Source: Paracoccaceae bacterium
GTDB taxonomy: Bacteria; Pseudomonadota; Alphaproteobacteria; Rhodobacterales; Rhodobacteraceae
Length of the DNA: 40,043 nt
Assembly: GCA_027486345.1 (NCBI GenBank)
Contig: JAIXPH010000002.1
Span: 87,851-127,893 of the forward strand
Reading direction: 5' to 3'
The stretch's first letter is position 1. Each line of letters opens with the position of its first letter. Both the position numbers and the translations under genes were made by a program. Positions 1 to 40,043 of this stretch are shown here, piece after piece. The notes beneath the pieces are model-generated. The model was not told where the DNA came from. It searched no databases and was given only the letters and a program-made list of their open reading frames with translations.

Positions 1-803
1 GGCACGACGACCCGCAACGCCTCGGGCCGCAAACTCGCCCAAGCCGAAGGCCCACCAAAGGTGCGCGTCACTTCGGGCGGCAAGACATTCGACGATCCGA
101 CAAAATCCGCCACAAAGCGCGTCTGCGGCCGGACATAGATATCCTCGGGCGTGCCGATCTGGGCGATCCGACCCTCATTGAACACGGCGAGCGAGTCCGC
201 CATGCTCAAGGCCTCATGCTGGTCATGGGTCACGAACACAAAGGTGATCCCCAACCGCTTTTGCAGCGCCTTCAGCTCATCCTGCATCGCCTCGCGCAGC
301 TTCAGATCCAAGGCGCCAAGCGGTTCATCCAGCAGCAGAACCCGCGGCTCATTCACCAAAGCGCGCGCCAAGGCCACGCGTTGCCGCTGACCGCCCGACA
401 ATTGCCCCGGCCTGCGGTCGCCAAACCCCGGCAACTTGACCAAGGCGAGCATCTCCTCGGCCCGCTCCAGCCGAACCCGCCGATCCACGCCCTTGACCAT
501 CAGGCCATAAGCCACATTATCCCGCACCGTCATATGCGGGAACAAGGCATAATCCTGAAACACCGTGTTCACGTTGCGCCGGTTGGGCGGCACATCGCTG
601 ACATCCTGCCCGAAGATGCGGATCACCCCGCCCGTCGGTTTCTCAAAGCCCGAGATCAGCCGCAGACAGGTGGTCTTGCCCGATCCGGACGGGCCGAGCA
701 TCGCAAAGAACGCGCCCTCGGCGATGGTCAGGTCCACCCCATCCACCGCGCGGGTGCTGCCGAAATGGCGCGAAACGGATTGAAACTCGACAGCGGCGGT
801 CAT
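1..803 (-). CDS. ABC transporter ATP-binding protein, PotA-like (C-terminus cut by window edge)
   Basis: Nucleotide-binding subunit of an ABC importer, probably for spermidine/putrescine-type substrates. Translating the minus strand from ATG 803-801 gives Walker [10 protein letters not shown] (about residues 38-46), signature [10 protein letters not shown], Walker B VLLLDEP and an H-loop THDQ, in the usual order. About 267 codons are present against roughly 360 for PotA, so most of the C-terminal regulatory (TOBE) domain lies beyond position 1. It follows the binding-protein gene on the same strand after about 107 bp containing a large hairpin, so the two are probably one operon, with permeases expected further left. 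Polyamine specificity is inferred from the neighbouring PotD-type protein only. Confidence 0.9.
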
Positions 804-830
804 GGCGATCCATGTCAAATCGGATTTGGG

Positions 831-854
831 GCCAGCGGGAGGCCTCCCGCTGGC
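831..854 (-). terminator. 24-bp perfect palindrome between binding-protein and ATPase genes
   Basis: GCCAGCGGGAGG at 831-842 is followed at once by its exact reverse complement at 843-854. In RNA it would fold into a very stable hairpin just after the binding-protein stop. No T-run follows on the minus strand, so a partial terminator or mRNA 3'-end stabiliser that keeps the binding protein more abundant than the ATPase fits better than a full stop. Confidence 0.6.
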
Positions 855-910
855 AAATCACCCCCGCAGCCGGGTGCCCGGCGACAGGGTCGCAGCGCAG
901 ATCGCAGGCG

Positions 911-2083
911 TTACCGCCCGCCGATCACGCCGATGTAATCGCTGACCCAGCGGTAATAGGGCACGCAAGCGCCCTCGCCTTGCGAGCAATTCGCGGTGGG
1001 CGTGCGCCAGAAGCGGATCTTGTCGAAATCATCCAAGCCGTTGGCCGTGCAGCCCTCAGCGGTTTGCATCCCGCGCCCATCGGTGCAGGCGGCTGGAACC
1101 GAGGGGTTCGCCCCGAACCAGACCGACAGGTCCGATTGCAAGTTGGACGAGAGTTGATGCTCGAACCACATATAGGCGCAATTCGGATGCGCGCTGTCCT
1201 TGTGTAGCATGGTGGTGTCAGCCCAACCCGTCGCGCCCTCCTGCGGGATCGTCGACGCCACCGGCTGGTTGTCCGCCTTCAGCAGGTTCACCTGGAACGG
1301 CCAGGAGCCCGAGGCGACGACGCCTTCATTCTTGAAGTCATCGATCTGGATGAAGGCGTCATGCCAATAGCGGCTGGTCAGGGTGCGCTGCACGCGCAGC
1401 AGGTCCAGCGCCGCCTTGTACTGATCCTCGTTCAGCTCATAGACATCCTTGATGCCCAGTTTCGGCTTGTGGAACATCAGGTACTGCGCGGCATCGGCGA
1501 TATGGATCGGCCCGTCATAGGCCTGCACGCGGCCCTCGTTCGACTTGCCATCGGGCAGGTCCATCTTCTCGAACACCACGTTCCACGAGGTGGGTGCTTC
1601 CTTGAACACATCGGTGTTGTACATCAGCACGTTCGGCCCCCACATATAGGGCACGCCATAGTGCTTGCCGTCCACCGTATGCCAAGGCGCATCCTGCAGG
1701 CGCGGATCAATGGTGCCCCAGGATGGGATCAGGTCCTTGTTGATCTCTTGCACCCGATCCCCCGCGATCAGCCGCAGCGACGCATCCCCCGAGGCGGTGA
1801 CAAGGTCAAACCCGCCCTCGTTCATCAGCGCCACCATCTCGTCCGAGGTGTTGGCCGTCTTGACCGTCACCTTGCAGCCCGTGGCCGCTTCGAACTTAGT
1901 GACCCAGTCAAAATTCTTGTCGGTTTCGCCGCGCTCAACATACCCAGCCCATGCAACGATGGACAACTCCCCCTCACCCGGACCGACCGCGGTCATCTGG
2001 GCAAGCGCGGGGGACAGCGCGGTGGTCAGGCTGGCGGCAGCGGCAAGTGAGAGCCGCGCGGCGCGGGCAATGCGTCGGGTCAT
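911..2083 (-). CDS. ABC transporter substrate-binding protein, PotD/YdcS-like
   Basis: Periplasmic binding protein of a polyamine-type (family 1/8) ABC importer, 390 residues. ATG at 2083-2081 is chosen because AGGGAG lies just upstream and because it starts an ideal signal peptide: MTRR, a hydrophobic stretch, then ALSPALA with cleavage near residue 28. The mature part opens with GELSIVAWAGYVERG, typical of PotD-like proteins, and carries YGVPYMWGPNVLMYN, seen in that family's ligand domain. Several cysteines near the C-terminus (NCAYMW, AACTDG, EGCTANG, NCSQGEGAC) could form periplasmic disulfides. It lies upstream of the ATPase on the same strand. An open frame continues 32 codons upstream of this start but has no ribosome site. 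Ligand is inferred from family only. Confidence 0.88.
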   Translation of the reverse strand: MTRRIARAARLSLAAAASLTTALSPALAQMTAVGPGEGELSIVAWAGYVERGETDKNFDWVTKFEAATGCKVTVKTANTSDEMVALMNEGGFDLVTASGDASLRLIAGDRVQEINKDLIPSWGTIDPRLQDAPWHTVDGKHYGVPYMWGPNVLMYNTDVFKEAPTSWNVVFEKMDLPDGKSNEGRVQAYDGPIHIADAAQYLMFHKPKLGIKDVYELNEDQYKAALDLLRVQRTLTSRYWHDAFIQIDDFKNEGVVASGSWPFQVNLLKADNQPVASTIPQEGATGWADTTMLHKDSAHPNCAYMWFEHQLSSNLQSDLSVWFGANPSVPAACTDGRGMQTAEGCTANGLDDFDKIRFWRTPTANCSQGEGACVPYYRWVSDYIGVIGGR

Positions 2084-2249
2084 GGTCAAACTCCCTGATG
2101 ATGAATGCGCCGCCTTGGGCGCCGCCGGTTTTCCGGTCTGTCCCAGATGCTGCGGGCAGCGTCCCGCTTTCGCAAACACAAAATCAGGAAGGGTCGTATC
2201 GGTTTTTCCGATGGCTCTGCGCGTGCCCCTGCCCCTTTATTTTCTGTCT

Positions 2250-2286
2250 TCAAATATCCCCGGGGGTTTGGGGGGCTGGCCCCCCA
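2250..2286. repeat. Dispersed intergenic hairpin element, copy 1
   Basis: TCAAATATCCC (2250-2260), a G-rich spacer, then TGGGGGG (2269-2275), loop ctgg, and CCCCCCA (2280-2286). A nearly identical copy stands at 27078-27115. Both lie downstream of minus-strand genes and can fold into stable hairpins, so they are probably terminators that have spread as a repeat. I recall similar elements being common in Rhodobacteraceae intergenic regions. Confidence 0.65.
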
Positions 2287-2290
2287 GCGC

Positions 2291-2321
2291 GCCTTGGCTG
2301 CGGCCCTGCCGCAGCCAAGGC
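2291..2321 (-). terminator. Strong hairpin downstream of the LysR gene
   Basis: GCCTTGGCTGCGGC (2291-2304), a 3-nt loop, and its exact complement at 2308-2321: a 14-bp perfect stem. It lies about 35 bp past the LysR stop on the minus strand. There is no T-run, so the type of termination is uncertain. Confidence 0.55.
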
Positions 2322-2355
2322 TTCCCGCGTCGCGCGCTTGCGCGCGGCATTTGGA

Positions 2356-3258
2356 TCACCGTTCCGCAAGGCCCGTCTGCGCCGAGCGCACGAAATTCAG
2401 CGCCGGTCCCGACAGTGGCGCGCCCCGCCGCCACGCAAGGCCCACCTGAACCGAAGGCAGATCGCCAGACACATCCCGGATCTCGATCCGGTCACCTTCC
2501 AACGACCATGGCCGGTAGACCAGTCCCGGCAACACGGCCAAGCCTGCGCCCGTGGCCACCAGCGACCGCACCGCCTCGACGCTGCGGGTGCGAAAGGCGA
2601 TTTCGGGTTTCACTGGCAGGGCGGCGGTCAGGCGGCGCATGGATTCCTCGATCTCGTCCACCATCAACTGGATCATCGGCGTTCCGGCCAGATCCTCCAG
2701 CCCGATGGATTCCTGCAAGGCCAAGGGATGGCCCAGCGGCAGCCACAACCGGTAGGGCGAGACCAGCAGCGTTTCCACATGCAAGGCCATCCGGTCCCGG
2801 ACCGAGGATGTCAGCAGCACCGCCACATCCAACTCGCCGCCGATCAGCAGATGTTGCAGATATTCGCCCGAATCCTCGATCACATTCAGGTCGATCAGCG
2901 GAAAGGCGCGGCGAAAACGCTGCAGGATGTCCGACAGCACATAGCCCGCCACGAGCGAGGTCACCCCCAGCGACAGCCGCCCGCGCACCTGTTCGGGATC
3001 GTCGCGAAAGGCCATGCGCGCGGTCGCCACATCGGCAAGAATCTGGCGGGCATGGCGCAGAAAGACCGACCCGCGATGGGTAATGACCAGCCCCTTGGCC
3101 TGCCGTTCAAAGACGGTGACGCCCAGATCATCCTCCAGCGCGCGGATCGCCTCGGTCACCGACGATTGCGAGATCGACAGCGCCCGGGCCGCGCCAGTGA
3201 CACTGCCCGCCTCAGCGGCGGCGACGAAGAATTGCAACTGTCGGATGGTGAAGGCCAT
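2356..3258 (-). CDS. LysR-family transcriptional regulator
   Basis: Transcription factor of about 300 residues. The winged helix-turn-helix occupies roughly residues 3-62 (FTIRQLQFFVAAAEAGSVTG, then SISQSSVTEAIRALEDDLG and FERQAKGLVITHRG), followed by a linker helix and a LysR effector domain. ATG 3258 is preferred because it puts the helix-turn-helix at the usual place; a TTG 12 codons earlier (3294) is also open. It lies 39 bp after the ribokinase-like gene on the same strand, so the two are probably co-transcribed. The target is unknown: it could act on the kinase promoter or on the transporter genes to the left. Inducer not inferable. Confidence 0.88.
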   Translation of the reverse strand: MAFTIRQLQFFVAAAEAGSVTGAARALSISQSSVTEAIRALEDDLGVTVFERQAKGLVITHRGSVFLRHARQILADVATARMAFRDDPEQVRGRLSLGVTSLVAGYVLSDILQRFRRAFPLIDLNVIEDSGEYLQHLLIGGELDVAVLLTSSVRDRMALHVETLLVSPYRLWLPLGHPLALQESIGLEDLAGTPMIQLMVDEIEESMRRLTAALPVKPEIAFRTRSVEAVRSLVATGAGLAVLPGLVYRPWSLEGDRIEIRDVSGDLPSVQVGLAWRRGAPLSGPALNFVRSAQTGLAER

Positions 3259-3297
3259 GGCATCGACTGTTTCCAAGTCCTGCCCGCTTGGCAAGGG

Positions 3298-4167
3298 TCA
3301 GGCTGTCTGTCCGCTGACATGCAGGGCGGCTGCATGAGAGGCCGCCTTGGCCGCGTCCTGCAAATCAGCCCCCTGCACGAGGGCGGCCGACAAGGCCCCG
3401 ATGAAGGCATCCCCCGCGCCATGGCTGGACACCGCCCGCACCTTTTCGGCCGGGATCGAGAATGCCACGTCATCCGGCCCCACGGCGGCCAGACCCTTGC
3501 TGCCTGCGGTCACGATCACCGCCCCAAACCGCGCGGCAAGGCCCTTGGCGGCCTCCGCAGCACGGGGCAGGTCACAGACAGGACCGGCCCCCATCATCTC
3601 GGCCTCAACCGCATTGACCACCAAGATATCGACCAGCCCCACCAGTTCAGGCGACAGCACGCGGGCGGGGGCGGCGTTCAGCAGGGTCCGCACACTGCGT
3701 TTGCGGGCTTGGGCGGCGGCGGCGATGTTCAGCGCCTCTGGCACCTCATTCTGCAAGATCAGCAGGCCGAGATCCTGCCACAGCGCCTCATCCGCAAGCC
3801 CCGCCGGGTCCATCTGCAAATTCGCCCCCGACACGATGGTCGCGGCGTAATCGCCTGCGGCATCCAGCAGGGCGACGCTCATCCCCGACCCTACCGCTTG
3901 CAACGTGGCGACAAAGCCATCTTCCACCCCACCCGCCCGAAGGGCTGCGCGCAGGAAGCGGCCGAACTCGTCGTCCCCCACAGCGCCGAACATGCGGCTG
4001 GCCACACCGGCCTTGGCCACGGCGACGGCCTGATTGCCGCCCTTGCCGCCGAATTTGGGAAACCAGCGCGACCCGACCGCAGTTTCATCCTTGCGCGGCA
4101 AATGGTCGGCCTGAACCATGATGTCGTAATGCAGGCTGCCAACGGTCAGGACGGTGGGGGCGGTCAT
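3298..4167 (-). CDS. PfkB/ribokinase-family carbohydrate kinase
   Basis: ATP-dependent cytosolic sugar kinase, 289 residues. It shows the N-terminal PfkB signature FGGKGGNQAVAVAKAG (residues 39-54) and the C-terminal signature HGAGDAF with the catalytic Asp at about residue 253 in the GAGD anion hole. ATG 4167 is chosen because the preceding 33 open codons have no homology and GAGG stands about 10 nt upstream. The family covers ribose, fructose, adenosine and deoxyribonate kinases, so the substrate is open. It heads a probable two-gene operon with the LysR gene. A second, more RbsK-like paralogue lies at 16399-17322 inside the sugar locus; this copy lies outside the GntR-bounded region and may serve another pathway. 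Confidence 0.88.
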   Translation of the reverse strand: MTAPTVLTVGSLHYDIMVQADHLPRKDETAVGSRWFPKFGGKGGNQAVAVAKAGVASRMFGAVGDDEFGRFLRAALRAGGVEDGFVATLQAVGSGMSVALLDAAGDYAATIVSGANLQMDPAGLADEALWQDLGLLILQNEVPEALNIAAAAQARKRSVRTLLNAAPARVLSPELVGLVDILVVNAVEAEMMGAGPVCDLPRAAEAAKGLAARFGAVIVTAGSKGLAAVGPDDVAFSIPAEKVRAVSSHGAGDAFIGALSAALVQGADLQDAAKAASHAAALHVSGQTA

Positions 4168-4562
4168 ATGGGCCTCGGCTTCAGTGTCTGGAATGCGCGG
4201 TGCGTCTTGCGGTGTCGGGCGCGGATCACCCCGGTTCACCCCGTTGTGCCGCTTGCCCCCCGTCAATCTTCAGGGCAGAGCATGGTCACGATTGCCGCCG
4301 CGCGCAACAGGCAGAGGGTCTGACCCGGCCTCATCGACACACCACCTTGCACAGGGCAGCGACCGCCCCTTGGCGTCGGAGCGGACCGAAGAACCGGGAC
4401 ACTTGACGGGTGCGGCGCGCCACCGTCCTGCCCACGCCGACGCGCCCTCCCGTTTGGCTTGTATCAGCAATCCGGTTGGCCGTGTTGTCTCTCGCGCGCA
4501 ATCGGATAAGAGCAGCGCCGATGAAACCACCCCAAGCCCGGCCTCCCGGCCCCGCTGCATTC

Positions 4563-4590
4563 TTGACAGGCGGGGCGGCACGCCTAACAT
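4563..4590 (+). promoter_or_regulatory. Predicted promoter of the GntR gene
   Basis: TTGACA (4563-4568), a 16-bp spacer, and TAACAT (4585-4590) form a good sigma-70-type promoter. The -10 hexamer lies inside the palindromic operator 4584-4595, so a bound repressor would block it. The start point would be near 4597, leaving a very short leader. Confidence 0.65.
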
Positions 4591-4595
4591 GTTAG
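4584..4595. promoter_or_regulatory. Palindromic operator O1 (CTAACATGTTAG)
   Basis: A perfect 12-bp palindrome overlapping the -10 element of the GntR gene. The identical 12-mer recurs at 14777-14788 in the divergent transporter promoter region, and a 10/12 version lies at 6351-6362 before btpA. This placement suggests it is the binding site of the adjacent GntR regulator, with autoregulation. The binding itself is inferred. Confidence 0.7.
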
Positions 4596-4596
4596 C

Positions 4597-5337
4597 ATGC
4601 TACAACCATCAATGACCGGATCACCAGAGATGCAAGGCGCGGCGCGACTGACGCCGTTGGACCAGTTTCAGGGGTCACTCGGCCAGCGGGTCTATCAGTC
4701 GCTGCGCCAAGCCATCCTGACGCTGAGCTATCGCCCCGGCGAGGTGATCCGCAAACCGGATATTTGCGACCGTCTGGGCGTGTCGCGCAGCCCGGTGGCC
4801 GATGCCGTCGCGCGTCTGGCCGCCGATGGTCTGGTCGATGTTGTCCCGCAAGCGGGCACCTTTGTCGCGCGTCTGTCAATGACCGACATCCGCGAGGGCG
4901 CCTTCATCCGAGAGGCGATCGAGGTGGCCGCCGCCGAATGGGTCGCCTCCCGCATCACCGACGACCAATTGCGAGAGCTGCGGCGCAACCTGATGATCCA
5001 AGAGGCTTTGGTTGCCGATGGCGACCAGCAGGGCTTCATGGCGCTGGACGGGCAGATGCATGAGATGATGCTGTCCTTCACAGGCTTTCCCCGGCTGCCG
5101 CAGGTGTCGCAGACCGCTTGGCTGAACGTGCATCGCGCGCGGCAGTTGATCCTGCCGGTTCAGGGCCGCCTTGCCACCACACTGGCCGAGCACCGCGCCA
5201 TCCTTGCCGCCTTCGAGGCGCGCGACCCCATGGCCGCGCGGCAAGCCGTGCAGCATCACCTGCGCCAGTTGCTGACCTATCTCCAACCGCTGGAGCGCGA
5301 GCGTCCAGACCTTTTCTCAGCCCAAGGACAGCCATGA
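4597..5337 (+). CDS. GntR-family regulator with FCD domain (FadR subfamily)
   Basis: Probable repressor of the sugar locus, 246 residues from the first ATG. The winged helix-turn-helix spans about residues 27-92 (GQRVYQSLRQAIL, KPDICDRLGVSRSPVADAVARLAADGLVD, VPQAGTFVA). An all-helical FCD ligand domain follows (about 97-225, with FIREAIEVAAAEWVA and the HRAILAAFEARD motif). The start is uncertain. ATG 4597 coincides with the predicted transcription start and would be leaderless; ATG 4612 and ATG 4630 are in frame, and 4630 has a weak GGA/GAG site. It overlaps the next gene by ATGA, so the two are translationally coupled. The effector is probably a sugar or sugar phosphate handled by the pathway (inference). 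Confidence 0.92.
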   Translation: MLQPSMTGSPEMQGAARLTPLDQFQGSLGQRVYQSLRQAILTLSYRPGEVIRKPDICDRLGVSRSPVADAVARLAADGLVDVVPQAGTFVARLSMTDIREGAFIREAIEVAAAEWVASRITDDQLRELRRNLMIQEALVADGDQQGFMALDGQMHEMMLSFTGFPRLPQVSQTAWLNVHRARQLILPVQGRLATTLAEHRAILAAFEARDPMAARQAVQHHLRQLLTYLQPLERERPDLFSAQGQP

Positions 5338-6299
5338 CCCTGCCCAATCGCCCCCGCTATGCCACCCGCCTGAACGCCTTCAAGCAAAAGGGCGACACCG
5401 TGGCCCAGATGATCGCGGCGGCGGGGCGTGTGGGGGGGCTGGATGCGGCGGACCTGAATTTTCCTGACCATTTCGACCATCACAGCCCCGCAGAGCTGTC
5501 GCGGCTGCTCGCGGATCACGGCATGGCGCTGAACGGCTTGGCGATGCGCTATTACACCGATCCCGGCTTTCGGCTGGGGGCCTTCAGCAACCCCGACCCA
5601 AAGGTGCGCCGCGCCGCGATTGATGTGACCAAGCGGGGCTTGGATGCGCTGGCCGCGATGGGCGGGCGGTTGATGACGCTGTGGATGGGGCAGGATGGCT
5701 TTGATTACAGCTTTCAGGCCGATTACGCCCGGCAATGGGACGACAGCATCGCTGCGATTGCCGAAATGGCCGACCACAACCCCGCCATCGACATCGCCAT
5801 TGAATACAAACCCAACGAACCCCGCGCCCATGTGGTGATGCCCGACATGACCACCACCCTGCTCGCGCTGGCCGAGGTGGGGCGCAAGAACACCGGCGTC
5901 ACGCTGGATTTCTGCCACATGCTCTTTGCCGGTGAGATGCCCGCCCGCGCCGCCATGCTCGCCGCGCGGTCCAGCCGCATTCTGGGCGTCCACCTGAACG
6001 ACGGTTACGGCAAGCGCGATGACGGGCTGATCGCAGGCTCGGTGCATCCGGTGCAGACGGTGGAACTGTTCGTGGCGCTGGACCGCATGGGGTATGACGG
6101 GGTGATCTACTTCGACACCTTCCCCGATCACGGCGGCACCGATCCGGTGGGAGAGGCGCGGGCCAACATCGCCGTCACCGACCGTTTGCGCGCCATCGCC
6201 AAGGATCTGGCGGGCAATGCCGATCTGGCGCAGGCCCAAGCGGCCCAGGATGCCGCCGCCGCCACGCGCATCGTTCTGGCGGCGCTGTACGGGGCCTGA
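5334..6299 (+). CDS. Sugar phosphate isomerase/epimerase, AP-endonuclease-2-like TIM barrel
   Basis: Metal-dependent sugar isomerase or epimerase of the xylose-isomerase-like superfamily, 321 residues, cytosolic. Conserved strand-end motifs are visible: NFPDHFDHH near the N-terminus, IEYKPNEPR (metal-ligand Glu), GVTLDFCHML, GVHLNDGYGKRDDG and YFDTFPD, all typical of the IolE/EboC/DTE-like TIM barrels that bind a divalent metal through Glu/Asp/His. ATG 5334 overlaps the GntR stop (ATGA), so the gene needs coupled translation; there is no good separate ribosome site. The downstream hairpin at 6307-6341 ends this two-gene unit. It may interconvert a keto- and aldo-sugar or epimerise a ketose before phosphorylation. 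The exact reaction cannot be told from sequence. Confidence 0.88.
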   Translation: MTLPNRPRYATRLNAFKQKGDTVAQMIAAAGRVGGLDAADLNFPDHFDHHSPAELSRLLADHGMALNGLAMRYYTDPGFRLGAFSNPDPKVRRAAIDVTKRGLDALAAMGGRLMTLWMGQDGFDYSFQADYARQWDDSIAAIAEMADHNPAIDIAIEYKPNEPRAHVVMPDMTTTLLALAEVGRKNTGVTLDFCHMLFAGEMPARAAMLAARSSRILGVHLNDGYGKRDDGLIAGSVHPVQTVELFVALDRMGYDGVIYFDTFPDHGGTDPVGEARANIAVTDRLRAIAKDLAGNADLAQAQAAQDAAAATRIVLAALYGA

Positions 6300-6306
6300 C
6301 CGGCCC

Positions 6307-6341
6307 CACCTCCCCCACAGCACAACGCAGTGGGGGAGGTG
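6307..6341 (+). terminator. Hairpin downstream of the isomerase gene
   Basis: CACCTCCCCCAC (6307-6318), an 11-nt loop, and its exact complement GTGGGGGAGGTG (6330-6341). It stands just past the isomerase stop and before the btpA operator. No T-run follows, so termination may be partial. Confidence 0.6.
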
Positions 6342-6350
6342 CCATAGCCA

Positions 6351-6362
6351 CTGACATGCTAG
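6351..6362. promoter_or_regulatory. Degenerate operator O2 before btpA (CTGACATGCTAG)
   Basis: Matches the CTAACATGTTAG palindrome at 10 of 12 positions; both differences are transitions (A to G, T to C). It stands 60 bp upstream of the btpA start and after the hairpin, where a promoter for the btpA-hydrolase-kinase-SIS operon is expected. Probable weaker binding site of the locus GntR protein (inference). Confidence 0.5.
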
Positions 6363-6422
6363 TGTGTTCCCGCTTCCCCACCCCGTTCTTTCGCGCTAGC
6401 GTGACCCATCAGGGAGGATCAC

Positions 6423-7235
6423 ATGTCGCGCTTTCAGAACGTGTTCGGGGCGAAAAAGCCCGTCATTGCCATGGTTCATCTGGGGGCCTCCCCGGGCGCA
6501 CCGCTGCATGATGCCGCGCGCGGGATCGACGGGATCATCGCCGACGCCCGCGCCGATCTGCACGCCCTGCAAGCGGCGGGCTTTGACGCCGTGATGTTTG
6601 GCAATGAAAACGACCGTCCCTATGAGTTGAAGGTCGATCCCGCCACTTCGACCACCATGGCCTATGTGATTGGCCGGCTGCGCGATGAGATCACGGTGCC
6701 CTTCGGCGTGAACGTCCTGTGGGACCCGCAGGCCTGCTTTGCCGTCGCCGCCGCCACCGGGGCGGAGTTTGTGCGCGAGATTTTCACCGGCACTTATGCC
6801 TCGGACATGGGGATCTGGGCTCCCGATGCCGGGGCCGCCGTGCGCTACGCCCATCGCGTCGGCGCTCAGGATGTGGCGCGACTCTACAACGTCTCGGCCG
6901 AATTTGCCGACAGCCTCGACCGGCGGTCGATTTCCGACCGGGCGCGGTCGGCGGTGTTCTCCTCGATCCCCGATGCGGTGCTGGTCTCGGGTGCCATCAC
7001 CGGCGAGGCGGCAGAGATGCGCGATCTGGAAAGCGTGAAACGTGCCTTGCCGAACACGCCCGTGCTGGCCAATACCGGGGTGAAGCATGACACCGTGGCC
7101 GATGTGCTGGCGGTGGCGGATGGCGTGATCGTGGGCTCGGCCCTGAAGTACAAGGGCGATACATGGTCCGCCGTGGACCCCGACCGCGCCGCCGATTTCA
7201 TGGCCCGCGTCCGTGCGGCACGGGGTGGGGAATGA
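6423..7235 (+). CDS. BtpA/SgcQ family protein
   Basis: TIM-barrel protein of the BtpA/SgcQ family, 270 residues. The family was named for a photosystem I biogenesis factor in cyanobacteria, and for SgcQ of the E. coli sgc sugar cluster, where its reaction is unknown. Family features seen: MVHLGASPGAPL, a GFDAVMFGNENDRPY segment, FGVNVLWDP, ILTGTYASDMG-like FTGTYASDMGIWAPDAG, VLANTGVKHDTVADVLAVADGVIVGSALK (a phosphate-binding-like barrel end) and KYKGDTWSAVDPDRAADFM. AGGGAGG precedes ATG 6423. It overlaps the next gene by ATGA. Its place between a sugar isomerase and kinase genes argues for a sugar-metabolism enzyme, perhaps an aldolase- or epimerase-like barrel; that is inference. Confidence 0.9.
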   Translation: MSRFQNVFGAKKPVIAMVHLGASPGAPLHDAARGIDGIIADARADLHALQAAGFDAVMFGNENDRPYELKVDPATSTTMAYVIGRLRDEITVPFGVNVLWDPQACFAVAAATGAEFVREIFTGTYASDMGIWAPDAGAAVRYAHRVGAQDVARLYNVSAEFADSLDRRSISDRARSAVFSSIPDAVLVSGAITGEAAEMRDLESVKRALPNTPVLANTGVKHDTVADVLAVADGVIVGSALKYKGDTWSAVDPDRAADFMARVRAARGGE

Positions 7236-8320
7236 CCCTGCCCTCTGTCGCCGATCTGACGGTCGAGTTGATGCTGATCCCCGGCCTTGCGGGGTATGAA
7301 ACCCGTGTCTCTGCGGCGATTGCGGCACATCTGGATAGGCTTGGCCTTTCGCATCGGTCAGACCGCTTGGGCAATCTGACCTGCACCCTGCCCGGTGATC
7401 CCGCCCTGCCCCCGGTGATGATCTTCACCCATATGGACCAGTTGGGCTTCATCGTCCGCAAGGTTGAGTCGAATGGCCTGATCCGGCTGGAACGTCTGGG
7501 CGGGGTGCCCGAACGCGCCTTGCCCGCGCAGGCGGTGGTGCTTTGCACGGATAAGGGCGACCTGCCCGCGCTGATCGCCAACAAAAGCCACCACGCCACC
7601 ACGCCCGAGGAAAAGTACAAGGTCCTGCCCTATGCCGATCTTTACGTCGATGCCGGTTTCACCAGCAAGGCAGAGGCAGAGGCGGCAGGCGTGCGCATCG
7701 GCACCCCGGTCACCTATCTGCCGCGTGCGTTGACGCTGGCCAATGGGCGGATCGCGGGCACCTCTGTCGATGACCGCGCGGGCTGTGCGGCGCTGTTGAA
7801 ACTGGCCGAGGCGCGGATGGGCAAACCCGGCCCCACCCTGCATTTCGTCTGGGCGGTGCAAGAAGAATACAACCTGCGCGGCGTGTTGCCTGCGGCCACG
7901 GCGCTTGCGCCCGCCATCGCCTTGCAGATCGACCTGCTTCTGGCCTGTGACACCCCCGACATGACGCATCGCGGCGATGTCACCTTGGGCGGCGGGCCGG
8001 GGATATCGCTTTATTCCTTCCACGGGCGCGGCACGCTGAATGGGGTGATCCCGCATCCGGCCTTAGTGCACTTGTTTGAAAATGCTGCGGAAACGGCGGC
8101 GCTGCCCCTGCAACGCTCGGCCCACACGGGCGCGCTGACGGACCTGAGCTATATCCAGTTCATGGGGACCGAAGGTGTCGCTTGCCTCGATGTCGGCTTT
8201 CCCATGCGCTATTCGCATTCCGCGCTGGAAGTCGTTGATCCTGCCGACCTTGACGGCATGGTGACGCTGATCGACACCGCCCTTTCCGCCATCACCCCGG
8301 ACATAAGACTGACGCGCTGA
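7232..8320 (+). CDS. M42-family metallo-aminopeptidase-like hydrolase (SgcX/FrvX-like)
   Basis: Dinuclear-metal hydrolase of the M42 glutamyl aminopeptidase/'cellulase M' family, 362 residues. The metal and catalytic motifs are all present in order: FTHMDQLGF (His, Asp), SVDDRAGC (bridging Asp), VQEEYNLRG (Glu-Glu, base and ligand), ACDTPD (Asp) and MRYSHSALE (His). So it is likely active. ATG 7232 overlaps the btpA stop (ATGA). In E. coli the paralogues SgcX and FrvX also sit in sugar operons, and SgcX sits with a BtpA homologue (SgcQ), so the pairing here is an independent recurrence. Its substrate may be a sugar-amino-acid conjugate or an acylated sugar rather than a peptide (inference). 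Confidence 0.9.
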   Translation: MTLPSVADLTVELMLIPGLAGYETRVSAAIAAHLDRLGLSHRSDRLGNLTCTLPGDPALPPVMIFTHMDQLGFIVRKVESNGLIRLERLGGVPERALPAQAVVLCTDKGDLPALIANKSHHATTPEEKYKVLPYADLYVDAGFTSKAEAEAAGVRIGTPVTYLPRALTLANGRIAGTSVDDRAGCAALLKLAEARMGKPGPTLHFVWAVQEEYNLRGVLPAATALAPAIALQIDLLLACDTPDMTHRGDVTLGGGPGISLYSFHGRGTLNGVIPHPALVHLFENAAETAALPLQRSAHTGALTDLSYIQFMGTEGVACLDVGFPMRYSHSALEVVDPADLDGMVTLIDTALSAITPDIRLTR

Positions 8321-8321
8321 C

Positions 8322-9797
8322 ATGACCCATACCCTTGGTATCGACATCGGCACCTTCGAATCCAAAGGCGTGATCGTCGATGGCGCAGGCCAGATCGTCG
8401 CCAGCGCCAGCCGCCCGCATAAGATGATCGTGCCCCGCGCAGGCTGGGCCGAACACCGCGCGGACGAGGATTGGTGGGGCGATTTCGTCTATCTGTGCCG
8501 CGCTTTGCTGGCGCAATCCGGGCTGGACGCGTCACAGATCAAGGCCGTCGCCGCCTCAGCCATTGGGCCTTGCATGCTGCCGGTGGATGCGGACGGTGCG
8601 CCGCTGATGAACGGCGTGCTCTACGGCGTGGACACCCGCGCCACCGACCAGATCGCCGCCTTGAATGCGCGGATCGGTGAGGATGTGATCCTGACCCGAT
8701 GCGGCAATGCGCTGACCTCGCAGCAGGTGGGGCCGAAAATCCTGTGGCTGAAGGAAACCCATCCCGACCTTTACGCCCGCACTGCGAAAGTGCTGACCTC
8801 CACCAGTTACCTGACGTGGAAGCTGACAGGCGAATACGTCATCGACCACTATACGGCGGCCAATTTCAGCCCGCTTTATGATGTCGAAACCCAAGACTGG
8901 ACCGCCGATCTGGCCCCCGGCATTCTGCCGCTGGAGAAACTGCCGCGTCTGATGTGGTCGACGGAAATTGCCGGGCATGTTACCGCACAAGCGGCGGCGG
9001 AAACCGGCCTCGCCATCGGCACGCCCGTCACCTGTGGCACCATCGATGCGGCGGCCGAGGCGGTGTCGGTCGGCGTGCAGCATCCCGGTCAGATGATGAT
9101 GATGTATGGCTCCACCATCTTCATCATTCAGGTCACTGCCACGCCCGTGCGCGATGCGCGGCTGTGGTATGCGCCGTGGCTGTTTCCGGGCACCCATGCC
9201 TCGATGGCGGGACTGGCCACATCGGGCACGCTGACCACATGGTTTCGTGACACGCTGGCCCGGGATGCCGATTTCGCGGCCTTGGTGGCCGAAGCGACGG
9301 CCAGCCCCAAGGGGGCGAAGGGGCTGCTGTGCCTGCCCTATTTCTCGGGCGAGCGGACACCGATCCATGATCCGCATGCACGCGGCGTGTTCTTCGGGCT
9401 GAACCTGACCCATGACCGCGCCGATATGTTCCGCGCCGTGGTCGAAGGCATCGCCGCAGGCACGGCCCATGTGATGGAAACCTACGCTGCGGCCGGGGCG
9501 AGTCCGACGCAGGTGATGGCGGTGGGGGGCGGCACCAAGAACGCGCTTTGGCTGCAAGCCACATCGGACTTTGCCGGGGTGGCGCAGCAGGTTTGCGAAA
9601 AGACCGTCGGGGCCAGCTATGGCAACGCCTTCCTCGCCGCCACGTCCATCGGCGCGGCAAAGCCTGATGACATCGCCCGCTGGAATCCCAACGTCCGCAC
9701 GATCACACCCGACGCCGTGCCCGCCTATGCGGTGCAATACCCGCTGTGGAAACGGCTTTACGCCCAGACCCGCGACATCATGCAGGATTTGCCATGA
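8322..9797 (+). CDS. FGGY-family carbohydrate kinase
   Basis: ATP-dependent sugar kinase of the xylulokinase/glycerol kinase superfamily, 491 residues, cytosolic. The N-terminal actin-like domain opens with LGIDIGTFESKGVIVD (phosphate-1 loop; Ser-Lys is less common than the usual Thr or Ser context). GVLYGVDTRATDQ follows. The C-terminal domain carries GTIDAAAEAVSVG, MMMMYGSTIF and MAVGGGTKNALWLQATSDFAG (FGGY signature 2 and adenosine loop). The start follows the hydrolase stop by 1 nt. Probably phosphorylates the keto-sugar released or isomerised by the neighbours. A pentulose or hexulose cannot be separated by eye. Confidence 0.92.
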   Translation: MTHTLGIDIGTFESKGVIVDGAGQIVASASRPHKMIVPRAGWAEHRADEDWWGDFVYLCRALLAQSGLDASQIKAVAASAIGPCMLPVDADGAPLMNGVLYGVDTRATDQIAALNARIGEDVILTRCGNALTSQQVGPKILWLKETHPDLYARTAKVLTSTSYLTWKLTGEYVIDHYTAANFSPLYDVETQDWTADLAPGILPLEKLPRLMWSTEIAGHVTAQAAAETGLAIGTPVTCGTIDAAAEAVSVGVQHPGQMMMMYGSTIFIIQVTATPVRDARLWYAPWLFPGTHASMAGLATSGTLTTWFRDTLARDADFAALVAEATASPKGAKGLLCLPYFSGERTPIHDPHARGVFFGLNLTHDRADMFRAVVEGIAAGTAHVMETYAAAGASPTQVMAVGGGTKNALWLQATSDFAGVAQQVCEKTVGASYGNAFLAATSIGAAKPDDIARWNPNVRTITPDAVPAYAVQYPLWKRLYAQTRDIMQDLP

Positions 9798-10339
9798 CGC
9801 CCCTTTTGTCCGCCCTGAAAGAGTTAGAGGCCGTCGCCCTCGGCATGGACGAGGCGCAGATCGAGTCTGCCTGCCAGACCATCGCCCGCGCCAACCGGAT
9901 CGTCGCCTATGGCTGTGGGCGCGAAGGCTTGATGATGCGGGCATTGGCGATGCGGCTGCACCATCTGGGAAAACACGTCGCCATGCAGGGCGACATGGCC
10001 GCGCCGCCGCTGGGTGCAGGGGATCTGTTCCTGTGCGCTGCCGGACCGGGGGAGTTGTCCACCGTCACCGCCCTGATGGGCGTCGCGCAACGGGATGGCG
10101 CAGCGGTGCTGATGGTGACGGCAGAGCCGGATCACCCCAGCCCGCGCCGCGCGGATCATCTGCTGGTGATCCCCGCGCAGACCATGGCGCGCGATATCGG
10201 CGGGGCCTCTACCCTGCCGATGGGGTCTTTGTTCGAAGGGGCGATGTTTCTGGTGTTCGAGATCATGGTGTTGCGCCTGACCGCCCTGCTGGGCCAAACG
10301 CCTGAGGCTATGCGCGCCCGCCACACGAATATGGAATGA
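9794..10339 (+). CDS. SIS-domain sugar isomerase, 6-phospho-3-hexuloisomerase-like
   Basis: Small single-SIS-domain protein, 181 residues, resembling HxlB (6-phospho-3-hexuloisomerase). Features seen: an N-terminal helix pair, RIVAYGCGREGLMMRALAMRLHHLG (phosphosugar-binding strand-helix), then GAGDLFLCAAGPGELSTVTALM (second phosphate loop) and the C-terminal MGSLFEGAMFLVFEIMVLRL helix usual in this family. ATG 9794 overlaps the kinase stop (ATGA). As the last gene of the plus-strand operon it probably isomerises the phosphorylated ketose made by the FGGY kinase. It ends only 12 bp from the converging FucU gene. Confidence 0.88.
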   Translation: MTPLLSALKELEAVALGMDEAQIESACQTIARANRIVAYGCGREGLMMRALAMRLHHLGKHVAMQGDMAAPPLGAGDLFLCAAGPGELSTVTALMGVAQRDGAAVLMVTAEPDHPSPRRADHLLVIPAQTMARDIGGASTLPMGSLFEGAMFLVFEIMVLRLTALLGQTPEAMRARHTNME

Positions 10340-10351
10340 CCCTGCCAGCGT

Positions 10352-10807
10352 CTAAAGCGCAGGCAAATCCACCACGCCCTTTTTCAGGATGAAACACCCA
10401 TAGGGTCCGGAATCTGCCGTGCGGATGATGGCAAAGGCGTTTTTCGCGGCGGCGTAAAAGGCAAACCGCTCCAGGGGTTCAATCGTCACTGCGCGGCCTT
10501 CGGCGCGGTCCACCACGGCCTGCATCCGCGCAAAGATTGGCACCACGCCATCCGGGTTGCCCACCACCTGCATCCGCGACACGGGTGCCGGAACAAAGGT
10601 ATCCAGCGGCATCAAGGACAGGATTGCCGCCGCCGCAGTGGGAATGTCGCAGCCCGCCATGTCGATCAGCCGACCATAGGTCGTCTCGGCAGCAATCGTC
10701 GCCGCCGGGTGGTTCACGTCGCAGATCACCAGATCATCGCCATGCCCCATCAGCATCAGGACATGGACAATCTCGGCACTCAGGCGTTGGTCGATGCCTT
10801 TGAGCAT
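10352..10807 (-). CDS. RbsD/FucU-family sugar mutarotase, copy 1
   Basis: Sugar mutarotase of the FucU type, 151 residues, which interconverts sugar anomers so the right one is used by isomerases or kinases. It shows MGHGDDLVICDVNHPA (with the conserved His near residue 22), SLMPLDTFV, and the C-terminal RFAFYAAAKNAFAIIRT...YGCFILKKGVV block with the catalytic Tyr. The closest pattern is FucU rather than RbsD. The ATG overlaps the permease stop as TAATG, so it is the last gene of the transporter operon on this strand. A second FucU paralogue lies at 15950-16402. Confidence 0.92.
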   Translation of the reverse strand: MLKGIDQRLSAEIVHVLMLMGHGDDLVICDVNHPAATIAAETTYGRLIDMAGCDIPTAAAAILSLMPLDTFVPAPVSRMQVVGNPDGVVPIFARMQAVVDRAEGRAVTIEPLERFAFYAAAKNAFAIIRTADSGPYGCFILKKGVVDLPAL

Positions 10808-11727
10808 TACTTCACCGCCCCCGCCGCCATGCCCTTGATGATGTAGCGCTCCAAGACGATGCCGATGATGATCAAGGGCAGGATCGCGGCCCAAGCCAGC
10901 GCCGCCATCGACCACCACGAAATCCCCTGACTGCCGGTCTGGCTGGCCACCATCACGGGCAAGGTGTTGGCATGGGTCGAGGTCAGCAGGGCCGCAAAGA
11001 AATATTCATTCCACGTCAGCACCAAGGACAGGATGAAGGCCGCCACCATCCCCGGCAAGGCAATGGGCAGGATGATCGTGATGAACGCGCCCCAGATCGA
11101 CAGACCATCGACCAAGGCGGCCTCTTCCAGCTCGGTCGGGATGGACGAAAACTGATCGCGCATGATCCAGACCACGATGGGCAGCACGGACAGGGTATAG
11201 AGCAGGATCAACCCGATCCGCGTGTCCAGAAGCGCCAGTTCCTTATACAGCACCAGCATCGGCAGCGCGAGCACCACCGGTGGCAGGATCAGTTGCGAAA
11301 GGAAGAAGAACGAGATGTCGCCATTCTTCATCCACAGGAATTTATAGTTGAACCGGCTCAGGCCATAGGCGGCCAAAGACCCCAGCACCACCGCAAGGAC
11401 CGCGGACACCACCGACACGATGGCCGAATTGCTGAAGCGTTTCAGAAACTCGGCCCTGACCGTGCTGTCATCGCCCAAAGTGTCGGGTGACAGGCCCAGC
11501 GACTTCCACCCGAGCCACTTCGGGGTGAAATCTACCCAAGGGATCATGTTCCCCTTCATCACGTCGGGGGCCATCTTGAAGCTGGTGGTCAGCGTCCAGT
11601 AGATCGGGAAGAGGCAGATCACCGCCCACAGCGCCAGCAGCGCATAGACCGCCAGCCGCCCGGAAAACCGCTTGGCCCGGAATGCCCGATCCACCGGGCT
11701 GTCATGGAAAATCTGGGTGTCGGTCAT
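10807..11727 (-). CDS. CUT1 ABC transporter permease (MalG/UgpE-like)
   Basis: Inner-membrane subunit of a carbohydrate ABC importer, 306 residues, six predicted membrane segments: the first at about 25-46 (LAVYALLALWAVICLFPIYW), the last near 275-296 (AALAWAAILPLIIIGIVL). The cytoplasmic EAA loop LEEAALVDGLSIWGAFITI, which docks on the ATPase, is intact. It has a fairly large periplasmic loop after the first segment (about residues 50-105). The ATG overlaps the stop of the partner permease (ATGA), as is usual for CUT1 pairs. It works with the ATPase at 14867-15922, although that gene is on the opposite strand. Confidence 0.93.
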   Translation of the reverse strand: MTDTQIFHDSPVDRAFRAKRFSGRLAVYALLALWAVICLFPIYWTLTTSFKMAPDVMKGNMIPWVDFTPKWLGWKSLGLSPDTLGDDSTVRAEFLKRFSNSAIVSVVSAVLAVVLGSLAAYGLSRFNYKFLWMKNGDISFFFLSQLILPPVVLALPMLVLYKELALLDTRIGLILLYTLSVLPIVVWIMRDQFSSIPTELEEAALVDGLSIWGAFITIILPIALPGMVAAFILSLVLTWNEYFFAALLTSTHANTLPVMVASQTGSQGISWWSMAALAWAAILPLIIIGIVLERYIIKGMAAGAVK

Positions 11728-12830
11728 GTTCTGGGCCTTGCAATGCGGTCTGCCAGCTTCATCAGCAGGGTCATGGCGATGATGATGATCACGAGGTAAA
11801 CCATCGCCAGCAGCGTGCCGTAGCCGACGTTCGACCGATCCCGATATTCGCGGAAGATGAACGAGGTGACGGTATCCGTCGCCCCCCCCGGCCCGCCCGA
11901 GGTGACGGCGATCACGATATCGGCCAGCTTCAGTTTAAAGATGATGCGGATCAGGATGGCGGTGATCGACACCGGCAGCATCATGGGGAAGGTCACCTCC
12001 CAGAACGCGCGCCAGCCGTTTGCGCCATCGACCTTGGCGGCCTCATTCAATTCCTTGGGGATGGCCTGCAACCCGGCAAGGATCATGATCATCATGAAGG
12101 GGATAAAGGTCCAGGCATCCATCAGCATGATGGTGATCTTGGCGACCATGGGACTGCCAAAGAAGGACGGGTCCTCCCACCCCAGAAAGCGCGCCAAGCG
12201 CGCGATGGGGCCAAAGCGGGCCTCAAGCATCGACTTGCCGATCATCCAACTGACGGCCACGGGCGACAGCATCAAGGGCAGCAGGAAGGCCACGCGAAAA
12301 AACTTCCGCGCCCTGATCTCGGCATTCAGCGCCAAGGCGAGGGCAAAGGCGATGGCATATTCGATCAGGATCGCCAGCGTGTACCAGACCATGTTCAGCA
12401 TGGCGTTCCAGTAGAACGGGTCAGCCCACATCTGCCGGACGTTGTCTAGGCCGTTGAACTGCCGCCCCGACGTGCTGGACAGGTTCCAGTCGGAAAACGC
12501 GATGACCAACCCGAACAACAGCGGGAACACTGTCAGAGATATCACAAACATCGCCGCGGGCAGCACGAACAGCGTGCGCTTGCCATGCTCGCCATGCATC
12601 AACACCTGACCCCAGCAGAGGCAGATCGTCCACAGCACATAGGCGTAAAGCGTGGGTCGCCAATTCTCGAACCCGAAGGACGCGCTGCCCGTCATCTGCA
12701 GCAGTTGCGCCGCGGCAACCACCAGCATCAGCAGCCCTGACCCCCAGATGATCGCGCGGCCAAAACTCTTTCGCCCCGCTGAGATGCTGTCATTGGTGAC
12801 AACGTGTAAAAGGTCGCCTGCGCCGCTCAC
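11724..12830 (-). CDS. CUT1 ABC transporter permease (MalF/UgpA-like)
   Basis: Inner-membrane partner of the MalG-type permease, 368 residues. It is longer than a plain six-helix subunit: two additional hydrophobic stretches precede the core (about 25-46 and 60-78), giving eight predicted segments. The EAA loop NEAAKVDGANGWRAFWEVTFP is present. The start is GTG at 12830; no in-frame ATG exists before the first helix. It follows the binding-protein gene by 92 bp carrying two hairpins, which would lower its expression relative to the binding protein. Confidence 0.9.
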   Translation of the reverse strand: MSGAGDLLHVVTNDSISAGRKSFGRAIIWGSGLLMLVVAAAQLLQMTGSASFGFENWRPTLYAYVLWTICLCWGQVLMHGEHGKRTLFVLPAAMFVISLTVFPLLFGLVIAFSDWNLSSTSGRQFNGLDNVRQMWADPFYWNAMLNMVWYTLAILIEYAIAFALALALNAEIRARKFFRVAFLLPLMLSPVAVSWMIGKSMLEARFGPIARLARFLGWEDPSFFGSPMVAKITIMLMDAWTFIPFMMIMILAGLQAIPKELNEAAKVDGANGWRAFWEVTFPMMLPVSITAILIRIIFKLKLADIVIAVTSGGPGGATDTVTSFIFREYRDRSNVGYGTLLAMVYLVIIIIAMTLLMKLADRIARPRT

Positions 12831-12856
12831 CGGAATGCCCTGCCCTTGAAAAGCAA

Positions 12857-12915
12857 GGTGCGCAAAGACTGCGCACCCTGCGGCCTTGTGGTGGGGGCAC
12901 CGTCACGGAGCCCCC
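12857..12915 (-). terminator. Two tandem hairpins between binding protein and permease genes
   Basis: Hairpin A: GGTGCGCA (12857-12864), 5-nt loop, exact complement 12870-12877. Hairpin B: GGGGGC (12893-12898) pairs with GCCCCC (12910-12915). Both follow the binding-protein stop on the minus strand. They probably act as an attenuator or 3'-end stabiliser giving excess binding protein, a common arrangement in ABC import operons. Confidence 0.6.
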
Positions 12916-12922
12916 GTTCTGG

Positions 12923-14554
12923 TCACATCCCCAGCGAGGCTTTATACAGCGCAATCTGGCTGTCGCGGCCGATCTGATCGGTGATCTTTTCCCAAGCGGC
13001 GGCAATCGCATCGGCGGTTTCTTGTGCCGATTTGTAGGTGCCTGCGTAGCCCTTGGCCAATTCATCCTCGGCGACCGAGTAGTATTGGAAGATGCCGGGG
13101 ATACGCGGTTCGATCGCGGCGTTCGGGTGGTTGTAGCTGTCGAGGTTGGAGCCAAGGTAATCCTCGACAAACTCCTTGTCGTAGCCTGCCGCGATCCACT
13201 CTTCGTACTGGAAGTGGCTGTTGCGATAGGGCTGGAAGCCCGACGGATAGGCGGACATCCACAGCGACAGGTCCTTGCCGCCCAGATGGGCTGCGGCGGA
13301 CCATGCGGCCTTGCGCTTCTTCTCATCGCCGGACACGCGGTTGGTGACGTAAACGCCCCATCCCAGATAGGCCATGTTCGGCGACTCGTTGTAGGTTTCT
13401 TCCCACGCGCCGGTCTGGCTGTTGTACACCTTGTCCGAGCCGGGGTTGATCCCGAAGCCCACCACATCGCCCACGACAGAGGTGTCAGAGGTGCGTGCGT
13501 TGGACCCGATATCGCCCCACCACATCAGCATCGAGCCGGTGCCCGCGAGGAACTGCGAGAAGCCGGTGGTGCCGGGGTCGGCGTTGATCTGGTCGGCCGG
13601 GTAGGCATTGGCCGCGATCAGGTCCATCACATCCTGGATGGCCTGCACCCAAGCCGGATTGTTGACGCGCGGCTTCATGGTCTCGGGATCGAACAGCCAT
13701 GCCGGATCGGACGGATGCTTGGCATAGGCGGCGGCACGGTTTTCGAGGAAGTAGAAGCCGAAGCCACCCCAGCCCTTCAGGGGATCCAGATAGCCATAGG
13801 CGGGCAGGCTGGTCAGCGGGTCGGTCTGACCGGCAAGCGCCTTGGACACGGCATTGACCTGCTGCCAGGTCTTGGGCACGTCCGCCCCACCAATCGCGCC
13901 TTCGCCGAAGTAATCCTTGCGATAGGCGAAGGTGTGGCAGTCGCCGTCGATCGAGATGCGATAGGTCTTGCCACCCCAGGTGCCCACGGGCGCCTTCAGG
14001 TAGTTCACGTAATCGTCCATCTCGATCTGGGCGGCCACCCATTCGGGCATCTCGTCCAGCAGGCCCTGACCGGCGGTATCGCCCTCCAGCGGTGCGCCCA
14101 TGGCGAGGATGTCAAAGTCCACGGTGCCCGTGGCGATGTTCTGTTGCAGGCGCGGGTTATAGTCGGCCTGTGCAAGGTCGATCCAGTTGATCTTCGCGCC
14201 GGTGTAGGTTTCCCAGCCCTTGAGCAGACCGCGGAACAGGATGTTGTGCAGCCCGTTGTTGTTGATGCCGAAGAAGGTCAGTTCGACCCCGGCGAATTCG
14301 CCTTCGGCCACATTGGCCTTCGTCGGGCCAAGGCAGAGTTCGCCGACCTTTTGCCAATCGGCATCGGTGGGCGAGCCCGCACCCACGCCGGGAATGGCAA
14401 GGATCTGCGCGCGGACGGAATCCTGCGCCATGGCCGGACCAAAGCCCATGGCCTTGGGCATCATCGCCATCGCACCCAATGCCGCGGTGCCGCGCAACAT
14501 GTTGCGGCGGCTCATCTTGGCGCGCGTGATGGCCTCGTAGAGTTCGACCTTCAA
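12923..14554 (-). CDS. Carbohydrate ABC transporter substrate-binding protein, Tat-type signal
   Basis: Periplasmic sugar-binding protein of a CUT1 importer, 543 residues, long for the family. The start is TTG at 14554: GGAGG lies about 7 nt upstream, while the ATG at 14515 has no ribosome site; the frame is open further upstream to 14761 but without support. A twin-arginine signal is seen (MSRRNMLRG, then AALGAMAMM and a site near PAMA-QD, about residues 14-47), so export in folded form is likely. The mature part carries NNNGLHNILFRGLLKGWETYTG and many aromatic residues (WGGFGFYFLENRAAAY, MLMWWGDIG) expected in a sugar pocket. Ligand unknown. Confidence 0.9.
   Translation of the reverse strand: MKVELYEAITRAKMSRRNMLRGTAALGAMAMMPKAMGFGPAMAQDSVRAQILAIPGVGAGSPTDADWQKVGELCLGPTKANVAEGEFAGVELTFFGINNNGLHNILFRGLLKGWETYTGAKINWIDLAQADYNPRLQQNIATGTVDFDILAMGAPLEGDTAGQGLLDEMPEWVAAQIEMDDYVNYLKAPVGTWGGKTYRISIDGDCHTFAYRKDYFGEGAIGGADVPKTWQQVNAVSKALAGQTDPLTSLPAYGYLDPLKGWGGFGFYFLENRAAAYAKHPSDPAWLFDPETMKPRVNNPAWVQAIQDVMDLIAANAYPADQINADPGTTGFSQFLAGTGSMLMWWGDIGSNARTSDTSVVGDVVGFGINPGSDKVYNSQTGAWEETYNESPNMAYLGWGVYVTNRVSGDEKKRKAAWSAAAHLGGKDLSLWMSAYPSGFQPYRNSHFQYEEWIAAGYDKEFVEDYLGSNLDSYNHPNAAIEPRIPGIFQYYSVAEDELAKGYAGTYKSAQETADAIAAAWEKITDQIGRDSQIALYKASLGM
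14493..14506. promoter_or_regulatory. Operator-like palindrome inside the binding-protein gene
   Basis: CGCAACATGTTGCG is a perfect 14-bp palindrome sharing the AACATGTT core with operators O1 and O3. It lies in the signal-peptide codons (Asn-Met-Leu), about 280 bp from O3, a distance at which DNA looping would be possible. It may equally be a coincidence of coding. Confidence 0.2.
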
Positions 14555-14866
14555 GATAGCTCCTCCCTTTGTTTGTCTTTGCCCGGACCGTTGTTCCGAC
14601 GCGGGTCTGATGTTTGCTTGCACGGTCTGCACAGATGCCACCTTTCGTCCGGGGCATCCCCGGTCCGCGGATGGCAGCGTTTGTTGGGGTCTCCCACACC
14701 CCGGCATGGCCGCTTTCTCCCAAAAGCCGACCTTCCGGAGGGTAGCTTCGCAAGGTGGCACTCCCCTGTCAAGTTTCTAACATGTTAGTATGGTCAGCGG
14801 GTGGACAGAGCCGTCGGGACTGGGTTAGAAATCGGGCGGGGTGCACACCCTGGACTTAGGGGAGGC
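14555..14866. other. Divergent regulatory region of the sugar transporter
   Basis: About 310 bp between the binding-protein (minus) and ATPase (plus) genes. It holds operator O3 (14777-14788), a minus-strand TTGACA (14772-14767) usable as -35, and, on the plus strand, TAGTAT (14786-14791) overlapping the operator as a possible -10. The minus-strand leader of about 200 nt has a strong hairpin, CCGGGG (14649-14654), cat, CCCCGG (14658-14663), and then GGAGG before the TTG start. No riboswitch recognised. Confidence 0.55.
14777..14788. promoter_or_regulatory. Palindromic operator O3 (CTAACATGTTAG)
   Basis: Identical over all 12 bp to the palindrome at the GntR promoter about 10 kb away. It lies between the divergent binding-protein and ATPase genes, overlapping a plus-strand -10-like TAGTAT and standing just upstream of a minus-strand TTGACA. 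One bound dimer could control both directions. Regulation by the GntR protein is inferred from identity and placement. Confidence 0.7.
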
Positions 14867-15922
14867 ATGCGTTTGGCCGAAGTTACGATCCGCGCGTTGC
14901 GGAAAACCTATGGCGGCTTGCAGGTCATCCATGGCCTTGATCTGGACATACCGGACGGGGCTTTCGTCGTGCTGGTCGGCCCGTCGGGCTGCGGCAAGTC
15001 CACCCTGCTGCGGATGATTGCCGGGCTGGAAGAGGTGACGGGTGGGGATGTGATGATCGGGGCCACGCGGGTGAACAACCTGCCACCGTCCGAGCGTGAC
15101 ATCGCCATGGTGTTCCAGAATTACGCGCTTTATCCGCACAAGACGGTGGCGGCCAACATGGGCTTCGCGCTGAAGATGCGCGGCATGGATGCGGGCGCGA
15201 TCCGCGCCAAGGTGGAGCATGCGGCGGGGATTCTGGGCCTGACACCCTATCTGGACCGCTACCCGCGCGCCCTGTCTGGCGGTCAGCGCCAGCGCGTCGC
15301 CATGGGCCGCGCCATCGTGCGTGATCCGCAGGTGTTCCTGTTCGATGAACCCCTGTCCAACCTTGACGCCAAGCTGCGCGTGCAGATGCGCACGGAAATC
15401 AAGGAACTGCACCAGCGCCTGAAGACCACCACGGTCTATGTCACCCACGACCAGATCGAGGCGATGACCATGGCCGACAAGATCGTGGTCATGCAGGGCG
15501 GCCGGATCGAACAGGTCGGCGCCCCGCTGGAGCTTTATGACCGCCCCGCCAATGCCTTTGTCGCGGCCTTCATCGGCAGCCCTTCGATGAACCTTTTGGA
15601 CGGGCGCATCGCGGGCGGGATGGTCGATGTCGGGGGAACGCGCCTGCCCCTGCCCCCCGGCGTATCGCCCGATGAGGGGCGCGAGGTGATCTATGGCATC
15701 CGTCCCGAACACCTTCATCAGGCCGATGCGGGGCTGACCGGGACCGTGGCCGTGATCGAACCCACCGGGTCGGAAACCCATGTCGTGCTGCGTCTGGCGG
15801 GGCGAGAGATCACCGCCGTCTTCCGCAACCGCGTGTCCTTTGCCCCCGGCGCCACGATCACGCTTGCACCCGACGCGGCGGTATCGCACCTCTTTGACAA
15901 GGCCACGGGCCAGCGTATCTGA
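14867..15922 (+). CDS. Carbohydrate ABC transporter ATP-binding protein (MalK/UgpC-like)
   Basis: ATPase of the CUT1 sugar importer, 351 residues. Walker [10 protein letters not shown] (38-46), Q-loop [10 protein letters not shown], signature [11 protein letters not shown] (135-145), Walker B VFLFDEP (156-162), D-loop SNLDAKLR and switch His194 (VTHDQIEAM) are intact. The TOBE/OB C-terminal domain follows (from about 235, with GIRPEHLH). ATG 14867 has AGGGGAGG just upstream; the 22 open codons before it lack support. It serves the permeases at 10807-12830 on the other strand and starts the operon that includes the second FucU and the kinase. Confidence 0.95.
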
Positions 15923-15949
15923 AACCGACGCACTCTAGGGGGGACTGCC

Positions 15950-16402
15950 ATGCTAAAAGGAATCGACAACCGGCTGAACGCCGATGTCTTGGGCTGTTTG
16001 CGGGCCATGGGGCATGGCGATGTGATCATCATCTCGGACACCAATTTTCCCGCCGATTCCGTGGCCCGCGCCACGGTGACCGGCAAGCTGTTGCGGATGG
16101 AAAACCTGACCGCGGCGCAGGCGGTGCAGGCCGTGCTGTCGGTGCTGCCGCTGGATACTTTCGTCGATGACTTCGCCGGGCGGATGGAAATCGTCGGTGA
16201 TGCCGCCACCATCCCCCCCGTGCAGGCCGAGGTGCAGGCCGAGATTGACGCCGCCGAAGGCCGTCACCGTCCGATGATCTCGATCGAGCGGTTCGCGTTC
16301 TACGATATGGCCCGCAACGCCTATGCCGTGATCCAGACCGGTGAGCGTCGGTTCTACGGCTGCTTCATGCTCCGCAAGGGCGTGATCCCGCCCGAGGCAT
16401 GA
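15950..16402 (+). CDS. RbsD/FucU-family sugar mutarotase, copy 2
   Basis: FucU-type mutarotase, 150 residues. It shows MGHGDVIIISDTNFPA with the conserved His, SVLPLDTFV, and RFAFYDMARNAYAVIQTGERRFYGCFMLRKGVI with the catalytic Tyr. It is clearly paralogous to copy 1 (10352-10807): both begin MLKGID and share the same C-terminal block, but they differ at many positions in between. AGGGGGG lies about 6 nt before the ATG. It overlaps the kinase gene by ATGA. Two mutarotases in one locus suggest either two different sugar intermediates or one per operon. Confidence 0.92.
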   Translation: MLKGIDNRLNADVLGCLRAMGHGDVIIISDTNFPADSVARATVTGKLLRMENLTAAQAVQAVLSVLPLDTFVDDFAGRMEIVGDAATIPPVQAEVQAEIDAAEGRHRPMISIERFAFYDMARNAYAVIQTGERRFYGCFMLRKGVIPPEA

Positions 16403-17322
16403 TCATGAAACCCATCGTCATCCTTGGCATCTTCGTTGCCGACACCGCCTATCGCGCCGAGCGTCAGCCCAAGATGGGCGAAACCATCCTTGGCACGTCT
16501 TTCGTGCTGGGGCCGGGCGGCAAGGGCTCCAACCAATCCGTCGCCGCCGCCATGGCGGGGGGACGCGTGCATTTCATCACCCGTCTGGGGGCCGATGCCT
16601 TTGCCGCGATCGCGCAGTCGACTTGGGCCAAGGCGGGCGTGGTACCCGAAGTCAAGGTCGACCACGAAAGCTACACCGGCGCGGCCTATATCTTCATCGA
16701 AAACGCCACCGGCAATAACGCGATCATCGTCGCCCCCGGTGCCGCAGGCCGCGTGTCGGTGCAGGATGTCGAAGAAAAGGCCGATCTGATCCGCTCTGCC
16801 GCGATCTTCGTGACGCAGTTGGAACAGCCGATCCCCGCCGCCCTGCGCGCGCTGGAGATTGCCCGCGCGGCAGGCGTGACCACGATCCTGAACCCCGCCC
16901 CCGCCGCCACCCTGCCCGACGCCATGCTCGCGTTCTGCGATTACGTCACTCCCAATGAATCCGAGGCCGAGGCCCTGACCGGCCTGCCCGTGACGACGGT
17001 CGAGGAAGCCCGGAGCGCCGCCGCCGCCCTGCTGGCCAAAGGCGTGGGCGCGGTGGTGATCACGCTGGGTGACAAGGGGGCGCTCTATCACGACGCGCGC
17101 CAATCGGTGCATGTCCCGGTGATTTCTGCTGGGCCGGTGGTGGAAACCACAGGCGCGGGGGATGCCTTCAACGGTGGCTTCGCCGTGGCCTTGGCCGAAG
17201 GCCGCGATGTGATCGAGGCCGTCCGCTTTGGCTGCGCCACTGCGGGCATCTCGGTCACCCGCCCCGGCACCGCCCCTGCCATGCCCAGCCGCGCCGAAAT
17301 CGACGCCTTGCTGGCCAGATAA
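16399..17322 (+). CDS. Ribokinase-like PfkB carbohydrate kinase
   Basis: ATP-dependent cytosolic sugar kinase close to RbsK in layout, 307 residues. It has GPGGKGSNQSVAAAMAGG (38-55; GGKG-NQ is the ribokinase N-terminal motif), NPAPAATLP, VTPNESEAEALTG (the ribokinase NE-E motif) and TTGAGDAFNGGF with the catalytic Asp at about residue 255. ATG 16399 overlaps the FucU stop (ATGA); ATG 16405 is a second possibility. As last gene of the ATPase-FucU-kinase operon it ends at a clear hairpin. With an FGGY kinase also in the locus, two phosphorylation steps or two substrates are implied. Confidence 0.92.
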   Translation: MIMKPIVILGIFVADTAYRAERQPKMGETILGTSFVLGPGGKGSNQSVAAAMAGGRVHFITRLGADAFAAIAQSTWAKAGVVPEVKVDHESYTGAAYIFIENATGNNAIIVAPGAAGRVSVQDVEEKADLIRSAAIFVTQLEQPIPAALRALEIARAAGVTTILNPAPAATLPDAMLAFCDYVTPNESEAEALTGLPVTTVEEARSAAAALLAKGVGAVVITLGDKGALYHDARQSVHVPVISAGPVVETTGAGDAFNGGFAVALAEGRDVIEAVRFGCATAGISVTRPGTAPAMPSRAEIDALLAR

Positions 17323-17352
17323 CGCAGGTCCCCGCCTTGCGGGGGCCCTGCG
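17323..17352 (+). terminator. Hairpin terminator after the ribokinase-like gene
   Basis: Begins 1 nt after the kinase stop: CGCAGG (17323-17328) and CCCCGC inside pair with GCGGGG and CCTGCG (ending 17352), with a cTT loop and a small bulge. No T-run. It ends the sugar locus on the plus strand. Confidence 0.65.
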
Positions 17353-17953
17353 TGGCGATTGCGGACAGGGGGGCCGCTTTGCGGTATTGGACCAAGGGCA
17401 GCCCCCCCTTTTTGGCAGCGCGCGACGTATCCATGGACCGTGGCCATCCAATTCACCGCGCTTGGGGCCGCGTGCACGATCCCGCGTGATTTGGCGACCA
17501 AGGGCGCGGATGTTTTATCCAGCGCCCCGATGGCCGGCGCGTCCCCTCGCAAGAGCGCGGGGGCGCTCGCGGAGCAACGGTCTGAAATCACGCAGATCGT
17601 TCGCCCACAACCACGCTGAACACCCCTGTTTCGGGATTTTAGAGCATTTCCTCCGCCGTGGGTTCTATTTCCGAACCGACGGCGGAATTGAGGCGATATT
17701 GTCAACAGTCCGCCCCATCCTTGCCACATTCCCGCCACGATTGAAGCCCGTTCGTTAAAATATCGAACCAATGCCGCCTTTTACGCCATTTTTGGAAAGA
17801 GTGCGGTCGCATGACTTGGTCCGATTGTTTCGTGCGGAGAAAATTCGTGGCCAAAACGCGTCACCAAAAAGGAAACCGTCAGCTTTCTGCGGACCATGTG
17901 TCGCATCCGGCTGACCGCACCCCGGCGGTGACCCGCAAGCAGGGGGGCACATC
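17353..17953. other. Intergenic region before the RTX gene
   Basis: About 600 bp with no convincing gene; open frames here are short and compositionally odd. From about 17630 the sequence becomes visibly more AT-rich than the genes around it, as expected for a regulatory region of the RTX gene. It includes an imperfect 14-bp inverted repeat at 17652-17686 and AT-rich runs near 17755-17860. No -35/-10 pair stands out clearly enough to call. Confidence 0.45.
17652..17686. repeat. Inverted repeat upstream of the RTX gene
   Basis: TCCGCCGTGGGTTC (17652-17665) and GAACCGACGGCGGA (17673-17686) pair at 13 of 14 positions with a 7-nt AT-rich loop. It lies about 270 bp before the RTX start. It could be a regulator site or an RNA hairpin; nothing downstream within 100 bp decides which. 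Confidence 0.45.
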
Positions 17954-20900
17954 ATGGCGGTGATCACCGGCGGGACGGGCAATGACACGCTGACGGGTGG
18001 TGTGGATGCGGACAGCATCTCGGGCCTTGCGGGCAATGACACGCTGGTCGGGAACGGTGGCAATGACACGCTGATCGGCGGTGCGGGCAGCGACTCGATG
18101 GAGGGCGGCGACGGTGCCGACCGGTTCGTTCTGGACCAGACCACGGGAACCGACACGATCACCGGCGGCGAGACGGGCGTTGATCTGGACGTGATCGACC
18201 TGTCGGCGCAGGCCGCCGGGGTGGCCGCGCGGATCGTGATGTCCGGGGCCGAAGCCGGGACCGTGCTGGGCCTTGACGGGGCGCAACTGGCCGTCTTCAC
18301 GCAGGTCGAACAGTTTGTCCTGACCGGCGCGAATGATGTGTTCACCGGCAGCGACAGCATCGCAGCCGCTGTCAATGTCGATGGCGGGGCGGGCGCGGAC
18401 AGCCTGACCGGCACCGGCGGGGCGGATACGCTGGCGGGCGGGACGGGCAATGACACGCTGAAAGGCGGCGGCGGGGCCGACAGCCTGTCCGGCGGGGCGG
18501 ACAATGACCTGTTGGGCGGCGGCGAGGGAAATGACACCATCGACGGCGGCGATGGTAACGATACCATCGTGGAAGGCGGCGGCGCGGCGGCGGGCACGCG
18601 CAGCTTTTCATGGGCCAACACCTTCGACGGGGCCGATCCGCTGCAAGGCGCGGCACAGACGCTGATCAATGGCGCACCGGGGGCGGCGAACCTGACCGGC
18701 GACGTCGATCCCGACAAGGAATTCGTCTTCGTTCAGGCCAACACCACGTCGCAACAGGGGCAATTGGACGTCAACCCCGAACTGCAAAGCGGCGAGCGGG
18801 TGCAAAGCCTGAGCATGTCCCTGACGCTGGACATGGGCTCTCCGCTGAACTCGGACCATGTGGACGGATTTTCCTTTTCGCTGGGGGATCCGACGACCCT
18901 GACCGGCGAGCGCGAGAATGGCGTGGGCCGCGGCCTTGCGGTCCGGCTGGACCCTCTCGCCAATCTGGTCGAGGTGCGCTGGAACGGCGCGGTGATCGGC
19001 ACGCTGGCCAGTCTGACGCTGGAGACCCGCGCCCTCGGCACGTTGTCCGTCACGGTCAGCAGCGCAGGCGTGGTGTCGGTGCAACTGCCCGGATCGACCA
19101 CGCCGGACCTGACTGCGACCATTCCGGGCGGACAATGGGCGACGGTGGACCAAAGCGGCTGGCAATACGTCTTTGCCGGGCGGACCGGGGCCAATGTCGG
19201 TTTCGTCATGATGGATGACGTGGCCTTGACCAGCACCATCACCACGCCCGCGACCACGGGCGGCAACGATCTGCTGCAGGGTGGCGCAGGGAACGACACC
19301 ATCTCGGGCGGCGCGGGCACCGACTTCCTGTCAGGTGGCATCGGCACTGACCTGCTGGACGGTGGCAGCGGCAACGACACGCTGGCGGGCGGCGACGGGA
19401 ATGACACGCTCGACGGCGGCACCGGCAACGACAGCCTGTTGGGCGAGGGTGGGGATGACCTGTTCCGCCTGTCCTCGGCCACCGGCGCGCAGACCATCGC
19501 CGGCGGCGAAACCGGCGAAGGGATCGGGGACACGCTGGACGCCTCGGCGCTGTCCGGCGGCGTGACGCTGACGCTGGCCACGCCGGAAAGCGGAGCCATC
19601 AGCGGCGGCGGACTGACCGTCAATTTCGCTGAGATCGAGCGTGTGGTTCTGACCGCGGGCGCGGATACGGCCGCGGGATCGGCGGGCGCGGACTGGATCG
19701 ACGGCGCGGGCGGCAATGACCTGCTGCGCGGCGGACAGGGCGCCGACACGCTGGGCGGCGGATCGGGGACCGACACGCTGGTGGGCGGCGGCGCCGGGGA
19801 CAGCATCGACGGCGGGGACGGGAATGACCTGATCTATGGCGGGTCAGACAGTGTTCCGGTCCCCCTGCAACTCTGGGCCAATGACTCGGCCAACCGCCTG
19901 TTCCGGATCGACATCAACGGCACCACGGCGACACGCACGCAGGTCGGCACCACGGCCCAGACCTTTGGCGACATCGCGATGGATGCCAGCGGGCGGCTGT
20001 TCGGCATTTCGGGCGGGCAGCTTTACCGGATCGACACGACCACGGCCCAGACCACCCTGATCGGCTTCGTCGGCGGCGGGCCAAACAGTTCGGCCCTGTC
20101 GTTCGGACCGGATGGGTTGCTTTACACCTCGGCCGGGTCGGGGATCATCCGCTTCAGCCCGGACACGCCCGCAAGCGCGACGACGGTCTGGACCAACCCG
20201 GGCGGCGGGGCCGCGGCGGGCGACTTCCTGATCGTGGGCGACCGGATGTTCGCCTCCTGGGTCACGCCGGGCGGCACGACGCAGCTTTTGCGCCTGTCGC
20301 TGAATGCGTCAAACATCGTGACCGGGTTTGAGGTTCTGGGAACCTTGCCAGCCGAGTCCTACGGTCTGGCGCTGGGTCCCAATGGCGAAATCTATGTCTC
20401 CAGCGGGGTGAACCTGTTTCAGGTGACGGTCCCGGCCACGCCCATCAATGGCGGAACCGGGGCACTGACGTTAACCCAGCTGACCAACGGCACCAATGCC
20501 AGCACCTATTGGGGCGCGACGTCGAACTACGAGGCGCGCTTGGGAGACGGCGTCGATGGCCCGGACAGCCTTTCGGGCGGCGCGGGCAATGACACGCTCT
20601 ATGGCGATGTCGGGGCCGACACCCTGAGCGGTGGCACCGGCAATGACAGTCTTGAGGGCGGCGCAGGCAATGACCTGCTGCAAGGCGGCGCGGGCTCTGA
20701 CGTGCTGACCGGCGGCGACGGGGATGACCGGTTCGGCATCCTGACGGGCGACGGGGCCGATACGATCACCGGCGGCGAGACGGGCGAGACGCTGGGCGAC
20801 CTGCTCGACGCAAGCGGGATGACCGCCGGTGCCACGCTGACACTGGCCAGCGCCGAGTCAGGGACACTCGTCTCGGGCGCGGACAGCATCAGCTTCACCG

Positions 20901-22579
20901 AGGTCGAACGCATCCTGCTTGGCGCGGGAAATGACAGCGTCACCGGCAGCGCGGGCAATGACTCCGTCGATGCGGGCGCGGGCAACGACACGCTGACGGG
21001 TGGCGCGGGGAATGACACGCTTGCAGGCGGCGCGGGAAGCGACCTGCTGACCGGCGGCGCGGGCAATGACAGTCTGGACGGCGGGGCGGGGGATGATGAC
21101 TTTGTCCTTGGCGCGGGCGACAGCGCTTCGGGCGGCGATGGCGATGACGAGTTCCGCTTTGACCGCACGCTGGCGGGCAATGCCACAATCACCGTCACGG
21201 GCGGCGAGACAGGCGAAGACCTGACCGATCCCACGAACGGCGGCACCGGCGATGTGCTGGACCTGCGCGGCCTGCCGGGGGTGGACATCACATGGAACAC
21301 CGCCGATCCGACATGGAACGGCCTGCGGTCGGACTCGGGGACCGCGATCTACCAGAACAGCGGTGGCCAGACCGTCACCCTCCAGTTCAGCCAGATCGAA
21401 CGCATCCTGACCGATGGGGATGGCACGGTCACGGGCACGGCGGGCAACGATTCCATCGGGGCGGGCTATGCCGACGCACAGGGCGACCGGGTCGATGGCT
21501 GGGACGGGGCGAATGACGTCATCGCGGCGGGCGCGGGCGATGACACGGTCAGCGCGGGGGCCGGCAATGACATTGTGGACGGCGGCACCGGCAATGACCT
21601 GCTGGCGGGCGGCGCGGGCAATGACTCCGTCTCTGGCGGCGATGGCAATGATACGCTGGTGGGCGGCGCGGGCGATACGCTGCTTGGCGGCGACGGCGAC
21701 GATGTCTTCCGCTTTGACCGGTTTGCGACGGGCACCGCCCCCCTCAGCGTCACCGGCGGGCAGAACTTTGCCACCGGACAGGGGGATGTTCTCAGCCTGC
21801 AAGGCCTGACCAGCTATACCGCCACGTGGACCGGCGGGAACAAGGCCAGCGGCAGCGGGACGCTGACCTACCTGAATGCCAATGGCGATCTGGTCACCGT
21901 CACCTTCTCGCAGATCGAACGCATCATCTGTTTCGCCCGCGATACCTTGATTGCCACCCACCGGGGCGATGTGGCGGTGCAGGACCTGCGGCTGGGGGAC
22001 CTGATCCTGACCGCGGACCGGGGCTATCAGCCGATGCGCTGGCTTGCTGCCCGGCGGCTCAGCGCCGAAGACCTGGCCGCGGCACCGAACCTGCGCCCGA
22101 TCCGCATCCGCGCGGGGGCCTTGGGTTGCGGCCTGCCGCTGCGGGACCTGACCGTGTCGCCACAGCACCGCATCCTGATCCGCTCCAAGGTGGCTGAGCG
22201 CATGTTCGGCAGCGCCGAGGTGCTGGTCGCGGCCAAACAGTTGCTGGAACTCGACGGGGTCGAGGTGGTCGAGGACGGGCGGGGCGTCGATTACTGGCAC
22301 CTGATGTGCGACCGGCATGAGGTGATCTTTGCCGAAGGGCTGGAAGCCGAAACCCTGTTCACAGGGCCAGAGGCGCTTGCCGCCATGCCGAAGGAATGTC
22401 TTGGGGAACTCAGGCAGCTTTTCCCCGACATCGCCGCCGAGACCTCAAGGCCCGCCGTGCGCCCCCTGCCCAAGGCCGCCGCGTGTCGGCAACTCGTGCA
22501 TCGCCACATCCTCAATCGCAAGCCGATGCTGGCGGCGCCATGGGGTCCAAGCAGCAGCGCAAGCTTCGCCGCAGAATAA
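17954..22579 (+). CDS. Large RTX calcium-binding protein with C-terminal Hint domain
   Basis: Predicted surface or secreted protein, 1541 residues. Blocks of RTX nonapeptides (GGxGNDxL type, forming Ca2+-binding beta-rolls) alternate with other modules. RTX occupies about 5-50, 135-210, 435-500, 575-630, 870-930, 990-1065 and 1165-1250. A lectin/LamG-like beta module lies at about 216-432 (with DHVDGFSFSLGDP). A beta-propeller-like module lies at about 633-860 (LFRIDINGTT, GDIAMDASGRLFGI, LSFGPDGLLYTS, ALGPNGEIYVSS). A Hint domain begins at Cys1326 (CFARDTLIATHRGDVAVQDL) and has SPQHRIL with His1405. There is no N-terminal signal peptide, which fits type I secretion through a C-terminal signal, but no secretion genes lie in the window. 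AGGGGGG precedes ATG 17954. The Hint block suggests self-cleavage, as proposed for alphaproteobacterial relatives. Confidence 0.92.
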   Translation: MAVITGGTGNDTLTGGVDADSISGLAGNDTLVGNGGNDTLIGGAGSDSMEGGDGADRFVLDQTTGTDTITGGETGVDLDVIDLSAQAAGVAARIVMSGAEAGTVLGLDGAQLAVFTQVEQFVLTGANDVFTGSDSIAAAVNVDGGAGADSLTGTGGADTLAGGTGNDTLKGGGGADSLSGGADNDLLGGGEGNDTIDGGDGNDTIVEGGGAAAGTRSFSWANTFDGADPLQGAAQTLINGAPGAANLTGDVDPDKEFVFVQANTTSQQGQLDVNPELQSGERVQSLSMSLTLDMGSPLNSDHVDGFSFSLGDPTTLTGERENGVGRGLAVRLDPLANLVEVRWNGAVIGTLASLTLETRALGTLSVTVSSAGVVSVQLPGSTTPDLTATIPGGQWATVDQSGWQYVFAGRTGANVGFVMMDDVALTSTITTPATTGGNDLLQGGAGNDTISGGAGTDFLSGGIGTDLLDGGSGNDTLAGGDGNDTLDGGTGNDSLLGEGGDDLFRLSSATGAQTIAGGETGEGIGDTLDASALSGGVTLTLATPESGAISGGGLTVNFAEIERVVLTAGADTAAGSAGADWIDGAGGNDLLRGGQGADTLGGGSGTDTLVGGGAGDSIDGGDGNDLIYGGSDSVPVPLQLWANDSANRLFRIDINGTTATRTQVGTTAQTFGDIAMDASGRLFGISGGQLYRIDTTTAQTTLIGFVGGGPNSSALSFGPDGLLYTSAGSGIIRFSPDTPASATTVWTNPGGGAAAGDFLIVGDRMFASWVTPGGTTQLLRLSLNASNIVTGFEVLGTLPAESYGLALGPNGEIYVSSGVNLFQVTVPATPINGGTGALTLTQLTNGTNASTYWGATSNYEARLGDGVDGPDSLSGGAGNDTLYGDVGADTLSGGTGNDSLEGGAGNDLLQGGAGSDVLTGGDGDDRFGILTGDGADTITGGETGETLGDLLDASGMTAGATLTLASAESGTLVSGADSISFTEVERILLGAGNDSVTGSAGNDSVDAGAGNDTLTGGAGNDTLAGGAGSDLLTGGAGNDSLDGGAGDDDFVLGAGDSASGGDGDDEFRFDRTLAGNATITVTGGETGEDLTDPTNGGTGDVLDLRGLPGVDITWNTADPTWNGLRSDSGTAIYQNSGGQTVTLQFSQIERILTDGDGTVTGTAGNDSIGAGYADAQGDRVDGWDGANDVIAAGAGDDTVSAGAGNDIVDGGTGNDLLAGGAGNDSVSGGDGNDTLVGGAGDTLLGGDGDDVFRFDRFATGTAPLSVTGGQNFATGQGDVLSLQGLTSYTATWTGGNKASGSGTLTYLNANGDLVTVTFSQIERIICFARDTLIATHRGDVAVQDLRLGDLILTADRGYQPMRWLAARRLSAEDLAAAPNLRPIRIRAGALGCGLPLRDLTVSPQHRILIRSKVAERMFGSAEVLVAAKQLLELDGVEVVEDGRGVDYWHLMCDRHEVIFAEGLEAETLFTGPEALAAMPKECLGELRQLFPDIAAETSRPAVRPLPKAAACRQLVHRHILNRKPMLAAPWGPSSSASFAAE
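17966..21700 (+). repeat. RTX coding repeats (seven clusters)
   Basis: Imperfect tandem 27-bp units encoding GGxGxDxLx, such as GGCAATGACACGCTG cores, at about 17966-18110, 18360-18575, 19255-19455, 19670-19850, 20570-20745, 20925-21150 and 21430-21700. They lie within one reading frame and are interrupted by unique modules. They are prone to recombination and assembly error. Confidence 0.85.
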
Positions 22580-22953
22580 GCCCACCAAGGCGATGATCCC
22601 GGCGCAGATGCCGGATGAGCGCGCCGTACAGCGCGACGGCTTCTTCACGCCCCGCCCTCCCGATGCGGGGGACGAAGACATCCGTCTGTTTCTTGCAGGA
22701 TCGGGTGTTCGGTCGTGGCCTCTGGCCGGGGATCTGGTGGCTTGGCTTGGGCAGCAGGCGGTGATCGGCAGCGCGCAGCCATTGGCAAAGCCCGCGCGGA
22801 CGGGCGGTCAGCCGATCTTGCGCTCAAGGCCGCTTGTCGGGACGTGGCCTCCGTCCCGGGATGCTTGCCGACCGTGGGGCGCCGGGCAATCCATGGCGCG
22901 GCACGTCGCGCGCGGCAGCATGGGCGCAGACGAGGCGCGGCCCGCGTCGACCG
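22580..22953. other. Region without a recognisable gene after the RTX gene
   Basis: About 370 bp between the RTX stop and the end of the converging GNAT gene. A plus-strand frame beginning ATG 22597 runs through it and into the GNAT gene antisense, and its product (opening MIPAQMPDERAVQRDGFFTP) matches no family I know. No clear hairpin terminator is seen. Could be a decayed gene or spacer. Confidence 0.4.
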
Positions 22954-23541
22954 TCACAAACGCCGCATCCAGAATTGCAAGCGCTTCACCGTCTCGGCGG
23001 TCTCGCCCACATCTTTCCACGCGAATTCGGCCTGCACGCCGGGCAGGGGCGCATAGCCACGGCCACGCCAGAAGGCATCGTTGGTCCGGTAGGTCGCAGG
23101 CCGCAGCGGGTGGTCATCCGGCCGCGTGACCGAGCAAAAGGCCAGCCACTTGCGCCCAAGGGACCGCGCGAAAGCCTCGCGCAGGTCAAAGAAGCGATGC
23201 CCGATCCCCTGCCCGCGGTATTCCGGCAGCAACACGGATTCCGCGCCATAATAGATGTCGGTGAGCGGGATGCCCTGCTCGGCAAAGGGCGCGGCGAAGG
23301 CCTCGGCATGATCCTCCATCGGGGTGGAGGTTGAGGCCCCGACCAGGCGATCCCCCTCAAAAGCGCCCACAAGCAGGGCGTTGGCAGAGGTGCGGTAGGT
23401 CTGCAAATATTCGCGCTCGTAGTCCAGGGTGCCGTCATAGAGATAGGGCCAATCCCGGAACACGGCGATCCGCAGGGCGGCCACGCCCTCCAGCGCGGCC
23501 TCCAACGCCTCACCCGTCAAGGCGCGGACGGTTACCCCCAC
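22954..23541 (-). CDS. GNAT-family N-acetyltransferase
   Basis: Acetyl-CoA-dependent acyltransferase of the GNAT superfamily, 195 residues. The acetyl-CoA-binding motif A is visible: ESVLLPEYRGQGIGHRFFDLREAFARSLG (about 101-129; R/Q-GxG-I/G core). The N-terminal strand (TVRALTGEAL) and the ALLVGAFEGDRLVGAS strand pair precede it. The start is GTG at 23541, overlapping the stop of the SnoaL-like gene by 10 bp, so the two are coupled. The substrate is unknown; family members of this length act on small molecules or amino groups of proteins. Confidence 0.88.
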   Translation of the reverse strand: MGVTVRALTGEALEAALEGVAALRIAVFRDWPYLYDGTLDYEREYLQTYRTSANALLVGAFEGDRLVGASTSTPMEDHAEAFAAPFAEQGIPLTDIYYGAESVLLPEYRGQGIGHRFFDLREAFARSLGRKWLAFCSVTRPDDHPLRPATYRTNDAFWRGRGYAPLPGVQAEFAWKDVGETAETVKRLQFWMRRL

Positions 23542-23948
23542 GTCTTCACCTGCGCGATCCAGTCGTTCAGGTTGTAGAAGGTCGTCACCCGGGCGATCTT
23601 GCCGTCGCGCAAATCGAAGAAACCGCCCGCGGGCAGGATGTAGGTCTGGCCCTTCGCCTCGGGCAAGCCCGCGTCGGTGGTCAGATAGGTGCCATGCACC
23701 ACGAATTCCGCCGCCCCGCGCGTGCCGTCGTCATTGGCGAAGACCACCAGATCGCGCAGTTCTTCGCGGTAGCTGACACCCATATGCGCGCAGAATTCGG
23801 CGAATTTGGCGCGGCCATGGCGGATGCCGCCCTCATTCACCCGGTGCTCCACATCCTCGGCCACGCAGTCCAGCATCCCGGCCGGGTCGCCCGCATTGAA
23901 GGCGGCATAATAGCGGCTGATCAGGGTGATGGCGTCCTGACGGGTCAT
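23532..23948 (-). CDS. SnoaL-like/ketosteroid isomerase-related (NTF2-fold) protein
   Basis: Small cone-shaped NTF2-fold protein, 138 residues. It has the usual helices and first strand (ISRYYAAFNAGDPAGMLDCVAEDVEHRVNEGG), an internal GTYLTTDAGLPEAKGQTY strand and GGFFDLRDGKIARVTTFYNLNDWIAQV at the end, all standard for the SnoaL group. ATG 23948 has AGGAAGAG just upstream. It overlaps the preceding phosphatase gene by 4 bp and the GNAT gene by 10 bp. Members are isomerases, hydrolases or ligand-binding proteins; no particular function can be read here. Confidence 0.88.
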   Translation of the reverse strand: MTRQDAITLISRYYAAFNAGDPAGMLDCVAEDVEHRVNEGGIRHGRAKFAEFCAHMGVSYREELRDLVVFANDDGTRGAAEFVVHGTYLTTDAGLPEAKGQTYILPAGGFFDLRDGKIARVTTFYNLNDWIAQVKTWG

Positions 23949-24415
23949 GTCTCTTCCTCGGTTGGGGGGCCAAAGCGGGCGGCCATACGGTCGCGGATCT
24001 GGTCGCGGGCCTGACGATAGGCCGAAAGCTTGGCCTCGCGCGTCTCTCCCAGACCCGTGGGATCGAGGATCGGCCAATACTCCACCTCGAGATGGTAGAA
24101 CCGCGTCAATTCCAACGCCGTCCGCTGACTGGCCGGGGACAGGGCGACGATCAGGTCGAATTGCGACAGGTCATCGCCCCATTCCTGCATTTCCTCGAAC
24201 GAGCGGGAGCGGTGGCGGCTGAGTTCGATCCCCAGCTCCTGACAGACGGCCACGGAAAAACCGTCGATCTCCATGTCATTCTTCACGCCTGCCGACTGGA
24301 CATAGGCGCGCTGGCCATACATCCGCTTCATCAACCCCTCGGCCATCGGCGAGCGGACCGCGTTATGGTCACAGCAGAACAGCACCGACTGGGGAAAGCC
24401 TGTGCCCAAGGTCAC
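23945..24415 (-). CDS. Low-molecular-weight phosphotyrosine phosphatase-like protein
   Basis: Cytosolic phosphatase-like protein, 156 residues. The P-loop is SVLFCCDHNAVRSPMAEG: a CX5R motif (Cys15 to Arg21), with Asp-His-Asn-Ala-Val instead of the LGNIC of classical enzymes. The general-acid Asp is present in WPILDPTGL. The active-site variation resembles the divergent group of low-Mr phosphatases that accompanies UPF0262 in Rhodobacterales, which may act as phosphatases or be related to arsenate reductase. GTG 24415 is chosen because it overlaps the UPF0262 stop as GTGA; a TTG two codons earlier is also open. Confidence 0.85.
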   Translation of the reverse strand: MTLGTGFPQSVLFCCDHNAVRSPMAEGLMKRMYGQRAYVQSAGVKNDMEIDGFSVAVCQELGIELSRHRSRSFEEMQEWGDDLSQFDLIVALSPASQRTALELTRFYHLEVEYWPILDPTGLGETREAKLSAYRQARDQIRDRMAARFGPPTEEET

Positions 24416-24891
24416 CCCCAATGCAGGACGCAGATCAGGGTGAACAGGCGGCGGGCCGTATCGCGGTCGACATCCGCCTTGCCCTCCAGCCGTTCCTGCA
24501 AGACGCGGGCGCCCTCGTTGTGGATGCCGCGCCGGGCCATGTCGATGGCCTCGATCTGGCTGGGCGGCAGGCGTTTGACCGCGTCGAAGTAGGATTCGCA
24601 GATCTGGAAGTAGTCTTTGACAACCTGCCGGAACGGGCCGAGCGACAGGTGGAATTCGCCCACCTTGGTGCTGTCTTCCGTGGCGATGTCAAAGACCAGC
24701 CGCCCCTCGCGGATGGCAAGGCCCAGCCGGTAGGGACCGGGGGGCGCGGGCCGGTCCTCGCGCGGGGGCAAGGCAAAGGAATTGTCCTCCAACAGGTCAA
24801 ACACCGCCACGCGGCGTTCCTGCTCGATCTCGGGCGTCGGTCGTGCAAGACCGCGCTCGTCGATCTCGATGTGGCAGATGCGGTTGGTCAT
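24412..24891 (-). CDS. UPF0262 family protein
   Basis: Conserved alphaproteobacterial protein of unknown function, 159 residues. Family features: the opening NRICHIEIDERGLARPTPEIEQERRVAVFDLLE, then YRLGLAIREGRLVFDIA, LSLGPFRQVVKDYFQICESYFDAVK and the C-terminal IEAIDMARRGIHNEGARVL...LFTLICVLHWG. In many relatives it lies directly after hisD; here a GST-like gene stands in between. It overlaps the phosphatase gene, supporting a common function that is still undefined. Confidence 0.92.
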   Translation of the reverse strand: MTNRICHIEIDERGLARPTPEIEQERRVAVFDLLEDNSFALPPREDRPAPPGPYRLGLAIREGRLVFDIATEDSTKVGEFHLSLGPFRQVVKDYFQICESYFDAVKRLPPSQIEAIDMARRGIHNEGARVLQERLEGKADVDRDTARRLFTLICVLHWG

Positions 24892-24957
24892 GGGCTGGGC
24901 TTCCCTTCGTCACCCGTGGTGATGCCCGACCCTGCGCTGCGGTGCAAGCGGGATGGC

Positions 24958-25611
24958 TCACGCAACGGTCGCGGCGATGGGGGGCAACTGCGGGGCGTCC
25001 AGCCCCTCAAACGGATCGGACCACAAGGGCAGACCTTCCAGTCGCGCGTTCCAGGCAGCGATGGCGGGATGATCCTGCAAGGGCAGAGCCGCGGTGTCAT
25101 TGAATGGCAGAAAGGTGGCCATGCGGAAATCCGCATAGCTCGGCCCGTCGTCCAACAGCCAGTCGCGCCCGGTCAGATGCGCGTTCAGCACGGCGGAAGC
25201 CTCGGCAAAGCGGGCCAGACCATCGGCCACCTTGGCTGGATCGGTCGGCCCCATGCGGTATCGCAGCCGCGTCCCACGTTCAAAGCTGACGATGTCACAG
25301 GCGCGGACGAAGGTCTCTTTTCCCCAACTGATCCATCGGATCATGTCGGGCATCCCCGCCCCCATGCGCCAGAAATCCGATCCCGTCATCTGGGACAAGC
25401 GGCAGGCGATGGCATCGGCCTCCCACAAGGAGCGGTCACCTTCCAGCAGGATGGGGATGCGCTGCGTGGGGTTCAGGGATTTGAAGTAGTCCGCCTGCCG
25501 GGGATGGAACGGGGCGGCCCATTCCAACGTCACCGGCGCGGAGAGATGCCGCGCCACAGCCAAGGCCAGACGCGGATTCGGATTGCGGGAATAATACAGG
25601 ATCGGTTGCAT
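24958..25611 (-). CDS. Glutathione S-transferase family protein
   Basis: GST-like cytosolic protein, 217 residues. The N-terminal thioredoxin-like domain (MQPILYYSRNPNPRLALAVA, about 1-80) has Tyr/Ser near the glutathione site, the cis-Pro in PTQRIPILL and the EADAIACRLSQ (Glu-Asp/Ala) loop. The C-terminal helical domain follows to FLPF and WNARLEGLPLW. ATG 25611 is chosen because the 18 open codons before it have no ribosome site. It lies between hisD and UPF0262, both on the same strand, so it may be a later insertion into that conserved block. Substrate unknown. Confidence 0.88.
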   Translation of the reverse strand: MQPILYYSRNPNPRLALAVARHLSAPVTLEWAAPFHPRQADYFKSLNPTQRIPILLEGDRSLWEADAIACRLSQMTGSDFWRMGAGMPDMIRWISWGKETFVRACDIVSFERGTRLRYRMGPTDPAKVADGLARFAEASAVLNAHLTGRDWLLDDGPSYADFRMATFLPFNDTAALPLQDHPAIAAWNARLEGLPLWSDPFEGLDAPQLPPIAATVA

Positions 25612-25675
25612 GGCGGTCTCCGGCGGAATGGAGGAGAGAATGTCGCGCCCGCCCTGCCCTGTCACCGGAAATCCG

Positions 25676-26977
25676 TCACCCGTTCAAGCGGTCCAACCGT
25701 GCCCGCACGCTCAGCCCATGCGCCTCAAGGCTTTCGGAAATCGCCAGCCGTTCCGCGCTTGGCCCGATGGCGCGCAGCGCTTCGGGGGTCATCCGCGCCA
25801 TCGTGGTCTTTTTCATGAAATCGAGCACGTTGAGGCCAGAGGAGAACCGCGCCGAGCGGGCGGTGGGCAGCACATGGTTCGGTCCCCCCACATAATCGCC
25901 AATCGCCTCGGGCGTCCATGCGCCGAGGAAAATGGCCCCGGCATGGGGGATTTTTGCGGCCAGCGCCTCGGGGTCGGCCACCATCAGTTCCAGATGCTCC
26001 GGCGCGATGCGGTTGGCCAGCGCTGCCGCCTGCGCCAGATCACCCACCACGATCACCGCGCCATTATCGCGCCAGCTTGCGCCCGCAATCGCCGCCCGCT
26101 CCAGCGTTTCAAGCCGATTTTCCACGGCGCGCGCCACAGCATGGCCAAGCGCCGCATCCGTGGTGATCAGGATGGCCTGCGCGCTGGCGTCATGTTCCGC
26201 CTGTGACAGCAGGTCCAAGGCGATCCAGTCAGGGTCATTGTCGGCATCCGCAAGCACCAGCACCTCGGACGGGCCTGCGATCATGTCGATGCCCACCCGG
26301 CCAAAGACCCGCCGCTTGGCCGCCGCGACATAGGCGTTGCCCGGCCCGGTGATCTTGTCCACCGCCGTGATGGTTTCGGTGCCATAGGCCAGTGCCGCCA
26401 CCGCCTGCGCCCCACCCACACGATAGACCGTATCCACCCCGGCCAGCCGCGCCGCCAGCAACACCAAGGGATTGACCACTCCGCCCGGCGTCGGGCAGGT
26501 CACGACCAACCGCTTTACCCCCGCCACCTTGGCCGGAATCGCATTCATCAGGACCGAGGACGGATAGGACGCCGTCCCCCCCGGCACATAAAGCCCTGCC
26601 GCCGAAACCGGCGTCCAGCGCCAGCCAAGGGTCGCGCCGACGGCATCTGTCCAGCTTTCGTCCTGCGGGACTTGCCGCGCGTGATACTCCCGGATGCGCG
26701 CCGCGGCGAGTTCCAGCGCCGCGCGATCCTCGGCCCCCACCGATGCAATCTCGGCCTCAATCTCGGCGTCCGTAAAAGCCAGCCGATCTGGTGTCAGGTC
26801 CATCCGGTCAAAGCGCGCGGTCAGATCGATCAGCGCCGCATCGCCGCGCGCGCGCACATCGGCGATGATCGCGGCCACCGCCTGATCCACATCCTCGGCC
26901 TCTTCGCGCTTCATCCCCAAAAGGGCGGCGAAATCAGCCTCAAATCCGGGATCGTCATGGGTCAGGAACATCGTCAT
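25676..26977 (-). CDS. hisD: Histidinol dehydrogenase
   Basis: Catalyses the last two steps of histidine biosynthesis: NAD+-dependent oxidation of L-histidinol to L-histidine. Full length at 433 residues. Family motifs: SAAGLYVPGGTASYPSSVLMNAIPAKVAGV, GGAQAVAALAYGTETITAVDKITGPGN, AGPSEVLVLAD, AEHDASAQAIL (zinc-ligand Gln/His region), ANRIAPEHLEL and IGDYVGGPNHVLPT (catalytic Glu/His pair region). The rest of the his pathway is not in the window. It is followed by GST and UPF0262 genes on the same strand and has the hairpin element 27078-27115 upstream. Confidence 0.97.
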   Translation of the reverse strand: MTMFLTHDDPGFEADFAALLGMKREEAEDVDQAVAAIIADVRARGDAALIDLTARFDRMDLTPDRLAFTDAEIEAEIASVGAEDRAALELAAARIREYHARQVPQDESWTDAVGATLGWRWTPVSAAGLYVPGGTASYPSSVLMNAIPAKVAGVKRLVVTCPTPGGVVNPLVLLAARLAGVDTVYRVGGAQAVAALAYGTETITAVDKITGPGNAYVAAAKRRVFGRVGIDMIAGPSEVLVLADADNDPDWIALDLLSQAEHDASAQAILITTDAALGHAVARAVENRLETLERAAIAGASWRDNGAVIVVGDLAQAAALANRIAPEHLELMVADPEALAAKIPHAGAIFLGAWTPEAIGDYVGGPNHVLPTARSARFSSGLNVLDFMKKTTMARMTPEALRAIGPSAERLAISESLEAHGLSVRARLDRLNG

Positions 26978-27077
26978 GGCAGCACCTCAACAAGATGCCC
27001 CCCTGTTACCCCGCGCCCTGCCCCGCCTCAAGGCGGCAATGACGCGCAGCCCGATCCCTCGGCCGCTTCCCCGTTGC

Positions 27078-27115
27078 TCAAATATCCCGGGGGGTCCGGG
27101 GGGCTGGCCCCCCGG
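27078..27115. repeat. Dispersed intergenic hairpin element, copy 2
   Basis: TCAAATATCCC (27078-27088), a G-rich spacer, then CCGGGGGG (27096-27103), loop ctgg, and CCCCCCGG (27108-27115). It is nearly identical to 2250-2286. It lies 23 bp past the DUF2948 stop on the minus strand and upstream of hisD, so it probably ends the murA-DUF2948 transcript. Confidence 0.65.
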
Positions 27116-27138
27116 CTTTGGCAAAGAACGCGCCAGCG

Positions 27139-27615
27139 TCACAAATCATGCGACGGCACCTTGCCCGAGGGCGCGCGATAGGGCCGGGTCACGTCGCGCA
27201 GGCTGACATCCAAGGCTTCAACCTCGACCGCCACCGCGCCATCCCCGGCGAGGGTCAACACCAATCGTCCGGTGCCATCCGCGCCCGGTTCCCAAGCCAA
27301 GGACAGCAGCGAAAGCACCGTGTCGCGGTCGCGCCGGTCGATGCCTTGCGTCTTCACCGCCAGGACATCATCGACCACCAGAAGCGACCGCACCCGTTCC
27401 ACCGGACGCTTCGCCGCCTCTGCCGCCGCGCGATCCTCCCAGCGGAAGCGGTTCAGCAACAGGGCAAATCGGCGGGCCTTGCGATCCCATGTCATCTCGG
27501 TCACCGGCAGGACCGAATCCTGCACAAGGGCCGAGATCACCCCAAGGTCATCGCCATCCTGTGCAAACAGGTTCAGCGGGCGTTCATCGCCATCCTCAAA
27601 CCGTGCATCAGCCAT
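27139..27615 (-). CDS. DUF2948 family protein
   Basis: Conserved alphaproteobacterial protein of unknown function, 158 residues, usually found directly after murA. It opens [37 protein letters not shown] and contains MTWDRKARRFALLLNRFRWE, VRSLLVVDDVLAV and the C-terminal VEALDVSLRDVTRPYRAPSGKVPSHD, all standard for the family. ATG 27615 overlaps the murA stop (TGATG), so translation is coupled. A TTG/other start 12 codons earlier is less likely. No enzyme motif is visible. Confidence 0.92.
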   Translation of the reverse strand: MADARFEDGDERPLNLFAQDGDDLGVISALVQDSVLPVTEMTWDRKARRFALLLNRFRWEDRAAAEAAKRPVERVRSLLVVDDVLAVKTQGIDRRDRDTVLSLLSLAWEPGADGTGRLVLTLAGDGAVAVEVEALDVSLRDVTRPYRAPSGKVPSHDL

Positions 27616-28886
27616 CAGTTGCCCTTGATCCGTTCGATCTGCGCGCCGCAAGCCGACAGCTTTTCCTCAACCCGCTCATAGCCGCGATCCAGATGGTAAA
27701 CCCGGTTGACCAAAGTCTCCCCCTCTGCCGCCAACCCGGCAAGGATCAACGAGACCGAGGCGCGCAGATCCGTCGCCATCACCGGCGCGCCACGCAATTT
27801 GGACACGCCCGTCACCCGTGCGGTGCCGCCATGCACGTCGATCTTTGCTCCCATCCGCATCAGTTCTGGCGCATGCATGAAGCGGTTCTCGAAGATCTTC
27901 TCTTCCAGCACCGAAACCCCTTCGGCGGTGCAGAGCAGCGCCATCATCTGCGCCTGCAGATCGGTCGGGAAACCGGGGAAGGGCTCTGTCGTCACATTCA
28001 CCGCCTTGACCCGGCCAGTCCCCCGGCTGACTTTCAAGCCGCGTTCGGTCTCGGTCACGGAAATCCCGGCCTCGTCCAGCTTTTCGGCAAAGGCGCCCAC
28101 CAGCGACAGACGCCCGCCCAGACATTCCACCTCGCCCCCGCAAATCGCCGGAACCAGCATATAAGTTCCCAACTCGATCCGGTCGGTCACCACGGGGTGC
28201 GTCGCGCCGCCCAGACGGTCCACGCCCTGGATCGTGATGGTCGAGGTGCCCTCGCCGTCAATCTGCGCGCCCATGCGGCGCAGGCAGTGTGCGAGATCGA
28301 CAATCTCCGGCTCCCGCGCGGCATTGTTCAGCACCGTCGTGCCCTTGGCCAGCGTTGCCGCCAGCAGCGCGTTTTCCGTCGCCCCGACCGAGACGAAGGG
28401 GAAATCCACCACCGCCCCGCGCAACCGCCCGCCAATGGCCTTGGCATGCACATAACCGTCGCGCAGGTCGAGTTCAGCCCCCATCGCCTCCAGCGCCTTC
28501 AGGTGCAGGTCGACCGGACGCGCGCCGATGGCACAGCCCCCCGGCAGCGACACCACCGCATGCCCATCCCGCGCCAGCATCGGCCCGAGCACAAGGATCG
28601 AGGCCCGCATCTTCCGCACGATGTCATAATCGGCGGTGTGGTTGTCGATCTTGTGGCTGGACATCGCCAGAACCTGACCATCGGCCAGCGTTGCCACCTC
28701 GGCCCCCAACGACTGCAAAAGCTGGGTCATCGTGCGGATGTCCGACAGGCGCGGCGCGTTGGTCAGCGTCAGCGGCTCTTCCGACAGCAGGGTCGCGGGC
28801 ATCAGCGTGAGGCAGGCATTCTTGGCCCCCGCGATCGGGATCACCCCGTTGAGTGCCCCGTTGCCCCTGACCAAAATGGAATCCAT
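27615..28886 (-). CDS. murA: UDP-N-acetylglucosamine 1-carboxyvinyltransferase
   Basis: First committed step of peptidoglycan synthesis: transfers enolpyruvyl from phosphoenolpyruvate to UDP-GlcNAc in the cytosol. Full length at 423 residues. The substrate Lys22 (IAGAKNACL) and the active-site Cys118 in [16 protein letters not shown] are present; the Cys makes the enzyme fosfomycin-sensitive in type. The C-terminal Arg loop ([19 protein letters not shown]) and [13 protein letters not shown] are also conserved. ATG 28886 overlaps the stop of the small protein upstream (TGATG); a GTG one codon earlier is also possible. It lies in an operon with the small protein and DUF2948. Confidence 0.97.
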
Positions 28887-29092
28887 CACTCGCCCCGTTC
28901 GTCGTTGTCGTCCGGGGTGTCCCCGTCCCGCTGCTGCGCCGCCCGCAGCCGTGCCTGATCCTTGCGGCGGGCCATATTGGCCTTGAGCGCCGCCTTGCGC
29001 CGGTCGTCGCGCGATGCCTTGGCCGTCACAGGCACCGGAGCCTTGCCCCGCCGCCCGCCCGCCGCGCCGTTCTCTGTCCCGCCGTCTGTCAT
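28886..29092 (-). CDS. Small basic protein upstream of murA, unknown function
   Basis: 68 residues from ATG 29092. The sequence is hydrophilic and highly charged: an Arg/Lys-rich middle ([24 protein letters not shown]) probably forms one long helix, and the tail is acidic ([12 protein letters not shown]). No membrane segment or enzyme motif. The stop overlaps the murA start, so it is likely a real coupled gene. I recall short proteins with a [12 protein letters not shown]-type core before murA in other Rhodobacterales, but the family name is unknown to me. A longer frame exists upstream but lacks a ribosome site. Confidence 0.65.
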
Positions 29093-29316
29093 GTCCGCCT
29101 GTTTAACCGCCTCGCCCCGCACCGTCCAGACCAGCTCTCCCCCGCGCGCGCCGCGCAGCCGGGCAGGACACCCGCCCCGAACACGGGGTCGGCGCGGCCA
29201 CAGAGGCTCGAACATCCGGCCATCGAGAAAAAATGCGGAAATGCCCCTTGCGCCCTCCCGCAAATCGCTTTAGTCAGCCGCCAGTCGCCGCGGCAATGCC
29301 GCAAAAGACAGTCGGC

Positions 29317-29391
<75 letters not shown>

Positions 29392-29482
29392 TCCTATCCC
29401 TTTGATGTTAAAGAAACCTCTTGCGATCAAGGGGTTGGTTCCATTTCTAGTGCCAGAACCGGTGCCAGAGTGGGGTTGTGTG

Positions 29483-29633
29483 ATGGCGGCAAAAAGGCGT
29501 CATTGGAAAGAGAAGAACGGCCGCTTCTGGGCACGCCTTTCGATCGCAGAGCGACTGCGTCCTGCCTTCGGCGGCAAGTCAGAACTTCTCGAACCGCTGG
29601 GCGGCGACCTGCGAATTGCCGACCGCAATCATC
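29483..29633 (+). pseudogene. N-terminal fragment of a phage/island tyrosine integrase
   Basis: From ATG 29483 the frame reads MAAKRRHWKEKNGRFWARLS, then LRPAFGGKSELLEPLGGD and ADRNHPA. This is the typical N-terminus of Rhodobacterales tRNA-targeting integrases (a DUF6538-like leader). Homology stops near 29633, where IS3-type sequence begins. About 50 of the expected 350-450 residues remain, and the SAM-like core-binding and catalytic domains are missing. The open frame continues by chance into the IS remnants. It marks a former genomic island at the tRNA. Confidence 0.7.
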
Positions 29634-29775
29634 CTGCAGGCGAAGAAGCCGCTCTGGCTCACGCCAAGGACACGACACATCCGGCTGATCGGGAAGCTGG
29701 CCTTCTCCGCTTCGATGAAGCCGAAGGTCATCGGCTTCCCTCTTTCGCGAAGAAGGCCGCGGCTTTCCTAAGAAA
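29630..29775 (-). mobile_element. IS3-family transposase remnant (orfA end and orfB start)
   Basis: On the minus strand, a short peptide ending KAAAFFAKEGSR (the C-terminus of an IS3 orfA) stops at 29728 and overlaps an ATG at 29731 that opens MTFGFIEAEKASFPISRMCR and continues VLGVSQSGFFA, the N-terminus of an IS3 orfB. The ATGA overlap is typical of IS3 elements. Both ORFs are cut: orfB at about 29630 by the integrase junction and orfA at about 29770 by the IS110 fragment. Non-functional. Confidence 0.75.
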
Positions 29776-30095
29776 CAGCCTCGGGTGCAGGAAGGGGAGC
29801 CAATTCAAAGCCCAGGGTCTTGGCGCGGCGCTGAAGGTTGGCGAGGACGCGGGTGCGATGGCGCGCTTCATAAGCTGCGGCCCCCGGATCGTGATAGGCC
29901 ATGCCGAAGCGGAGGGCATTGTAGAACAGGACAGCGATCTTGCGTGCGGTCGCTGTCACGGCCTTTTGCTTGCCGATCCGAGACGACAGCCGCCGGTAGA
30001 ACGCCCCCAGAGCCGTATCGCTGCGCCCGATGGTCGTCGCTGACAGCCGCAACAAGGCTGCGGCCCGGCTTGAGGATCTCCGGGTGACCGGGCCC
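29768..30095 (-). mobile_element. IS110-family transposase C-terminal remnant
   Basis: Minus-strand frame with TALGAFYRRLSSRIGKQKAV, TATARKIAVLFYNALRFGMAYHD and AAYEARHRTRVLANLQRRAKTLGFEL, the C-terminal part of IS110/IS116/IS902 transposases. In another frame, HPEILKPGRS just upstream fits the same protein, so a small frameshift (about 30050) is also present. The left part of the element is gone, and the fragment is joined in frame to an IS5-type transposase piece near 30090. Confidence 0.7.
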
Positions 30096-30541
30096 GCGGT
30101 CATGAAGAACCGCAGAGGGCGGCCCTTCGCATCCGTCACGGCGTGCAGCTTGGTGTTCAGCCCGCTCTTCGTGCGACCGATCAGACGCCCGCGCTGATCG
30201 TCGGGGACCCCTTTTTCGCCCGCAGGCTCGTAGCCGTGCGATGCGCTTTCTGGTGGGTCGCGTCGATCATGATGGTCTCCTGGTTGCCGCTTTCGGAGGC
30301 CAATCCCTCCATCATCCGCGCGAAGACCCCCATGTCCCCCCACTGCTTCCAACGGTTGTAGAGCGTCTTCGGAGGGCCATACTCACGCGGGGGGGGCGCA
30401 CCACCTCAAACCGTTGATATTGATTAATATTATCACGCTCAATACGCGCCGGTCATCCACGCGCGGCTTGCCATGGCTCTTCGGGAAGAACGGCGTCAAC
30501 CACTCCATCTGCTCGTCCGTCAGCAAGAAAAGATTGCTCAT
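30085..30541 (-). pseudogene. IS5-family transposase remnant with frameshifts
   Basis: From ATG 30541 the minus strand reads MSNLFLLTDEQMEWLTPFFP...INGLRWC. The frame then shifts at a run of eight C/G (about 30398-30405) to REYGPPKTLYNRWKQWGDMGVFARMM and MIDATHQKAHRTATS (first catalytic Asp of the DDE triad). It shifts again near 30205 to GRLIGRTKSGLNTKLHAVTDAKGRPLRFFMTAG. The rest, including the second Asp and the Glu, is replaced by the IS110 tail. Some IS5 relatives use a programmed frameshift, but two shifts plus truncation make this a dead copy. Confidence 0.75.
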
Positions 30542-30574
30542 CATCACCCCCGTAAGTTCGGGAGCGTGAATCAT

Positions 30575-30870
30575 GCGGGAACGGCGGCCTCACGCCGATA
30601 AATGGGTCCTCACCCTAGGTGGTTGATCGTATGGCCTGATGGCGCGGCCGATTTCACGGACAGCAGGGCGTGACAGATGTTCACCGTCCGCGCCTTTGAT
30701 CTCACATCGGCTGTGTCCTGCACATACCACCGGGGCCCTCCTGGGCCCCCGCGCGGCCACGGGACCGATGCAAAGGCCCAGACTGGCGCGCCACCGGTCT
30801 GGCCTTCCAGCCACATCCGATGCGCCAACCTCCCCTCTGGCACGCTGGGCGCGGGGATCAGCGACCAGCG
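30575..30870. other. Intergenic region between IS remnants and DUF427 gene
   Basis: About 300 bp. It holds a hairpin, GGGGCCC (30732-30738), loop tcct, GGGCCCC (30743-30749), which could end the DUF427 transcript. Open frames on both strands code for nothing I recognise. No clear terminal inverted repeat of an IS is seen. Confidence 0.4.
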
Positions 30871-31344
30871 TCACCAGTGCTGCGTCCCCGCCGCGCCCTT
30901 GATCCGTCCCGTCAGGTTGGGCGTGACCCAGCCACCATAGAAATCGCCCGGCTGAGGCGTCACGCGGGTATCGCCCACCCAAGCCTCGTCCATCTTGCCG
31001 GCATAGAAGGCCAAGAACCCTGCCAGCCCCGCAAAGCGGGATGTCGGGGACGGATAGCTCCACGCCGCGCCCTGCGCGGTCTTGCCGCCCGCCGTCACAT
31101 CGAAGTACCGCGCTGCGCCCTTCCATTCACAAACACTGTCACCAGCGACGGGGCGCAGATCGGCGAAAACGACATCGGGCGGAAAATAGTAGGTTGGGGC
31201 ATGATGCGTCTCGAGCACGCGCATCCCGCGCGTGGTGTCGGCAACCAGCAGCCCGCCCAACCTGACGCGCAAACGCTGCGGAACAAGCTCCAACCGGGGT
31301 GGACGCGGATAGGCTTGGACGTTTTCCGGTGTCAGAGCAATCAT
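30871..31344 (-). CDS. DUF427 domain-containing protein
   Basis: Single DUF427 domain, 157 residues, cytosolic, function not established. Family features: VRLGGLLVADTTRGMRVLETHHAPTYYFP, FADLRPVAGDSVCEWKGAARYFDV, AAWSYPSP and FAFYAGKMDEAWVGDTRV-like LAFYAGKMDEAWVGD, with PQPGDFYGGWVTPNLTGRIKG at the end. ATG 31344 is the natural start. It lies between the IS remnants and the bufferin operon, transcribed away from the latter. In other bacteria DUF427 is found singly, so its place here says little. Confidence 0.92.
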   Translation of the reverse strand: MIALTPENVQAYPRPPRLELVPQRLRVRLGGLLVADTTRGMRVLETHHAPTYYFPPDVVFADLRPVAGDSVCEWKGAARYFDVTAGGKTAQGAAWSYPSPTSRFAGLAGFLAFYAGKMDEAWVGDTRVTPQPGDFYGGWVTPNLTGRIKGAAGTQHW

Positions 31345-31510
31345 GGTTCGTGACCTCTTCGCGCCCGCGAGCGACCATCATGCGGTGCGTGGCGCCAGAG
31401 ATATCGCGCGGGGACAGCAGGGCAAGATCGACCGACCGCTGCCCTTTGTGCGTCACCCCGGCAACCATGCGCGACGCATCTCCCTGATCACGAAACCGCG
31501 ACCCGTGTAA
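31343..31510 (+). CDS. Possible small ORF divergent from DUF427
   Basis: 55 codons from ATG 31343, opening [20 protein letters not shown] and ending [10 protein letters not shown]. Third positions are mostly G/C as in real genes here, and its start overlaps the DUF427 start on the other strand. But there is no ribosome site and no known family, and its stop lies within the -35 element proposed for bufA1. It could be a decayed gene end. Weak call. Confidence 0.2.
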
Positions 31511-31532
31511 CGCGGCGCCCCCTCTCGGCGAA
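31507..31532 (+). promoter_or_regulatory. Candidate ECF (SigF-type) promoter of the bufferin operon
   Basis: GTAACG (31507-31512), a 16-bp spacer, then CGAA (31529-31532), 50 bp before the bufA1 start. As I recall, the Caulobacter SigF promoter consensus is GTAACC-N16-CGAA, controlling a like operon; this differs at one base with identical spacing. The matching ECF factor gene is at the end of the same operon, implying self-activation. The consensus is from memory. Confidence 0.6.
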
Positions 31533-31581
31533 CTGCTTGGTGAAGGGCAGATGGCCTTTCCGGTTTGACAGGGAGATTGAC

Positions 31582-31890
31582 ATGACTGCGATGACGTCCC
31601 GCTTGGTTCTTGGTGCCTCTCTGGCCTGCGCGCTTGGCGCGATGGCCGTGACGCCCGTGATGGCCGAAGAGATGGAAAAGTGTTTCGGCGTGGCGCTGGC
31701 CGGGCAGAATGATTGTGCGGCGGGGCCGGGCACGACCTGTGCCGGCACTTCGAAGGTCGATTATCAGGGCAATGCGTGGAAGCTGGTTCCGGCGGGCACC
31801 TGCATGACGATGGAACTTCCGGCTGCCGAAGATGGCATGGCGCGGAGCGGATCGCTCGAGGCGCTGGAGCGGGATGTTCCCAAGGCCTGA
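31582..31890 (+). CDS. bufA1: Bufferin precursor BufA1 (DUF2282, metal-binding peptide)
   Basis: Ribosomally made, periplasmic metal-binding peptide precursor, 102 residues. A signal peptide ends at VMA-EE (about residue 28). The mature part has four cysteines ([27 protein letters not shown]), the pattern of type 1 bufferins, in which some Cys residues become thiooxazole groups that chelate copper. The motif [17 protein letters not shown] is the DUF2282 signature. AGGGAGA lies 6 nt before ATG 31582. It is the first gene of an eight-gene operon and is followed by a strong hairpin that would keep its product in excess. Confidence 0.9.
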
Positions 31891-31896
31891 TCCAAG

Positions 31897-31926
31897 GGGC
31901 GCGCGGGGTGTCCGCGCGCCCGTTTT
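31897..31926 (+). terminator. Hairpin with T-run between bufA1 and bufB
   Basis: GGGCGCGCGG (31897-31906), 5-nt loop, exact complement CCGCGCGCCC (31912-31921), then GTTTT. It begins 6 nt after the bufA1 stop and looks like an intrinsic terminator. As bufB and later genes lack another promoter nearby, it is probably leaky, giving much peptide and little maturation enzyme. Confidence 0.75.
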
Positions 31927-31944
31927 CATCGTTCTGGACGTGTC

Positions 31945-32802
31945 ATGACCATAGCCTCGCTTCCCCCTCTGCCCGGCGTCGGTTTCAAGCCCGAGCATTT
32001 TGCTGCGATCCGCAACGATGCGACGGGGATCGGTTTCTTCGAGGTCCATGCCGAGAATTACATGGGCGCGGGTGGGCTGCCCCATGTGCACCTGTCGGCG
32101 ATCCGGGCGGATCATGCGCTGTCGGTGCATGGGGTGGGCCTGTCCATTGGCGGGGCGCGGGGGTTGGACCGTGACCATCTGGCGCGGGTGAAGCGGCTTT
32201 GCGACCGCTATGAGCCCGAAGGTTTTTCCGAACATCTGGCGTGGTCCAGCCATGGGGCGGAGTATCTGAACGATCTCTTGCCGCTGCCCTACACCGACGA
32301 GACGCTGCGGCTGGTCTGCGACCATGTCGATCAGGTTCAAGCTGTACTGGGTCGGCGGATGCTGCTGGAGAACCCAGCGACCTACTTGCGTTTCGCGCAG
32401 TCCACGATCTCGGAGACGGAGTTTCTGGCCGAGGTGGCACGGCGGACGGGGTGCGGGCTGCTGCTCGACGTGAACAACGTCTTCGTCTCCTGCACCAATC
32501 ACGGCAGCGATCCGCGCGCATGGCTGGCGGCTTTCCCGTTGCATCTGGTAGGCGAGGTGCATCTGGGCGGGCACGACGCGGAGGAACTGCCCTCCGGCCC
32601 GCTGCTGATCGACAGCCACGGCGCTGCGGTGGCGGATCCCGTCTGGGCGCTGTTCGCCGAGGTGATCGAAAGGGCCGGACCACTGCCTACGCTGGTCGAA
32701 TGGGACAATGACCTGCCCGACTGGCCGGTTCTGGCGGCCGAGGCGGCGCGGGCGGGGGAGATATTGGCAAAGGGAGGTATGGGTCTTGCGTGCGCATCCT
32801 GA
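31945..32802 (+). CDS. bufB: MNIO-family bufferin maturase (DUF692)
   Basis: Multinuclear iron-dependent oxidase with a TIM barrel, 285 residues, which modifies cysteines of the bufferin peptide in the cytosol before export. Expected iron-ligand motifs are present: [11 protein letters not shown] (His, Glu, Asn), [12 protein letters not shown] (His), GFSEHLAWS (Glu, His), [11 protein letters not shown] (Glu, Asn), [11 protein letters not shown] (Asp, Asn), GEVHLGGHD (His, His, Asp), IDSHGAAV (His) and [14 protein letters not shown] (Glu, Asp). Nothing is missing. It overlaps bufC by 17 bp, so the two should act together. Confidence 0.93.
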
Positions 32803-33535
32803 CTTCGTCGCAGGTTTCGACGCGGCGCTGCGGGGTGGGCCGGTCCCTGCAGGGCTGGTGGCGCGCGATCCAGCGGAGGTGGAGCGGCGCTTTGCCGTCT
32901 ACCGCAACAACGTGGCCGTGAGTCTGGGCGAGGCTTTGGCGAGCCGTTTCCCAGTGATCCGGCGGCTTGTGGGTGAGGCGTTCTTTGCCGCGATGGCGCG
33001 GCTTTATGCCGAAGCGGACCGTCCGAGGTCGCCCGTTCTTGCGGAATGGGGTGAAGGGTTCGCAGGCTTTCTGGAAAGGTTCCCGCCGCTGGCGTCCTAT
33101 CCCTATCTGGGGGATGTGGCGCGGATCGAATTTGCGCGCGGGCGGGCGTTCCATGCGGCGGATCAGCGGCCGGTCGATCCGGCAAGGCTTGCCACCGCTG
33201 ATCCAGACCGGGTGCGGCTGATGCTCCATCCTTCGGTCACGCTGCTGCCGCTTGCCCATCCAGCGGTATCGATCTGGGCGCGGAACCGGCCGGGCGGGGA
33301 AGGTCTGCCCTTGCATGGGGGACCGGAGACCGCGCTGATCCTGCGGGATGCGGCGTTTCAGGTGCCGGTGCAGGCAGTGGGCGCGGGGGATGCCGCGCTG
33401 CTGCGGTCGGTTCTGGATGGGGAACCTCTGGCCGTCGCGGCAGCCAAGGCGAGGGATGCCGAGGCGGAGCACGGCCCGCAACCGCTGCTCATCTCGCTGA
33501 TGCGGGTGGGCGCCATTATCGATGTGCAGGAGTGA
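32786..33535 (+). CDS. bufC: BufC, DUF2063 (HvfC/BufC) partner of the MNIO maturase
   Basis: Partner protein that brings the bufferin precursor to the MNIO enzyme, 249 residues. The N-terminal DUF2063 domain (about 1-100) has [33 protein letters not shown] and [30 protein letters not shown], classic for the family. The C-terminal part (about 105-249) is the usual recognition domain. The start is taken as TTG 32786, where AGGGAGG lies 8 nt upstream within bufB; no in-frame ATG exists before the conserved start. It overlaps bufB by 17 bp. Confidence 0.9.
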
Positions 33536-33539
33536 CGCG

Positions 33540-33971
33540 ATGATCCGGAAGCTGAACCTGACCTTGTCCACCATTCCTGACGCGCCGGTCGCGCTTATGC
33601 TGCGGGTCTTTCCGGCGCTGGTCTTCTGGCAATCGGGACAGACCAAGGTGGAGGGGTTCACGCTCAAGGACTCCACATGGTTCCTGTTTGAGCATGAATA
33701 CGCCCTGCCGCTGATCCCAACCGAGGTCGCGGCGGTGATGGCGACGGTGGCGGAACATCTCTTGCCCGTGCTGCTGATCCTGGGCCTGTTCACGCGGCTT
33801 TCGGCGCTTGGCCTGCTGGGCATGACGGCAGTGATCCAGATCTTCGTCTATCCTGACGCGTGGATGACACATGGCCTCTGGGCTGCGCCGCTGCTGGCGG
33901 TCGTGGCGCGGGGGCCGGGGCGGTGGTCGGTCGACCATATGGCGGGGATTGACCACAGGGCAGCGGGCTGA
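33540..33971 (+). CDS. DoxX-family membrane protein
   Basis: Small inner-membrane protein, 143 residues, with four predicted membrane segments (about 18-36, 60-80, 82-104 and 108-126). DoxX features: [23 protein letters not shown] (helix 1 with the W-SG-K motif), [32 protein letters not shown] and [29 protein letters not shown]. It is a usual member of bufferin operons; its role there, perhaps electron or thiol supply, is unproven. GGAG precedes the ATG. It overlaps the next gene by TGATG. Confidence 0.92.
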
Positions 33972-34681
33972 TGGATCTGGTTTTCGCCTATCTCGCGGGA
34001 TTGCTGACGCTGATCAACCCCTGCGTCCTGCCGGTCTTGCCCATCGTGGTGGCAAGCAGTCTGCAAACCGATCCGCGCGCGCCGCTGGCCCTTGCGGCGG
34101 GGATGGGTCTGTCCTTCGTCGCGGTTGGCACGGGCGTGGCGGCCATCGGTCCAGCGGTCGGCCTCTATCCCGAAGACATCACGCGCATCGTGGCGCTGGT
34201 CATGGTGGGGTTCGGGCTGGTGATGGTCCTGCCCGCATTGGGACGCAAGTTCTCGATGGCCTCGGCCGGGATCGCTGCGGCTGCGGATGCCCGCATCGCC
34301 GCCACACCGCGCGGTATAGGGGCGGAGTTCGCGGGCGGCGCGCTGCTGGGCGCGGTCTGGAGCCCCTGCATCGGCCCCACCTTGGGCGCGGCCATCGCCT
34401 TGGCCAGCACCGGCGAGAGTATTGGCTACGCCGCCGCCGTCATGGCGGCCTTTGCTGCGGGCGTGGCGACACTGATCCTCGCCGCCGCCTATGGGCTGCG
34501 CGGCTGGCTGCGGCGGAACATGGGGCGTGCAGTGGCGCTGTCTGCCCGTGCGCGGCCTGTGATGGGCTGGGTCTTCATCGCCGTGGGGGTCGCGCTGTTC
34601 CTTGGCCTGAACCACATCCTCGACGAGGCCGCGCTGCGTATCCTGCCCGCGTGGCTTGTCGATCTTTCCGTCAGCATCTGA
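33971..34681 (+). CDS. CcdA/DsbD-type transmembrane thiol transporter
   Basis: Inner-membrane protein of the CcdA family, 236 residues, six predicted helices, moving reducing equivalents from cytosolic thioredoxin to the periplasm. The two redox cysteines lie in their usual places: LTLINPCVLPVLP (helix 1, about residue 18) and AVWSPCIGPTLGAAIA (helix 4). The start overlaps the doxX stop. It is followed 17 bp later by a periplasmic thioredoxin-like protein that is its likely partner. In a bufferin operon it could hold peptide cysteines reduced in the periplasm (inference). Confidence 0.9.
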   Translation: MDLVFAYLAGLLTLINPCVLPVLPIVVASSLQTDPRAPLALAAGMGLSFVAVGTGVAAIGPAVGLYPEDITRIVALVMVGFGLVMVLPALGRKFSMASAGIAAAADARIAATPRGIGAEFAGGALLGAVWSPCIGPTLGAAIALASTGESIGYAAAVMAAFAAGVATLILAAAYGLRGWLRRNMGRAVALSARARPVMGWVFIAVGVALFLGLNHILDEAALRILPAWLVDLSVSI

Positions 34682-34698
34682 AACCCGAAAGGTATCCC

Positions 34699-35106
34699 AT
34701 GAACCGCCGAACGCTGCTTCTGTCCTCCGCCGCCCTCCTGCTCGCCTCTCCGCTGCGTGCCGAGGATCGGACCTTCTACACCCCCGGTCTGGCCGAGGCG
34801 GCGATGGATGCGGGCGAGGTGATGGTGCTGGATTTCTGGGCCAGCTGGTGCAGCACCTGCGCGGCGCAGGAGCGGGTGATCGCGCAGCTGATGGCCGACA
34901 ATCCGGATTATGGCCGGAAGATCCGGTTCATCGTGGTGGATTGGGACGAACATGGCGAGGGTGATTTGTCCCGCGCGCTGAAGATACCGCGCCGGTCCAC
35001 CCTCGTCGCCCTGAAGGGGCGAGAGGAAATCGCGCGCATCGTCGCAGGCACGGGCAAGGCCGAGATCAAGGCGCTGTTCGATGCGGCGCTGGCCGCGGCG
35101 GGATGA
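34699..35106 (+). CDS. Periplasmic thioredoxin-like protein
   Basis: Thiol-disulfide protein, 135 residues. Signal peptide about 1-21 (MNRRTLLLSSAALLLASPLRA). The thioredoxin fold has VLDFWASWCSTCAAQERV with CxxC at Cys51 and Cys54 (Ser-Thr between, unlike thioredoxin's Gly-Pro), and a cis-Pro in KIPRRSTLVALKG. AAAGG stands before ATG 34699. It probably takes electrons from the CcdA-like protein just upstream. The Tat-like RR at its start is short of a full Tat motif, so Sec export is assumed. Confidence 0.88.
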   Translation: MNRRTLLLSSAALLLASPLRAEDRTFYTPGLAEAAMDAGEVMVLDFWASWCSTCAAQERVIAQLMADNPDYGRKIRFIVVDWDEHGEGDLSRALKIPRRSTLVALKGREEIARIVAGTGKAEIKALFDAALAAAG

Positions 35107-35202
35107 CAGGATATGACGGCGACCTTCGCCCTTTCACCGACGATTGACTGTGCGGGGTTTGTCGCCTCGGTTACGGTGGTGCCGTCGCGGGCGGAGGGTC
35201 GG

Positions 35203-35745
35203 GTGCAGCAGGACGAGCTTTGGGAAATGCTGCTGGCCCGCGCCAATGACGGGGATGGAGCGGCCTTCGCGCGGTTCCTGCATGCCGTGACGCCGACGCT
35301 GCGCGCCGTGATCCGGCGGCGCGGGGATGGGCTGCCCCCCGATCAGCACGAGGATATCCTGCAGGAGGTGCTGCTCGCGATCCATCTGAAGCGGCAGACA
35401 TGGCGGCAGGATGCCCCGGTCAGGCCGTGGCTTTACGCACTGGCGCGCTACAAGGTGGTGGATGCATTCCGGCGGCGTGGGGCGGCAATGAACCTGCCGA
35501 TCGAGGATTTCGCAGATGTGCTGCCTGAGGAGGAAGTTGCTGCTCCCCTCTCCGGCCGGGATGCCGAGGTGATGCTGCGCCTGATCGACACGCGCTCCGC
35601 CATGTTGGTCCGGGCGGTCGCACTGGATGGAAAGACTGCCGAGGAGGCGGGCGAGGCGGTCGGACTGACGGCGGGTGCGGCACGGGTCGCGCTGCACCGG
35701 GCAATGCGGCGACTGTCGGGGCTTGCCGAAAGGATGATGAAATGA
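35203..35745 (+). CDS. ECF sigma factor, SigF (ECF16)-like
   Basis: Extracytoplasmic-function RNA polymerase sigma factor, 180 residues from GTG 35203. This start has GGAGG 5-6 nt upstream and places the sigma region correctly; ATG 35113 adds 30 residues that do not look like sigma factor. Region 2 is seen in LRAVIRRRGDGLPPDQHEDILQEVLLAIHLKRQTW and RPWLYALARYKVVDAFRRR (-10 recognition). Region 4 is the helix-turn-helix DGKTAEEAGEAVGLTAGAARVALHRAMRRL (-35 recognition). It overlaps the anti-sigma gene (ATGA). With its neighbours it matches the Caulobacter SigF-NrsF system that answers heavy metals. It probably reads the promoter at 31507-31532. Confidence 0.88.
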   Translation: MQQDELWEMLLARANDGDGAAFARFLHAVTPTLRAVIRRRGDGLPPDQHEDILQEVLLAIHLKRQTWRQDAPVRPWLYALARYKVVDAFRRRGAAMNLPIEDFADVLPEEEVAAPLSGRDAEVMLRLIDTRSAMLVRAVALDGKTAEEAGEAVGLTAGAARVALHRAMRRLSGLAERMMK

Positions 35746-36380
35746 CGGACAGGCGAAGCACCGAAGACCTCATCCGGGACCTCGCGGCGGCCCCCGTGCC
35801 CGCGCGGTTTTCGCCGGGCCTCGCTGTTTGCGGCATGGCGGGGCTGATGCTGGGCGGACTGGCCCTGTATTTCGCCGTCTTTGGCCTGCGGCCCGATCTT
35901 GGTTCCGCCTGGACGCATCTGCCGGTTCAGGCCAAGAGCATCCTTCCCGCGCTTCTGTCCCTGTCGGCCGTCTGGCTGGCCTTGGCATCCGCAAGGCCGG
36001 AGGGGCGCTTCCCGCTCTGGCCGCTTGCCCTTCCGGTCCTGCTGGCCATCGCGTTGGCCCTGTTCCGCATCGCAACCGCTGATGGGGCGCTGGTTGCCGA
36101 AGCGGTCGGCCAGACGGCGCTGGCCTGCCTTGCCTCCATCGCGATGGTATCTGCGCTTCCGCTGGCGCTTGGCATCCTCCTTCTCCGCCGCGCCGCGCCG
36201 ATCCGGCCGGTTCTTACCGGCGTGCTGCTCGGCGTGGCCACCGGGGCGGGCGTCGCAGCCGGATATGCCTTGCACTGTACCGAAGACTCTCCCCTGTTCT
36301 TCGTATCCTGGTATGGGCTTGCGATCTGCATCGTCGGCGGTGTCGGCGGATGGCTCGGTCACCAAGTCTTGCGGTGGTGA
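35742..36380 (+). CDS. NrsF-type anti-sigma factor (DUF1109)
   Basis: Inner-membrane anti-sigma factor, 212 residues. A short cytosolic N-terminus (STEDLIRDLAAAPVP), expected to hold the sigma factor, is followed by six predicted helices. The DUF1109 C-terminal signature is present (YALHCTEDSPLFFVSWYGLAICIVGGVGGWLG). Family members release their sigma factor when metal or oxidant hits conserved cysteines. Cysteines here include one in VCGMAG (helix 1), one in LACLAS, Cys in ALHCTED and one in AICIVG; the HC and preceding ones are the likely sensors. The ATG overlaps the sigma stop, usual for such pairs. Confidence 0.9.
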   Translation: MTDRRSTEDLIRDLAAAPVPARFSPGLAVCGMAGLMLGGLALYFAVFGLRPDLGSAWTHLPVQAKSILPALLSLSAVWLALASARPEGRFPLWPLALPVLLAIALALFRIATADGALVAEAVGQTALACLASIAMVSALPLALGILLLRRAAPIRPVLTGVLLGVATGAGVAAGYALHCTEDSPLFFVSWYGLAICIVGGVGGWLGHQVLRW

Positions 36381-36407
36381 CGGGCCGGTCGCCCCCAAAA
36401 CCCGTCA
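36378..36407 (+). terminator. Hairpin after the anti-sigma gene
   Basis: TGACGGG (36378-36384, overlapping the stop) pairs with CCCGTCA (36401-36407), leaving a 16-nt loop. A modest stem with no T-run; possible end of the bufferin operon transcript. About 180 bp follow before the converging LysR gene, with nothing else recognised. Confidence 0.4.
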
Positions 36408-36585
36408 GATCCGCTCTCTTGACCTGCATCTGTGGTCCCGGCCGCTCGCTGGACACCGTTCCTGACGGACAGATCATGATCTGCTGGCACAGTAGTGATC
36501 GCCGCCCCATCCGATGCACCTAGCGAAAAGCGGACATGGATGTGGGCGGGGAATGCTGCAGCGGCCCTGAGGCCAGCAAGGCATG

Positions 36586-37446
36586 TTACCGTCGCGCGAC
36601 GCGTTCCTCGATGAAGCCAGCGAGGGCGGCGGCGGCGGGCGACAGGCGGGCTTGGCCGAGCAGGGCGATTTCCACTTCGGCAAGTTCCGGCCAGTCCCGC
36701 AGGACGACCAACTCCGGTGGCACCATGGCGCGCGGCATCACGGCATAACCCAGCCCTGCCCGCACCGCCGCCGCCTGTCCGGCAAAGGAAGGCGAAGTGA
36801 AGACCCCGCTCCATGTCACGCGCGCACCTTCCAAAGTGCGCGTGGCACGGCTGCGGTAGACACAGGGCGACGGGCTGAGCACAAGGGGCAAGGGACCGCG
36901 CGTCGCCTCGGAGAAGTCGCGCGACAGCGAGGTTGCCGCCACCCAGACCAGCCTTTCGCGCCACAACGGACGCGAGGCGGCATAGCGCCGCTCCGGGTCT
37001 TGCTTGACGATGATCAGATCCTGTTCGCCTGCCTCGAATTCCTCGACCAGTGGCAGAGTCAATTGACAGGTGACATGCAGTTCCACCGCCGGATGGGCCG
37101 CCGCAAAAACACCAAGGATATCCAGCAGATAGGCGGATGCAAAATCCTCGGGGCTGCCAAAGCGCACTTCACCGGCGATGTCGGGGGCGCGGAAACGGGC
37201 CAGCATCGCATCCGCCTGCGCCACCATGGCGCGGGCGTGGACCAGCAGATGCTCCCCCTCGGTGGTCAAGCGGACACTGCGGGTGGTGCGCTCCAGCAGG
37301 GTGCGGCCGAACATCTCTTCCAATTTGCGGATCTGTTCGGAGACGGCGGATTGCGACCGCCCCACCATCACCCCCGCACGGGAAAAGCTGCCGGTTTCGG
37401 CAAGGGCAAGGAAGGTGCGCAGAACGGCGGTATCCACGTCATGCAT
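36586..37446 (-). CDS. LysR-family regulator divergent from the SbtA-like gene
   Basis: DNA-binding regulator, 286 residues. The helix-turn-helix covers about 5-63 (TAVLRTFLALAETGSFSRAGVMVGRSQSAVSEQIRKLEEMFG, LLERTTRSVRLTTEG). The effector domain runs to the end and begins GEVRFGSPEDFASAYLLDIL. The gene is divergent from the bicarbonate-type permease with 107 bp between, the standard layout for a LysR regulator and its target. A candidate site TATCGGT-gaa-ACTGATA lies between them. The effector is unknown. Confidence 0.92.
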   Translation of the reverse strand: MHDVDTAVLRTFLALAETGSFSRAGVMVGRSQSAVSEQIRKLEEMFGRTLLERTTRSVRLTTEGEHLLVHARAMVAQADAMLARFRAPDIAGEVRFGSPEDFASAYLLDILGVFAAAHPAVELHVTCQLTLPLVEEFEAGEQDLIIVKQDPERRYAASRPLWRERLVWVAATSLSRDFSEATRGPLPLVLSPSPCVYRSRATRTLEGARVTWSGVFTSPSFAGQAAAVRAGLGYAVMPRAMVPPELVVLRDWPELAEVEIALLGQARLSPAAAALAGFIEERVARR

Positions 37447-37456
37447 GGCGGCAACC

Positions 37457-37473
37457 TATCGGTGAAACTGATA
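37457..37473. promoter_or_regulatory. Candidate LysR-binding palindrome
   Basis: TATCGGT, spacer gaa, ACTGATA: arms pair at 6 of 7 positions, and it contains T-N11-A (T 37459 to A 37471). It lies 11 bp from the LysR start and about 80 bp from the permease start, the usual place for autoregulation and target activation. Confidence 0.45.
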
Positions 37474-37553
37474 AATCCCATATAAACTTCGCGTTTCTCT
37501 TTTCAAACCCGCGTCGGCATATGGGCGGTGGAAAAAGAGGAGCGACGCGCACC

Positions 37554-38528
37554 ATGGATGCCACCCTGATCGAGAACCTGATCTCACCGATCACACTCGC
37601 TTTCATTTTGGGAATCATTGCGACATTGATCCGGTCCGATCTGGAAATCCCGGAACCGGTGATCCGCATTTTTGCGATCTTCCTTCTGTTCTCGATCGGC
37701 TTACAGGGCGGGCGCGAGCTGGCGACGGCGGACCTGTCCAACGTCCTCGGCGCGGTCACGGTGACGGCGGCCATCGTGCTGCTGATCCCGCTGCTGGCCT
37801 TTCTGGTCGCGCGCTTCGTCATCCGGCTGTCCATCGTCGATGCCGCCGGGGTGGCGGCGCTTTACGGCTCGGTCTCGTCGGTCACCTTCGTGGTGGCGCG
37901 CGCCTATGCCGAAGGCGCGGGCTTTCCGATGGAAGGCTATGTCACCGGCCTTGTCGCGCTGATGGAACTGGGCATCCTTGTGGCCCTCTTCTACGGGCGG
38001 GTGGCGCTGTCGCGGGCAAAGGGCGCGCAGGGCGTGGCGCTTTCGGCCATCCTGATGGAGACGCTGCGGGGCCGGGGCCTGTTGTTGCTGGGCGGTGGCC
38101 TGGTGATCGGGGCTGCCTCGGGCGAGGCGAATTTCGCCAAGGTGGAGCCCTTCTTCGTCGATCTGTTCCGGGGGGTGCTGGTGCTGTTCCTGCTGGAAAT
38201 GGGCATGACCGCAGGTCGGCAACTGAAGGACTTCGCGCGGGTCGGCGGGCGGATGCTGGCCTTTGGTCTTGCGATGCCGATGATCAACGGCTTCGTCGTC
38301 AGCGGCCTTGCCACGATGGCGGGCCTGCCAATGGGGTCGGCCTTCGTGCTGGGCGTGGTCGCGGCCTCGGCCAGCTACATCGACGCCCCGGCGGCAGTGC
38401 GGGCCACCTTTCCCGATGCCAACCCGTCGGTCAATCTGACCGCGTCGCTGGGGATCACCTTTACCTTCATGCTGCTGTCGGGGGTGCCGCTGGTCTGGCA
38501 GATGACCGCCTTCTGGCAGGGTCTGTGA
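37554..38528 (+). CDS. Sodium-dependent bicarbonate transporter family permease (SbtA-like)
   Basis: Inner-membrane permease, 324 residues, about ten predicted helices in two repeats, close to the SbtA/DUF897 family known from cyanobacterial Na+-dependent bicarbonate uptake. Features: LISPITLAFILGIIATLIRSDLEIPEPVIRIFAIFLLFSIGLQGG, GVAALYGSVSSVTFVVARAYAE, and the second repeat with FLLEMGMTAGRQL and GVVAASASYIDAPAAVRATFPDANPSVNLTASLGITF. The usual SbtB partner is not next to it. ATG 37554 fits the helix 1 start, with GAGGAG a little far upstream. The substrate is inferred from family only. Confidence 0.9.
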   Translation: MDATLIENLISPITLAFILGIIATLIRSDLEIPEPVIRIFAIFLLFSIGLQGGRELATADLSNVLGAVTVTAAIVLLIPLLAFLVARFVIRLSIVDAAGVAALYGSVSSVTFVVARAYAEGAGFPMEGYVTGLVALMELGILVALFYGRVALSRAKGAQGVALSAILMETLRGRGLLLLGGGLVIGAASGEANFAKVEPFFVDLFRGVLVLFLLEMGMTAGRQLKDFARVGGRMLAFGLAMPMINGFVVSGLATMAGLPMGSAFVLGVVAASASYIDAPAAVRATFPDANPSVNLTASLGITFTFMLLSGVPLVWQMTAFWQGL

Positions 38529-38529
38529 C

Positions 38530-39348
38530 ATGACCCTGCCGCCGCGCGTGGCCTTGGGAACGATGCACGGGAAAGAGGTGGCCATCGCCCCGCCCCTTGC
38601 CGCGCTGGGGATCACCCTGCATCTGGCCCCCATCGACACCGACCGCTTCGGCAGTTTTGCGGGCGACGTCCCCCGCGCGGGCAGCATGGTGGAGGCCGCC
38701 CGCGCCAAGGCCCGCGCCGCGGCCGAGGCGACAGGACTGGCCTTGGGACTGGCCAGTGAAGGGGCCTATGGCCCGCATCCGCATGTCCCCTTCCTGCCCT
38801 TGGGGCAGGAACTGCTGCTGTGGCTGAACATCGCGACCGGGCAGGAAATAATCGAGGTGATGACCGACGACCGCCCTTGCTATGACCAGCAATTCATCTC
38901 CTCCGCCACCGAGGCCGAGGCTGTCCTGTCGCGGATGGGCTTTCCCGCCACGGGAGTGATCGTGCAGACCGCGCCCGGTTTGCGCCCAATCGCAAAGGGC
39001 ATCACTGACCGTGCCGTGTTTGAGGCGGCCTTGGAGCAGGCCCTGACGACGGAAGGCCGCGCGCTGGTTCAGACCGACATGCGCGCACATCTGAACCCGC
39101 GCCGGATGACGGTGATCAGCGATCTGGCCGGACGGCTGGCGCTAAGGCTTGCCACCCCCTGCCCCGTCTGCGCCGCGCCCGGCTTTGGCCGCCTGCGCGC
39201 GGTGCCCGGTTTGCCCTGCCGCGACTGTGGCATTGAAACCACGCTGATCGCTGCCGAAATCCATGGATTTACTGCCTGCGGCCATGAAACTGCCCTGCCC
39301 CGCGCCGGTGAGGCCGACCCCGCCCATTGCCCATACTGCAACCCGTAA
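38530..39348 (+). CDS. DUF6671 family protein with C-terminal zinc-ribbon
   Basis: Conserved protein of unknown function, 272 residues. The N-terminal part has ALGTMHGKEVAIAPPLAALGI, DTDRFGSFAGDVPRAGSMVEAARAKARAA and ASEGAYGPHPHVPFLPLGQELLLW, the DUF6671 pattern. The C-terminus carries three CxxC-type pairs (TPCPVCAAPGFG, LPCRDCGIET and HCPYCNP) plus HGFTACGHE, so it likely binds one or two zinc ions. It starts 2 nt after the permease stop and is probably co-transcribed with it. Function may be nucleotide- or phosphate-related, but nothing decides this. Confidence 0.85.
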   Translation: MTLPPRVALGTMHGKEVAIAPPLAALGITLHLAPIDTDRFGSFAGDVPRAGSMVEAARAKARAAAEATGLALGLASEGAYGPHPHVPFLPLGQELLLWLNIATGQEIIEVMTDDRPCYDQQFISSATEAEAVLSRMGFPATGVIVQTAPGLRPIAKGITDRAVFEAALEQALTTEGRALVQTDMRAHLNPRRMTVISDLAGRLALRLATPCPVCAAPGFGRLRAVPGLPCRDCGIETTLIAAEIHGFTACGHETALPRAGEADPAHCPYCNP

Positions 39349-39358
39349 AGGAGCATCC

Positions 39359-40043
39359 ATGACCCGTTTCGACAAATCCCGCCTGCCCAGCCGCCACGTC
39401 ACCGAAGGCCCCGCGCGTGCGCCACATCGCAGCTACTTCTACGCCATGGGTCTGAGCGAAGAGGAAATCCACCAGCCCTGGGTCGGTGTCGCAACCTGCT
39501 GGAACGAGGCCGCGCCCTGCAACATCACGCTGAACCGTCAGGCGCAGGCGGTGAAGACCGTTCAAGGCGGCGGGCGGAACGCCGCGCGAATTCACCACGA
39601 TCACCGTGACCGATGGCATCGCGATGGGGCATGAGGGGATGCGCTCCTCGCTCGCCTCGCGCGATGCGATTGCCGATACGGTGGAACTCACGATGCGCGG
39701 CCATTGCTATGACGCGCTGGTGGGTCTGGCGGGCTGCGACAAATCCCTGCCGGGGATGATGATGGCGATGGTTCGTCTGAATGTGCCGTCGGTGTTCATC
39801 TACGGCGGGTCAATCCTGCCGGGGCGTCTGGATGGGCAGGACGTGACGGTGCAGGACGTGTTCGAAGCCGTGGGCAAGCATCAGGCGGGCAACCTCTCCG
39901 ATGCGGAACTGGCGATCCTTGAACGGGTGTGGTTGTCGGTGACCGCCTCGCCCTTCCTGGCGCTGGAGGGTGTGGTCGTTGGGGTGGCGTCGGGCTGGGA
40001 ACAGCGCTGCGGGCTTGTCGAACAGAAGGTCCGACTGCCTGCC
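39359..40043 (+). pseudogene. ilvD: Dihydroxy-acid dehydratase-like gene (ilvD), frameshifted and disrupted, partial
   Basis: Intact IlvD makes 2-oxo acids for isoleucine and valine synthesis. AAGGAG precedes ATG 39359, and the first 66 codons (MTRFDKSRLPSRHVTEGPAR...GVATCWNEAAPCNITLNRQAQAVKT) are clear homologue sequence with the first Fe-S cysteine (APC). At about 39563-39566 the frame must shift by one base to continue as AAGGTPREFTTITVTDGIAM, GLAGCDKSLPGMMMAMVRLNVPSV and QDVFEAVGKHQAGNLSDAEL. After ILERV (about 39929), the expected ACPSAGACGGQFTANTM (third Fe-S Cys) is replaced by unrelated WLSVTASPF. So the gene is probably dead, unless the sequence has errors. It runs off the window. 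Confidence 0.75.

What the first reader, a model, noticed from the sequence alone, without database searches (positions are those of the whole stretch)
4597..17322. Undescribed sugar uptake and catabolism system built around BtpA/SgcQ and an M42 hydrolase
The locus combines a Tat-exported CUT1 binding protein, two permeases, an ATPase, two FucU mutarotases, a TIM-barrel isomerase/epimerase, an FGGY kinase, a ribokinase, a SIS hexulose-phosphate isomerase-like protein, a BtpA/SgcQ protein and an M42 hydrolase. The BtpA plus M42 pair recalls SgcQ and SgcX of the E. coli sgc cluster, whose substrate is not known, but here the importer is ABC-type instead of PTS. I know of no named pathway with this gene set. 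A modified or conjugated sugar (for example N-acylated or glycosyl-linked) would explain a peptidase-like enzyme here.
Basis: partly seen in the sequence, partly recalled or inferred. Interest (0 to 1): 0.8.

Follow-up and report, generated by a model that had tools for sequence, protein, structure and literature searches.

The report
Sugar uptake regulon with SgcQ–SgcX pair
A group of bacterial genes, apparently switched together by one regulator, imports and breaks down a sugar like D-arabinose or L-fucose and carries relatives of an E. coli enzyme pair (SgcQ and SgcX) whose job is still unknown, so it gives a concrete way to find out what that pair does.

Summary
The gene set is real and intact. 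Its three transcription units share one palindromic operator, CTAACATGTTAG: exact copies before the GntR gene and between the binding-protein and ATPase genes, and a two-mismatch copy before btpA. At up to one mismatch the 4.08-Mb assembly has only those two exact sites. The BtpA-linked M42s tested form one clade (100/100), and an HGRGTL insert is in 75 of 75 linked M42s and 0 of 21 others. The importer, with FucU and ribokinase, stands without BtpA–M42–FGGY in 10 of 12 sampled importer loci. Many relatives' loci also carry an aldose dehydrogenase, a fuconolactonase-like protein and a UxaA/GarD-type dehydratase, enzymes known from non-phosphorylative D-arabinose/L-fucose catabolism; in this genome a similar run sits on another contig. 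Best reading: an aldose of D-arabino/L-fuco configuration is imported, mutarotated and phosphorylated; a grafted BtpA–M42–FGGY module is an ATP-kinase version of the E. coli PTS-driven Sgc module, which probably removes a nitrogen-linked group from a phosphorylated sugar. The BtpA and M42 reactions remain unproven.

The parts
   Evidence: At least 45% identical to a kinase in 19 of 80 related loci; TIGR02152 209 bits, under the 299.65 cut-off
4584..4595 (.). operator 1, CTAACATGTTAG, perfect palindrome before GntR
4597..5337 (+). GntR/FCD transcriptional regulator, proposed controller of the three units
   Evidence: PF07729 and PF00392; operator presence tracks this gene
5334..6299 (+). AP_endonuc_2 TIM-barrel sugar isomerase/epimerase
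   Evidence: PF01261; nearest solved chain 3ktc, E 6e-45
6351..6362 (.). operator 2, CTGACATGCTAG, two mismatches, before btpA
6423..7235 (+). BtpA/SgcQ-clade protein, predicted phosphate-binding (beta/alpha)8 barrel
   Evidence: PF03437 247 bits; TIGR00259 252 bits over its cut-off; model pLDDT 86, matches phosphate-binding barrels
7232..8320 (+). M42 metallohydrolase of the SgcX clade, with HGRGTL insert and di-metal motifs
   Evidence: PF05343 224 bits
8322..9797 (+). FGGY sugar kinase (xylulokinase-like)
   Evidence: PF00370/PF02782; TIGR01312 300 bits, under the 380 cut-off
9794..10339 (+). SIS-domain sugar-phosphate isomerase (HxlB-like)
   Evidence: TIGR03127 143 bits, under the 160 cut-off; nearest solved chains 1m3s/1viv
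10352..10807 (-). FucU1 mutarotase
   Evidence: PF05025; closer to FucU than RbsD models, both under cut-off
10807..11727 (-). CUT1 permease PermC
   Evidence: PF00528
11724..12830 (-). CUT1 permease PermB
   Evidence: PF00528
12923..14554 (-). 543-aa CUT1 solute-binding protein with Tat-type signal
   Evidence: PF01547 and PF10518; about 80% identical copies on rhizobial plasmids
14777..14788 (.). operator 3, CTAACATGTTAG, between the divergent SBP and ATPase units
14867..15922 (+). CUT1 ATPase (UgpC/MalK type)
   Evidence: NF008653 494 bits, over its 432 cut-off
15950..16402 (+). FucU2 mutarotase
   Evidence: 47% identical to FucU1
16399..17322 (+). ribokinase-like kinase RbsK
   Evidence: TIGR02152 298.1 bits, just under the 299.65 cut-off; nearest solved chains are ribokinases

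Best explanation
The locus is one GntR/FCD-controlled sugar regulon made of joined modules. Module A (CUT1 importer, two FucU mutarotases, ribokinase, SIS isomerase, with the TIM isomerase) takes up an aldose of D-arabino/L-fuco configuration, D-arabinose most likely and L-fucose next. It mutarotates the sugar and phosphorylates it: aldopentose to 5-phosphate by RbsK, then isomerised by SIS into the pentose-phosphate pool. In many relatives the same block also oxidises the sugar (aldo-keto reductase, lactonase, UxaA/GarD dehydratase). Here those three genes are missing from the locus, and an L-fucose dehydrogenase-dehydratase-SDR-FAH run lies on another contig. Module B (BtpA-M42-FGGY) is the ATP-kinase counterpart of the E. 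coli PTS-driven Sgc module. FGGY phosphorylates a ketose-type or polyol-type derivative, BtpA acts on the sugar phosphate through a phosphate-binding barrel, and the SgcX-type M42 hydrolyses a carbon-nitrogen bond of a substituent; the sugar phosphate then joins A. Shown: gene content, shared motif, SgcQ/SgcX descent, module make-up. Inferred: substrate class, order of steps, operator function, and the reactions of BtpA and M42.
For: Operator CTAACATGTTAG: 3 matches at up to 2 mismatches in the window, all before these units, against 0.19 expected; none of 100 shuffles had 3. Only 2 sites at up to 1 mismatch in the 4.08-Mb assembly, both here; the control (pattern reversed) had 1. In relatives it lies before btpA in 32 of 37 loci with GntR and 0 of 23 without (60 of the 80 loci, those with at least 4.5 kb upstream); in the SBP/ATPase gap (37 loci) in 27 of 27 with and 2 of 10 without, the two being on contigs that begin near TIM, short of GntR's usual place. 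Module A: FucU2 and RbsK near the SBP in 12 of 12 phylum-sample genomes, SIS in 8, AKR in 8, BtpA-M42-FGGY in 2. Aldose class: AKR nearest in the PDB to L-galactose dehydrogenases, lactonase-like NF052480 and UxaA/GarD; PMC6336799 reports an AKR for D-arabinose/L-fucose and a UxaA/GarD D-arabinonate dehydratase (passages, sections 8 and 13). Own genome: L-fucose dehydrogenase NF052481 420 bits, cut-off 300, beside a dehydratase, SDR and FAH. Module B: order in 72 of 74 loci, M42 clade 100/100, HGRGTL in 75 of 75 linked full-length M42s and 0 of 21 unlinked. BtpA fold and invariant K242. Of 11 annotated plasmid BtpA loci, 5 hold a kinase plus hydrolases of amide, ureide or similar bonds (L035, L036, L037, L121, L122).
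Against: No ligand or activity is known for any protein here. The oxidative arm is not in this locus, and the run on contig C39 lacks the operator, so its link to this locus is by function only. The UxaA/GarD superfamily has several subfamilies with different substrates (PMC6336799); which one these dehydratases join was not tested, and their best NCBIfam model is galactarate dehydratase under its cut-off. The lactonase-like proteins are under the L-fucono-lactonase cut-off. The FucU, FGGY and SIS models fall under their cut-offs. SIS is HxlB-like, not KdsD-like, which fits arabinose-5-phosphate poorly. BtpA-M42-FGGY also occurs with CUT2 importers, without FucU, AKR or SIS (L104, L109, L111, L118; DhaK in three), so its substrate need not be this aldose. 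6 of the 11 annotated plasmid BtpA loci (L033, L034, L038, L123, L124, L125) give no clear carbon-nitrogen hydrolase partner by my reading, though L124 has an amidohydrolase-family gene close by. The related loci are the 80 nearest of 580 confirmed ones, so counts lean to close relatives, and Fisher values ignore shared ancestry. The promoter scan found 1 site where shuffles gave 2.8.
Confidence: 0.5

Rival explanations
1. One reading: one dedicated pathway for a conjugated (N-acylated or N-linked) sugar, imported as the conjugate by this ABC transporter and cleaved by M42, with BtpA and the kinase finishing the job.
For: In L100/L112 the importer genes lie beside BtpA-M42-FGGY without FucU, AKR or SIS; in L087 ATPase, BtpA, M42, FGGY, SBP and both permeases run in one direction; creatininase-family genes follow FGGY in 26 of 69 loci and an amidase is in 2 of 80. 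Shared operator. The E. coli sgc operon is induced on nitrogen-containing carbon sources (PMC13343008 section 8).
Against: A closely similar importer stands without BtpA-M42-FGGY, with FucU and ribokinase, as expected for a free reducing sugar.
Confidence: 0.25
2. BtpA is a plain sugar-phosphate epimerase, isomerase or aldolase on the ketose-phosphate made by FGGY, and M42 is a peptidase recruited for another role. The module is an extra phosphorylating branch for the imported sugar.
For: The BtpA model matches epimerases and aldolases (RPE, NanE, KDPGal aldolase) as well as PRAI and TrpA. In the Shinella, Labrenzia and R. leguminosarum variants SgcQ-clade BtpA sits with SDR and FGGY and no annotated M42.
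Against: M42 is kept directly downstream of btpA in 72 of 74 loci, and the linked M42s are one clade from E. coli to alphaproteobacteria, which is hard to explain for a bystander.
Confidence: 0.17
3. Two unrelated catabolic modules that sit together and are induced by the same signal but act on different nutrients found in the same source.
For: Modules A and B each occur without the other.
Against: SIS overlaps FGGY by 4 bases in the window and follows it in 14 of 69 loci, and the same motif stands before both modules.
Confidence: 0.08

Closest known systems
E. coli K-12 sgc operon (sgcR E A Q C B X)
   Same: SgcQ-clade BtpA and SgcX-clade M42, both by descent; substrate unknown in print (PMC13343008, passages and section 8 read)
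   Different: E. coli uses a PTS and an RPE-like SgcE; the regulator of the Salmonella copy is annotated DeoR/GlpR family. Here an ABC importer, an FGGY kinase, SIS, FucU, RbsK and a GntR/FCD regulator
Non-phosphorylative D-arabinose / L-fucose route (Watanabe and co-workers, PMC6336799, passages and sections 8 and 13 read)
   Same: Many relatives of the locus carry AKR, lactonase-like, UxaA/GarD-type, SDR and FAH proteins; own genome has L-fucose dehydrogenase, dehydratase, SDR and FAH on contig C39
   Different: The window itself holds none of these enzymes; it holds the importer, mutarotases and kinases
Rhizobial ABC-FucU-ribokinase operons (Rhizobium phaseoli R723, R. binae)
   Same: ATPase, SBP (80% identical), two permeases, FucU, RbsK
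   Different: No BtpA, M42, FGGY or SIS match in the stretch and no motif at up to 1 mismatch; a LacI regulator instead
BtpA clade II clusters (PfkB kinase, BtpA, CUT2 importer, M20/TenA/PTE-like proteins)
   Same: Kinase plus BtpA plus hydrolases
   Different: BtpA only about 30% identical; PfkB in place of FGGY; no M42

Membership tests
E. coli-type Sgc system | SgcQ-clade BtpA | tested here: met
   47% identical to E. coli SgcQ over full length; three BtpA of other clades are 29-34% identical to the window's
E. coli-type Sgc system | SgcX-clade M42 beside BtpA | tested here: met
   One clade 100/100 with SgcX; HGRGTL insert in 25 of 25 linked and 0 of 21 unlinked tree rows
E. coli-type Sgc system | PTS enzyme II (SgcA/B/C) and RPE-like SgcE | tested here: not met
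   No PTS or RPE family among the window proteins scanned; SgcC and SgcE gave no best match in the 80 loci
M42 metallopeptidase | PF05343 over cut-off and the di-metal motifs | tested here: met
   224 bits, cut-off 23; simple motif patterns in 70 of 75 full-length linked M42s; the other 5 differ by a neighbouring residue, and L078 also lacked the last pattern
M42 metallopeptidase | aminopeptidase activity | not testable with these tools
   Needs assay
Cyanobacterial photosystem I biogenesis BtpA | NF045918 equivalog cut-off | tested here: not met
   162.5 bits against 400
Non-phosphorylative D-arabinose/L-fucose pathway | aldose dehydrogenase, dehydratase, SDR and FAH in this genome | tested here: met
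   Contig C39: L-fucose dehydrogenase 420 bits over cut-off 300; dehydratase, SDR and FAH 64-70% identical to those of relatives' loci, each named only by models under cut-off. A lactonase was not searched for in the genome
Non-phosphorylative D-arabinose/L-fucose pathway | those enzymes inside this locus | tested here: not met
   123 bases between TIM and btpA where relatives have the AKR; no AKR, lactonase or UxaA in the gene map
6-phospho-3-hexuloisomerase (HxlB) | TIGR03127 cut-off | tested here: inconclusive
   143 bits against 160
L-fucose mutarotase FucU | NF011949 equivalog cut-off | tested here: not met
   72 and 85 bits against 141; RbsD model scores lower still
CUT1 ABC importer | SBP, two permeases, MalK/UgpC-type ATPase | tested here: met

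The most novel reading that the evidence does not exclude
SgcQ-SgcX is a widespread two-enzyme module for nitrogen-linked sugars. A kinase or PTS first phosphorylates a ketosamine or glycosyl-amide (for example a ribulosyl- or arabinosyl-amino compound). BtpA, a barrel like phosphoribosylanthranilate isomerase, reverses the Amadori-type linkage or splits the glycosylamine, and the SgcX-type M42 removes the amino-acyl part. The pentose phosphate enters the pentose-phosphate pathway through SgcE in E. coli or SIS here. This would be a new pathway and the first enzymatic role for the BtpA family that I know of.
Probability: 0.18. Interest if true: 0.8.

Novelty: new variant of a known kind. Interest (0 to 1): 0.6.

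Why it matters
E. coli sgc is an orphan operon; a 2026 study saw it induced on nitrogen-containing carbon sources but found no growth phenotype in sgc mutants (PMC13343008, section 8). Here its two core genes are tied, by descent and by a shared motif, to an importer and a recognisable D-arabinose/L-fucose setting in alphaproteobacteria, named isolates among them. That turns an open question about two orphan families (BtpA and SgcX-type M42) into a short list of ligands and a few clean knock-outs. It also gives an operator motif and a sequence signature (HGRGTL) that can be checked across the 580 loci found.

Tried and rejected
Rejected: chance grouping (72 of 74 loci keep BtpA-M42-FGGY). Rejected: photosystem I role for this BtpA (162.5 bits against 400). 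Rejected: SIS as a defining part of BtpA-M42-FGGY; it follows FGGY in 14 of 69 loci and stands with the importer in 8 of 12 importer loci. Weakened: the binding-protein fold as a ligand clue; the best solved matches (4rya, 5iai) are 19% identical, their ligands are recalled (polyols), not shown by the call, and the model is only pLDDT 75. Weakened: nucleoside-phosphate glycosidase role for BtpA; single clusters hold 8-oxoguanine deaminase, allophanate hydrolase or TenA, but I saw no such gene named in most loci looked at. My ORF caller picked some antisense ORFs as families (e.g. f15), so counts come from tblastn with sense references, not. In one search two of eight BtpA relatives (L003, L016) were read in a wrong frame and are not used. 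The M42 tree carries the tool's warnings of long branches among the unlinked rows (L178, L186, L187, L194). Paper searches with BtpA+FGGY, BtpA+sugar terms, BtpA+TIM barrel and five L-fucose terms returned no paper. Of PMC3511314 I saw only the listing and start of the abstract; of PMC5797941 and PMC6946681, passages. Not reached: Gram-positive and archaeal chromosomes.


Full report
1. What is there. Spacing is typical of operons: three 4-base overlaps and a 1-base gap in the first unit, with 123 bases between TIM and btpA. The window is G000 C49:87851-127893 in a 4.08-Mb, 65-contig, 98% complete assembly.

2. Distribution. A strong BtpA match is in 17 of 19 genomes of the genus (own included); the two without are an 83% complete assembly and a 1.5-Mb one. 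It is in 2 of 18 genomes from other genera of the family and 1 of 24 from other families of the class. In an even phylum sample, BtpA is in 18 of 398 genomes and M42 in 61 of 398. Eight genomes have both, and in five the two lie within 3 kb (own, G317, G256, G321, G380).

3. Related loci. With sense references, M42 is in 78 of 80 and FGGY in 77 of 80, contig ends included. Of 74 loci with at least 2.8 kb downstream of btpA, 72 have M42 next and FGGY after it; the exceptions are L090 (no M42) and L094. Of 52 loci with at least 8 kb on both sides: FGGY 51, M42 50, SBP 43, AKR 40, TIM 33, FucU2 31, lactonase-like 30, UxaA 26, PfkB2 26, RbsK 23, FucU1 22, creatininase family 22, SIS 12.

4. One regulon. 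The palindrome CTAACATGTTAG lies just before GntR and overlaps the only sigma-70-like site found in 4200-17800; that scan found 1 site against 2.8 in shuffles, so the promoter itself is no evidence. At up to two mismatches the palindrome occurs three times in the 40-kb window: before GntR, before btpA and in the SBP/ATPase gap; 0.19 are expected and none of 100 shuffles had three. At up to one mismatch it occurs at only two sites in the assembly, both here; the reversed-pattern control had one. In the 80 loci, 91 matches at up to one mismatch fall in 1.36 Mb, against 1, 1 and 3 in simple shuffles; by nearest start 90 of 91 fall near a gene of this system (29 ATPase, 24 GntR, 10 BtpA, 10 PermB, 9 UxaA, 4 SBP, 4 AKR) and 1 elsewhere. 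Upstream of btpA the motif (up to two mismatches) is in 32 of 37 loci with GntR and 0 of 23 without (60 loci with enough upstream sequence); in the SBP/ATPase gap, 27 of 27 and 2 of 10. The two are L041 and L106, whose contigs begin near TIM. These are related sequences, so Fisher values overstate the evidence. That GntR binds the motif is inference.

5. Modules. Module A (importer, FucU, RbsK) exists without BtpA-M42-FGGY: Rhizobium phaseoli and R. binae plasmids carry ATPase, SBP (80% identical), permeases, LacI, FucU and RbsK, and Agrobacterium plasmids carry a similar block with a TIM isomerase. In the phylum sample 12 of 398 genomes have this SBP. Reading the 11 fetched regions and the window: FucU2 and RbsK in 12 of 12, AKR in 8, SIS in 8, creatininase family in 6, BtpA-M42-FGGY in 2 (window and L167). 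Some regions end at contig ends. G380 has BtpA-M42-FGGY on another contig beside two permease genes, FucU1 and SIS (L136); its SBP region L164 carries the motif too. Module B (BtpA-M42-FGGY) exists without A in 6 of the 52 long loci, and L094 has neither A nor M42: with CUT2 importers in L109, L111 and L118, as also in L104 on a shorter contig, with DhaK in L104, L109 and L118; and with a PTS in E. coli and Salmonella, where no FGGY is listed. In L100 and L112 the A-type importer stands beside B without FucU, AKR or SIS.

6. Sugar class. In many relatives the block holds an aldo-keto reductase (40 of 52, in 39 directly before btpA on the other strand), an L-fucono-1,5-lactonase-like amidohydrolase (NF052480, 201 and 152 bits for the two types, under the 400 cut-off), and before GntR a UxaA/GarD-type dehydratase; some add SDR and an FAH-family protein. 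The AKR's nearest solved relatives are L-galactose dehydrogenases. [quoted passage not shown] The same paper describes several UxaA/GarD subfamilies with other substrates; I did not test which one these proteins join. In this genome no close AKR was found (best match 36%), but contig C39 has an L-fucose dehydrogenase over its cut-off, with dehydratase, SDR and FAH proteins 64-70% identical to those of the relatives' loci. Such dehydrogenases can take both sugars (FucX of Campylobacter, PMC6946681, passages). That run carries no operator copy. Ribokinase can make D-arabinose 5-phosphate in vitro (PMC11430244, passages), so RbsK plus SIS could be the phosphorylating branch; the SIS is, however, HxlB-like (143 bits against 160).

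7. SgcQ and SgcX. BtpA is 47% identical to SgcQ. M42 and SgcX are mutual best hits among the window M42, SgcX, FrvX and YpdE. In a tree of 46 M42 proteins the 25 linked to BtpA, SgcX included, form one side of a 100/100 branch; some unlinked rows have long branches, and the unlinked rows are all from Pseudomonadota. The insert HGRGTL[NA]G is in 75 of 75 full-length linked M42s of the 80 loci, in 25 of 25 linked tree rows and in 0 of 21 unlinked ones. The metal-site motifs are kept, with small changes in 5 of 75. The BtpA model (pLDDT 86) matches phosphate-binding barrels: KDPGal aldolase, PRAI, TrpA, thiamin phosphate synthase, PcrB, RPE, NanE, and also dihydropteroate synthase. Residues invariant across 11 BtpA proteins from several clades include H19, N61, R118, D184, G219 and K242; by the DSSP string many lie at or near strand ends, where such barrels bind substrate (family knowledge). 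No solved BtpA was found; the best sequence match was a TrpA-like chain at E 0.012.

8. Mechanism. Replacement of the PTS by FGGY around the same BtpA-M42 pair suggests that a phosphorylated sugar is the common intermediate. Partners that break carbon-nitrogen bonds recur (M42; amidase in L081/L108; creatininase family in 26 of 69 loci; M20, ArgE-type and TenA in clade II; allophanate hydrolase and isochorismatase in L036), which suggests a nitrogen-linked group; but only 5 of 11 annotated plasmid loci show one clearly, and the Shinella L033, Labrenzia and haloarchaeal loci do not. PMC13343008 (passages and section 8) reports the sgc genes induced 16- to 25-fold under nitrogen-containing conditions, with no growth defect in sgc mutants, and calls the substrate unknown. 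The order kinase, then BtpA and M42, is inference.

9. Verdict. Real, conserved and apparently co-regulated. The core pair belongs to the Sgc kind; the surrounding pathway looks like the D-arabinose/L-fucose kind; the combination is a new variant. The reaction of BtpA and M42 remains the open and testable point.

Noticed in passing
window 17954-22579 +: 1541-aa protein with RTX calcium-binding repeats and a C-terminal Hint domain (PF00353, PF13403).
   Followed up: no
window 3-818 -, 911-2179 -, 2356-3294 -: ABC ATPase-like ORF, an SBP_bac_8-type binding protein and a LysR regulator beside PfkB2 (for the last two); no match at 45% identity or more to the LysR or the binding protein in the 80 related loci.
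   Followed up: partly
window 25676-26977 -, 37137-38528 +, 29317-29391 +: Histidinol dehydrogenase, an Sbt_1-type sodium-dependent bicarbonate transporter and a tRNA-Thr.
   Followed up: no
   Followed up: partly
L036:8744-14307: Rhizobium leguminosarum run: two isochorismatase-type hydrolases, allophanate hydrolase AtzF, SgcQ-clade BtpA and FGGY kinase behind a CUT1 importer; suggests a urea- or amide-bearing sugar derivative.
   Followed up: no
L104, L109, L118: BtpA-M42-FGGY with a CUT2 importer and a dihydroxyacetone-kinase DhaK (DhaL too in L104).
   Followed up: no
L032:8112-8918: RefSeq labels E. coli SgcQ 'putative nucleoside triphosphatase', which does not fit its barrel family.
   Followed up: no
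L078, L099: Largely syntenic copies on contigs binned as Chloroflexi and Bacteroidota; mis-binning or transfer.
   Followed up: no
L164 (G380 C32): A second importer-FucU-RbsK region without BtpA-M42-FGGY that carries an exact operator copy, in a genome whose other copy is with BtpA.
   Followed up: no
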